Positions 1 through 64,000 of a stretch of 64,000 nt of DNA are shown here, in pieces. The DNA is taken from positions 5,582,501 through 5,646,500 of the forward strand of contig OY987226.1 in NCBI GenBank assembly GCA_963920705.1, read 5' to 3'. The position numbers and the translations under genes were made by a program. Every line of letters begins with the position of its first letter. Positions within the stretch are counted from its first letter, which is position 1. The stretch is from Odiellus spinosus. Taxonomy: Eukaryota > Arthropoda > Arachnida > Opiliones > Phalangiidae. The notes beneath the pieces are model-generated. The model had not been told where the DNA came from and did not search any database. It saw only the letters and a program-made list of their open reading frames with translations.

Positions 1-1215
1 TTTGTTATTCTTTAAGCATAAACATTTTTAATTTTGACCTGCCTTTTAATTTTAAGTTGAAGGGAAACTTACTAATAATGTAAAAGCTTTTAAATTTATT
101 TTTGAATCCCCATGCCAAAAAAACGTACTGATAATTTTCTTGGGCATCAAACACTGGCCTATTCTTTTAATGTTAGGACATTGTAAGCGCTGTTGAAGGC
201 TGAAATAATACGATTGGCCCGAAATTTATATTTACTTAAACTCAAACTTTACCAAATATCAGAAATTAATTTTAACATCACAAACATGTCCATGTGAAAA
301 TATTGTTGAAAGCGTATTTTGCCATGGTGATTCCAAAAATAAATTAAAAAGCTGTTGCATTTGAGCTCCAAGTTTCCCTTTAACATAATATGAGGCTATA
401 TCAGAGTGTGAAACTAAAGGAAATTAATAGAATATTAGTTTAATTCAATAAATTTAAAACTTGTAAATATAAACACTTGGGAATACGTTGGTCGTTTGTT
501 TAAAAAATAAAAAAATAACGCCAGCAGAGTTTTCAATGAAGAGAGAAGCGATTTTCAGTTTCTCCCCCCAAATAATCCCACTTCATTTTGCTCTTGACTT
601 GGAAAAAAGGTTTTTTTGAAACATAGACTGTGTAATCTTTTACACATAATATTTTGACCATGGTGATTATCTTAGAATATTTTTAAATTAACTTCATTGT
701 TACGAAAAACAGTTAAAATAAAGATTTTAGATCTTTTGGACGTACTGGTCCCATTTCAATCTATGATTGTTAAACTGTTTTTCTTAACCATTAGATAGCA
801 GTTATGTATTTTAATTTATTAATATTCTAATGTACGGTGTCTTTTTGCAAACTTAAATTCTTGGTTATTTTGTTATTATCACGTTAGCATTCCCTTTGCA
901 GATTACATTGCATGATGTGATAATTTCATACGGGTGCACTATTAGTTAACTTATTCCAAAAGCTTTGGCTGTAAAGATTTTTTTGAGTATAATATGCGCA
1001 TTGGTAATGAAATAGCATGCATGAATTTTCACTTTAATTATTATTTAGCCACTTACGCTTTTTTAACTGCATCTAATTTTTCATTTTGGTGACCTTAATT
1101 CAATTTTCCTGTCTCTTTTCTTTCTCTATTCTTCCAAACTCCCATTTTTTATTTCTTTCACGATTGTATCTCTTCCATCCTTAAATCACCCTCTCTTTCG
1201 CTGTGTTGCCTTCAG
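1..1215. other. Upstream intron sequence of the PRRC2-like gene
   Basis: AT-rich sequence with no convincing coding exon. It ends in a pyrimidine-rich tract and the acceptor of the first visible PRRC2 exon at 1216, so it is most likely the 3' part of a long intron. The usual PRRC2 N-terminal exons, with the start codon, were not found here and probably lie before the window. The stretch around 575–600 resembles one terminus of the repeat family also found at 42.1–43.0 and 50.2–50.8 kb. Confidence 0.6.
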
Positions 1216-4200
1216 GGTCCGACTGTTTCTGCCACAGGGGGCATTGGAAACTCAGGCGGTTCAATAAAATCGACGATAGATTCTCCAATAGCGGAGAATT
1301 TTCCCACAGTTATCGAAAATGTCCCTGGGGGGACAAACTCGAGTGTAGCGGCCATTATGTCAGGTGGGGAAGTTGGGGATATAACGAGTCAACCCGGGCC
1401 AGAATCAGCTACTGGGTTATCTACACCGACACTGTGCAAGACATGGAGCAGTGTCACATCCGGTCCAGACGCGAATGGAAGTCAGGAAAGAAACATTGTT
1501 GGACAACAGTCGCCCTTTTTTCCCCAGGAATTCCCAAAATTGGCTGGTGGAGATGTTCCGCCTGCAAATTTGGCAACCCCGCCGGCTCCCACTCAGACCT
1601 CCGCTCTAGGTGGAGGAGCAAACACCACTGGGAATGTTGCAGGCACGGTTACCGTGGATGGCATAAGTGGCCTGGGAACTGCCTCAATTTCGCTCGGCGG
1701 ACCTCAAAGGTCAGCCCCGGAGAATATTTATGGACCTGGACCCAGTCTAAGGCCACAAAGTGAGTTTTTTATTTTTTATGAATTTGTCTGATCAAGTGTG
1801 AGAGAGAAAATGTTTGTAGCCGAAGGAAGCTGGGGTCGGGGAACTCTTCAGCAAGTGTCAGCCGGAAACCAGCAACAGAACAGTGGCAGTGGCGTGAACG
1901 GTTCGGAGGTTCCTCAATCAACAGGCCCTTCGTCGATACCACCTGCCAGAGGAGGTGGAGGATATCCTCCACTAGGCATGAGTGGTCGCCCAGGTGGTGG
2001 ACAAGCTGGTGGGATCCCTCCAGCCAGTTCAGGGCCCTTAGGAAGCAACGGATCTCAAGGACAAGGAATGCAGCAACCTCAGATTGGCCCTCCTGGAGGA
2101 CCACAAATTCCACCACCTCAATATAGAAATATTATGCCTCCTTATGTAAGTTTTATCCTTTGCATTAGTAGATAAGTAGTCATATTGAGCTATTAATTCT
2201 ATCTACAGATGTACGGAAGAAACTTTCCTGGAGCTCCTCAAGGTTTTACTCCAAATTATTCTGGAATGCCTCCTGTTAACAGACCACCTCAACCGCAACA
2301 GGCAATGCAACAGCAGCAGCCTCAACATTATTCTAATTATCCAGAAAGTAGAATGCGCGGTGCTCCTCGCAACCTCAAAGAAGAAGAGGCGTATCAAAGG
2401 CCCGCAGCTATAATCACTGAAAAAGATTTAAAAGGCTTTGACGAAATACTTCAAAATGAAAACCAAGATGGCTGGGCAGCGACTCATGGAGAAATTGACT
2501 ACGAGTTAGTCTCAAATTTTTTTAGTACATCTTTATTTTAAATTGTAGGGGTGTGCGAGTACTCGGGACTCGCAACCCTTTTTTCCAGGACTCGCACAAG
2601 TACTCTAGTCTTCCACCAAGGCTAAAGAAATTACTCGAGGGGGACTCTCAAAGAATATAAATAACAGACGAGTCCAAATTTTTGGGCGAGTCCATATTTT
2701 TACAATAGTTTCTATACTTTTAGTTAACTTAAATAACCTTTCACCACTTTTATAACTCGGAGATCCTTCTAACTTAAAAAAAAATAAAAAAAAAAATTCA
2801 TCACGTAAAATTCCAATGGTATAGCTTGGGGAACTTCGTCTTTGCTTTGCCACAGCCAACTTTGCTCACCCCTTTTTGCGCCGCCCACGCCTCAAAATAT
2901 AGGGAGCTAACATCTAATGGAGAGAGCAATGTGTGATGTATTATTTTTTATTGGGTTGACTCTGGCGCCATCTACCCTATTTATGATTTTCAATAAATTC
3001 AAAATATAGCAACGTCCGCCATTTTGAGTACTGTCGTGTAATGATAAGAGCTTGAAGTCATCTCTGAACCAAGGCTTAAACATTTAAGATTTCTTTCTTT
3101 TGAAAGGGCCTCTGTTTTCTCATCCTCATGTTTATTTACGCGAGGGATTCGGTAAAAACTAATTTTTTTACCGAATTAGTTTTTCGGTTTGATGAATGCA
3201 CAATTTTACAATCCTTAATATAACATCTTCTACCCATTTTTAACGTTCCTCTAACTTCCTTATTAAATGTAAACACTGTACCCAATACGGCGGACAATTC
3301 AGATAAAAAAAATATTGTTCCAAATTTTTCCAATGGATGGCATTAGAGTGGCACCCGTTTGGTTCAGTGACGTGGAATCTAACCAAATGTTAGCTCCCTA
3401 TATAAAAGTTGGCTTTACATATATATAGACGTTAAAGGTGGGTGCCCACTGATTAATTTTGGAGCATATTGAATCGCATGCCCATAGCAGGGCTCCCACC
3501 AGGTCCTTAAAATACCTAAAACCCTCTACTTGTTTTTTGAGGTCCCTAAACCACCATAAAATCATAATTTGGTCCCTAAATCACCATATTTCTTGTAAAT
3601 TTGGTTAAAAGTACCGTCATCCTATAATATTGAACCCAAAATTTTATGCCAAGTCGAAAACCTGACTAAGTTAGTATGATATAATATCACGAAAACGATG
3701 TCATTTTGTGAAAGTTAAAGATCTCATTTCTTCTTAAATTGGTTCCTATTTGATCCCCATTTTAAAAATTTTAGTTCCTATTTCTTCCTATTTCTAGCCT
3801 GAAAAATCCCCTATTTCCCTATTTTTTTTTTTTTTTTTTTAAGATTTTGGTGGGAGCCCTGCCATAGAAATATACTGTCATACGGCCTTGAACTGCAGAA
3901 TATTCTTCAGTGTGCATCCAGCTTTACACTTCCTCTTTGGGGACACCTTATGGTTGACTGGTTCAAATTAGGCAGCCAATCACGTTTTGTCTCAATATTA
4001 AAATTCACTAGGGGCCTAGATTTGCATGTTTCCTAACTGGAACTACAGCTTGAATGGATTAAAGGTTTTAATGTGATGAATTTTGGAACCTTTTTAACCT
4101 CTTCTTTGGCTAGAGCAGGAATGAAGAGTTAGTGTTCTCGCGTATTTAACTAATCATTACATAATTAGATATACAGTCAATACATAATTAAAACTTTTTT

Positions 4201-7200
4201 TTTATAATTAAATTTGCATAAACTAGAATTATTTTTGGACTCGCTCAAAATATTTGGGCTCGTATTGTACTCAAAACCATTACTTATGGACTCTGGCGAG
4301 TTCAGTTTTTTAGGACTCTGACGAGTCCAGTTTTCTAGGACTCTGGACTCGACTCGCAAGCCAAAAAACCGGACAGCCCTAATAAATTGTAACCAAATCT
4401 TCTGACTTTCAGAGCCAAACTAGTATTTAGTGACGATGAAGACGCATCTGGTAATTCTCGGAAGGATAGAACTAGAAGCACCCGCTATAAAGAATCGGAC
4501 AGAGACAGTCGCCATGACAGGGAACCAGTCCGATCCATTTTGAGTCGCGAAGAAAAAGGAAGCCGGTCTTCTCAACCTGATAGGGAAAAGATGCGCGAAA
4601 AGGGTGGACGTGAGTGGGATTTGGATCGTAGAAACGAACCTTTTGAAAGAGAAAGAGATGATAGTAGGCGAAAAAATTGGAATCAGGCTCCTCCTTCTCA
4701 ACCCGGAAGACCGCCTAGTAACGAAATGAGACCATCCCAATCTCAGACACCCCAACAACCAACAGGCCCACAACAATGGCAACAACAAACGGCTCAAATG
4801 CCACCTCAGTCTCCAAATCAACCCCAAGGTCCCCAATTACCGGGACCTCAACGTATTCCATTTGATTATCGCGGGCCACCGCCTTCAGCCGGACCTCCCA
4901 CTCCTGGAACTCCTCAGTCTGGTGGGCAATATCCTGGGCCTCATACTGGGGCCATTCCCGCTCCACCAGCTCACATGAGAATGGCTCATGGCCCGTACCC
5001 TTCCGGCGTTCAAAGATCCGGACCTTCCCCGCCTCAAACGGGAGTTCCAGGTGGATTACCTCAAGGTCCCCCACCCGGTACCAGACCAGAGTTTGATGAT
5101 GAAGAAATGTGGCTTCAAAGACGCCGACAGCATTCGGATGAAATGAATTTGACAGTGGAACGAGCGAGGCAAAGGAGGGAGGAGGAGGAAAAGAGATTTA
5201 AAGAGGCTAAACAACAACAAGCTTCTGTCACTATTGAAAGAGGGAATTCGCAGGGTGGTAGTGCTCAAAGCCCGATGCAAGAAAAATCCATGGGTCCAAT
5301 ACCACCCCCGATGAATCCGCCTCAACAGAGCGGGCAGCCAAATCAAATGGCCAATTCCGGACCCATGCAACAAAGAATTGATGATAAAATGGAAAACGTA
5401 AGTTCAATAGATTAAGCACGTTATTCAGTTCTATTTTGAACTTGCATTTAGAATCAGGATGAAATTTCTGCGAGCTACCCTATTGTCTCTTTGAAAACAA
5501 TGAAGAGGAACTTTAGCTTCGTATTTTATCATTATAAACAGTCCATCTGTTTCTAGATTTCCCAAGGGGCATGAAGTATTGGATGTAGTTGCTTTTATTT
5601 GTTTAAAGTGGATACGCATTATGCAACCTGACTTGATTCAAGCCTCCTGAATCTCATGCCAAGTTTACAAATTTAATCTTAAGAAATTAAAAATTTTCTA
5701 GGCTCTTATTTGCATGACGTCAGTTGTTCTTTTCATGTCAATGTGCTCTAATATAATAACAAAAGAAAAGCCTGAATCAAGTCAGGGTTTGGTTCATACA
5801 GTTTCGGTGATTGGTTTCCTTCACAAAATGTGTAGTACTAACACAAAAATAAATAGTTAACGAAGATATTTAGGCGTGTTGTTTCTTAGAATTATCATTA
5901 CCCTTAAAATAATTAAAATTTATTGACTAGCATATTTCAAACACAAGACATTGTTCTGTTGTTGTTTTATTTTATTTATCTGTATAAAAAAGTTGCCAAA
6001 TGCCCCCACCCATTCAACGTTTCTCATTGTGAATCTCACAATGAGAAAATGTTCATAAAAATTCAAAATAAACCTGTTTTGAAATTTCATGCTGCCTTTT
6101 AAAGGGAGAATAAAGTATAGCATCAAATTATTTTCTATTAATCTACTATAGGAGCAGAAATAGATGAACCGAAATTATCAACGAGAGCTTAGATTGGGAA
6201 ATGCATTTTATTTGGAGTGAATGGGGAGGGTAAGCACTGGGGGAATGGGCTTCCTCGGCCTCAAGGAAATACCGAGGAGGATCTTGGGAAACTGATCGCC
6301 CCACGTAGCGACGGCTGCAAACCAAGCCAGGTGGCGCATTCAACGTTTCTCGGCTAGGCGAAATTCCGAGGGGGAGGGGGCTACAACTGTCGTCTAAGAG
6401 AGGGGAAACGGAGAACTTGCCTGTGGCGTTAGAGGAATAGCTCGTTGATAATTTCGGTTCATCTATTTCTGATAGGAGTAATGGTAGTATAAATGGATTT
6501 GCTCATTAGTCATGGAAAGGCCCTCTTAAATCTCATTTAAAATTTTTACTGGTGAATTGGACCTTTTTTATTTTTAAACCATAAGATATTAATATCAATT
6601 TGCTTGTTGGACTTAATTTTCCCTTTAAAATTTATTTTAGAATAGTTTACAAAGTGGGCTTAATGATTTGCTTTGTTTCCGAAGTGGGCTTAGCTCTTAA
6701 CTTGGTTTTCAAGCTGGCTAAAGCTACGAGTTAAGCCTAACCCACTTCGTTTAAGTCTAACACTGGTGTAATGTTGTTAGGGCTATGGGTTTCAGCGTAA
6801 CAGTTTCCACAAGAACGTTCCACCAAGATTTCAAAAGCAACAAGAAATGATTAGGCAACAACAGTTCATGAGACAAGGACCTGGAATGGGTCAAGTTGGA
6901 GTTCAGCCGGGAAATCAAGGTCCTGGAGTCAGTGCGAGTGTCCATCCTTTACCATATGACCCTCATTGGGCAAATATGCCTCAAGGCTCAATGCCTCCAA
7001 CGTACCAAGGCCAAATGCCCTCAATGAAACCATTAGGTCGGTCTCGCTCCGATAGCCAAGGTTCGGGTACTGATAGTTACGAAGGAGAGCGCCGCACCCC
7101 TGATCATCCGCTTCAACATCCAGCTCATCCTCATCACGGAATGCCTCCTCAACTTCCAGGGTTTGACCATAGAGAAATGCATCATAGGGATATGTGGATG

Positions 7201-10200
7201 TATGAACGGAAAGCTGCAATGGGTGGACCTGGTGCTATGGGTGAGATCTTGCTGAAATTTTTGGTGGTTTTTGTCAGGACTTTATTTTAATCTCTAAGAT
7301 TATTTTGGTTTTAGAATACAAGAAAATGGAGAAAGAAGAACCTTATGACAGAAATAGAGAAAGAGAATTTGAAGGTCAAGAGCATCATTACAGAGATCAA
7401 AGAAGTTTATCTGGAAATTATGATGATAAACGAGACCCTAGGGAAGGATTCAGTGAAAGCGGTAGAGAATCTGAATCTTGGGCGAAGGAGTATGATCGAC
7501 CAAGAAGTTTGGTATGTTTGCTATAGCATTATACCATTCCTTCCTGTGGAAAGATAATAGTTTAATATTTATTTGTAAATCGTTAGAGTTCTTATGAAGA
7601 AGCGCAACCTCCCACTCCTAGCTCTAGTCACCCTGAAAAATGGGAGAAAGATCGACCTATGAGGCCTGATAGTAGAGACAGTAGAGCTAGTAGAGATTCA
7701 TCTCTCAGGGAAGAAAGGTAAACAGTTGATTTTCTTTTGTCCTTCATTATCTTTTTTTATGATGACCAAATAGAGCCAATCCCTTAAGTTTGTGTGATAA
7801 GGCTTTGTTTTCTGGTTAGCTTGTATATTTTTTACTAATTTGACCGATTAGAGATTGTTTTAACGGGTCAAGGTTACCTTTTTACAGGCCTCTGGTTGAA
7901 CGTCAAGAAAGCCAAAGCTCCACCCACTCGAGTGGTAAGGATAGGCGCAGTAGTAAATCTCATGAGGAATCAGAGACTCGCACGCCTCCCATAACTGATT
8001 GGGCCGATAGTCCTTACCCTGCTGAAACTAAAAGACGACCCCATGATTGGCATTCGCTTCCCCCTCCTCCAGCTGTGGCCCAACAGTTGGAAACAACTGG
8101 GACGTCAACCAGGAAAAACTTGACACCCCTAAAAAGAACAACGTCAAATTCTCGACCATCACCCGCAAGTAGCCCCTTAGACCGTAGGGGTCAGAGTGAC
8201 CCTAAAGAAGGATCCCCCTGTGACATTGGTAAAAAGGATTCTTTAGAGCAAGATATTAAGAGAGACGCTATCGGTAAGGAAGAGAAGAATGAACGTAACT
8301 TTGAAGCGCAAGAATTAAAAGATAGACATTCTGAGTCTCATTCAGACGGATCAAAGAGGGGGGATAAGCACGGTGATAAGAAAGATAGCAAAAGTTTGGA
8401 CGATAGGGGGCTAGATTCAAAAGAAAGACATCAAGATAGGAGGCGAGATAGAGGTGGTCGCGTCGCACGAGGTTCTGGAGGAAACCCTAGATACGAAATG
8501 ACGAATAGCAGAGGAGGACGTGGTGGTTATGCTGGAGGAGGCGGTGGGGGTGGAACTAGTAGAGGAAGAAGTAGGGAATACCGCAGATCCAAAACAGGGG
8601 AAAGAGGTCCTAGGTTTGAAAAAAGCGCCAGAGGTGGATCAGAAAGAAGCTCTGATAAGAGTATTCGTAAAGAAAAAATTGATAGTTCAGGTTCCGAAGC
8701 CGAACTTAGTAGTGGGAAAAAACCAAACCGCCTGCGCCAGAAAGATGAAGATAGTGAATTGTCGGTAGACGAAGTTAGTGCTTCTACAACTGATAGTGTA
8801 CACAATGAAACCAAGCCAGCTGTTACTTTAGAACTGAAACCAACGGATGATGACGCGGCTTCTAAGGAGAGAAAGTCTGAAAAACCCAAAGATAAGAAAG
8901 ATACTGGCCGCAAGCAGGATGATTCGAATGAATTAAAGTTAGGAACGAAAGAAGACAAAGGAGGCTTCTCTCCCCGTGGAGAGCCTTCTAGAAGAGGGCG
9001 AGGTGGTGGAGCCATTTCATTTAAAAGCTCACGCGGAACGAACATTAGATATACCTGTAATAACTACGGCCCACCTCCTTCGAAAGCGGCTTTCGGTTCT
9101 GGAAAAGCTTTTTCTAAACCAGAGAAGCATCACGACGATCACTCCTCCGATTTATCAAGAGACGATCACAAAGATAACAAGGAAGTTGATAAAGAACAAA
9201 TCGCGAACAGTTCCGTCTCTTCAGTTCAACTATCTTCCGCGAATAGTGGCAGTGCTGTGAATAATGAGAACCCTAACCAGGCTAATTATCGATCTTACGA
9301 GAAACACTCGCGTAAACCTAACCGCTACGAAAGTCTTCCTCCACGTTTGCAAAAAAGACAAGCCAGAAGATTCGAAGGCGCTAATCAAATTGAATCTTCG
9401 TCTTATCATAGTCGAGGTGGTAGTGGCAGAGGTGGCCGTGGAAATAGAAGGGGAGGTCCTATGGGAGGACCAGTTAATGTAGGAAACGCTGGTAAAGAGA
9501 ATATGTCAGACGTTGCGAATGAAGAGTGGGAAACTGCTTCCGAAAGTAGTGACGTTGGCGATAGAAGAGGCGGTGCTAATATGAAAGATGGTGGGATTCG
9601 AAAAGATGCTAAAGACAAAGTAAAAAAAAGTTTCTCCAGCCAGAGACCAACCACTGATCACCAAAATAGAAGATCGGGTGGCTATGATAATCGTTCGGGT
9701 TACGATCCTAGTAAAGGAGGGCATCGCAGCGATAACAGAGGAGTTGGACCTGGGAAGAATCCTGGTGGCGGAGGTGAGAAGTGGTCTGCCGGGGGTGGAA
9801 ATGCGGGAAGCAATCAGTCTTCCTATCATCAACGACAAAGCAACATGCAAAATCAGTATCAAGGTGGTGGAGGATATCAGAACCGAGGAGGTAACAGAGG
9901 TGGAAGCTCTGGCCAAGGAATGGGTCCGAGACCCAACACTACCGGAATGGGACCGAAAAATGAAAATCCAGTCGTTTATACGGTTTCAACTATTAACTAC
10001 GATCAACCTGGTATTCAAGCTGCTCTGACTGATCTATCTAATAGGTAAAATAATTTCTCTTCTGATTTAAGAAACCTGTATTATATACTAATTCTGTTCA
10101 CTTAGTTTTAATTGATTTAATCTATTTTTCCAGGAAAAACATGAAAAAGACTGAACCTAGCGCAACTCCTAAAGCACCTAAGCCAGAAAAAGAGAAAACT

Positions 10201-13200
10201 AACACGTTAGAGGGTTACGATCTTAACAATTTTGCCAGTGTAGTTATCATAGACGATCAGCCTCAAGTTTCGACTGATGATCCCGAGCTTATATGCGATT
10301 CTGAAAATGGCTTTCAAGAGGTTACGTCGAAAAAAAGACATAAAATTATGGCGGACAGTGAAGTCAAGAAACTGAAGAAAGAGGTTAGCAATTTTACACT
10401 TACAGAGTCAGACCTAATATTTGCGATGATGTTTAAAATAATCTGTCAATCCAATGAGAAAAAACTTGATGATTATAATCTGTAAAATTTGTCTGAGCCA
10501 ATCAATTTTCAGGGATCTACAAATGTATTATACTGCCGTTAAGACTTATTCAATTTTTTTTTTTCTTTTTGTTAGACTATGAATGGATCTATCCCAGCTA
10601 ATCGAATGAAAAATGGCTCCAGATCCAGGCCTAGTAAACTCCCTCCGAGATTGGCGAAACAGCGAGAACATAATAGATTGTCTTATTCGAGAAACGGGTC
10701 TGGTGGCCCTGATTCGGACAACGCTAGTGGTGGTGGCTCTCAGGGTCTTAACTCAAATTCGCATTCACAACAAGCCACGTCCAACATTAGTTCTTATTCC
10801 GCGTCAAATACTGCTCCAACTGATAGTTTATCCAACTCATCCAAAGCTATTCCATTCAGTAAGTACCAATATATCACTACTGTATCTTTTAAAGTTAATA
10901 TGCAACCTGACTCATGCCAAGCTTGCAAATTTAGTCTTTAGAAATTTGCAAGGCTGTTTTTACATAGAGCAATACAGTGAAAAAAAAGTCTCTTCCTACA
11001 CTCAAATAATTTTTGCTCCGCTTAATTACTCCAAAATAAAGGTTGAAAGTCAACGTTTTTTCGTCGTCGTGTGTCCCCCCCCCCCCCCCCCCCCTCCATC
11101 TTGTTCCATGTAGAAAAAGAAAGGCCAGCCAATCAGAATTTTTCTTTGGGAAAGTCTTTTGTTATGGCGCCACAATTCTACGGATACTTTTGGTTCAATT
11201 GATAAAGATTTTTATGGGAAATGTGGCGCCTTCTTCTGGGGACTTGCCACTTATATATATAATATTGTAAAAAAGACAATTTGATTGGCTCGCCTCCCTT
11301 TATCTCCAGAGTGGGACTCAAAATGGTGGTTGACATGTAAGTTCGAAATTTAAAAGTACTTGTTTAAATAAGTTTTTTTTTTCTCAATTTGCTGTTCTAA
11401 GATTCTTTTTTGTACCAAATAACATATTTTATGGTCTAAGAAATCGAAAAATTAAATTATCGCATATTAAGCAAGATTTCCTTTTGCTATTAATTTTAAT
11501 TATTATTTATTTATTAGATTCTCCTCCACCACCTGCGGTAAATGCGTGGGATAAACCCATAACGCACAGCCTTCAGCAATCCCAAAATGTTTCCTCAACC
11601 AATCAGAGCAAAGCTACTTCGACCCAACAAAGCTCTTCCGCAACAACTGTTGCAGCGACCACAAATTCGACTCTTCAACAAGAGCTTCAAGTACGTATTT
11701 GTAACCCTTGAAATTAGATAAAACCTTCTAAATTTTACGCATCTAATCGTATTTTGTTTTCAATTTAGGCACTAACAGTATCTTCCAAGTCAAGCAGCTT
11801 TGATCGCAGTGATCAGCATGATAGCGGGATTGACGTAAGTGATCAACCAGCTTCTACGGCTTCGTCTCAGCGTTCTTCTCCTAGCAATGATTGTAAAGCC
11901 TTGCCACCCGCACCAAATGCCGGGGTAGGTCTTCCGCAACCTACTGGGAAAGTAGGACTGCCTGCTAATGCAGAAAATCACTCTAATAATTTGGTAAATT
12001 TAGGAGTTAGTAAGATTTTCTGAGTTTGCCGAATGCCAATGTCTCGTGTCCAATGTTTTAGACTCATCTTTGCCTTGTTTTTAACTCCTTTCTTGTTTAA
12101 TATATATTATTTAGGCATCGGAAATTAATAGTGGCAAACTAAGCACCGTCATTTTTGAGAACAAGAATTTTAAAGCGGAAAACGCAGTTTTGGACAAATT
12201 TGGAGGACAAAATGGAAAATTAAAGGTACTATAGTATACTTACAGTCATTAAGAGCCTACAACTCTTATCGTTTTTTGTTTTGTTTTTTCACCGATTTTA
12301 AGCTCAGATTTGTAGGTAAAACTATTGGGCTTGATTATTAAGCCTTGTCCATTGAATAATATTTAGCCAAGCTTAATATTAGTTTGATTTTTCTGATCCA
12401 ATCAATTTCATATTTTTTTGCAGGGCTCCCATATTACCTATTATTCCCAGGTGGTCCTATAATAACCTATAATTGCATATTTATCCTATAAATACCTGTA
12501 TTTTGGTTTTATTGGTTAAAATTCCCTGAGAAAATATAAAAAAAAAATACTTCAAACATTACTTTTGGAAGTTCCCCAATTTGATGTTAGATCACGTTTA
12601 ATTCTGGGGGCGCCCTAGGTTGAAAGTACCTGATATTTTTCAATTATTAAGAAAATTTTGGTTAGTTAACTAGAAAAATTTCAAGTAAAATTTATTTGTT
12701 AATCGCTACACTATTTACTTACAAGTCCAAGTACCTGAATTCTAAATTTAATCAAAATATTAAAAATAAACTATATATTAATTATATTTATAAGTTATAT
12801 TCTTCCTATAAAACTCCAATATTCAGTTATTTTAAACATATAAACCTAGTATAACAAAGTTTTGGACCTATAAATTTATCATTTTTGGACCTATAAATAT
12901 GCTATAAATTGATATTTTTTGGACCTATAAATATCCTATAATTTTGGCATTTTCGACCTATAATACCTATTATTTTTTTGTGGACCTTGAGCTGGTAGCT
13001 CTGTATTTTTTGATATCATTTTGTCTATTCTGAAAACTTAATTTTCTCTACTGTCCTACTTAGTATTACCAAACTTGTGGTTAAAACTTGCTTAATATTT
13101 TTTAGGAGATGCCTGGAACAATGTCAACTGTAAATACGGCTATAAACGACGGAAAGAATTGTATTGAAAATGATAAACCTAAATCTCTTCAAATACCCGT

Positions 13201-16200
13201 GACTTTTACGAAAGAATCTTTTGGAAAAGTAAGTCTAGTTTTCTTAGAAATTAGGGGTGTGCGAGAGCTCAATAGAAGCTCGTCAGGATTTTAATCCCGA
13301 GCCTTAAACTCGTCACTGTTTTGAGCCAAAGCACTGCTTAGGAAAATTTTCCTTAAGAATATGTTCTTATAAATTAAAGTTAAATAAAAATTACAAGTTT
13401 AGTTTGTTAATTATAATACTTGATTTTAAATTAATAGTATATAGAACATTTTTAGGCTTGCAATGGAAAGGTTACATCATAAAGGCTGTATAATAAATTC
13501 GGAAAATTTACAGGGCTTAAACACGGCTCAAAACCTAAAAATCAGGACTCCCTCTTATTAATACTTTCAGCATATTCTGTAGTTCCGATTTTATATACAC
13601 ATTGATTCTAATCGGAAAGAAAACTGTGCAATATTAATATTAGCAAAATTAAACTTTTTAAATTTAAATTTAATTAAATTTTTAATGGTAGTATTTGCTA
13701 CATTTTAACTCTTAATTATAATAAACTTTTTTAATTTATATTTGCTTTAGGATGTGGATGGTAGCGAAATGAAGTTGGATTTTACATTTGACTCTGAATT
13801 AGACAGGCTTACCGATGACAAAAATGGAAGTTTGAACATTGGTTCGGTGCCTACTTCTACAGCGCAAGCAACCAATCTCAACACCGTTAACAAGCAACCG
13901 ATTGGCCGAAATATGAATCAGCCTCCTACTTCGTCAGCCTCCACCCCTGTAATCGGAGCCCAGTCTCCTATTTCACCTTCCACTGATGATTTGAATATGA
14001 AAATTGCCTCAGTTAAAAAGGTATGATTTTGCGATACCATTTTTCATGAATTTGCATTCCCTAAATTAAGCAAAGAAATGTAAATTGTTTTATTAGTTAC
14101 CCTAGGGGTGTGCTCGTGGTTTTTGGGCTTTGAGTCGAGTCCTATGGAAAAGCTGTAAATTGTATTCAAAGTTTTAATTTCTACGATAGTGCTTATCTTT
14201 ATTAACTTGAGTGGTTAAATGATTCATATCTCATCATGGGTTGAGAGTGTGATACCCGAATCTCAATCGGGTAATCACATTTTTGGTTACTCTCACGCCC
14301 CTACCTTAAACAGTTTTAACTCTGAACTAAGAATGACTTAGACATTTTATTGGTATTTTAACGAAATAAAGTATATAAATCTTCTCAGGTTTGGGAAATT
14401 ATGCCTTCAATGCCCACGGTAGTGGAACATAGCTCACCCGGTGCGACAAACGTGTCAGGAGCTTCCGCTGTTTCAGAGAAAGTGTCTCAGGTTATATCAT
14501 CTCAAGCTAGCTCAACCTTTGCAACTTTCTCTTCGACAGTCGACCCTAGTAGTTTATCCAGTTACACCAACACTGATGCTTGTTCAAACTCTAACATCAC
14601 TCCTCCTCTCGATGCCACTGCCATGGTTTTCAGGTTAGAATTTTTGAATAAATTTATTGAAGTAAATTGAAAGTCCAATAAAAAAAATTAAAGGTTGAAT
14701 CATTGTTGAACGTTTAGTCTTTGTAGGGACCCTTCGCTATCTCAACAACAGAATCAAGCAAATATGGGAGGCCCACCCAAAATGGGACCCCCAACCATGA
14801 TGGATCAGTCAAATATGTGTAAAGTTAGACCTCAGCAGCAACAACAACAAATGGGCAATTCACAGGCCCAGATGCACCATCAAAATTCTATGCCCGGATC
14901 GTGTTTACCCGGAGGAACTAACCCAGTTAGTCCACCTCCTAACCTATGTAATTTAGAAAACAACCTTTCTGGAATACGTACCATAGCCGGCTTAGCCAAT
15001 TCGGTTCAAGTTGGAATTCCAACAGCCATTCCCAGCCCTCCTACAGTGCTTTTTAATTCGTCGCAACCGGTAAATTACTCCTCCTCGAGTTGTTTAAATC
15101 GTTTTAAAACGATGCCAGAGTCAAATTCGTTTGTCCAGATGCCCCAGACTGGCCTGTATCAGGCTTTGCAAATGGATAGTACTCAGGTTATGTCTCAACA
15201 AAATCGAGCGGCGGTTGTAGCGGCTGCCATGGCCCAGTTTTCCCAACCTCCTCCGCCTCACCACGGTTACCCTCCTCTGGGTACTTTTGGTATTTCTCAT
15301 CAACCATCAAACGCCACTCAATTATCCGGCGCATTTGGACAACAGAGCATGTTTATGCAGACACATCCTCACGGGCCACCTGGTCCACCACCTCCTGGGT
15401 CTCAAGTTGCAACCCAGAAAGACTTATATCCTTCTGCTGGACAGTTTAGGGTGCAAGCGCCTTATGGTCAACCTCAACATGTCACGAATAATCAGGTAAA
15501 AATTTTTTCACTGGATTTTTGTAGAATGCAATATTTTGTTTTGAGTATTGTAGTCTTTAGTAGAAGACTTTAGAAAAAAACCTTCAGGGAAATAGCAAAC
15601 TGTAGATAAATGAATACAACCAGGCTGAACTGATGTATAACTAACTTCATTAAGATTAAATTAGTATAAACTCTCTGAGGTGGGCAAGGACAGGCGAAAA
15701 CCTGGTCCAGGTAAAGAAAAGTTCAGTGTCTCTATCCGGGGGACCTGTGCATATCTATCCCGTGTTTATAGTTAAATCTACATAAAAAGAGTTATAATAT
15801 CAACACCAACTCCCTATTCTCGTAATGTTGAATGTCTCATTGTTGATTAGAATAAAGTTTACTGTTGATCTCGTGGACTAGAAACAAATGACTAGTCTTA
15901 GTATATGAAAAAGTAGGCTAATAGAGCACAAAATTAAATTCTTTTCATCATGCTTCAAACTTCCTTATGAAAGGTTTTTATATATGTCTGGGTACTCTTA
16001 TTATAATGGTCTTGCCCTTTTTGTTTGTTGCTTACGTTCTATCAGCCTCGTATTACTTTTATACGTATGATTTAAATATATCCTTATTTTGAACAAACCA
16101 AATTAGGTTTTGAACCAGCAGAGTTTGCAGAACTCTCACTTGCTAAGCTCGCAGCTTATGTCAACAAGACCTGGCCAAGGGGGTAGTGGTGGTGCCAGCG

Positions 16201-18080
16201 GTCCACAATTACAGACCCTGCATAATCTTCATTCTGTGCAACATACTCCTCAGACTTCGTACTATTCTTCCTCGGCCCAGGCTCAAGCTCCAACTGGATA
16301 TTACCATCCCCAACATCATCAACACGCGGGACAGATAGGAACTCCGGGATCTCCTCTTCAACAACAACATCAGTTTTCTTCCTTGCAAGGATATGGATCG
16401 CAAACTTCGCTAAATTTATTACCAGGAAGTGGTTCGGGAATGACGCATAACTTTCGTAGCTACTCTGGGCATCAGTTTAAGCCATCTAGCGGACAGCTGA
16501 TGGGAGGAATCGCTCCTCCTGGAGATTCTAATCCGCATGGGATGAACCAGCAACAACAGCAGAGAAACCTGATGGATAGCAGCTTATCTAACAAAGGCGG
16601 AGTTTATTCGGCTGGTAATTCTTTATCAAGCAGTACCGTCGCCTCGTCTGTCATGACTTCTGGTTCGACTCTCGTGAACGTAGCATCCCAATTTTCCAAT
16701 AATGCTAAAGTCCAGGGTAACCTACTGCAACAGCAAGGAAATAATTTGAGTGGTGGAAGGGTCTCTAACCCATTGGGATCTAAAGGACCCAGTGGCACCC
16801 CCTACGGATTAAACCAAGGAACGCAGTACAACTTTAATCAGAACAAGTTTGGACAGCCAACATGCGTAAGACCGCAGACAGTTGTTTTACCGCCAGGAAT
16901 TGTACCTAGAGGAGCTCCTCATCATGGCCTTCCACCCCACCATGGACCTCAACATCCGGCCACTATGAATGCGGGAGGTTTGCATTACCCTTCCCCAATT
17001 CAAAGACCACCCGGAGGACAAGGAACAGTGATGGTCTCTTCTCAGTCCACTAACAACCAACTAGATCAATTAAACTTAGGTCAAAACCAAGGCCAATCTG
17101 TACAAAGTAACCAATTGACACAGCAGCCTTTAACTGGGTCTATTCTACAAAATCACAGGAATGCTTCAAATCGTTCCCAGGTTTGTAGTAGTTTCTATTC
17201 TTAAAATTTATGTCTTTATTGAAGTGTTCTTAAGGTCTTTTCAAAGAATAAATCCATGCATTTTTGGTAAGGATAGCCAGCTTAAAATCTAATTCTTAAT
17301 TTGCTTTTACGTCTGTTAAAACTTCAGAACTATTTATTAAAAATTATATTCATCTTAGCTCGTAAAAATTAACTGTCACACATACAAAGTACAGTAACCA
17401 ACGAAATTGTAGTTTGCAAAGCTAAGGCCTTGCAACTATAACTAAATGTGTTATTCCCCTTCAGAATTTCGTTATAACAAAGTTTTACCGTCACTATTTA
17501 GTATCAACAATTGCGTGGCCTAGAAAAAAATTGGGTTTTTAGGCTTACAATGTGATTAAAGTTAGTCCTTATATACATAGGTGCTTATTGTCAAAATCTT
17601 TTTAGATTTAGTTTGAATGATCTTGAAAAAAAAAATTATAATAAATCAGTGAACTTTTTGACTCACTCTCCTAAAATTTCATAGTTATCATCTGCTGAAC
17701 AAGCAAAAATGCGAGCTGAAGCGGTGCAACAAACTCAAATGTTCTTTACGCAAAACAACGCCAGTTCCACGCCTTCAACTTTGTCGACTGTGGGGGAAAC
17801 CGTCAATACTTCCCAATCTTCGCTTATAAATCAACTGAAAGAAAATTCCGCCATGGATAGTGGCGATTCTTCTCTCGTATCCAATTCATCCGATAAAATT
17901 GGTCAAGGAAAATTGGATGATTCCAATAAGGATGGTAATAAGATGACCAATAATGGAATATCAACCTCATCTGGAGTTATCGATCAATCTACTTCTGTCT
18001 CCGAAATTGGAACAGCGACTACAACTGTCGCTTCTTCCAATAACAACACATCCCTCTGTGAAGATTTAAAGAACTTGTGA
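1216..18080 (+). CDS. PRRC2: PRRC2/BAT2-family protein (nocte-like), 5' partial
   Basis: Nineteen exons join in one frame (9,000 nt, 2,999 residues): 1216-1759, 1820-2145, 2209-2504, 4413-5397, 6796-7240, 7315-7511, 7587-7717, 7888-10044, 10134-10383, 10576-10858, 11518-11690, 11769-11993, 12115-12225, 13106-13228, 13751-14020, 14389-14633, 14727-15495, 16107-17180, 17685-18080. Family marks include QQSPFFPQEFPKLAGGD and KLVFSDDED in the BAT2 N-terminal region, VPPRFQKQQ, a long RG/SR/charged exon (7888-10044), SKLPPRLAKQ, HDSGIDVS, TVIFENKNFK, MKLDFTFDSEL, KVWEIMPSMPTV, and a Q/P/S-rich C-terminus. PRRC2 proteins are large, disordered, cytoplasmic RNA- and translation-associated proteins; Drosophila nocte acts in temperature entrainment of the clock. 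The start codon lies upstream of the window. The last exon ends at TGA 18078-18080, but a GTGAGT donor overlaps this stop, so a further exon is possible. Introns carry MITEs and snoRNA candidates. Family assignment is firm; orthologue-level naming is inference. Confidence 0.9.
2898..3402. mobile_element. Nested MITE with TATAGGGAGCTAACAT inverted ends
   Basis: The 16-bp terminus TATAGGGAGCTAACAT at 2898-2913 is repeated in perfect inverted orientation at 3387-3402. The interior is AT-rich and has a smaller palindrome around 3150-3185. No coding capacity was found. It lies inside the larger element at 2546-4381. Confidence 0.6.
3488..3861. mobile_element. MITE with CAGGGCTCCCACC termini
   Basis: Inverted ends CAGGGCTCCCACC / GGTGGGAGCCCTG bound 374 bp of AT-rich DNA. 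The 6-mer CCATAG abuts both ends (3482-3487 and 3862-3867). It shares termini with the elements at 12421-13003 and 62456-63325, the latter with a perfect 8-bp target duplication, so a hAT-like family is likely. It is nested in the element at 2546-4381. Confidence 0.7.
5623..5790. repeat. Imperfect palindrome in PRRC2 intron
   Basis: GCAACCTGACTTGATTCA at 5623-5640 is mirrored by TGAATCAAGTCAGGGTTT at 5773-5790. The GCAACCTGAC motif recurs at about 10900, 27112 and 63875, marking it as the end of a dispersed foldback-type repeat. Confidence 0.55.
6155..6471. mobile_element. MITE with 31-bp perfect inverted termini
   Basis: The terminus starting CAGAAATAGATGAACCG at 6155 is repeated inverted, ending at 6471; about 31 bp match. 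ATAGGAG abuts both ends (6148-6154 and 6472-6478), a 7-bp direct repeat. The 317-bp interior is relatively GC-rich for this window and non-coding. It lies in PRRC2 intron 5398-6795. The intact termini suggest recent insertion. Confidence 0.75.
7757..7820 (+). ncRNA. C/D-box snoRNA-like sequence in PRRC2 intron
   Basis: It has C box ATGATGA (7759-7765), the guide-like stretch AGAGCCAATCCCTT, a C'-like TGTGATAA, and CTGG (7812-7815) in the D-box place. That position is 72 nt before the 3' splice site at 7887, the usual spacing for an intron-encoded C/D snoRNA. It is a paralogue of the better-preserved copy at 23946-24016. The guide can pair with AAGGGAUUGGCUCU, a 28S rRNA segment recalled from memory. 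CTGG instead of CTGA and a missing GTTGA/TCAAC stem suggest it may be a decayed copy. Confidence 0.5.
10420..10500 (+). ncRNA. Possible orphan C/D-box snoRNA in PRRC2 intron
   Basis: Within intron 10384-10575 there is a C-like ATGATGT (10426), D'-like CTGT (10443), C'-like TTGATGA (10466-10472) and D box CTGA (10493-10496). The D box lies 79 nt before the acceptor. The terminal stem is weak and I recognise no rRNA target. It rests on boxes and spacing alone. Confidence 0.3.
12421..13003. mobile_element. Degraded CAGGGCTCCC-family element
   Basis: It begins CAGGGCTCCCA and ends in a decayed inverted terminus TGGTAGCTCTG. The interior repeats CCTATAAATATCCTATAATT-type motifs, shared with the element at 62456-63325. 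Both flanks are T-runs ending in G. It sits in PRRC2 intron 12226-13105. Confidence 0.6.
13570..13705 (+). ncRNA. H/ACA-like snoRNA in PRRC2 intron
   Basis: First hairpin: outer GCATATT…ACTGTGC enclosing inner TCCGATT…AATCGGA, with a pocket on both sides. A hinge with an H-box-like ATATTA (ANANNA) follows. The second hairpin closes with TAGCAAA (13641-13647) and TTTGCTA (13694-13700), directly followed by ACA (13700-13702). It is a paralogue of 24209-24350; inner-stem differences keep pairing (TCCGATT versus TCTGATTT). It lies in intron 13229-13750, with ACA 48 nt before the acceptor. No target is assigned. Confidence 0.5.
14103..14303. mobile_element. Short MITE of the TAGGGGTGTGC family
   Basis: It starts TAGGGGTGTGCTCG and ends with CTCTCACGCCCCTA, an imperfect inverted copy. 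The same start occurs at 2546 and at 13252 (TAGGGGTGTGCGAGAGCTC, other end unresolved), so three members lie in introns of one gene. No clear target duplication was found. Confidence 0.5.
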
Positions 18081-21000
18081 GTGATTGATGTCTTATCATT
18101 TTCTCTTGGGATAAGAAAAAAGTTTATTTTTTAAGTTTTTCTCCTAGTATATTTTTTGCAACTTAATAATTTTTTTTTGTTGATTAGTTTAGAAATTAGA
18201 ATTAAATAAAGGGTGTGTAGGTTATAATTTTTAATACTAGAGAAATTTCTATCTTTTTTTTTTTTTTTCTTTAAGATCTTAACATTAAAGTTTTGCGCTT
18301 GAAAATATAATATAACCAAAAAAGATCACTTTAATATTTCGTGGACTCGTTAAAAAAAATCTTAAAATTAATGTCAAAATCAATTATATCATAAAAACTA
18401 CAGGAAAAAGCGACGATTTAAGTCTTACCAATCAATACAAAAGACAAAAGGAAAGTTTAAAAATAAAAAAAACTAATAGGACCCCCCTCCTACAACAAAA
18501 AACTTTCAAATGAATGTTCGTCACATTTTAGGTGGAAACAAAAATGCAGGTAGACCTTAATTTCAATTTTAAAAATTCATTCGTTCATTAAGAATGATTT
18601 TTTTTTTTCTTTTGGTAAAAAATAATATATTAAGGTGGACCAAAATTTAGTAAATCAATCCCAAAAACGAAATATCTAATATGCGCGACTAACTGGAACT
18701 ATATAAACAAAAAATAAACTCGTACACTCGGATATATACCTAGTGAATGTAGTTCAAGTTCATTAATCTTGGTTTTTTTTTTTTTTTTTTAATTTGGCCA
18801 AAAGAAAAGATATATGATAAATGCTGTAAAGCATTTTTAATATCCATGGTTAAAAGTCTGTATTAACTATTAAACTTATTCTAATTAACTCTAATATTTC
18901 GGAGGTATTGAAAATAAAAAATTTGAACGTTAATTTGAATGGAAGGAAACAAAACGCTCTTAATTTTCACTCCCTTTTAAATTTAGGGGGATAATGATTA
19001 TGCCGAGAATATCGGCGATAAAGCGTTTAAAAATGTATATGTGCACCTTATTTACGTTAGTGTTTAATTTAGTTATCCGTTGTACTTTTTTTCTGGTAGA
19101 TTTGGATACGTTTTTTTGCTGGGGGGTTTTTTAACGTTAGTCTTCACACTTATAAACGTAAGGGGGGCTTTTTTCTGTTTAAAAATGACATTGTACAACG
19201 ATGGATTTGGTCATATATATAAAAAATGGATATTTAACCCCATTTAAAGATCAAAATTGATCTTAACATAAAAATAAATTGCGGGAAATGCTTTAGAAAA
19301 CATGATTTAAAATACGTTTGAAAAAGATTTTGACCAAGCTATGAATCGTAGAAACATAAACATTATGGTGCATACGTAATTACGCGTATGTACTTGCGGG
19401 GGTTTTAAAAAAGAAATGCACAGGATAATTTAAGAACAAAAATGGAATAGGGAAGTTTAAAATAACCGACAAATTTGTTTCGCGTAAAATATCTAATTAC
19501 CGAAACGAAAAAAAAAAAAAAAAAAAAATCCGTTAAAGAAAAAAGATAAAAGAAAATCAAATTTTTGTTTTTCAAAGATGTAAAAACTAACTTGTGTTGT
19601 TTACCCCTTCTTCATATATTCCCAAGAAATAAACTTTAAAACAAAAAAAATACGTCAGCTAAACCTTTTTGGCGAACTATCTTGTGGAAAAATCATGGTA
19701 TTAAACAAAAGTGAATTCGATATATTTAAAAAATTCCCCACCCGATACCAAAAAAGCTACATAATACAATATAAATTAAAAGCGCCCATGTTGTAGTTTA
19801 AAAAGAAAAATTCCTCCCCCAAAAATTAGATGCTCCGCACTCTCCTAAAAAAAATTGAGATTACTAAACCAAAAAATATATATATATAAGACATAAATGA
19901 TGGCCATGTCCAAAATGGGATTTCAGAAAAAATATTTGATTAAAAAATGTGGAAAAAAATAAACATCGTGCGAAAAAATCGTACTCCTGTTCCTTTAAAT
20001 ATAAAATTCCAAAAACCCCTGTGCAGTTTTTTGAAAGAAAAAAAATTAAAAATGTAGTTTTAATCAAACAGGAAACGTTTAATTTCTCCAAACCCTAAAA
20101 AAAAATGAAGTTTTGTGGAAACGGTCGTGTTTTCTACTAAATTAAACTAAACCCAAGCGATTGGAAGTTAAAAACAAACAAAAAAATTCTAAACCGCGTA
20201 CGTAAACTATTTACAGAATAAAAAATAGTTCTCGCGTTAAAATTGTTAGGTATGAAAGCGAGAAATTCTTTCAGTTTTTTGTTTTTCTTATAGATTTGAA
20301 GGAAAAAAATGGGGCGTACGTAAATTTTTAGAAACTTTATATTTTGTTGCGTGTGCATATTTGGTTTAGTACTAATATTAACGATATGATCCTTGCCTAT
20401 ATAAAAAATAAAACAAATTGATATTGTTCAATGTATGATAAAAAATGGGGTAAAAAAGTCATTCTAAAGCTTTTTCTTGGGCATTTTCTTCGAGAGAATG
20501 ACGTGTGCTCTACGAAAGAAAATAATGACAAATGTAATTTTATTTTAAGTTTGTTTCCTTTTACCCCTTTTTCTTCTCAGATCAGAGTTTTTATTTTGGA
20601 TTTTGTTAAGCCAAAATAAATTTGAAAACTAAATTGAAAATAAACCCAATTTTAGCTGCCCTTTATTAATTAAAGAGAAAAAAAATCAACTGCAAAAAAC
20701 ATAAAGTGCGTTTGTAGTTGGATAATTTTTGCTGCAATAATAAAAAATGAAACAAAAAAAGCACTAAAATGATCCATATTTCCTTTTTAAAACTAAACAT
20801 TGTATTTATTGTAATATTTCATACTTAGTTTTTGTTTTTTCTTTATTAAAAAAAAAAAAAAAAACAAAACACAAAACCAACTGAGGAAAAACTCTTTACT
20901 ACTGCTGCCCACAATTTTTATTAATAAATATTTATCGCTGGTTTTGCCAAAAAAAGACAAAAACAAAAAAAAAAAACTTAAACGTTTATATTTCTTGATT

Positions 21001-21215
21001 ATTTCACCACTGTTCATGTGTTATTAAAATTACACTTGAATTACGTGAAGTTCTTTTACGGACATCATGGTTGTGGTGTTTGATTCACTGTTTTATACCA
21101 TGTAGGAAAACAAGAAAAAAACTGTAAATGTTCTATTCACTATGTAGGCCTATTTGTAAAATCTCTACCATCTTGTTATTGGGATAACAAATAAAAATAG
21201 GTTGCTAGAGCTTTT
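18081..21215 (+). other. Probable long 3' UTR of the PRRC2-like gene
   Basis: About 3.1 kb of very AT-rich DNA with many A and T homopolymers (for example around 19509, 20850 and 21215) and no plausible gene. It follows the PRRC2 stop. AATAAA at 21190-21195 is the best poly(A) signal. It could instead be partly intron if the GTGAGT overlapping the stop codon is used. Between 21216 and 21699 I see no gene, only an AT-rich intergenic stretch between converging genes. Confidence 0.5.
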
Positions 21216-21699
21216 TTTTTTTTTTTTTTTATGTGATTATTTGGGCTGATGGAGAATGTCAGCAAACATCAAACTAGCACCAAAAATATTGTACGGTTGT
21301 ATCCAAAACAAACTTCCCTTTTTGATGTTGACCATAGCAAATTGTATACTCAAAGCTAGGCTGTGTGCATAAGGGAAGAGATTTTTAAAGGGCAAATTTC
21401 AAACTCAACTTAACGTTCATAAGTGTCCTCTAACGGAAAAAGTAGGATCTAACAAAACCACTCGCATGTCTGCCTGTTCTTTATCCATAGCAGCCACTGT
21501 TTGCCGTTAGAGGACTCTTATGAATGCTTGGTTTTGTTATTCATTTAGATAGTCCGTTGTTAATAGTAGAGTAGGTAAAGTATAGGGACTACATGTTAGT
21601 CCCTTAATGATGTTAGTCCCTTTAAACCCAAAAAAATTCAGCTTTTGAATTTAAATTTGAAATTTTTATTATTCTTTTATGTATTCCTTTGTACCCGTG

Positions 21700-22646
21700 C
21701 TATAAAACTTCACCCGCTTTGAATAGTTCTGGTGGCTTTCCAAAAGCTTCGTAGTAACAAACCTGGAACAATAATTAGAAGTTTGGTTCTTTTTGAGCTC
21801 CCTCAAATAATAAGTACAATAGGTTCTGCAAGCAAAAACCTGTTAACTATGGTTTTACTATTATATTTAGGCCATTGGCTTAGAGACTAGTACTTAATGG
21901 TAAAAAAATTGTTTTATATCATGAAATATCAGTCTCTAATCTACAGTGGGCTTTACATAGTCAAAAGGCTTCAGAAATATCCTGGTCACAGTTTCGTTGT
22001 GAACAAAATAAACTTTACGATGGTAGTGGCCATGATATATTCCAAGAGTGTAGCTGCGTCAGCTGGAGAATGAGCCAATTTTCCATATTCTATAGCCAAA
22101 CACCCATGAATGTTATTACTCTCCTATAAAATTTGATTTAAATTTAGAATACAATTTGATTTGCTGTTGAAAAAAATCTATGAACTACCAACCGGGGATG
22201 TTACGTGGTTGCACAAATAGTCCCTAACTTCATCAATTGTCGCGTTTTTGTGATCGAAATCTTTTGTCTCATGCTCACACTTTGCTATGGCATCTTTGAG
22301 CTAAAACATTGGTTTTAACTTTTCATTTTAACAAAAATTAAATCACCAAGGATAAATCTATATGTTTACATTGTAATCTTTAGATGAGTCAAACCGGCAT
22401 GTCCTGTATTTTTTCTGGGCTTCTGCATCTTCACTCTTTAAACCCTCTGCAATGAGAAAATTCTTTTACCACCTCAAATATAGCGAGGACATGGATATGT
22501 AAATCCTTACGGCAACTTAGGAATGTAATCCGTTTCGCGATTTGAGACACGTTTACTTTGAACTCTGGTTCTGGACACTGGCCTCTTGTTGGTAATGATA
22601 CCAGAGAAAATACATAGACAGTTCCCAACAATAACCACGGAAACAT
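21700..22646 (-). CDS. Novel small secreted cysteine-containing protein
   Basis: Five minus-strand exons join in frame to 158 residues: 22646-22511, 22446-22370, 22300-22205, 22123-22019, 21762-21700. All introns are GT–AG. The N-terminus (MFPWLLLGTVYVFSLVSLPTRGQC) is a signal peptide; an in-frame upstream ATG at 22664 is also possible. The mature part is about 135 residues with seven cysteines (near residues 24, 45, 62, 79, 101, 111 and 140), two N-x-T/S sites (NVS, NAT) and predominantly helical-looking sequence. AATAAA on the minus strand lies about 30 bp past the stop. I do not recognise the family. It converges on the PRRC2 3' end. Each exon is short, so a simple ORF search hides the gene. 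Confidence 0.75.
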
Positions 22647-22664
22647 ATAGTACGAGCTAATCAT

Positions 22665-23460
22665 ACCAAAGCTCCTTATTACCGCCCCTGTTGTTTTCAA
22701 ATCCCTACCCACGTCTGATTCAAGACGAAAATTTCATTAATTATTAATGCTTTAGTTAGGATCCATTGTTAGTTTATGTAGCAGGTGAATGTACACTATC
22801 TTAATTAACTTCTTTTGACTATGTTTGGTAAAGCCAACAGTGATGCGTGTTGACCGCCTTGCTTTGAATAGTTTATTTGATGAAAGTATTACATTTATTT
22901 TTTAGTCGAGATATAGCGTGGTACTGATCCCCTCTCCTTTAAATGTTTGGATTTGCTTCTGTGGGAATCTTAATTGAAATTTTGGAAAGGACAAAGTTAT
23001 TGATTTAGTCTGTTTCATCAAGAGAAATATTTTCGCTTATGATTTATAGTAACTAAACGTAAACTTGCTCAAACGGCAAATATTAATGGTCTTTATAATT
23101 ATATTTATTAAAGAAAGTAGGTATAGGTCTAAAATTAAACTTTTTGTAAATAAACCGTTTCAAAATTCCCTTAATTTTATTGTAGCTGCGAATGTTCTAT
23201 TCAAATTTGGCGGGAACTTTCGGAGAAGGCAGATTGCGTAGATTATAGAAATAGTTCCATATATTTCTACTCCAATCTGTCTTTATACTTCCTGGAATCT
23301 TTCGGGATTCTCATGCAGAATAAAGGGGGGATTTGAAAATGGGGCAAAACTTGTTGCCCTATAACTAAGCTTAAATACGCGCATTTCTACGCGCAGTACG
23401 GAGAAACTTCCGCTGGTTCTCTCACGTACCAATGAAGAAACGTATCTTTTAAGCTTGTGG
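22665..23460. other. Intergenic region between divergent genes
   Basis: It separates the minus-strand secreted-protein gene from the plus-strand snoRNA host transcript. No exon was recognised. TTTGGCGGGAA at 23206-23216 resembles an E2F site and lies about 250 bp before the host transcript; this is motif resemblance only. Confidence 0.4.
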
Positions 23461-23945
23461 AGCTGCTGGGAGCTTCTACTCCTGTAACTCCTCTTCCTCT
23501 ATGCTTTCCTCTTCTCCCGACAGGTCACGCTGTTTGCTGTCATCAATCATCATGTTGCTGAGCCCGGAGGTCGCCCTGCCCTGGAAATCGGAATCCATTT
23601 TTGGAGAGGACAAGATGTGGGAAAGACGCATTTATACTACCGAAGATATTTTGGTCGTTGTAAGTATTGAAATCTAGAGTAATCTTGGTTTTGTAACGAA
23701 TGTTAGTTGTAAATAACATTTTAATTTCGTTATATATTAAACGAAGTAGTTTGTCAATTAAATATTAACAATAATAATAAGAAATAGAGTTTAGGAAATG
23801 TGACTCTGACTGAGGCATGCTTAATCGCCATGTTAAGCCTTGTAAGAAATGTTAATCCTAATCTCAGAGTTAAAAGATAACTTTATGTATGGTTGAATTC
23901 TTAAAGTCCGCCAATTTCGGGGTATATTATGAATACTTTTGTTTT

Positions 23946-24016
23946 GTTGAAATGATGATCTAATAGAGCCAATCCCTTGAATTTGTTGTGATAACACATG
24001 TCTATTACTGATCAAC
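23946..24016 (+). ncRNA. C/D-box snoRNA, host intron 1
   Basis: Terminal stem GTTGA (23946-23950)/TCAAC (24012-24016), C box ATGATGA (23952-23958), guide-like AGAGCCAATCCCTT before a D'-like TTGA, C' TGTGATAA, and D box CTGA (24008-24011). The D box is 74 nt before the acceptor. The guide is complementary to AAGGGAUUGGCUCU of 28S rRNA as I remember it, a region methylated under U32/U51-type guides. The exact homologue is not assigned. A paralogue lies at 7757-7820. Confidence 0.7.
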
Positions 24017-24208
24017 ATAGTCTTAGTGTTTTAAAATTAATCGAGCCAAATTTGTGGTTATAATTTGAGATGATAAATATTGCAGAAAGAACCTGGAGAT
24101 AAATTAATGATGGAAATAATTCACCAAAGGATGTGAAATATAAAATATACGTACCTATCGCGGGTATGTTTTTAGAAAAGTAAGTCCAATTTCACTTGTA
24201 TAAGTTAA

Positions 24209-24350
24209 GCACATTCTGTAGATCTGATTTGATAAACTCATTGATCTAAATCGGAGGGAAAAATGTGCCAAATTAATTTAAGCAAAACAATTTTTTTCTA
24301 AAGGTTCACAAAATTGAACCTTGTGTAGTTGTTTTGTTTCAATAACAAAA
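24209..24350 (+). ncRNA. H/ACA snoRNA candidate, host intron 2
   Basis: Hairpin 1: GCACATT (24209-24215)/AATGTGC (24262-24268), enclosing TCTGATTT/AAATCGGA, with pocket strands CTGTAGA and GGGAAA. The hinge carries AAATTA (ANANNA, 24270-24275). Hairpin 2: AAGCAAAACAA (24280-24290)/TTGTTTTGTTT (24329-24339) around AAGGTTCA/TGAACCTT, with an internal loop on both sides. ACA is at 24345-24347, six nt past the stem. The paralogue at 13570-13705 supports the fold. The target uridine is not assigned. Confidence 0.6.
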
Positions 24351-24538
24351 TATATCTAGTTTCTTTAAATAATCAAAAATGAGTTGTAATTTAGGATATT
24401 TTTTTCTTAGGCTTTGAAAGAAGTGAAATGAAGGTTAATTTAACCTTAGGTTGGGAATTGCACTAAATATTGAAGTCGGACGTTGAATGAAAAGGTGAAT
24501 AAGTATTAATTTTACTTTTAATGTTGCATATCTCCGTT

Positions 24539-24626
24539 AGGATTACCTTGTTAATGATGAGTATTTATCTTGGTCTGTGTTTCTGAATTAATGATGGATA
24601 AGATACCTGAGTGCTTAATTAATCCT
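24539..24626 (+). ncRNA. SNORD18: U18 (SNORD18) C/D-box snoRNA, copy 1
   Basis: C box ATGATGA (24554-24560), D' CTGA (24583-24586), C' ATGATGG (24591-24597), D CTGA (24607-24610), with flanking AGGATTA/TAATCCT pairing. The stretch TTGGTCTGTGTTTC before D' is the U18 guide. It pairs over 14 nt, with one G:U, to GAAACACGGACCAA of 28S rRNA recalled from memory. Vertebrate U18 has TTGGTCCGTGTTTCTGA at the same place. The D box lies 76 nt before the acceptor. In mammals U18 is hosted by RPL4. Confidence 0.8.
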
Positions 24627-24785
24627 TGCTATAAGTATAATATGGTTTCATGTTCTTTGGCTAATGTTTAATTTAAATTTTCTCAGATTCTAAGGATTTG
24701 CGTATCAGGTCTAACCTATGCCTAGAGGAAATCTGCAAACTAAATTAAGGTAAAGAAAGAAACCACTTTTTTTTATATGATTAAC

Positions 24786-24870
24786 AATTGAATGTGATGA
24801 TCGTTTATCTTGGTCTGTGTTTCTGACTTAATGATGGAATTAAGATACCTGAGATTTTAAATATTCAATT
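24786..24870 (+). ncRNA. SNORD18: U18 (SNORD18) C/D-box snoRNA, copy 2
   Basis: Terminal stem AATTGAAT (24786-24793)/ATTCAATT (24863-24870), C box TGATGA (24795-24800), the same guide and D' CTGA (24823-24826), C' ATGATGG (24831-24837), D CTGA (24849-24852), 67 nt before the acceptor. The core from TTTATCTTGGTC to GATACCTGA is nearly identical to copy 1 while the flanks differ, so boxes and guide are conserved after duplication. Confidence 0.8.
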
Positions 24871-24999
24871 TACAATCATTGTAGTTTTTATTGGTTTAAC
24901 AATTATGTAAAAATTTCAGGTGTAAGAAACTCAATGATCATTCTTGATGGCCTTTTAGTAATTAATGGTAAGAGTTTACGTATGAATTTAGGTTTATTT

Positions 25000-25090
25000 T
25001 TTTAAATATGATGAATATCCAATCTTAACTTTGGCTGTGGTTCTGAGCTACTGTGATAGAAGAAAGATTTATCTGATATATTAAGAAAGA
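25000..25090 (+). ncRNA. C/D-box snoRNA, host intron 5
   Basis: C box ATGATGA (25008-25014), D' CTGA (25043-25046), C' TGATAGA (25054-25060), D CTGA (25073-25076), 70 nt before the acceptor. The ends TTTTTAAATAT and ATATTAAGAAA can form a stem. The guide before D' (TTTGGCTGTGGTT) is perfectly complementary over 12 nt to AACCACAGCCAA, a conserved 28S rRNA stretch recalled from memory. I do not assign a vertebrate name. Confidence 0.7.
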
Positions 25091-25621
25091 ATGATTGAGA
25101 TCAATGTTTGAGGGAAATTTGGTGAATTAAAGTTTATTTTTTTCAGATTAATAAATGCTACAAGTGATGTAATTATACCCTACATCTTCAAGGCTTGTTG
25201 CGTTTGGGCTTTCTTGGAATTAATGTTGGATCTATAATAAATACTGAATTGTCAATTGAGACATAAAATGCAGAATTGAATCTTTTTTCTTCTTTTGCCT
25301 TTTCTGGCACACCAATATGTTCATAAGGGCACTGAAATAAAATAAAAGTTACTATATATTCTTGGTGATTTAGGCTTGAAATTATTTACATGTCTACATG
25401 CATTACCACAACATTTCCCTCTCAAATAGTGATAAAGTCCTGATAGTACTTTGAGCCCGCTTTCTGGGTCCTTGTATGTAAATTTCCCAGTCTACAGTGT
25501 TAAACATTAAAAAATGGATTAAAAAGTAGTCCTCGCTATTATGCTAGTTTTCATAGAAATAGGGGTGGGAAGATGGGGGTTTATTTCGACCTAAATAGGT
25601 TTCAACTTCCCTTGAACGGAA

Positions 25622-25888
25622 TTAAGTTTGAAAAAAATATCGTACATCATTTGCGATTTTATGTAATTGATGAATATCACGCTCTTTTTGCGTTAAGGCA
25701 TTGTAATCTACATTTCGTTCCAAATTGTCAAAATATTGTCGAAATTCCTCAGTTCGTATCCACTGTTTTTCGCGTACTTTTTCTCTACGTGAGGTTGATT
25801 CGCACTTTGACCTGGAGGTCACGCTGAAATATTTAGCATATTTTATGTTCATATAGAGGCAGCGGCGTAAGACTAGATTTGAATTCAT
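25622..25888 (-). CDS. Small protein with possible mitochondrial presequence
   Basis: A single-exon minus-strand ORF of 88 residues. The first ~30 residues (MNSNLVLRRCLYMNIKYAKY…) are basic and hydroxylated with few acids, like a mitochondrial targeting peptide; an in-frame ATG at 25849 is an alternative start. The rest is charged and helical-looking (EEFRQYFDNLERNVDY, KERDIHQLHKIANDV). AATAAA on the minus strand lies about 37 bp past the stop. I do not recognise the family. The overlapping plus-strand ORF looks like its shadow. Confidence 0.45.
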   Translation of the reverse strand: MNSNLVLRRCLYMNIKYAKYFSVTSRSKCESTSRREKVREKQWIRTEEFRQYFDNLERNVDYNALTQKERDIHQLHKIANDVRYFFQT

Positions 25889-26339
25889 TAAAAAATTTAG
25901 TTTAATGTTGAAATTGTGCGAATATTAAACACTGTTTTGTATTATAAGTAAAAGCCACATTTCCAAAGTTTTATATAATGAAAATTGGGGTCATACGTAA
26001 ATGAGATAGTAAAAACTATTACTAACAGCCCCATCTATTGTTAACGTAGTTAGCACCCTTAGAAAAAGAGAAAAAAAACCCTGGAGGCTGATAATATTTA
26101 ACAAGGGCGCCCTACTTTTCAAGACTGCGTACGGAAATTAGTCAGTATATAAAATTAGACAGGAAGAAAGTTCATGGCTGGTACTGGCTGGTAGATCCGC
26201 ATCATGACGAAGCGCGTAGTCTTTCGTAAATGATTTCGCGTTTGTTTTTAAGTTTTTAATTTGTGGATTATGAATCGTGTTTCAAGAAATTACAAATGAA
26301 CTGTTTTATTAAGTTGTTCGATATCCATCTATTTTAGAA
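25889..26339. other. Intergenic region before the DENND1 gene
   Basis: It contains the presumed 5' regions of two divergent genes: the small minus-strand ORF and DENND1. No TATA box is obvious, and no further exon was seen. Confidence 0.4.
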
Positions 26340-29300
26340 ATGGGATCCAGAATACGGTAAATATAAAAATATATTTTCTTAACTAAGGCTTAGGTAGCAG
26401 TGACACCCCACTGGGTTGACGGTTGACCTGACCGTTTCTAACTTAACAACTTTTTGACCTACACAATTTCTTATTAAATGATGTAATTACTTTAATTTTA
26501 GTTAATCATATAACACTCCATATAATAATTTTCAGGCTTTTTATTTTACGATTTTGTTTAATAATGTAAGTTTCATTAAAATGACTATTAGCGAAAATCC
26601 GGATCACATATTTGACTGCTTCTGTGAAATAGTTATCCCATCAAATTCAGATGAAAGTAATTAATTTTAAAATTTATTGTTCAAACCCTAAAGTTAATTT
26701 TATCATTGCTTTTAACATTAGATGCGTGGGTTATTCAAAAATTTCCAGAAGATTACTCAAACCAAGAAGTTTTAAAATCAATTCCGCAGTTTGCTTATCC
26801 GTGTGAATTTTCTCCGTAAGAAATAGTTTATTATCACCTTTTTTACTCGCTCGTTAGTGGAGGAAATCTAGAAATAATGAATTTAAAATTGTTTTTAGGG
26901 AAGCGGTGCAACACTTTTCATTTGTTTTAACGAACATTGATAGTAAATGGACTTTTGGTTTTTGTCGGCACGCTCCCAACACGCCAACATGCTTTGTCAT
27001 GTTAAGTTATTTACCGTGGCATGACACATTTTATAAACTCCTAAACAATGTAGCAGAGCTAGCGAATAAAGGGGTAAGATACGGTTTAATTTATCCTTGT
27101 TAAAGTAGACATGCAACCTGACTCAATTCGGGTCTCATCAAACTGGGGAATTTCTTTTTCAAGGGTTGAAAAATTTCCCCATGCTGTTTATACATGAGCG
27201 TGACGTAGTAGTTGCTTTATTTCATAGTGCTCCCATATAATAACCAAAGAAATTGGCATACTGAAAGAGGACAAATAACCTATTTTTGTCAAAAATATTC
27301 CAAATTGGAAAAATTCCAACAATTTGACCAAATAGAAATAATGAAATAACCTAAATTCAACAAAAATGGACCAAATTTAAAATGTCTTTGGTCCACTTTT
27401 GTTAAATTCAGGTTCTTTTATTAGGCTGAATTCTGTTGGAATTTTCCAATTTGGACTATTTTAGACAAAATTATGCGATTTGTCCTCATTTGGTATGCGA
27501 ATTTCTTTGGTTATTCTGTGGGAGCACATTGAAATGAAAAGCAACTACGATGTCACACAGCTTAGGGAATTTTTTCGTTTCTTCAAAATTATACTCAAGT
27601 GCTTGAAGTGAGATCAGTTTGACGAGGCCCGAATTGAGTTGGATTGCTGTCTACTTTCTACTTTAAAGGGAGAATGAAGTCTAGCGAAGTTTTTTTTAAT
27701 TGATTCCTGAAAATTAAAAATAATCAATAATAATAATTCATAAGAAAAAAGGTTAAACAGACTTGCAAATTGTGCAGATTTTACAAATGAGGCTCTAATC
27801 ATTAGGGTAGTAGCCATTAACGAAAAAAAGTTAGTATGATCTGAAGAGGTCCTCAAGAACCCTACAAAAGTCTTGGGAAAGTCCTTAAGACTACCCCAAG
27901 ACTTTTTGACATAATGAAAGACTACCCCAAGACTTTTTGACATAATGAAAGACTTCCCCAAGACTGCGTAAGACACCCGAAAGGCTTCCCCAAGACCTCT
28001 TAAGACTGAAAGCTTTCTCAAGGAAGCCACTCCGTTAAAATAAACATGCAAACTGACTCGATTAGAGTGTTGTCAAATTAAATCTTCAAGAATTTTCATT
28101 TGAATGTCCTCCCGTAGAAGAAAGAATGAAATCAGCCTTCCCTCTGTATTAAAGTCTTCTAATTTCGTCAAAAATGGTGTAAATTAAAAAAAACTCCAAC
28201 AGAATTAGACCAAATGAAATCAACCCAAGTTCAAAAAAAGCTCCTTTTGTCCACTTTTGTTGAATTCGGGTTATTTCATTTGGTCGAATTTTGGTTTAAT
28301 TTTTCAATTTGGATAATTTTTGACCAAATTAAAAGATTTATCTTGATTGGGTTTAAGCAGATTTCTTCGTTTTTCTTGAGGGAAAAGTGAAACTGAAATA
28401 ACTTGTTTAATCAGGGTCTAGTATTTCTTTAAAAAAAGGAATCATTAAAAAAAATTTAAGGCAGATAATATAACTGTTCAGATCACCCCTTTACAAATAA
28501 TAATAATAACCCTCATTCCATCATTGCCCTAGTGTTTTTCCCCGAATCTATTACAGTTTCTTTTTAATCTTTATAGGCGGGGGATTTATGGAAATTTTTA
28601 GAATGTCTTTATAATACCGAAGTTCCCAAACCGGGCTTGCAACTTCATTTTGCCTATAATAATGGCCAGTCCGTGAGTTTCACTATTTGTCTTTTTTATA
28701 TTTTCGGAAAAGGGTGATAAGCAGCAAAATAAATTTCATCCAAACGAATTCTCGTAAAAGGACCTATTCAAAATATCTCTTAAAATCATTAGAAACTTGC
28801 GTTTTTACCCAATCTTTTTCTTGAGAAATTGGAATTTTCATAAAAGAGGAGTGGTCAAGTTATTGTACGTAATTGTAGCTCTCTTTTGAGCGAAGCTCAC
28901 AATAAATCTCGTGTTGTGACTTGTTAGTTATTTTTCTCATGATGTGGCGCCACTATTTGAAATTTACATTCCACAAAATTTCACATAGGTGTGCATTCAT
29001 TAAGACTTTTTAGAAAAAACATTGAAAAAATGAGCTGCTAACTGTGTTTGCTTATTAAAACATTCGGGAAATGTCTTCGAATTGTGCAGAAAATTGTGAA
29101 AGATTTAGCTTTTGGCATTTGATTAAAAGGAGAACCTCTGACTAATCAAAAGGCACCCCACATTTGGCTTCATATTAAATACCTGTGACACGCTCTTTTG
29201 TACTCACGATTGTGTGAGTAAAAATAATCATGAACAAGGTTTAGCACGATTCAAAGAGTTTTACAAAGCCAAAGGTGGGTCGTCTTTTGATAGGTACTCC

Positions 29301-32300
29301 TCTTAATTTAATTCCAAAATCAGAAAGTTTCCGATATTTTTTACTATTCAGAGACACTTTCTGAATGATTTAACGCGAAAACCCGCCTTATTTTTTGAAG
29401 CAGAATCAATAAAAATCACTTGGTGTTCCTCTTCACCCTCCTGCTCTTTCTTTTGAGCATATAGCATCATTTTTTTTTACATTTTTTTTGCTGCGTTTCA
29501 TACTTTAATTAAAATTATTGTTTTAATACTATTATTTATTACAGGAATTCATCACTCAATGTCCAGATCATCACAAACTTCCTAGCATGCCTGAAAATGT
29601 TAGATTTATTCTAAATTTTATCACAAAACAATCCGATTGTTTTTTAATTCCTTTAATTACAGAGGAATCTAATGGAGTACTTTAGTGCAATTAGTTTAAA
29701 TAATATGATAATCATTTTCGCTAGGTGTGTTTAAATTTGAAATTAACCAGTTTTAAATGAACATTATTTAATATTAAATTTTTCTTTCAGTATGTTAAAC
29801 GAAAGGCGAATTTTAATCACTTCGAAGAAACTTAGCAAACTCAGCGCATGCGTTCAAGCAGCGAACTTGCTTATTTATCCAATGTTCTGGCAACATATAT
29901 TTATTCCAGTTTTACCAACTCATCTTTTAGACTATTTAAGGTTTGTTGGCCTAGTTTCAGCAGACAAACTCGGTTATAATGATTTAGTTGGTTATTGATA
30001 CGTTCTAGTGTTACTTATGCTAGTTTAGTTTTTGGAATGGTTGCCTCAGGTCAGGGCAAACTTGGAAAAGTCAGGGGAATTTTAAAAGTGCCCAAAAAGG
30101 TCAGGAAATTGTGTGATGAAACTTGGTATTCATGTAAAGATGACTCGTGTTAGAAGAAAGGGGACTATAGTTTAGTCATTTGGTCAAAGTTGTCATGGAA
30201 AACCTGGAAAAGTCAGGGAATTTAAATTTTTTGGCAGCCCTGTTTGGTTTTTATGGCTTAAAGCTTTCATACTACTCTCGCCATAGTAGGTATAAATTGA
30301 AAAATTAAAATAACCCAAAAATATTAGTAAGAGATGAGAACTAAAATGTCATATTGGCCAAGAACAGGTTGTTGGAAACCACAAACCAGATTTTTCTCCA
30401 CTGAGTTCAAACACTAGGGGAGAGGGTGGCGCTTACTCAAGGTAAAATTGAATGTAGATGGCGTCATGTCAGATTGATAAATTTGAATTTTTTTGAAAAG
30501 AAACTAGCAAAGTTCTAGCATATTTAAAGATTATTTTCTAGAAGTTTTATTTACCAGCTCAAAAGTTTTAATGATAACTAGTGACCTTGTCAAATAGCTC
30601 TGTCGTCTGCGAAGCCAAGGCTTACTAACAATAATGAAATTAATTCTTTTCCCTTTAGAATTTTGTTATAAACATAAATTTTTTTTTATTTCATTTGATA
30701 GCGCTCCTATGCCTTTTCTAATTGGTGTTCCAACGTCCACGTTCACTGTAAGTATTGAATATTTTTTTATTTTTATAGAATAAGATCTTAGTCATTTTTC
30801 AAATGAACTTCCAATTTTTTTTCTCAGAGAGTTAGAACTTCGGAAATTGGAGAAGTGGTCATATTAGACGCGGATGCTGATAGAATAGACACGCCTTTCA
30901 ACGATTTTGAAATGATGCCGTCGGAACTCGTACAATCTTTGAAACGTAACTTGAAAACGGTGAACTGTATGTTAGGTGATACCGTAGCTCGAGCTTTTTT
31001 GCGTTCGGTCGTTCAACTGATTGGAGGTTACAAGGAAGCCTTAGACGTTCGTCCCGGGGAAAAGATTACTTTTAATCGAGAAATATTTATTAAATCCAGA
31101 CCCTCTTCCATGCAACCTTTCCTACAAAAAATGCTTCATTTACAAATCTTTCAACAGGTTAGAAGTTTTGAAGTTCTCTTTGATAAACCAAAACTAAGTT
31201 TTCATTCTTTTTATTTCGTAGTTTATCGAGGGTCGTTTAAACATGTTGAACTCTGGTCAAGTTTGTAGCGACGAGTTTGAATCTGAAGTTAACCTTTATG
31301 AGGATAAAAGCAACGCCAAATTTAAAGTGCAATATAAGGAATGGGCTGCCAATATGAAAGTAATTGACATACTGTATTTTGAGAAGTTATTTGAATGAAT
31401 AATTGTATGAATTGTTTTAATATTATTTTATGTAGAAAGAAGGTGGAGCCATCTTAAAATCTATGAAAAACAAAGTGTGTAGAGTTTTTTATAAATCTTT
31501 CCGCTAGATTTCTCCAACAATTACTTTACTGTATATAAGAAAAAAGTTATTAATAAAATTTGCATGATTTTTTTAGGCTAACCCAGCCATGAAACACGCT
31601 TATAAAAGTGTCAAACATAAAAGCCGGAAAGCCTACAAAGAAATCCGTTCCAAAATTCACGATATTCAAAGCAAAGTTAGTTTACTTTGTCATAGGTTAC
31701 TGAATTTAAAACTAAATTTAAAATTTTGCAATTAGGAAGCTGAAGGTAATTACGAACACGGTGGCTCAAATCGATATAAGAAACCACACAGCGCCCCTGC
31801 AAGTCCTACGTTAAATCACAGGCAATTTTCGATTTACGTACGTATTAATATTTAAATTAAAGGTAGAATGAAGTTGAAATTTTTTATCAATTCCTTATAA
31901 AGGCTTAAGACATGGTAACAACCATTTGATCTTGAAACTTCTTATTGAAACGTAGATTGAGCTTCTTAATTAACGATATAAGTTTAGTTTGTTTATTTAG
32001 TCAAGACAATCACCATAATGAACATAAATTACAACATCTTTGTGGGAAAACCATGTAGAGACTTTCATCCGTAACCAGTTTCTATTCCTTATATATATTT
32101 TCTATGCTATCCAGCCAATCCCTCGTAAGTCAGTTTTAATTAGAGCTAAAAAGGATGTTAAAGTTTATTAATTTCTTATTAGATCCTAACTAAACCTTCT
32201 TCAGAGTAATTAATAAAAATATAATTTAATATTAAATTATGACTATTTTTGATAAGGAATTCAGGGTTGTCACTGGTCAGGGAAAAGCTAGAAAATTTGG

Positions 32301-34940
32301 TCAAAAGATCAGAGAATTTATGGAACTCAATATCCCTTTAAAAATGACTTGCGCAGTTACGCAAAATTAGAGAAAAAAACTTAAAGAAAGGAAGATAGGG
32401 TGGGGAGGGAAACCTGGAAACGACTAATTCTGTGGCAGTTCAGGAATTTATAAAAAAAAATAATTCTTTTCACACTTCATTTGTCTTAAGTAAACATTTG
32501 AGAGTATAATTCAAAATTCTCTTAAAAACAGAATCCCGATATTATTCCTAAGAGTCAAACTACGGGGCAGTATCTAGAATCTGCTTCGGAAGAAACCAAA
32601 ATATCAACACGGCAGTATAAGCTATTAGATTTTGGAGAGAATGACGAAGATGATGATAGTGTTCAGTCGGAATCTAATCGATCCAGCCCCAGTTTAACTA
32701 TGGACAAACTCAATTTGGACCTTATGTCGGATTTCGAGGACATCTTTCAGTCTTGTTCCTTGAAGGCTCGGCCTTCCACTTCGTTAATGATGCGATCACC
32801 AAGCCCTAATCCCTTTTCTCCTTCGGGATACACTCCTTCTTCAGCGCCGGTCGCCAGAAGAGAAGTCACTTCCAATCTTTCTTTTTGTTCCGAAAGCACC
32901 TCATCATCATCTTCGGTAACAAATGTAGTTACTGCGAATCCACCACCGATTGATCGTACAGTGAGTGTGGAGTTCCTAAATTTTTAACCCAACTTAACTT
33001 TTTTTACGAAGATTTGCTTATTGCTTTGGGACCCTTTTTTTTATATTTAGAGCTGGGTATACAACTTATCAGAGAATCTTAAACATAAGAGGGAGTATTT
33101 GAGTTGCAACCGATCTTCAGCTCTCAGTTTCTGATGAAGGCTAAAAAATAGTGTAATTTTCTTTCTGGGGGGGGGGGGGGCTTAGAAAGAGGGCAGCAGA
33201 CCTATAAGATGTACTCAAATGTTCCCTCATGTGTCTAAGAGTCCCTTTTGTTTTGAATAGTGTAGCGCTATTCATTCTTTAAGTTTATTCAGAGTGTGTT
33301 TTCTCTGATTTCATTTTATGAATTCTTTCATACAAGAATAGATCCATATCCACACGATAATAATGAATTATGCAGGAACGGACAGGAGCCTGTTTGCTCC
33401 AACTTAAATTGCGTCAACGAATCACAGCATGAACAGAGGAGAAAAATCTCTTGAAAAAAAAAAAAACTATGGGGCTGAAGATAAGCTAGAATTCTGCTTA
33501 GCTAGAATTATTGTATACAAATGATAATAAGAAGTATAAGGCTCAATGCAGATAAAGGCAACGGCATAGGCAGACAAAACTTGCTCAAACTCCAGCTCTC
33601 CAATTGTTTAACCCTAACCCACCCTGAACCCTTTAATAAACAAGGTAATGTTCTAGACGACTGTCCTTATTGTTACGATATATAAACATTACAATTATGA
33701 AAGTGGTGTTATTTATAAAATCCAATGCTTATGATTACAATGGTCAATGGATCCAAAAAGAATGCTTTTAAAATATATCCCATGAAGGAAAGAGCTTTTC
33801 CTTATGATCTCGGGCCACGGCTCAAACTACAAGATTATAGCTAGGTGTTTTTTTTGGACTGGTTTGGCGGGTTGTATTATTCAGTGAATGCTTGAGATGG
33901 GTTTTAAGACACTTCCCTTCTGACTAGCACGCATTCAAAGTTTTAGATATTCAATATTCTTGTGTGGATATTGATCTATTTGTACAAACGTAAAAGTTTG
34001 AATTTTGGTGCTATTATTTTAGCATTTTTTTGTTATTGCTATTAAGCTTGATATTGTTCGTAACTGGTAGTCAATCTTACGAACCCTTATTCGTTGCCTT
34101 TCTATTTTGAATATAGCACTATCTCTTGATAAGAAATTCCTATTTTTTGATAGGTTGAATGTTTCTCACGAGATGGCGCCGCCACCAATCTCGAAAGCTT
34201 GGCGCCATCTGATTTTTCAATTTTGAAAAGGCAATTTTAATATTTCGCACACGCTGAACTATATTATATTATTTTTCCGTTTCCTTCCTTTCTCTCCGTA
34301 TTTTAATTTCATAAACTCATCATACCGTTGCGCCTCTTTATTTCAGTTGAAACCTCAGAAGAGCGTAGAACGCTCGGCATCAGCTTCAGTCGTTGCAAAC
34401 CCGGTTCTTTCAACAATCCCTAAGAGTGGTACCTTAATAAAACCTTTCCCAATACCACCACCCCGTGGTAGAAAACGCGCTGACAAAGATGTAAACGAAG
34501 CCCCCTTAATTAACTTAGATGATATAGAAACGATATTTGATCCGTTATTGACAAAAGACGTTGTAACATCCGAACAGCAGCAACAACCAAATGTATTTCG
34601 AAATACACCCCCATTGGCTCAACCGAACATACTCCAACCCAATCAACAATCCAGTAAAACTGTGTGGCATCCCAGGCAGGCCATGAGTGTCTGTCCTACT
34701 AATCAGGCAACAAACATTCCCGCAACTTACAGTTTGTCTCACATGACTCATCGGCCCCTTACGCAACCAAACGTCTTTTACGGACAACCTTTAGCGTCAC
34801 AAACTAATCCTTTCTTAAATCTGTCTTCTTCCCCTCAAACATCGAGCAATTTGGCTTCCCCTTTTCATCAACCGCAAGTTAACGGTTCTTCTAATTCTAA
34901 AAATCATTGGTGCAATTTCTCCAGCAACGAGAACTCTTAG
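26340..34940 (+). CDS. DENND1: DENND1/connecdenn, Rab35-type GEF, complete
   Basis: Sixteen exons join to 829 residues: 26340-26356, 26592-26656, 26722-26815, 26899-27073, 28577-28672, 29545-29598, 29663-29724, 29791-29940, 30702-30747, 30828-31157, 31222-31359, 31436-31474, 31577-31675, 31736-31837, 32532-32960, 34347-34940. The 17-nt first exon encodes MGSRI, as in vertebrate DENND1, which fixes the start. The uDENN/DENN/dDENN region covers roughly residues 1-430 (FPEDYSNQEVL, NIDSKWTFGFCR, SYLPWHDTFYKLLN, YPMFWQHIFIPVLPTHLLDY, APMPFLIG, FIEGRLNMLNSG, ANPAMKHAYK). The disordered C-terminus has NPF motifs and acidic/aromatic stretches (DFEDIFQ, ETIFDPLL) of the kind that bind EH-domain and clathrin-adaptor proteins. 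In animals this family activates Rab35 on clathrin-coated vesicles. Introns hold foldback and MITE insertions. Confidence 0.92.
27104..27662. repeat. Long foldback palindrome flanked by TTAA
   Basis: Left arm features (AGTAGACATGCAACC, GACTCAATTCGGG, GTAGTTGCTTT, TGCTCCCATA, ACCAAAGAAATT) reappear inverted in order in the right arm, ending GCTGTCTACT. The symmetry centre is near 27380. TTAA lies at both edges (27100-27103, 27663-27666). No ORF is credible. It sits in DENND1 intron 27074-28576. Confidence 0.7.
27863..27960. repeat. Short tandem direct repeat in DENND1 intron
   Basis: A ~33-bp unit (GACTACCCCAAGACTTTTTG followed by ACATAATGAAA) occurs twice in a row with partial copies around it (CCCAAGACT…). 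It makes a spurious minus-strand ORF. Confidence 0.6.
28850..29460. mobile_element. MITE related to repeats at 42.1 and 50.2 kb
   Basis: The internal inverted segments CTAATCAAAAGGCACCCCAC and GGTGGGTCGTCTTTTGAT, and the terminal CTCTTCACCCTCCT, match motifs in 42121-42996 and 50194-50770. Boundaries are approximate. It lies in DENND1 intron 28673-29544. Confidence 0.45.
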
Positions 34941-37659
34941 AATTGCTCCTTTTCTTTATTGTTCCAGTCTGTATATCTCTTTACGCTCTTTGTCTATTTG
35001 ACTATTAATTAGATTATGTAGACCTTTTCCAACTTTTAAGGGATAGTTTTGCGTTATTTTAGTTAAAACGAACTATTTACTCGAGAATTAACTCCTTGAA
35101 AATTTATTTCCTTTATTCATGTGCTCAAAGATTTTTCCAGTCAATTTGGTTGGTTAACATTGTCTGTTTATTTTATCTTGCTTTTCATTGGACTCTCAAT
35201 TCCAAATGCCATATAGAGCGCTTAAGCTGTTAGACAATACAATATAAAAGTGATAACGTAAAGTTCACTAACTTAAGTCACTAGTGAAAAGGAAAAAAAC
35301 TTTCAATGGACACATTCTTGGTGAGATAGTCCCTTTAGTAATAAAATAATATTGAAATTATAGGTTTAAAGGGAGAATGCAACCCCACAACAAGTGATAT
35401 TGTATTGATTCCTTATCGTTTAAATAAGCCTAATCCACTAGTAAATAATTTACAAACCAATATTCAACTAGAAATCAATTTTTAACTTACCCGGAAAGAA
35501 TTCTTAATAATTGATATCTCGTAGTTAACCAGTTAATTGTGAGTCATGGTCATTAAAAAGCTTAAAAAGAGCCTCTTTTGTCAGTAAATATTTAACTACT
35601 AGACATCTAACTCTCATGTTTGCTTGTTTAACCTACTGCAAAATTAAAAATTGATTTCTCGGTTAATAATTCGGTTTAATTTTTCTTTACTAGCCGATGA
35701 GGCTTTTTTTAAACGATAAGGAATCAATAGAAAATCACTTGCTGTCTGATTGCATTCTCCCTTTAAATTATATTTGTGACAGGAATCCTCCAATTTACGC
35801 TCTAGAGTCTAGAGATAAAGTGAAGTACAGACAGATCTGTTTTCTATTTTGATCAAACATCAAAGGATTCCAAGGTCTATAAATGAGAGTGTCTGAGATA
35901 AGATTTAATAAATGTTGATAAGAAATGTATTTTATTATCAAATCCGCATTTAGTCTTTAAATTTCTAAAAGTGGGTTAAATTTACTAATTTTAAACTAAA
36001 CATGTAATTTATTTCCATTTATTTAATGCCACCCCCTCCCCCGAAGCTGGAAAAGGTTTCATTTTAAATAGTCTAAGAAAATTATACCGATATAGAACTT
36101 TTATAATTCCTAATGTTACAGAAACAAAGTTACGTTTTAAGTTTGTTTAATCCCCCGAATGTTGCCATTTTTCAAGAGTGAAAGAAATTTTATATAAATT
36201 AATGTTGGTTCGTTAAAGAACGTGGAAGTTGCAATTTTTGAGCATGACCCCATAAATGAAATAATGTTTCTTAAAACAAATATAGTTTAATATAGTTTTC
36301 CCTTTTGAAATTGTTTTATCCCCAATTTTTCCCCCAGTTTAAAATATTACAAAAAGATGTTTTTTTGTAAATAAAACGTTTACGTTTTATATTTTACAAC
36401 ATTTTTATTCCTTCTGGGAACCAGCCAGCCTTCCAAATGCTAGCAGAAAAAAAAAAAAAAAAAAAAAAACAAGATGCTCAAGGCAGTAAAGTAATGCTAG
36501 GACTAAATTTTTCTAGCTTCTATCTGAGCTAGATCACCAAATAAGGGACTCTACTCTACATTTTCAAACTGCAACGCATAAAAGCTAGAAAAGAATGCAA
36601 CTTTAAAGAGAATTGAAAACTCGCAGATGGTCCCTTTAAAGGGAGTATAAACCATAATGAAACTTCGTCTGCTAGCACTCGCGACGTCTTGTTTCCTAAC
36701 GTAACTTGCGACGATTTTAGTAGGAGGAATGTCCCTTTATGTACCATTCACCCTGGGCCCAGCTTTATACTTAAACCAAAACGAATCTGCTAGCTTTCGC
36801 GACGTCTTGTTTTTCAGCGTAACTTGCACCGGTTTTAGAGAAGAGAACATTTGTTAGGCCAAAGCTTTATTCGGTGATTACGTCCTTCGACGACAATGAA
36901 TATCATTGAAATATTAGGCCTTGTTTCGAATTTAGGGTTACTCATACTAAATCAGTCAAATAATCGGCAGACAGGCCTTTTTAATATGTATATGGGTTGC
37001 GCATATACTTTTAAAATTCTCAGGTGTCATGACTACAATTAATAAATCACAGTTTTATACTTGAAACGCTTCAACAGGTGCGAAATTGAAACTTTATGCC
37101 AGTCTCCCAATTTAATTCGCACGTAGTTAATCAAACAAGTGGTCCCAATGAAAACGGTATTTATTAAATTATCGTGAATAATATAATCTGGTTTAATAAA
37201 CTAGAGGTGTCTTTCTTATTCAAAGATGTATCATAAGAACACCCTAAGTTTGCAAACTCAATCTTGTTCTTGTAACCCTTTTCCTCAAGTTGACAGACAG
37301 GCAAGAAACGCGGGTTTTTGTCCAATTACCCGCGCTATATCTAGTTTTAACATCTCAAATTTTTCAGACCAGTTTGTTTGTCATTATCTCAAGGGGGAAA
37401 AAATGTATTTTATTATATACCTATATCAGGGTGAATTGAAATATGTTTAATGACGTTGCCGCCTGTGAAATATGTTAGCCCGATACTCGCGGGAACAATA
37501 GTAGGAAGAAATTACTTGATTAATTTTCTTGATGTGCCACAATTATAATACAAAAGCCCCAACAGCTGTTTATTACCACAGAACTAGATTCTATTCGAGA
37601 GATTCGGAAACTCGAAACTTTCGATTTTATTTCAAACTCTCAATTGTGTCTCTCGCGAA
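34941..37659. other. DENND1 3' region and intergenic DNA
   Basis: No gene was recognised. It holds a TTAA-flanked MITE (35370-35762), an A-run near 36450, and a degenerate duplicated segment around 36660-36850 with the shared core CGCGACGTCTTGTTT. DENND1's 3' UTR probably occupies the first part. Confidence 0.5.
35370..35762. mobile_element. TTAA-flanked MITE with AGGGAGAATG termini
   Basis: Starts AGGGAGAATGCAACC and ends GATTGCATTCTCCCT, with exact TTAA on both sides (35366-35369, 35763-35766). Subterminal ACAAGTGAT/ATCACTTG and ATTCCTTATCGTTTAAA/TTTAAACGATAAGGAAT are also inverted. TTAA duplication suggests mobilisation by a piggyBac-type transposase. Many relatives occur in the window (6104, 27667, 38377, 47633, 54017, 63865). 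Confidence 0.8.
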
Positions 37660-40020
37660 ATGGGTTCCCAAACTCGTTCCCCGTTATATTTAGCGGTGGG
37701 TTTAATTTCAGGTACCGTATTATTCAAATTTTTATCCAAATTTTTATGACTGCTGGCAGTAAAAGTTTCATGTTTTTTTGTTGTTGCTTTTAAATGGAAA
37801 AGTTTTGTTTTCATCTATCGACGGGGCGTATGAACGATGTGATCAAGAAGGTTTATCTCGAAACCCAAACGATAATTCGTGCAGCTCTTATTTGCAATGC
37901 GTGAATGGTTTGAGCGATATTGGTAGTTGTCCTTTCGGACAATTATTTTATCCAGAAATTGGGATGTGCGTTGATAGAAGTGCTTATACTTGCGGTAAGG
38001 ATCTTGCTCTCTTGTTTATCATCTCAGAGCGGGGTTGCCAAAAGTTCAATGAATTCCTAAAATTCCACAAAGGATATATTATAATTTAGATTTAGTGTAA
38101 GTGGAAAAATACTACTTGTAGTCGTATTTGGAACAAGAACACAAAATTAACAAAATAATAGTATCAGGAGAAATAATATTTGAGTTATTTTTTATCTAAA
38201 GGACAAGCTAGTGGCCACTTGAGGTTTTCATAAAAATATTTTTTTTTCCACTTGAGATGAAAAGTGCTCAGCCGTGTAATACTACTTGTAATGTGGATCA
38301 TTATCTAAAGAATTAACCAACTAATATTAGCTAAGGGGATAATTAGTCCATAATCAAATTGAAAATTCATTACTAAAGGGAGAATGAAGCGTAAATTATC
38401 GATTTTGAATTCAAATCCACACATGAACGTCGTACAGTATAACCCTATATAGTATCAAGCTCGGCGAGAAACGGCAGGGATTATTTGATGAGGCGTTTAT
38501 ATCGTTTGAGCAACCGCTCATAAAAAATAAAAGCATGTTCTACGTCGGGTAAAAAACATTCCAAGGTTGGAAATTATAATGCAATAGAAAGGCAGGATTT
38601 GCGAGCTACGCTGAAAATATATTTCATTCTCCTTTTAATAAGTGGAATAGCGGCCACTGAGAAATTTCTTTTGAACCACACTGCCGTTTGCTTGTAGGAT
38701 CTCCTATACAGTGTGGTGATTACGACCGTAACGTTCCAGTCAGTGGCGATTGCCGGAGTTACTATACTTGTTTCGGTTATTATGGCATGAAACGATCATG
38801 TTCAGCCAATAGGGTCTTTAACCCTAGAACTGGATTTTGCGAATATGGGGTCAATTGTCCAAGTAGTGTACTTAACATCGATTAATTTGAAAGTTGTTGC
38901 GATGAGCAAGTTATTATTTTATTATCAGGTTTATTACTTAAAAGCTTGGGTCACTTAAATAAGTAGAGCAAGGGGAACGACACTGCCAGCTTTAATATCG
39001 GAATTGAGATAGTCTTTTAACTTGCTCCTGCACCAACTATCTCGTCAAATTATCTTAGTTTTTTGCACGACATACTAATCGCGCTCTGCATAGGTGAACA
39101 ATCATTCTCGTGTCCCCAAGTCAACGGAAATTATCCAGATACGAGTGATAATACTTGCACTTCTTATTACGAGTGTCAAAACGGCCGATCTAACAAGAGG
39201 CAATGCCCGAATGGCTACAAATTCCACTCTTATCCTACCCTACGCCGATGCATGTTAGCCGATTCAGTAGATTGCAGTAAGTATACTTGCGTCTAGTAAG
39301 GCATACTTAAAACAATTCTAGATGCCTAAGCTTATCAAGTTATTCTTCAATAGATGATCCAAACCAATTCATTTGCCCATCATCCAACGCTGATTACGTG
39401 GACCCAAAGTCGTGCGCGAGGTTCTATTCATGCCAAAACTCGGCTCCATTACATAGAACTTGTCCCGCTGGACAGATTTTCGTAGATTCGGTAAAGAGAT
39501 GCACGGACGGAGACCAAAATACTTGCGGTATGGGCCGGGTGCCTCACTTACACATTCCAAACATCTCCACTAAAACTTGAATTCCTTCAGTGGCTGGTTC
39601 ACCATTCCAATGTCTCCAAGCTAACGGAAACTTTGCTGACACGAGTGACGCGACTTGCAGATACTATTTCGAATGTTCCAATGGCGTTCCTAAACGCATC
39701 CAGTGTCCCAATAACTTCAAGTTTCATCCTTACCCCACAATGAGAAGATGTTTGCTACCCGATTCCGTTGATTGCAGTAAGATGTTTACTTAGTAACATT
39801 AACTGTGAGTATTTATCATTGTTCAATTTCACTTGGAATAGATGACCCCAACCCATTTGTTTGCCCCTCGGCAAATGAGGACGTACCGGATCCTAAGAGT
39901 TGTTCCCGATTTTACTCCTGTCAAAACTACGCGCCATTGCACAGAACCTGTCCCTCGGGACAGATTTTCAAGAACTCTGTTAAGAGATGCGAATCTGGTG
40001 ATCCAATTCGTTGCGTTTAG
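37660..40020 (+). CDS. Secreted protein with six CBM14 chitin-binding domains
   Basis: Seven exons: 37660-37711, 37803-37994, 38698-38862 (or 38865), 39094-39276, 39354-39527, 39591-39776, 39842-40020; about 376 residues. Exons 1-2 start supply a signal peptide (MGSQTRSPLYLAVGLISVLF). Each remaining exon encodes one peritrophin-A/CBM14 domain with six cysteines and aromatic chitin-contacting residues. Exons 4-5 and 6-7 are pairs of the same two-domain module (…DTSD…C then DP…PKSC.RFYSCQN), a past two-exon duplication. Internal introns are in phase 1. CBM14 proteins bind chitin of cuticle or peritrophic matrix. The exon 3 donor is weak; reading through it gives a stop at 38883-38885, so a short two-domain form is possible. 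Confidence 0.8.
38377..38634. mobile_element. AGGGAGAATG-family MITE in a CBM14 intron
   Basis: Starts AGGGAGAATGAAG and ends ATTTCATTCTCCTT, with TTAA on the right (38635-38638) and a mutated CTAA on the left. It lies in intron 37995-38697. Confidence 0.6.
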
Positions 40021-41115
40021 CCAGTCGTATGGTCAATGTATATTTAGATTGGTGGATTTATTAAAATTACCAAAAACTAACTTTACCTCCAAGAACTTTT
40101 AGGCTAGGTTCAGCGAGACATACCGTGCGCGTTGCTGAACACTCTTATACTTTTTGATTGGGTGCGATTAAGAAAGGGATTAAATTATGATTTATAGGAA
40201 TTAAAACGATTCACGAAGGCTTTTGAAACGAACTATTAGGCATATGTGTAATTTGTTTTATTTAAAATAAAATAATTTTGGTTGATTTTAAATAAAACAT
40301 TTTACACTTAGTAGTTTGGCGTATGATATAGTCTAATGACGTTTTAGATGAGAGATACAAACAACTATTCGGGCTAACCAAACGGAAAATATCGAAATTA
40401 TTTTAGTTATAATATCTTTAACGAGAAAGATTCAACACTTTATTAAAATATGATTCGTTATACACTTCTGGTAATATTAATAGTTAGTGACGTTGTTCCT
40501 TACTGATGGCGCAATCGTCTTTCGTTTAGTGTCTTCACTGTCTTGCCTTTTTATTGGTCTAGATATAATCTTTCTTTTAAATATTGCGTTAATTTAATGA
40601 TGTCTAAATCAGTTCCTCTTTCAGTTTGTTTATGACTTCCTAGAAATCTCGCGTTTACAACTTTGGAAAGAATAATGACCCATAAAATATATCACAGTAT
40701 CTGAAATGTCGTTATTCACGTACGATTATAGCCGTAGAATTAGTTTCGCTTTAAAGAGCAAATAAAGCTTAGTTGGGTAGTGGAAGCACACAAGTCTTTC
40801 ATTAGAAACGATAATAACAACTGAATTTTCATCTTCAATCTCCCATCAAAACACCAAACAAATTAACTCGATCATAAACCACAAAACCATAACCATAATC
40901 TATAAGTTCCCAAAAGTTCGACACGAGATTTGGTGAGATTTTGTCGCTTAGTGACACGTAGGTTTACATTAAAATTATTAAAGTAAATCCATGAATATAG
41001 AATGGCAGGATGTGGTCCTGCATGTTGTTTAGAGGTTCGACTTCATTCTGTAACGTGCAGAATCAGAGATTATGACGTTTTCAACTACTCGATGTTACTC
41101 GCGTCCAACATATAC

Positions 41116-41277
41116 CGAGGGGGCAGACACTCGTGAACTCAGGTGTACAAAATTTTTGAACTCTTTGCACTATCAAAGCTGAACTGAGAGTTCATAAGAG
41201 TTTGAACTCAATGCACTGTCAAAGCTGAACTCAGTGAACTCGGGTGTACAGCTAATTCAAGAGTGTCTGACCCCTCG
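41116..41277. mobile_element. 162-bp hAT-like MITE with perfect 8-bp duplication
   Basis: Termini CGAGGGGGCAGACACTC / GAGTGTCTGACCCCTCG with ACATATAC on both sides (41108-41115, 41278-41285). The interior has repeated GTGAACTC and TGCACT motifs. Confidence 0.8.
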
Positions 41278-42120
41278 ACATATACACAAATTACAAAACA
41301 TTACTTAATTATACTATCCCCCTATAAGTTAAACATTTGTGTTGAAATAATATAGCTTGCGATTTCTTTAGTGTCCTTAATATACCCAGCCGTTTTTGTC
41401 AATAGATAATGAGAGGCAGAAATATTATAACAAGATTGCTAAGTATATAAGGGAAGCCACACCCCGAGAAAAAAAAATTATAGACGTTCCTTTGGAAGAC
41501 ATAATATCGAAGGTTATCACTTCGAGAGGCATATAGGCGTTTTTATGATTCAAGTGTTTTTAAAATAGCTAGGGAACTAGGAACTAACAGCTACCGTCAT
41601 CTCAAATTTTAGGATATAAATATAAATTATATATAAAAATAGTAAGGTAATAATGTAAAGTAATTAAATAATTTTTTTAAGCACTCAGTCAATCAGATAC
41701 TCCCCCAGTTTTAACAAAAAGGAGGTAAAACTATTTTATTTGGGAAGTAATTTCGGCTGTAATTCAAATTTCTCTCGAAATAAGAATATGGTAAAAACGC
41801 GAATTTCAAATCTTCTTTACGAGAAAACGGTTATAGCGTTACTAATAACGTGACCAATGACATGCTTCCAAAGTAACATCATTATGATGTCTTCGACGTC
41901 AAATAACAATACACATATAGCTCGGGTGTAGGCGTGTACAAAATCTGAAGTATCCTAATCAAGTACAAATAAAAAATTCAATTTACTTTGCATAAAAATT
42001 TAATCTCATAATATAAAAAAAATAATGTCTTGTATCCTTTTTTTTTTTGGTAAAGAAAGAGGCGCTACAAGTTGTTATCAGTTGTTAAATTATCCTGTAA
42101 AAATACACTCAAGCACTTGA

Positions 42121-42996
42121 AAAGGGAAGGTGAAGAGGAAAATGAAGTGATTCTTAAATGATGTCTAAAAATTAGACATTTAGAAAGTGTCTCTGAATTG
42201 CGTAATTTAAATGGGAACTTCCGAAAAATCAAAAGACGCCCCACATTTGGCTTAAAAAGCCAGTCAAAACCAACCCTGTTTTGATATTTTCAAATAAAAA
42301 CTTTAAAACTTAAAAATATTAAAAAAAAAAAAAAAAAAAAATATCCCAAAGTCTCTAGGTGGTTTAGTTATTTTGTAATAATTAAACTAATTTCGATTTT
42401 ATCAATTCCAACAATTTCTCCCGTAAAAACTTGTGACGACAGACGACACAATTTGGGCTGAAACAGTTTCACGCATCTCTCTTATTTACAGAGAAGGGAT
42501 TGCCTATTATTCATAATAAGATGTGGCTTATAGCATCGTCCAGTGTGTGCGTGTAACATGGAGCTTCAAAAAGTCACCATAATTAAGAACACGTTATTGT
42601 ATTCCTTGCTTCCCAAACGATGCTTCAAACCTAGTAGATTTATATATTTTATTTAAGATATATAGGCTTTCGAATGAATTCATTGCGATCACTAAAGCCT
42701 GGTGCTTACCCTTTAATAAAATCCCCTCGACACGTGATGCGGCACATCTTTGAACCTTGCTAAATCCCGTTCTTGATTATTTCACACGCACAATCGTGCG
42801 TACAACAGCGGGTGTCGCTGATATTTTATAAAGTTAATGGTGTTGAGTATTTTGATTAGTCGGAAATTCTCCTTTTAATTTAACGCCAAAATCCGATTTT
42901 TTGTTTCCCGAATTTTAATACGCAAACAAGTCTTATTTTTAATATTAGAATCGATTAATAATCACTTCATTTTGCTCTTCACCCTACTTTTAAATC
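42121..42996. mobile_element. MITE with GGTGAAGAGGAAAATGAAGTGATT terminus, copy 1
   Basis: A left end with GGTGAAGAG and AATGAAGTGATT is mirrored by AATCACTTCATT…CTCTTCACC on the right. It lies upstream of the first duplicated CBM14 gene and recurs at 50194-50770, so it probably predates the duplication. Confidence 0.6.
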
Positions 42997-43678
42997 TAAT
43001 CAGTGCGTCCTCCAAAGAAAAATCTTTCGGATTTACCGACCGAAATGTCGACACCTTTATTAGGTGATGGCTTTATTAAAGGGTGACATACCACTAAATA
43101 TATTTCGTCTAAAACAATTGAAATGGGTATACTATGGTATAAAAAGCACCTAAACTAAATTTCACAGAAAAATATTCAACCGTTTTCTCGCAGAAACGAT
43201 TTGAAATTTTTGCTTTTTAACCCTGCTTTTTCTAGAGGAATTAAATTTTAAGAAAAAGGGAATGGCCAAATTTTCCCGTCATTTTTACCAAAGCCCGCGA
43301 AAAATCTCGTGTTTTTTTTTTTTTTTTTTTTTTTTTTTCGTGCGGTCTTTTTGAAATGGACCCTCATGAATTTCGCAGAGCATTCTATTTGGAATTTTAA
43401 TGGTAGAAAACGTGTTTTAAAGGTACTAAAACTATATAATTTTACTTATTTTTTCTGCTGAATATTTCGAGCAGAAAAACGGTCTTTTTTTTTTAGATTT
43501 AGTTGCGTGTCCTCCTTTAACTCTTCATCTTAAGTTCCGCTGATAATAATGTATCTAAGCATATTTTAGTCTACATTGAAATTGAGCATTTCATTAACTA
43601 CCAAACAATTATATCCGTGATGAGATTGAGTGACGCAGGTATAATAAAGAAAGTTATAAACTTTGATAACCGGTACCA

Positions 43679-43685
43679 TATATAA
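43679..43685 (+). promoter_or_regulatory. TATA box of CBM14 gene A
   Basis: TATATAA about 72 bp before the ATG at 43757, in a block (GGTACCATATATAACCGAG) conserved word for word before gene B. Confidence 0.6.
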
Positions 43686-43756
43686 CCGAGATTTCTTCCC
43701 AGATTTTGTACATTTAAAGATCTGCCTCAGGTGGAGGTAAAATTAATACAAGCAAT

Positions 43757-46700
43757 ATGAACGCTGGTTTGAGCTTGTTTCTCGTGGCTCTAGGTAAATA
43801 CTTGTACTTTTATACGTAAAATTTGATCCATTCATAATTATTATAATATACCTTATTTTAAAAAAATACAAACTATCGTTTAGTAGCCGTTCAAACACAA
43901 GCTGAAAAAACGAATTTCAAATGTCCCTTACCACGAGGATCTTACCGGCATCAGGAAGACTGTAACGCCTTGTACTTTTGCAGCGATAATGTGCCCGAGT
44001 TAAAATACTGTGCACCAGGACTTAACTACAATAGGTTAACCGAAAATTGCGATTGGCCAGAAGCTACGCAATGCATCAAAGGTACATAATTTTATTTATG
44101 CTCTTTAAGTTCTACGTCTCTCTAAGTACCAATAGTGTCAGTTTTCGCCCCGTCAAATTTTTTTCGATACGTTAACGCTTCTACAGACTTAAACGATGGA
44201 ACAATTCTGCTGAGAACTGAGAGCTTGCTCCTCCTTTATTGATATTGAATATATATTATATTTAAGTTTATGATATATTGAAAATAATCAAAATAAGCTC
44301 ATGATTTCGGGACCATCGTAGCTATTTTTATATGAAAATGTATAGGAATTTACTTTTTACTACCTGTTGATTGACAGATTTATCTAAACATAAGCCTTTA
44401 AAATGTTGAACTTAATGAACATTTTATTATTTTCATTTGATTAACTCAGGCCCGTTGACGGATACTGATTTTTATGAGGTGGCTTTCAACCCCATCGATG
44501 ATTCCAACCTTTACGAGGGAAGCGACATCCGATGTCCACCTACCGATTGTAATTGTAACATTCCCGGACCAGAGCCGTGTAGCCCTATATACTACAAATG
44601 TATCGGAAGAAAACCTCATAGGCAAAAATGCTCACCCGGACTAGTATTTGATCCAAAGAACTCTCTCTGCAACTTTCCCAAAAACGTGAAAGGGTGTACC
44701 AATACCACTAAACCTCCCCCGACTACCACTAAAGCCCCTCCGCCTACCACTAAAGCCCCTCCGCCTACAACTAGAGTCACCCCATCTGGAGTTTGTAACA
44801 ACTTTGGAACGGGACCAGACCCTCACCCGACAAATTGTTCTAGATTTTGTTTGGGTGGCGAAGAGATGGACTGCCCCAAGCCTCTACATTACCATCATCC
44901 CAGTAGACGTTGTGAATGGCCCTGTATTGCCCTGTGTGATCCAAAAGAAAAACCTTGCCGTAAGTAGTCGACCTGTCCTGTTTACAAGTGATACTATTTA
45001 GTACTTACGTCTTCACTATAATCTTTCAACAAAACAGCCACTAACACTTCTCCTTCGACTCCAAGTACTCCTTCCACTCCAACTAAGCCAACACCTAGAC
45101 CTAGTGTTTGTACTAACTGGGGCACAGGACCAGATCCCCACCCCAAAGACTGCGCCAAATTCTGTCTTGGCGGGGAAGAAATGGACTGCCCTAAACCACT
45201 GCATTACCATCACCCCAGTAGACGTTGCGAATGGCCCTGTATCGCACTATGTGATCCCAGCGTAAAACCTTGTCGTAAGTAGCCGTTATGACCCTGTTTT
45301 TAAGTAATACTATTTAGTACTTACGTCTTCACTATAATCTTTCAACAAAACAGCCACTAACACTTCTCCTTCGACTCCAAGTACTCCTTCCACTCCAACT
45401 AAGCCAACACCTAGACCTAGTGTTTGTACTAACTGGGGCACAGGACCAGATCCCCACCCCAAAGACTGCGCCAAATTCTGTCTTGGCGGGGAAGAAATGG
45501 ACTGCCCTAAACCTCTGCATTACCATCACCCCAGTAGACGTTGCGAATGGCCCTGTATCGCACTATGTGATCCCAGCGTAAAACCTTGTCGTAAGTAGCC
45601 GTTATGACCCTGTTTTTAAGTAATACTATTTAGTACTTACGTCTTCACTATAATCTTTCAACAAAACAGCCACTAACACTTCTCCTTCGACTCCAAGTAC
45701 TCCTTCCACTCCAACTAAGCCAACACCTAGACCTAGTGTTTGTACTAACTGGGGCACAGGACCAGATCCCCACCCCAAAGACTGCGCCAAAATCTGTCTT
45801 GGCGGGGAAGAAATAGACTGCCCTAAACCACTGCATTACCATCACCCCAGTAGACGTTGCGAATGGCCCTGTATCGCACTATGTGATCCCAGCGTAAAAC
45901 CTTGTCGTAAGTAGCAGTTATGACCGTGTTTTCAAGTGATGCTATTTCGTACGGACGACTTCACTTTAATCTTTCAACAAAACAGCCACTAACAGTACTC
46001 CTTCGACTCCAAGTACTCCTTCCACTCCAACTAAGCCAACACCTAGACCTAGTGTTTGTACTAACTGGGGCACAGGACCAGATCCCCACCCCAAAGACTG
46101 CGCCAAAATCTGTCTTGGCGGGGAAGAAATTGACTGCCCTAAACCACTGCATTACCATCACCCCAGTAGACGTTGCGAATGGCCCTGTATCGCACTATGT
46201 GATCCCAGCGTAAAACCTTGCCGTAAGTAGCCGTTATGACCGTGTTTTCAAGTGATGGTATTTAGTACGGACGACTTCACTTTAATCTTTCAACAAAACA
46301 GCCACTAACAGTACTCCTTCGACTCCAAGTACTCCTTCCACTCCAACTAAGCCAACACCTACTCCTGGCATTACTACTCCAAGTCCAAGTAGGTCTTAAC
46401 TTAAAAAAATTGTAGGGCTTAAATAATTATTTTACAATAAATATCATCAGAATGCAAGGAAGGTCTATACCCTCACCCCGATTGCTGCGACAAGTACATT
46501 CATTGCATAAACGGAGTAGAGATAGTCAAGGAATGTTGCGAAGGCTTGAAATTCAACCCGGCGACCGAAATGTGTGATTGGCCGGAAAACGTTGTTTGTA
46601 AGTCAATTAATTTAAGACTGAAAAAATAACGTAGATTCCATGATCATCGAAAGGAGCTAATATCGGATAGTCTAGAGTTCAAATTAAAGTGACCGGCCAT

Positions 46701-47401
46701 TTTTTTATTCTGAGGTAGTCGTCCTTTTAGTCAAGGTCGCCTTTAAAGCTTGACATCATTAATAATGAATATAAAAATGACAATTCCTTTCTTTCCCATA
46801 ATTATAGAAAGGCTAGCTTTATCGGTACTTAAAGCGAAAGCAAAACCTCTCTTTAAAATATAATCATTTTTAAAAATTGCGATAATGAACAGCAGTTTGG
46901 ATTTATAGCTTCTTTAATAAATCCGATGTTATAGGTCCATCAAATAACACTACCACAGTAGCCCCACCGACGATCTCTCCTCCAGTCGGCAACTGTTCTT
47001 GCAGTTGTTGCATGGTTCCCGACACATGTGACTGCAATAAATTCCTTCTCTGCGAGGATAATAAACTGTACATTAAATCGTGCCCCGAAGGATTAGTCTT
47101 TAACCCGGCTACGGAAAACTGCGACTTCCCTTGGAACGTCGCGAATCCGGTCTGCAAGAAAACAACAGCCAGTTCATACGGGAAGGCGGCTTTGTACACG
47201 CAGATTCACAAACCTGACGCTCCAATTTGTCAACTGGAATTTGGTCTCTTTCCCGACAGCACAAACTGCGGTCGTTTCTACCACTGCATGAACTGGCGCC
47301 CGTATTCCAAACTGTGCCCTCAAGGATTGCATTGGAACGCTATAGGCAACACGTGCGACAGCCCTTGTAACGCCAAATGCGACGAGAAGGTTCAATGTTA
47401 A
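43757..47401 (+). CDS. Chitin-binding protein A with tandem CBM14-like exons
   Basis: Ten exons join to 797 residues: 43757-43793, 43884-44081, 44450-44959, 45038-45274, 45354-45590, 45670-45906, 45986-46222, 46302-46388, 46451-46597, 46935-47401. Signal peptide MNAGLSLFLVALVAVQTQA, then a CBM14 domain (exon 2), a second CBM14 plus a P/T linker and an odd cysteine module (exon 3), four near-identical 79-codon exons each with an STPSTPTKPTP linker and the same module (CTNWGTGPDPHPKDC…CEWPCIALCDP), a truncated linker-only exon 8, and three more cysteine domains in exons 9-10. All internal introns are phase 1, so exon gain keeps the frame. Likely a secreted mucin-like cuticle or peritrophic-matrix protein. 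Gene B is its paralogue. Confidence 0.85.
45038..46301. repeat. Four tandem 316-bp exon+intron units
   Basis: Units start at 45038, 45354, 45670 and 45986, each exactly 316 bp: a 237-bp exon plus a 79-bp intron. Units 1 and 2 are almost identical, introns included; unit 4 and the following partial exon at 46302 share AGTACTCC and the GACGACTTCACTTTAATC intron variant. The near-identity of introns indicates recent unequal exchange or gene conversion. It gives repeated identical minus-strand shadow ORFs. Confidence 0.9.
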
Positions 47402-47764
47402 ATATTTAACATTATTCTAGTCCCCTTCTCTATCTCCTTTATATTGTAAATGATTTTAATAAAATGTGGAGCAATAAAATTAGTTTAATAAAGCGTTTAA
47501 TATCAGACTAACCAGTGTAAGTTGAAAAGAAGTCCCGTTTTATAGGCCTATATAGAGAATTTAGAGTTCGGTCGAAATCTTAGTAGGCATTTGGGTAAGA
47601 TTATTATCTCTATAGAGGGTAGATACAATTAAAGGGAGAATGCAACCTAACAACAAGTTATTTTTAATCGATTCCTTATCGTTTAAAGGAAGAATGAAAG
47701 GCCGAAACAACCTATTAGCCGACTTTACTTTTGTCATGCTTTTGTTTAAGTTTTTCGTGTCTAT

Positions 47765-48046
47765 AGTCCTGGTCGATTTCCAAAACCGGAAGTCTAGAGA
47801 CCCTCGCGAAAATTTTGGCGGGTAAAACTTTTGTCAAGTGATGCGTCCGCCATCTTTTTGTAGTGTGAAAATAGCGACAGACTAACCAACGCCTCCCATA
47901 TTTTATCATATAGGAGGCGTTGGACTAACAACTTGAATTTGGTTTGTGGGAAATAAAATTAGAAATAGTCTGGCAGCCTGTTACTACAAAAAGATGGCGG
48001 CGCGGCTATGAGACAAGGGCCCATTTCCGGCAAATCGACCAGGACT
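47765..48046. repeat. Palindrome A inside the TTAA insertion
   Basis: AGTCCTGGTCGATTT (47765-47779) is mirrored by AAATCGACCAGGACT (48032-48046). CCATCTTTTTGTAGT and ACTACAAAAAGATGG are inverted further in, and CCAACGCCTCC (47886-47896)/GGAGGCGTTGG (47913-47923) form an off-centre inner hairpin. Confidence 0.7.
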
Positions 48047-48055
48047 ATTCCTCAT

Positions 48056-48347
48056 ATCCAAGTAAATAAACTAAAGTAAGTTGTTTTTTCTGTCGATTTT
48101 AAATTTATACTAGTTTTCAAATCAAACTAAAACAATTACTGATATTTTAAGGGCTTCCAACTAAATTTCGGAGGAGATGAGTTCGTGGCAAGGCTTAGGG
48201 CCTGGGGTTCAACCATATGAACTCATCTCCGCCAAAATTTAGTTGGAAAGCCCTTAAAATATCAATAATTGTTTTAGTTTGATTTAAAAACTAGTAAAAA
48301 TTTAAAATCGTCTGAAAAACAACTTACTTTAGTTTATTTACTTGGAT
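48056..48347. repeat. Palindrome B, 292-bp foldback
   Basis: ATCCAAGTAAATAAACTAAA at 48056 is mirrored by the complement ending CTTGGAT at 48347. Arms of ~120 bp match closely (including GGGCTTCCAACTAAATTT) around a loop near 48190-48215. It lies directly beside palindrome A. Confidence 0.85.
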
Positions 48348-49397
48348 GTGTGGTCAAAACGCGTTGAAATAGGCACGAATAACGTAAACAAAAGTAAAGT
48401 CGCGCGCCGCCGAAGCACGTGATCGAGGAGGCTATGGGCAGAAAACTAGAAATTCATCACCCGCGTTCTGAATGGCTGGCTGACGATAAAATACGCGTAC
48501 TCGCTCGTGATTGACGACCAGTTCTTACGGGAATTTTAAAAAAATACAGATCGTGCTCGCCTAGTTCGCCGAGCTAGGCAGCCAAGGCTTAGCATCTTCA
48601 AGTTTCGGAACTTTGGAAATTGATTATAAAATAACGAAATATTTTTGGTGAGTTATATTATTGTTTTTCTCATTATTTTAGCATTCTTTATCGATTAAAA
48701 ATAGGTTGTTTCGGCCTTTCATTCTCCCTTTAAATATGCCTAATCCACCAGTAAAAAATATTTGCAAACAAATGTTAAACTAGGAATAAATTAAAACTAA
48801 CTCGGAAAATAGGCTTAGCTTGATTAATGATATCCTTAATTTCTTCGCAATCATGGGTCACTTTTAAATTTTGAAATTATAAAATAAACAAATCCTTGAA
48901 CAGATAATTAATTAACAAATAAAACATTCACCCTTCCTCGTCGGCTTTTATATACTTTAAAGTATTTAAGACTTCAAAGTGTTTTTTTTTATCATAACCC
49001 GCTTGTTTTTGGGCTAAAAACTAATTAACTCTATATAAAAGAGGCTGGCTAGTTTAAGTCAAACCGCGTTCTTACTCCGTTAATAGGGAGACAACATATA
49101 GCCAAGGGGGAAAGAAAGCCTTACGTCATGGAACCCCCTTACTGGGGGAGCGCTTGTAAGGCAAATACTGCAACACCCTCATAAAGGGGGATGAGATATA
49201 AACCTCTGACTTATCATTGTCTCCCTTGCTGACTCCCTATAGGGGAGAAGTAAATGTATACCCACCCAGTATTCCTCTCTCCCTTTCTCAGATAAAATGC
49301 CCAAACGGTGAGTTCTTTTGACTCTTTCGTAACTTCCCCTCTAATCCACCCCTGATCAGGCCAACATTTGTTTGTATATTAACATTCGCGTGGTAAG

Positions 49398-49560
49398 TCC
49401 GCCGATTCAGTAGACTGCAGTAAGTATACTTGCGTCTATTAAGGTTTGACTAGGAAATGATACAGACCCAAAGTCGTGCGTGAGGCTCTATTCTTGCCAA
49501 AACTCGGCTCCATTAAATAGAACTTGTCCCACTGGACAGATCTTCGTAGATTCCATGAAG
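49398..49560 (+). pseudogene. Fragment of the six-domain CBM14 gene
   Basis: GCCGATTCAGTAGA with its GTAAGTATACTTGCG donor matches the end of exon 4 of the gene at 37660-40020 (near 39258). It is followed after a shortened intron by a copy of exon 5 (GACCCAAAGTCGTGCG … GGACAGATCTTCGTAGATTC). The copy then jumps to sequence matching 40531. It lacks most of the gene and cannot encode a domain set; it marks the left edge of the duplicated segment. Confidence 0.8.
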
Positions 49561-50193
49561 GTGTCTTGCCTTTTTATGGGTATAGATATAATCTTTATTT
49601 TAAATATTGCGAAAAATTGCGTTAATTTAATGATGTCTAAATTAGTTCCTCTTTCAGTTTGTTTATGACTTCATTGAAACCTCGCGTTTACAACTTCGCA
49701 AAGAATGATGACCCATAAAATATATCAGTATCTGAAATTTATATTGATACATGTTATTCATATACGATTGTAGCCGTAGAATTAGTTCCTATTTAAAGGC
49801 CCTATCTGCTCTGAAGCTTGCCCCTTTAAAATGCTCTTCCCCATATATATATATAGCTATATAAAAAGTAAGGTAATAATGTAAAGTAATTAAATAAGGG
49901 CAATTTTGAAGCACTCAGTCACTCAGATACTCCCCCAGTTTTAACTAAAAATAGGTCATTTTGATGTGTTCGAAGTCAAAGAAAAAGGGTGCTAACAATA
50001 TTTTATAACTCGGTATAGGCGTGTACAAAATCTGAAGTATCCTAATTAAGTATAAAAAAAAATCCAATTTACTTACTATGCTAAGTAAATTAATTATACC
50101 AATAAAATAATAATATTTTATATCCCTTTTTTTTTTTAAAGAAAGAGACGCTACAAGTGGTTATCAGTTGTTAATTGAATCTTCACAGCCACT

Positions 50194-50770
50194 AAAGTGA
50201 GGGTGAAGAGGAAAATGAAGTGATTGACTCTACTTCTAAAATTTAGACATGTTTCCGTAGTCAAACATTCTCTGAATTGTGTAAAAATTCGAAACCTTCA
50301 GATTTTGGCGTTTTATTTAAAGAACCTCCGACTAATCAAAAGACGCCCCGCATTTGGCTTAAAGGGTAACCATTGGGCAAAAGCTAATCCCATCTTTTGA
50401 TATTTTAAAATAAAAACTTTAAAACTTAAAAACAGTTTAAAAATAGTATAGTGAAGTGGATTGCCTATTATTCAATGTAAAATGTGGTTTATAGCATTGT
50501 CCAGCTATGTAACATAGATCTTTAAAAAGTCACATTCTTTGAACCGTGCTAAATCCCGTTTTTGATTATTTTCACACGCACAATCGTGCGTACAACAGCG
50601 GGTGTCGCGGATATTTTATGAAGCCAATGGGTGTGAGTGTTTTTATTAGCCGGAGGTTCTCCTTTAAATTGAATCTTTCCGATTTTTTGCACAATTCATC
50701 GTCGTTTTCCGAATATTTTCATAATAATATCGATTAATAATCACTTCATTTTGCTCTTCATCCTCCTTTT
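50194..50770. mobile_element. MITE with GGTGAAGAGGAAAATGAAGTGATT terminus, copy 2
   Basis: The same inverted ends as the element at 42121-42996 (GGTGAAGAGGAAAATGAAGTG … CACTTCATTTTGCTCTTC), shortened by internal deletions. It lies in the paralogous position before gene B. Confidence 0.6.
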
Positions 50771-51502
50771 AAACCTAATCAGTGCGTCCTCCAAAGCAAA
50801 ATCTTTCGGATTTACCGCCCGAAATGTCGACACCTTTATTAGGTGATGGCTTTATTAAAGGGTGACACGCCGCTAAATATATTTCGTCCAAACCAATTGA
50901 AATATGTATACTATGGTATGAAAAGCTCCTATACTAAATTTCACTAAAAAATATTCAACCGTTTTCTCGGAAAAAGGATTTGAAAATTATGCTTTTTAAC
51001 CCTGTTTTTTCAAGAAAAATTAAAATTGTAGATACCTTTCAAGAAAAGCGCGAGCGAATTTTAGCGCATGCCAATCTCGATTACATGATTACATTCATTT
51101 TTACAAAAGCCCGCGACAAATCTCGTGATATTCCTTTTTTTTTTTTTTTTTTTTTTTTTTTCCTTTTTCGTGCGGTCCTTTTTAAATAGACCCTCATGAA
51201 TTTCGCAAAGCATTCTATTTGGAATTTTAAGGTTAGAAAAGGTGTTTTAAATGTACTCTAACTATACAAGTTTTTTCTACTGAATATTTCGAGCAGAAAA
51301 ACTGTTTTTTTTTTTTTTTTTTTTTTTAGATTTAGTTACATGTCCTCCTTTAACTCATCATCTTATTTACAAGTTGCGCTGATAATAATGTATCTAAGTA
51401 TATTTTAGTCTACATTGAAATGGCTTGTACAATTATATTCGTGATGAGATTGAGTGACGCAGGTATAATAAAGAAAGTTATAAACTTTGATAACCGGTAC
51501 CA

Positions 51503-51509
51503 TATATAA
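51503..51509 (+). promoter_or_regulatory. TATA box of CBM14 gene B
   Basis: TATATAA in the same GGTACCATATATAACCGAG block as gene A, 72 bp before the ATG at 51581. Confidence 0.6.
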
Positions 51510-51580
51510 CCGAGATTTCTTCCCAGATTTTTCAAATTTAACGATTTGCCTCAGGTGAAAGCAAAATTAATACAAGCAAT

Positions 51581-53775
51581 ATGAACGCTGGTTTGAGCTT
51601 GTTTCTCGTGGCTCTAGGTAAATACTTGTACTTTTATACGTAAAATTTGATCCATTCATAATTATTATAATATACCTTATTTTATAAAAATACAAAATAT
51701 CGTTTAGTAGCCGTTCAAACACAAGCCGAAAAAACGAATTTCAAGTGTCCCTTACCACGAGGATCTTACCGGCATCAGGAAGACTGTAACGCCTTGTACT
51801 TTTGCAGCGATAATGTGCCCGAGTTAAAATACTGTGCACCAGGACTTAGCTACAATAGGTTAACCGAAAATTGCGACTGGCCAGTAGCTACGCAATGCAT
51901 CAAAGGTACATCATTTTATTTATGCTCTTTAAGTTCTACGTCCCTCTAAGTATACCAATAGTGTCAGTTTTCGCCCCGTCAAATTTGTTTCAATACGTTA
52001 ACGCTTCTACAGACTTAAACGATGGAACAATTCTGCTGAGAACTGAGAGCTTGCTCCTCCGGTATTGATATTGAATATAGATTATATTTAAGTTTATGAT
52101 ATATTGAAAATAATCAAAATAAGCTCATGATTTCGGGACCATCGTAGCTATTTTTATATGAAAATGTATAGGAATTTTACTTTTTACTACCTGTTGATTG
52201 ACAGATTTATCTAAACATAAGCCTTTAAAATGTTGAACTTAATGAACATTTTATTATTTTCATCTGATTAACTCAGGCCCGTTGACGGACACTGATTTTT
52301 ATGAGGTGGCTTTCAACCCCATCGATGATTCCAACCTTTACGAGGGAAGCGACATCCGATGTCCACCTACCGATTGTAATTGTAACATTCCCGGACCAGA
52401 GTCGTGTAGCCGTATATACTACAAATGTATCGGAGGAAAACCCCATAGGCAAAAATGCCCACCCGGACTAGTATTTGACCGAGAGACCTCTCTCTGCAAC
52501 TTTCCCAAAAACGTGAAAGGGTGTACCACTACCACTCAAGCCCCGACGACTACCACTAAAGCCCCGACGACTACCACTAAAGCCCCGACGACTACCACTA
52601 AAGCCCCGACGACTACCACTAAAGCCCCGACGACAACCACTAAAGCCCCGACGACTACCACTAAAGCCCCGACGACTACAAGTCCCCCTGGTAGGTCTTA
52701 ACTTAAAAATATTGTTGGGCTTGAATAATTATTTTACAATAAATATCATCAGAATGCAAGGAAGGTGAAATATACCCTCATCCCGATTGCTGCGACAAGT
52801 ACATTATTTGCAGAGACGGAAAAGAGATAGTCATACAATGTTGCGATGGCTTGAAATACAACCCGGTGACTAAAACGTGCGATTGGCCAGAAAATGTTGT
52901 TTGTAAGTCAATTAATTTAAGACTAAAAAATATTTTTGATTATTTGATCGTCAAAAGGGGCTATTATCGGATAGGCAGATATTAGATATACATATTTGGA
53001 ATTGTTCTCTTCTCCGTATTTTAGAGTTGCAATTAAAGGGGCCGCCCCTTTTTTAGCCTTAGCCAGTCGTCCTTTTAGTCAAGGTGCCATTTAAAGCTTG
53101 TCATCAGGAGTAATGAATTTAAAAATTCCAATTCCTTTCGAACAAAATTCCAATATATATCGAAGCTAATTTTCGTTATAGAAAAAGTAGCTTTATTGGC
53201 ACTTAAAGCGAAAGAAAAATCCCTCTATAAAATATAATCATTTTTAAAAATAGCGATAATGAACAGCAGTTTGGATTTATAGGTTCTTTAATAAATCCGA
53301 TGTTATAGGTCCATCAAATAACACTACCACAGTAGCCCCACCGACGATCTCGCCTCCAGTCGGCAACTGTTCTTGCAGTTGTTGCATGATTCCCGACACA
53401 TGTGACTGCAACAAATTCCTTCTCTGCGAGGATAATAAACTGTACATTAAATCGTGCCCCGAAGGATTAGTCTTTAACCAGGCTACGCAAAACTGCGACT
53501 TTCCCTGGAACGTCGTGAATCCAGTCTGCAAGAAAACAACAGCCAGTTCTTACGGGAAAGCGGCTTTGTACACGCAGATTCACCAACCTGACGCTCCAAT
53601 TTGTCAACTGGAATTTGGTCTCTTTCCCGACAGCACAAACTGCGGTCGTTTCTACCACTGCGTGAACTGGCGCCCGTATTCCAAACTGTGCCCTCAAGGA
53701 TTGCATTGGAACGCTATAGGCAACACGTGCGACAGCCCTTGTAACGCCAAATGCGACGAGAAGGTTCAATGTTAA
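51581..53775 (+). CDS. Chitin-binding protein B, paralogue of gene A
   Basis: Five exons join to 421 residues: 51581-51617, 51708-51905, 52277-52690, 52753-52902, 53309-53775. Signal peptide and first CBM14 domain are almost identical to gene A. Exon 3 has the second CBM14 domain and then a linker of about eight TKAPTTTT-type repeats, likely O-glycosylated. The cysteine module and four tandem exons of gene A are missing. Exons 4-5 carry the three C-terminal cysteine domains. Divergence is highest in exon 4 (KEGEIYPHPDCCDKYIICRD versus KEGLYPHPDCCDKYIHCIN). Role as for gene A, inferred: secreted chitin-binding matrix protein. Confidence 0.85.
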
Positions 53776-55040
53776 ATATTTAACATTATTCTAGTCCCCT
53801 TCTCTATCTCCTTTATATTGTAAATGATTTTAATAAAATGTGGAGCAATAAAATTAGTTAAATAAAGCATTTAATAACTGACTTAGTTGAAAAGAAGTCC
53901 CGTTTTATATATGGAGAATTTCTTTAAATTGGTAAAATAACTTTGGTCGAGGTCTTAGTCGGTTTAAAATGTACTTGGGTAAGTTTATTATCTTTATAGA
54001 AGGTAGATACGATTAAAGGTAGAATGCATCCTAACAACAAGTGATTTTTAATCGGTTCCTTATCGTTTAAATAGACCTAATCCACCAGTAAAAAGTATTT
54101 ACAACAAATATTAAACTAGAAATAAATTTAAATTTACTCGGAAAATAGTCTTAGCTGGATTAATGATATCCTGAATTTGTTCGCATTGATGGGTCAAAAG
54201 ATAATTAACAAATAAAACATTCACCCTTCCCCGCTGGCTTTAATAGAATTTAAAGTATTTAAGACGGCAAAGTGTTTCTTTTTTTTTTTATCATAACCCG
54301 CTTTGTTTTTGGGCTAGAAAATAATAAAAGAGGCTGACTAGTTTAAATCAGACCGCGTTCTTACTACATTAATAGGGGGAGAGCTAAATGTATACCCACC
54401 CAGTATTCTTCTCTATTTCACAGATAAAATGCCATCACATTAAGGTCTATGACTCATTCGTAACTTCCCCTAATCCCCCCCCCCCGATCAAGCCGATATT
54501 TTTCTGTATCGGGTTTCACCTGTGAGTTTGGACTCTACCAAAAAATAGTTTGCTCCATTACTTCATGCTCCCTTTTAATAATAATCATTATTTTATAAAC
54601 TCAAGTTTACAGGACAGAAGATGGGTGCCTGGACAGACACAAGTGCATTGAATAAATTACAGAAAAATGGAGAAAAATAAATCAAACATTAATACAATAT
54701 GACTAATTTAAAAAAAGTGAATAAAATAACTAATTAACAGATAGCCAGTCATCGAAAGGAAACGAGTGGGGACAAACTGCCGATAAGCGTGGAAATATAT
54801 AATAAAGCGTTTTTTCGTTTTTTTATTAGAATAGAAAACTCTTTTTTAAAAAACTCTATACACAAGAGTCAACTTTTACGTTTTGTTTCATTATATTAAC
54901 GTGCAAAAAAATACTTATGGAACCACGTGATTATAATTTCACCTACATTGGCGAAATAAATACAATATATAAAGGGGAGATAGCGATCCATTTAATAGTG
55001 AATAGTTTAGTCTGTTGGAGTTCACTTAATTACTACTAAT
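53776..55040. other. Gene B 3' region and VgR promoter region
   Basis: It has the gene B 3' UTR (AATAAA near 53834), then an uninterrupted TTAA-type MITE starting at 54017, the empty-site counterpart of the interrupted one at 47633. No gene was seen. Confidence 0.55.
54966..54973 (+). promoter_or_regulatory. TATA box of the vitellogenin-receptor-like gene
   Basis: TATATAAA 68 bp before the ATG at 55041, with plausible initiator sequence (TTTAGTCTGTTGG) about 30-40 bp downstream. Confidence 0.5.
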
Positions 55041-58000
55041 ATGCGAATTCCGTTAATGAGGCCGTTGATATGGGTGCTGGTAGTTTTCGCGATGACGGCC
55101 AAGTTCAGCGAGTCTTTGGGTGAGAATTTTATTCTAATTTAAAGTATTTTTGCAAGATATTAATTTTGGGGTTTCTTTTGACAGAACATTCTTGCCCGGA
55201 TGGTTGGCTTGATTGCGGTAATGAGAAATGCGTGGCAATGTTCTTTGTCTGCGACGGTGATGACGATTGTGGTAACTTAAAAGACGAAATGGATTGTGCT
55301 CGCAACAAAAATCGTGTATGCGAACAAAACCAGTTCGAGTGCAAGGACTCTAGTAGATGTATCCCTGGTACTTGGAAGTGTGATGGGCACGCGGATTGTA
55401 CCGACATCTCTGACGAATCGGAGTGTGGCAAAAATTTAACTTGCGACGGTTTCTTATGTATGGACAATGAATGCATGCCTAGCCGGTGGAGGTGTGATGG
55501 CTCCCAAGATTGTACTGATGGTAGCGATGAGGACGATTGCGGTTAGTACTTGAACACCACCTCTATAACGTTATTATTATTCGTTAGGAATGAAATTACG
55601 GTAGTGCGTTTAATTTTAATGAATTCGTGCGTTGAATATTTCAGATAAAGTAGCTAGACCATGCCGTGAACATGAATACACGTGCGCGAATTCATTGTGC
55701 ATTCCTGTTTCAAAAGTTTGCGATGGTAATAACGACTGTAGTAAGGGCGAAGACGAAGGACAGCATTGTGGTTGGTTCAAACTTTAACATGCCTACCTTA
55801 GTTCACTGTCTAAATATAATTTTTTTGTACAGATGAGAAGCTTTGCGCCAACATTTCGTGCAGCCACAACTGTTTCGTAACCCCTTCTGGACCTAAATGC
55901 GAGTGTCAAGATGGTTATAAATTAGAAGCTGACCAAAAATCGTGCATCGGTATTGCCCCAAAGTTTATTAGTTAATAATCCTGCTTAGGTTAACGTATTT
56001 TATATTTCAGACATCAACGAATGTGAACAAGATCCTAGTCCATGTCCACAACACTGCATCAATCTTAAAGGATCATTCGAATGCAGTTGCCAAACCGGTT
56101 ACTCTCTACACGACAAAACTACATGTCTGGTTGATGGACCATCTCCTCTACTACTATTCGCAACGTCACATGAAATTCGAGCTGCTTGGATTAGGTCGCA
56201 AGAGTACTTCAGAGTTGCCACTACTCAGAACAATGCCCGTGGTCTATCGTACGACAGCTTGAACTCTAGAGTGTATTGGGTTGAAACTACTAGTTCTGGT
56301 GGAGCAATTATGGCAGCTGATATTGACGGAAAAAACAAGCAACTTGTCATGACTAAAGGTCTTCAAGAACCGCAAGACATTGCTGTAGACTTCGTTGCCA
56401 GGAATTTGTACATAACGGACGAGGCACTAAAACAAGTCTTAGTTTGCAAATTGGATGGTAGTATCTGTACAGCGTTGCTGACTGGAGAAAAACCACGTGG
56501 AGTAGCTATTGACCATCGAAATAGGTAATTTTGTTTAAGATAGGGGAAGCCACAAATAATGTATGCTAATATTATTTTGCAGAATGCTGTACTGGTCCGA
56601 TTGGGGTGCAACTAATCCCGCAATTTACCGTTCTGAAATGGATGGACGTAATAATTTACCATTTGTCCACGATGAAGTTTTCTGGCCTAATGGACTATCC
56701 ATTGATTTCTCAACGGATCGACTTTACTGGTGCGAAGCCAAATTGGAAAAGATAGAATACATTACCTTAGACGGAAAAGAGAGAAAAACCGTACTCCAAG
56801 CCGCCATGCTGCATCCTTACTACATAGCAGTTTTTGAGGATACATTGTACTTCAGCGATTGGAATAAATTTTCCTTGGATATTGTCAACAAAAGAACTGG
56901 GAAAAATCATACCACCGTCCTACGAAAAGTAAACCGGCGAGTTGCTGGCGTTCATGTCTACCATCCGATTGACTACAGCAACGAACGAAATCCTTGCTGG
57001 GACGGTACTTGCAGTCACCTCTGTCTTATTTCCAGAAGGAGTTATACCTGCGCATGCCCAAACGGCTTCGAATTGGGTAGAGATAAAGCCACTTGCATGC
57101 GTAAGTAAACAATTAATATATATACATTTTTTTTTCTTACTTTAAATTCTTACTTTAAATTAACTATTCCTTCAGCTCTTAAAAATGCTTCGTTTTTACT
57201 GGCTGCCGAAAATGACCTTCTATTCCACATTCACCCCGAATCTGTTGGCGAAAACATCGTCACTCAAATACCTTTGAGATACCGTAAAGCTATAACTGTC
57301 GGCGACTTGGCGTTTGATTGGAATACCCAGACTCTATTTGTCAGCGACTTATCCAACAGAGTTATCTTATCCATGAATACCACTACGTTTGCACTCTCGC
57401 CACTTGTACAGAATCGCTTGGATACAGTTGAAGGCATGGATTACGACTACATTGGGGACAATCTCTATTGGACTGACGCAGGAACGAAATCGGTGGAGGC
57501 TGTAACGAGAAATGGTGAAACCAGAGTTGCCTTAGCGGATGGATTTTCCAGACCCATGGATATAGTGGTGTGTCCCGATAAAGGCGTGATGTTCATAGCT
57601 GAAGGGGCTGACAAACCTTTAATCGTAATATGTAACTTGGATGGCAATAACTGCAAGAATCTAGTCTCCGCCAACCTTGGTATTCCCGTTGCTTTATCCC
57701 TTAACGTTTGGCAAAGCAGAATTATGTGGGCTGATCCCAAGTTCGGCACAATCGAGTCAATTCATCTTAATGGCCAAGGACGTAGTAAAGATATGCAGAG
57801 AAAAGGGCGTGTAATGTCTATTGCTTTTTCACAAGACTACATATTCTGGACTGACATGAATAACCACGAAATCCACTATTCTCGTACCCTTGACTCATCC
57901 GTCCAAGGAACCATTAACTTGCCACATTCTCACAACGGAACTGAACAAATCATCAAGATAGCCTATTTCACGCCACCGCCGGAGAAACGAAGCAGCGTTT

Positions 58001-61000
58001 GTTCTATGAAAAATGGAGGTTGTACTCACATGTGTCTGACAAATCCGTTGGGTTACTCTTGCGCTTGCAACTCTTCTTTAGAATTGGCACCAGATGGTCA
58101 TACATGCCAAGGTAATATATTTTAAACGAATTACTATGAAATCAAACTAACCTTATAACTTGTGTTTTCTCGCTCAGCTAAAGCAATGACCAATACATCT
58201 AGCTGCACGTCAGCGCAATTCCTCTGCTCTTCCGGAGAATGCATTCAAGAAACCCTCATTTGTGATAGGAGGGACGATTGTTTTGATGGTTCTGACGAAG
58301 ATGGGCTTCTTTGCAAGGTTGCTTGCCCTACTGGTGAATTTAAATGTGCGAATGGTCAATGCATTATTTCAAAATGGCGTTGTGATGGGCAAAACGATTG
58401 TACTGACAATTCGGACGAGCTTGACTGTCGTAAGTATTAACGTTTTATTTGTCGTGAATTTTTAAAATATAATTTTTTTTCTTTCAGCTAAACCCAAAGA
58501 ATGTAAAAAAGACGAATTTTCTTGCGGCACATCGGGCAAATGCATTCCCAAAATGTGGGTATGTGATGGTGATGACGACTGTGATAATGGCTCTGACGAA
58601 GGTCCACGTTGCGCAAATGTTACATGCATGCTGTCGGAAACACGATGCGATGACGGAAAATGCGTGGCTTCATCCTGGTTTTGCGACGGTGAAAAGGACT
58701 GTAAAGATGGTAGCGATGAAACCGAATCCCGATGCGGGAAGAAAACTTGTAAAACCAGCGAATTTACTTGCGGAAACGGGTATTGCTTGGATAAAATCAT
58801 GGTTTGCGATCGAAGAATTGACTGTCAAGATGGATCTGATGAACAAAATTGCCCTGCCGAAAATCGAGAATGTAAAGCCGACGAATACAAATGCCCCGAA
58901 AATTTGTGCATCAATAATAATAGCGTTTGCGATGGTTTCGAAGATTGTCGTAATGGGCAAGACGAAAAAGGATGCGAAAAAAGTTAGAAATCTAATATTG
59001 AGAATTGGGCATTCTGAAACTTTTTTTTCTTTTCTTTCTTTTAGCCGTTCTTGACTGCAAAAGCTTCGAATTTAATTGCAAAACTGGGAAATGCATATTT
59101 AAAGAATCTTTATGCGATGGCGTAGATGACTGTGGGGACAACGAAGACGAAACATTACCCAGATGTCATAGACTATCAACAGTTTCACCGATACCCAAAA
59201 GTAACTGGATTCCTACTTTAAACATCAATACTTTTTCTTACAGCTTTTTTTTTAACTTAAGTTAAAGAATGCCCCGAATTCAAATGTGCCTCGGGTGAAT
59301 GTTTAATCTGGGATAAAGTTTGTGACGGTCATCAAGATTGCTTTGACTCTTCGGACGAAGGACGGCACTGCGGAACAAGCTGTTCTTACGACAACGGTGG
59401 CTGTACTCACAAGTGCCGAGACACTCCCATGGGCGTTATCTGCTCTTGTCGCGAGGGTTTCACTCTTCTTCAAGACGGAAAGGCTTGCGAAGACAAAGAT
59501 GAATGTTTGACACCAGGACATTGCAGTCAACTATGCATGAACACCAAAGGTAGCTACAAGTGTTCTTGTACGGAAGGATATACTCTTACTGCTGACGGGA
59601 GACGTTGCAAGGCTATTGGCGAACCAGAAGTCTTGTTGGTTCAAACGTTAAGTCGCATTCGAGAATTAACTTTAGACGGAAGTCAACATTTGATTGAAGG
59701 CACGCATACCGATATTAGAGGCTTGGATTTCGATGCGAAAGACAATACAATATTTTGGACAGAAATGGCTCACGTAAACTCTAATTCGTCTAACGCAATC
59801 TTGATTTTTCAAGTAATCTTTTATTCTTTAACAGGGGGTCGTGAATAGCCTCAAGGATAAAAAAATCTATACTTTAATTGCCAAGAACCTTAAAACGCCA
59901 TCATATTTGGCATACGATTGGATTGGACGAAATCTCTACTTCACATCGAATACTAGCATAGATGTCTGCAGCAAAGATGGTACTTTCTGTGGAAATGTGT
60001 TGGATTTGAAGTACACTGCAAGTAGCTTCGCTTTGGATCCGACTAGAGGATTAATGTTTTGGGCTGTCTGGAGCGAAAATTCAAGGACTGGTAGTGGCAT
60101 CATCGAACGAGCAAACATGGACGGCACTGACCGAACCGTTATAATATCTCACAAAGTCAGTTGGCCGACCGCTATTACCATCGATATAGCCTTGGCGAAA
60201 TTATACTGGGTCGATGCTAGACTCTCCACCATAGAAGTGTCTGAATTAGATGGTTACAACAGACAAACCTTAATCAAAACCGGACTGGATTTCCCTTACA
60301 GTATGACAATTTTCGAAGACAACCTCTATTGGTCTAACTGGGGTACGAAAACCATCGTTCGATGCAACAAGTTCACTGGTGGCGCTAGATACACTTATAA
60401 ATGGGACGATGTCAGAGCTTATGGTCTTAAAATCATGCACAAAGCCTTGCAGCCGAATTCTTCTCATTCGTGTTCTGATTCGAAGTGTGAACAACTCTGC
60501 TTGCTTCGTAACGATGGATATAAATGTACTTGCGCCTACGGGTATATTATTGGTAACGACTCCAATAGCTGCGTGCACGTCTTGCAACCGAAGCCAGAAA
60601 AACCCATTGAGATGGATTGTCCTCCCAACTACTGCTTCAACGGTGGTCTTTGCAGTGTAGAAGATGTTGGCTTTCAATGCAGGTAACAATTCAATTAACA
60701 ATTCAAATAATATTTTTAAACACTGAACTTCTAATTATAATATAATTGTTTTCCAGCTGCACTGTTCTATATCACGGTCTTCGTTGCGAATATATTATCA
60801 CGCAAGCTCACGTTGAAGAACACGATCTAACTTGGGTAGCTGGAGTAGTTTTAGGTATTCTGCTAGTTGTTTTAGTCATCGTTGGAGTTATTCTACTATG
60901 GAGACGATATGGATTAAGTCTGAAAGGAAGTATTGGTGATCCGATCACTGTCAGCTTCAAAAATCAAATGTTTGGTCGTGGCACACCAGGAATGGACTTG

Positions 61001-61289
61001 GACCAAGGAGATCAAGAAGCTCAAAGTGGTGAAGAAATTCTTATGGAAAAAGATGGCGCATACAAGTCTGCGAAAGACAAATCCAAGCTAAATGTAAGTA
61101 CAGTTAAGTTAACCACTCTTGATGGGTTAATGGTTTGTTTTTCAGGAGGAAGCCGGTATTTATCGTTTTCCATCATCGGAATCGGTTAACGACTCGGCCT
61201 TTGTGGACAAAGACGATAGGGGATTACTTTCCGGATCAAGGTCATCGTCTCAACCGGACAAATTTCGTCGTTTCTTCCAACGACTTTAA
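55041..61289 (+). CDS. VgR: Vitellogenin receptor-like LDL-receptor family protein
   Basis: Fourteen exons join to 1,796 residues: 55041-55119, 55185-55541, 55645-55770, 55833-55949, 56011-56524, 56583-57100, 57176-58111, 58178-58429, 58488-58982, 59045-59200, 59262-59773, 59835-60682, 60757-61093, 61146-61289. Order: signal peptide (1-26), four LDL-A repeats (~27-187), two EGF, YWTD propeller, EGF, YWTD propeller, EGF, eight LDL-A repeats (~885-1240), two EGF, third YWTD propeller, EGF-type modules, transmembrane helix (~1663-1685), and a tail of ~111 residues. The 4 + 8 LDL-A layout and length match tick yolk receptors as I recall them. Family role: endocytic uptake of vitellogenin into oocytes. 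The tail has FKNQMF (1704-1709) where FxNPxF/Y is expected, and a GLL motif. Intron 59774-59834 is only 61 nt. Confidence 0.9.
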
Positions 61290-61997
61290 CTTATTTTTTA
61301 ACATAGTGATGTTTTTAACTTGTGTTTTCTATGAATTGTTAGCGAAACTGAAATTAATATTTAAATAAATTAACCATTTTCAAACAGTTTGTTATTAATT
61401 TCTCATGCTTTTACGTAATCATATTACTTTTTATATCAATAGAACATAATGACGTAGGTAATACAACCTTCTAGAAATTTAAACATGTCGCCAGGTTACG
61501 TTGATTTACAATGAATTGGCAATGGAGGTGTTGATTTTAATCAAATGTAAAATTGGAGGAGAAATCAACTCGTTTGACGTGTGAAATTAAAGTAGACGAA
61601 AGATATATGGTTAATATCGTTTACTCCTGATGCCCAGAATAAACATATATTCTTGTTACTACTTTTAAACTGCAACAATTCTCGACCAAAGCGTCTGTTT
61701 CGATGGAGAAAAAAATACAATCCGTTTTCTGAAGACGTTGCGGTTGCGAACTGAAAACTTTAAACTTAGACTTAGGTTATACAAATAATATTTTATTTGC
61801 TTGATTTGCAGAAATCTGCATTACACGAAACATTACAGGATACAATTGTAATTTTTAAATTATGTTTATTTATTATTTTTTTTTTTCGATGTTTAGCCTT
61901 TAATGTTAGCACTGCTATAAGACAGTTTGAATGTCACTGACCATGTGATTAAAAAGTTTCCGTGTGTTGCCTGAACACAGTTATGAACAATATCGTG
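61290..61997. other. Converging 3' ends of VgR and lysozyme genes
   Basis: VgR 3' UTR with AATAAA at 61364-61369, then AT-rich spacer. The lysozyme gene's 3' UTR runs in from the right on the minus strand. No further gene was found. Confidence 0.5.
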
Positions 61998-63684
61998 TTA
62001 TTCCTCATCGTCATCATCGTCCGATGAGAAGCCTTGTGTTAAAGAATCTAACCCCATGTTACCGATAAATTGACTAAATGTCAAAAATGGTTGAACCCTA
62101 ACGTGTCCTCGAAGTCCTTCGGGCCCTCCAAAGTTAACTTGGGTTTCGGCGGGGCTTAGATCAAAATGAAAACCAACGGGCTTGGGCCTTATGGATTCGT
62201 ATATTTCTTCTCGTTTAGTTGGGGACAATATGTTTGGTAATGCTATGTGCGGAATTGGTATAGAAGGTAGTGATAAAGCTCTTTTAGCGAAACTAGTGTC
62301 GTCGCAGTCGTTCAGGTAGTTGCGTTTATCCGCGTAGCAAATGTGTCGAAATGAAACCCTGCAATGAAAAATATTTAGTAACGCCATATTATCATCATAT
62401 GCAATTAGACCCTAGCTTTTTTAAACGTATTGCTTTGGAAACGATGACCGTAAACCAGGGCTCCCAGAGTACCTATAATACCTAATTCCCAGGAGGTTCT
62501 ATAAAAACCTATAATTTAAGTCCGTCACGAGTGCGGCAACACAATTCGGGTTTTGTGTCGTCTGCTTGTTTTTGAAAGTTCTCCACACACGTTGTCAGTT
62601 TTGTCACGGTCGAGGAATGTATAATCCGGTTTTCAAAGTGTTTCTCGCGGTCTTAAAGTCTTATTTTACGATAATCGGTAATATTAAGCGTAAGTTGCGT
62701 GTAATTATTACAGTTTTGGTCATAGTATTCGCTGGACTATCGCGAAATGATCGAAATAAGTTTAAAGTGAATCTACCCGTTTTTGATGAGGTATTGAATC
62801 GGCGGTTTTTCGCGACTGTTCTCGTGACGGGATTAAAGTGCTATGGAATTTTGCAAAGCTACCTATTTCCCTAGTAGTATTTGGTGAGTGAATTTTAATT
62901 TAAACGTTTTACGTTCGACTCTCGAATAACTAGCGTGCCATATCAATTGTTTAGATTACTCGGTAAGTAGATTTAAGGATCCGTAGAGATCGTGTGATTT
63001 GATAGCTCGAGGTTATATACGGCAAACGTTTTTAAAAGTGTTGCATTCTATACATAGGCCCATTTTTTTCCACATGTTTAGTTTTTTAGGGCCCACTTTC
63101 AAGAAATTCGGGGCCTTTTCCTTCAATTCCAAATAGCTACAGTCTATTTAGCCCGAGTTTGGCGTGACCCCAGCTCTTGAATATAATCCTATAAAACCCA
63201 AATATTTCATTATTTAAACATGTGAAACTAATATGACATAATTTTCTACCTATAAATATCCTATAAATATCCTATAATTTTCGCCTTTTGTACCTAATAA
63301 TGCGAACTTTTAACTGGGAGCCCTGCCGTAAACGAACCCCCCACCACCCACCCACCCACAGAGAGACTATAAATGCCAATGGTTATGGACTAATTAGTAC
63401 CAACGGAGTTTAGATAATTTGGTTGGGGTCCCGATTACTGTCATTCCCCCTTTCGTTTCATGGAAACCAGTTAACCAGAGGAAAAATGCGTTTCCAAGAA
63501 AGGTATACTAAAATCAATAGTAATTAGCCATATTGTAGCTAGATAATATATTTAGTGGCGAGCAACGAGCATTTATTTTATCACCGAATTCTTGTAAATT
63601 AGTATTACCAGGCGCGAAAGCCTTGTCGCCGTAAAATTTCTTTTATGCAATGGACGTCGTCGGCTATATCATCATCGATAAATC
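61998..63684 (-). CDS. C-type lysozyme, 3' partial, with C-terminal extension
   Basis: Two minus-strand exons: 63684-63609 and 62358-61998; earlier exons with the catalytic Glu and Asp lie beyond the window. They read through as FIDDDIADDVHCIKEILRRQ, then GFRAW-VSFRHICYADKRNYLNDC: the DDD-I-x-DDV-x-C and W-x-x-F-x-x-x-C-x(8)-C pattern of the C-terminal third of c-type lysozyme/alpha-lactalbumin. Ordinary family members end within a few residues of that cysteine. Here about 101 residues follow, ending in the acidic run SSDDDDDEE. The tail is proline-containing and cysteine-free, so likely disordered. The intron 62359-63608 contains a hAT-like MITE. Family roles are bacteriolysis in immunity or digestion; which applies is not visible. 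Confidence 0.8.
62456..63325. mobile_element. 870-bp hAT-like MITE in the lysozyme intron
   Basis: Termini CAGGGCTCCCAG / CTGGGAGCCCTG with a perfect 8-bp duplication CCGTAAAC (62448-62455, 63326-63333). The ends repeat ACCTATAAATATCCTATAA motifs. The middle (62517-62900) is less AT-rich, unlike the other family members, and has an ORF of 102 codons without recognised domains; it may be captured sequence. Confidence 0.85.
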
Positions 63685-64000
63685 CTGGAAAATTGTCATT
63701 ATTAAATTTTTATAATTTCGGTAATAAAATCCTAGACCTATATAATTTAGAAAATTAGGCAAATTCCATCTTAATGCTATTTTTGATATCCTTGCTTGGT
63801 TATTGCTTAAATAACCTATATTACCCCTTAAATATTTTTTTGGGGGGGGGGGCTAAGAAGTTTAAGGGAGAATGCAACCTGACAACTAGTGATTTTCCCA
63901 TAAATGTTAACTACCCTGAAAATAATGGTGGGGTTATTCCACTTGTTTGATTTAATGTACTTGATTGAAAATATTGAAATACTCACTCGTGCAGTTCATT
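63685..64000. other. Lysozyme intron with truncated TTAA MITE
   Basis: Minus-strand intron of the lysozyme gene. A G-run lies near 63841-63852. An AGGGAGAATGCAACCTGACA terminus begins at 63865 and runs off the window edge. Confidence 0.5.

Follow-up and report, generated by a model that had tools for sequence, protein, structure and literature searches.

A putative non-coding snoRNA host gene in Odiellus spinosus, probably duplicated in part from an adjoining PRRC2-like gene

The plus-strand locus from 23507 to 25360 of the window, i.e., of the 64-kb stretch of Odiellus spinosus DNA analysed here, very probably constitutes a spliced gene without a recognisable message that carries five intronic guide RNAs for rRNA. 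With good probability it is a host gene of the Uhg/SNHG kind with four C/D and one H/ACA RNAs in its introns, and one whose introns 1-2 and exons 2-3 were probably duplicated from an adjoining PRRC2-like gene. The locus is missed by ORF-based annotation, just as the original prediction had held, as well as by Rfam at default thresholds, and because both overlook it, the number of snoRNAs credited to such genomes may be too low.

Gene structure and coding potential

As judged from sequence alone, one snoRNA-like element resides in each of five consecutive GT-AG introns (23660-25146), and the order C/D, H/ACA, U18, U18, C/D given in the original prediction is borne out. The gene is composed as follows:

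23507..23659, plus strand: exon 1 (predicted start; donor GTAAGTATTG at 23660)
23660..24085, plus strand: intron 1 (426 nt, GT-AG)
24086..24179, plus strand: exon 2 (acceptor region like the exon start at 13106 of the PRRC2-like gene)
24180..24410, plus strand: intron 2 (231 nt, GT-AG)
24411..24494, plus strand: exon 3 (similar to the exon at 13751 of the PRRC2-like gene)
24495..24686, plus strand: intron 3 (192 nt, GT-AG)
24687..24749, plus strand: exon 4 (bounded by GT-AG introns 3 and 4)
24750..24919, plus strand: intron 4 (170 nt, GT-AG)
24920..24967, plus strand: exon 5 (bounded by GT-AG introns 4 and 5)
24968..25146, plus strand: intron 5 (179 nt, GT-AG)
25147..25360, plus strand: exon 6 (AATAAA at 25236 and 25336; predicted end)

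Pyrimidine tracts at 23489 and 23507 in the exon 1 region are possible starts of the TOP/TCT type; the start originally proposed, 23465, lies slightly 5' of both. In introns 1, 3, 4 and 5, the end of the D box precedes the acceptor by 74, 76, 67 and 70 nt, respectively, exactly as first reported.

The longest reading frame in the spliced exons comprises 52 amino acids, or 69 if exon 1 begins 5' of 23507, and spans the exon 1/2 junction. Among 2000 shuffled transcripts, 222 contain a frame at least as long, and protein searches with the exon 1-2 frame yielded neither a Pfam match nor a homologue. The host exons hold no reading frame beyond chance, and an apparently non-coding host gene, as originally suggested, is the best reading.

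C/D snoRNA candidates and their predicted 28S targets

Four of the introns contain C/D candidates:

23947..24016, plus strand: intron 1 C/D snoRNA candidate (C box 23952-23958, guide 23964-23975, D' box 23977-23980 reading TTGA, D box 24008-24011; predicted ends)
24549..24621, plus strand: U18-type C/D snoRNA candidate, copy a, intron 3 (C box 24554-24560, guide 24569-24582, D' box 24583-24586, D box 24607-24610)
24789..24856, plus strand: U18-type C/D snoRNA candidate, copy b, intron 4 (C box 24794-24800, guide 24809-24822, D' box 24823-24826, D box 24849-24852)
25004..25080, plus strand: intron 5 C/D snoRNA candidate (C box 25008-25014, guide 25029-25042, D' box 25043-25046, D box 25073-25076)

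A scan for boxes alone was of little use in the window, where it returned 31 candidates on the plus and 23 on the minus strand. The guides are far more discriminating. All 110 box-defined guides of the window were scored against a yeast 25S rRNA sequence that shows the expected nucleotide at each of 15 known methylation sites compared. A 28S pairing score of 12 or more was obtained for four guides, exactly those of the C/D candidates in introns 1, 3, 4 and 5, followed by a guide scoring 10.3, with a maximum of 10.9 among controls. Against an independent target, the eukaryotic LSU sequence L003 (1778.7 bits), each of the four guides beat 60 of 60 shuffles, and the other 26 box positions tested were each equalled by at least 3 of 60. 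The 28S-complementary guides of the original prediction are thereby supported.

The guide of the intron 1 RNA forms 12 Watson-Crick pairs with 28S GGATTGGCTCTA and is predicted to direct modification of U1937 (yeast numbering, as throughout), a site absent from the known-site lists that were compared; its weak points are a mismatch adjoining D' and the D' box itself, TTGA. In the U18-type copies, C, D' and D boxes are all present and the D' guide makes 15 pairs without mismatch, with A649 of 28S as predicted site. Both these guides and those of the intron 1 RNA and its paralogue described below are identical or almost so, and the flanks have diverged. When the genome was searched with U18 copy a, at least two places were found, both in the host gene. 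For the intron 5 RNA the predicted site is A2361, by offset Am2362 of Arabidopsis. Assignment of the intron 1 and 5 targets to the U34 (Um1888) and U46 (Am2256) sites was rejected, as counting on the yeast 25S sequence gives 1937 and 2361.

Terminal stems, which the original prediction had listed as agreeing evidence, stand for intron 1 only: its GTTGA/TCAAC stem is matched in 10 of 1000 shuffles, and those of introns 3, 4 and 5 are no better than chance (805, 347 and 696 per 1000). Stems in wider flanks of 32 nt are modest, with 32, 59, 69 and 188 per 1000 shuffles as good for introns 4, 5, 1 and 3, respectively; in intron 4, positions 24773-24793 pair with 24862-24884. Searches with Rfam models, named originally as a check, returned matches to snoRNA families in all five host introns, each below the curated cut-off, and no match anywhere in the window reaches its gathering score. 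SNORD18 (RF00093) gave 30.8 bits for copy a, 25.2 for copy b and 22.9 for the intron 5 RNA; because the gathering score is 41, none of the three is filed under this family. Even so, the two copies in introns 3 and 4 appear to function in the manner of U18.

The intron 5 RNA is possibly a U18 copy with an altered guide. Comparison with the two U18 copies gave z values of 3.4 and 4.8 with the guide and of 1.1 and 2.7 without it, and values around 3 do not decide kinship because an unrelated pair, the intron 4 RNA and a SNORD110-like RNA of the neighbouring gene, reached 3.0. Identification of the intron 5 RNA with plant snoR118 was discarded, the alignment not including the guide. A more far-reaching reading, which we advance tentatively and regard as doubtful, is that of a young host gene whose origin is still readable: a two-intron duplicate that lost its frame, and in which a deletion and a substitution would have shifted a U18 guide from the 28S motif AAACACGGACCAAGG to a similar second one, AACCACAGCCAAGG, with a methylation site listed for Arabidopsis and here in an animal. 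If expressed, the intron 5 guide would offer a test case for a guide RNA shifting to a new rRNA site.

The H/ACA snoRNA candidate of intron 2

Intron 2 harbours the only H/ACA member:

24207..24350, plus strand: H/ACA snoRNA candidate (two hairpins, hinge AAATTA fitting ANANNA, ACA 24345-24347)

The fold is better than that of all 200 shuffles (z -4.2). The 5' pocket, GUAGA/GGGA, pairs with 28S CCC-U-A-UCUAC and predicts pseudouridylation of yeast U2340; this target ranks first in two LSU sequences, yet is equalled by 5 of 200 shuffles. For the second hairpin, the best site is equalled by 61 of 200. As in SNORA58 (RF00418), there is a two-hairpin fold with a hinge H box and ACA, and the pocket letters GUAGA and GGGA are retained; unlike in SNORA58, fewer pairs are formed in the 3' half of the 5' pocket, and the match attains 29.5 bits against a gathering score of 75. 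We take the human target of SNORA58 to be psi3823 and its yeast counterpart to be snR9/psi2340, for which a literature search brought no confirmation.

Relationship to the neighbouring PRRC2-like gene

We assume the adjoining protein gene to be PRRC2-like on the basis of its motifs; the name had no Pfam support, and a protein search with one of its frames gave no homologue. The following elements occur in its introns:

7755..7816, plus strand: paralogue of the intron 1 C/D snoRNA (C box 7759-7765, D box CTGG 7812-7815, off consensus)
10421..10496, plus strand: SNORD110-like C/D snoRNA in another intron (32.3 bits, cut-off 64)
13022..13105, plus strand: intron tail, possible decayed C/D relic (D box CTGA 13030-13033, guide absent)
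13561..13705, plus strand: H/ACA snoRNA paralogue (ACA 13700-13702; 3' pocket strand AAG for GGG)

The intron 1 RNA resembles the copy at 7755-7816 with 88% identity over 43 nt (7759-7800), the H/ACA RNA that at 13561-13705 with 70% over 143 nt (13561-13702). The paralogous copies in the protein gene that formed part of the original prediction are thus confirmed for two of the five RNAs. At both 7755-7816 and the relic, the D box lies 72 nt upstream of the acceptor end (7887 and 13105, respectively). From D box to acceptor, the relic tail matches host intron 1 with a z of 5.7 and none of 1000 shuffles as good (13022-13106). Neither covariation nor the count of paired cells is significant for the two H/ACA copies (224 and 67 of 500 shuffles as good, respectively), and weak H/ACA matches elsewhere, the best of them on the opposite strand at 40308-40223 with an E of 0.001, were taken as AT-rich noise. 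Paralogy of the SNORD110-like RNA with the intron 1 RNA found no support, 58 of 500 box-preserving shuffles being as good; the two have CAATCC in common because their rRNA targets are similar.

The acceptor regions (-50 to +80) of host exons 2 and 3 find their best matches among 937 acceptor-like sites at 13106 and 13751, i.e., at two successive acceptors of the PRRC2-like gene and in the same order; this test was run after the alignment had been inspected. The likeness of these exons, like the altered guide proposed for intron 5, goes beyond the original prediction. Shared splice motifs contribute to the acceptor scores. Since exons 4-6 best-match unrelated sites with scores of 94-97.5, compared to 91.5 and 100.5 for exons 2 and 3, only the location of the best match is informative. 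For three of four stretches tested for duplication, 0 of 1000 shuffles were as good. On the donor side, host intron 2 has the neighbour's donor 13229 in third place among 230.

Exon sequence alone shows no likeness to the PRRC2-like gene above chance over the whole window. Taken by itself, exon 3 is matched by 9 of 1000 shuffles; by halves, 13751 ranks third on the exon side and eighth on the intron side, and for exon 2 sites other than 13106 rank first on either half. The peptide likeness SEMKVNLTLGWEL/SEMKLDFTFDSEL, scoring 31, beats 60 of 60 shuffles at the matching neighbour exon but is not above chance when the entire neighbour is considered, with scores of up to 39 for shuffles and 38 for other host peptides. 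An unexplained match of exon 5 lies at the tile 13201-13301, with a score of 42 versus a shuffle maximum of 39. Collinear homology with the PRRC2-like gene is suggested by introns 1-2 and by the first parts of exons 2 and 3, is weak for exon sequence only and is absent from exons 4-6.

The RNA paralogues together with the acceptor matches of exons 2 and 3 make it probable that part of the host gene is a degenerate copy of the PRRC2-like gene, and it is fairly probable that introns 1-2 and exons 2-3 stem from a duplicated two-intron stretch.

Proposed mechanism and alternative readings

According to this model, a two-intron stretch of the PRRC2-like gene would have been duplicated, probably in this direction, with decay of the exons in the copy and retention of the intronic RNAs. 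The host gene would be transcribed and spliced at five introns into an exon RNA without recognisable message, and each excised intron would be trimmed to one guide RNA. The four C/D RNAs may then direct 2'-O-methylation of 28S at U1937, twice at A649 and at A2361, and the H/ACA RNA formation of pseudouridine at U2340.

A non-coding host that arose without segmental duplication, in which snoRNAs were gained singly through copying, RNA-mediated or otherwise, and exons 2-3 resemble the neighbour by chance, appears rather unlikely. It would accommodate the finding that the intron 1 RNA has its nearest counterpart in the copy at 7755-7816, in a different neighbour intron, and not in the relic at 13022, as well as the weak exon-only scores, the lack of matches for exons 4-6 and chance sites that score alike; AT-rich sequence and common splice motifs could yield the exon 2-3 likeness. 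That exons 2 and 3, out of 937 sites, best match two successive neighbour acceptors, and in the right order, argues for duplication instead, as does an alignment running from the H/ACA RNA through the intron tail into the acceptor, which was equalled by 0 of 1000 shuffles.

We consider it improbable that the locus is a protein-coding gene with its introns in an untranslated portion, with the exon 1-2 frame or a further 5' exon providing the product and the snoRNAs residing in 3' UTR introns. The junction-crossing frame and a precedent, the supposed non-coding host dUhg6 of Drosophila that turned out to belong to the protein gene mfl (PMC1821038), are in its favour; the chance-level length of that frame and its lack of Pfam matches and homologues speak against it. 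Highly improbable is the notion that the snoRNA elements are dead copies, in which boxes and guides remain and nothing is made or used. Although Rfam scores below threshold and weak terminal stems would fit, the guides still form 12-15 pairs with conserved 28S, those of the duplicated U18 and intron 1 RNAs have stayed (nearly) identical next to differing flanks, and the genome search with one U18 copy gave no further place among the matches listed.

Comparison with known systems

The putative host gene resembles the Drosophila dUhg genes (Uhg1-Uhg8) and the vertebrate SNHG genes, spliced non-coding hosts of intronic snoRNAs, in having one snoRNA per intron, a C/D spacing of about 70 nt and no frame beyond chance. 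This architecture is already known and not new, because non-coding host genes with one ncRNA per intron and a spacing of about 70 nt have been described in Drosophila (excerpts of PMC1821038); Uhg clusters are likewise named in part of PMC13228274. The possible pyrimidine-rich start recalls TOP/TCT hosts (PMC6954239, in part). A likely difference from dUhg and SNHG genes is the resemblance of exons 2-3 to an adjoining protein gene.

With U18/SNORD18, whose site is given as Am649 in yeast and Am1313 in human (PMC8817022, in part) or, for yeast, as Am647 (PMC3511168, in part), the intron 3 and 4 RNAs share the C, D' and D boxes and a guide pairing with 28S AAACACGGACCAAGG; they differ in falling below the Rfam cut-off and in occurring as two copies in adjacent introns of a non-coding gene. 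A related arrangement is described in PMC1821038, as far as its excerpts go, for Drosophila mfl (Nop60B), whose introns each contain one snoRNA, among them an H/ACA RNA and C/D RNAs present in duplicate; the copies of DmSnR60 lie at a distance of about 70 nt from the acceptor. Whereas mfl is protein coding, the host gene reported here is apparently non-coding.

Some lncRNAs are fossils of protein genes (PMC5577775, in part), and the word 'snoRNA' is absent from the text of that source as available. If true, the duplication would provide a concrete route from a protein gene to a non-coding host, with parent and offspring adjacent and the intronic RNAs kept. Like the fossil lncRNAs, the host gene would have exons with relic protein-gene sequence; unlike them, it is apparently retained for its intronic RNAs and would represent a partial duplicate whose parent still adjoins it.

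Location and Coding Potential of the Host Gene

The host gene is small, lies on the + strand and is situated between a long gene with open frames, which we take from its motifs to be PRRC2-like, and a gene with DENN-domain exons. A Pfam search of six frames of the PRRC2-like gene gave no match; domains found in the window include CBM_14 chitin-binding, DENN and LDL-receptor, which suggest an arthropod-like animal.

Gene models at the locus
about 1.1-18.1 kb, +, PRRC2-like gene, long, open frames
..23659, +, host exon 1
24086-24179, +, host exon 2
24411-24494, +, host exon 3
24687-24749, +, host exon 4
24920-24967, +, host exon 5
25147-about 25360, +, host exon 6
introns 1-5, +, 426, 231, 192, 170 and 179 nt, all GT-AG
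from 26.9 kb on, gene with DENN-domain exons (Pfam)

Elsewhere in the window, 55124-61189 holds a gene for an LRP2-like receptor that has both class A and class B LDL-receptor repeats, near-identical cysteine-rich frames occur at 44419-47401 and 52246-53775 (pairs 44419/52246 and 46889/53263), the former stretch with four near-identical 86 aa units (45022, 45338, 45654, 45970), and an inverted repeat at 27216-27538 (97 nt arms, 85% complementary) resembles a MITE-like hairpin with sub-threshold Rfam microRNA matches.

Repeated stops interrupt all three frames of the joined host exons. The longest ATG frame of the transcript (start at 23507) comprises 52 aa, a length equalled in 222 of 2000 exon-wise shuffles, while a 69 aa frame obtained with a longer exon 1 had neither a Pfam match nor a homologue. 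As the 52 aa frame ends in exon 2, upstream of four junctions, the host RNA would, if translated, be open to nonsense-mediated decay, which is named for snoRNA host genes in an excerpt of PMC5765348. Pyrimidine tracts near exon 1 (23489, 23507) could represent a TOP/TCT start as described for other snoRNA hosts (PMC6954239, excerpt). A 100 aa frame on the - strand (22431-22733), which has a hydrophobic stretch, looks signal-peptide-like by eye and gave no Pfam match, is oriented head to head with the host; the two may have a common promoter region.

Evidence for the Intronic snoRNAs

The Rfam check named in the original prediction had a divided outcome: at gathering scores the whole window gave no match, but sub-threshold snoRNA matches were present in all five introns. 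The permissive search (3.5 kb) yielded 13 matches, every one to a snoRNA family and on the + strand. Among them, a SNORA13 match inside exon 6 (25199-25350, 20.4 bits) is regarded as chance.

Permissive Rfam matches in the host introns
intron 1, +, SNORD110, 24.9 bits (cut-off 64)
intron 2, +, SNORA58, 29.5 bits (cut-off 75)
intron 3, +, SNORD18, 30.8 bits (cut-off 41)
intron 4, +, SNORD18, 25.2 bits (cut-off 41)
intron 5, +, snoR118, 22.1 bits (cut-off 44)

Boxes alone are little proof because the window is AT-rich; guides, unlike boxes, set the C/D candidates apart from chance. Thirty box positions (four C/D candidates and one neighbor) were compared with 60 shuffles each against a eukaryotic 28S rRNA contig (JABSRU010000113.1) in a gammaproteobacterial MAG, where it is probably a contaminant. 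The guides before 23977, 24583, 24823 and 25043 were better than 60 of 60 shuffles, while each of the remaining 26 positions was equalled by at least three. A window-wide scan used a yeast 25S sequence with the correct letter at 15 of 15 known methylation sites checked and scored 67 plus-strand and 43 minus-strand guides; it is blind to 18S guides and missed a copy at 7755 with off-consensus boxes. Exactly four guides scored at least 12 (13.6, 13.6, 13.3, 12), and these are the predicted 28S-complementary guides of introns 1, 3, 4 and 5; the fifth-best score was 10.3 and the maxima of reversed (22 guides) and complemented (63 guides) controls were 10.9 and 10.3. The H/ACA RNA of intron 2 folds with z -4.2 (0 of 200 shuffles as good). 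The original observation is real, and its reading as a snoRNA host gene is very probably correct.

The two U18 copies are clearly duplicates of each other (z 11.6). A search of the 443 Mb genome with copy a gave no place other than these two, a lower bound because diverged copies may escape. The intron 5 RNA resembles the two copies (z 3.4, 4.8) mostly via its guide; with the guide removed, z fell to 1.1 and 2.7, while an unrelated pair reached 3.0. The two 28S motifs resemble one another, so the guides may instead have converged.

Predicted rRNA Targets

The methylated position is the fifth nucleotide from the D' box. For introns 3 and 4 the predicted site is A649 in yeast and A1313 in human, i.e., the U18 site (PMC8817022, excerpt; yeast 647 in PMC3511168 section 6). 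Intron 5 is predicted to target yeast A2361, which corresponds to Arabidopsis 2362 by the offset of the pairs Am2257/Am2256 and Cm2338/Cm2337 in the available part of the PMC11542601 table. Am2362 is listed there with human Am3867 in the same row, maybe a neighboring site, as the offset from A2361 gives 3865. The intron 1 guide points to yeast U1937 (by offset Arabidopsis 1941, human 2886). This site is absent from the same part of the table, which passes directly from Um1892 to Um2114 and names human and yeast sites only if conserved in plants, and a text search for six such site names matched solely a plant Um2886, at a different place; on this weak evidence the target may be new.

With regard to the H/ACA RNA, yeast U2340 ranked first for the 5' pocket in both LSU sequences (5 of 200 shuffles equal), while none of the targets of the second hairpin was convincing, its best site being equalled by 61 of 200 shuffles. 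The SNORA58 sites would be human psi3823 and, in yeast, psi2340 (snR9), an assignment that a literature search did not confirm.

Copies in the PRRC2-Like Gene and Origin of Introns 1 and 2

The paralogous copies claimed for the neighboring protein gene were recovered for two of the five RNAs, the C/D RNA of intron 1 and the H/ACA RNA.

snoRNA-like features in the PRRC2-like gene
7755-7816, copy of intron 1 C/D RNA (43 nt, 88%, E 2e-8); 17 nt guide block identical, D box CTGG, acceptor 72 nt on
10421-10496, intronic SNORD110-like C/D RNA (32.3 bits, cut-off 64); guide ATCTGTCAATCC, D box CTGA, 79 nt to acceptor
13022-13105, intron tail; D box CTGA kept 72 nt before acceptor, guide absent
13561-13702, copy of almost entire H/ACA RNA (70%, E 2e-17); fold z -2.1 (3 of 200 shuffles as good), 3' pocket strand altered

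The guide at 10421-10496 fits 18S GGATTGACAG, and 13022-13105 is a possible decayed C/D relic.

The H/ACA match does not end with the RNA but continues over the intron tail and reaches into exon 3 (24195-24487 of the host, 13554-13836 of the neighbor). When acceptor regions (-50 to +80) were scored, after this alignment had been seen, at 937 acceptor-like AGs that do not belong to the host gene, exons 2 and 3 matched best at 13106 (91.5) and 13751 (100.5), successive acceptors of the PRRC2-like gene in the same order. Only these places are notable and not the scores, as exons 4, 5 and 6 reach 94-97.5 at unrelated sites; with halves scored separately, 13751 ranked third and eighth for exon 3, and other sites were ahead of 13106 for exon 2. 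In a control with 1000 dinucleotide shuffles, which takes no account of common splice motifs, three stretches were never equalled: the one that follows the H/ACA RNA, exon 2 together with its donor, and the part of intron 1 between D box and acceptor. Exon 3 by itself was equalled in 9 of 1000. Comparing exons only across the whole window, neither exon 2 nor exon 3 was significant. At the peptide level, the neighbor's exon reads SEMKLDFTFDSEL and one frame of exon 3 reads SEMKVNLTLGWEL, with a stop two codons later; their likeness of 31 was better than 60 of 60 shuffles at that exon (maximum 24) but not exceptional against the whole neighbor, where shuffles reached 39 and other host peptides 38. 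Exon 5, taken with 15 nt on either side, has a match to the PRRC2-like gene at the tile 13201-13301 (42, shuffle maximum 39), which collinear duplication does not explain. On balance, introns 1-2 and exons 2-3 probably derive from a piece of the PRRC2-like gene that was duplicated and then decayed; the reading as a snoRNA host is surer, to the point of leaving little doubt.

Processing Signals and Comparison With Known Host Genes

The D-box spacing originally noted, 74, 76, 67 and 70 nt before the acceptor, was reproduced for introns 1, 3, 4 and 5. The terminal stems invoked alongside it held for intron 1 (10 of 1000 shuffles as good) but not for introns 3, 4 and 5 (805, 347 and 696 of 1000); with wider flanks, intron 4 was suggestive (32 of 1000) and introns 5, 1 and 3 less so (59, 69, 188). 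The architecture of the host gene as such is already known, and what would be surprising is how it probably arose, together with one or two of its predicted targets, which are unusual; its D-box-acceptor spacing fits that of vertebrates and of the Drosophila DmSnR60 genes, for which similar distances are given in an excerpt of PMC1821038.
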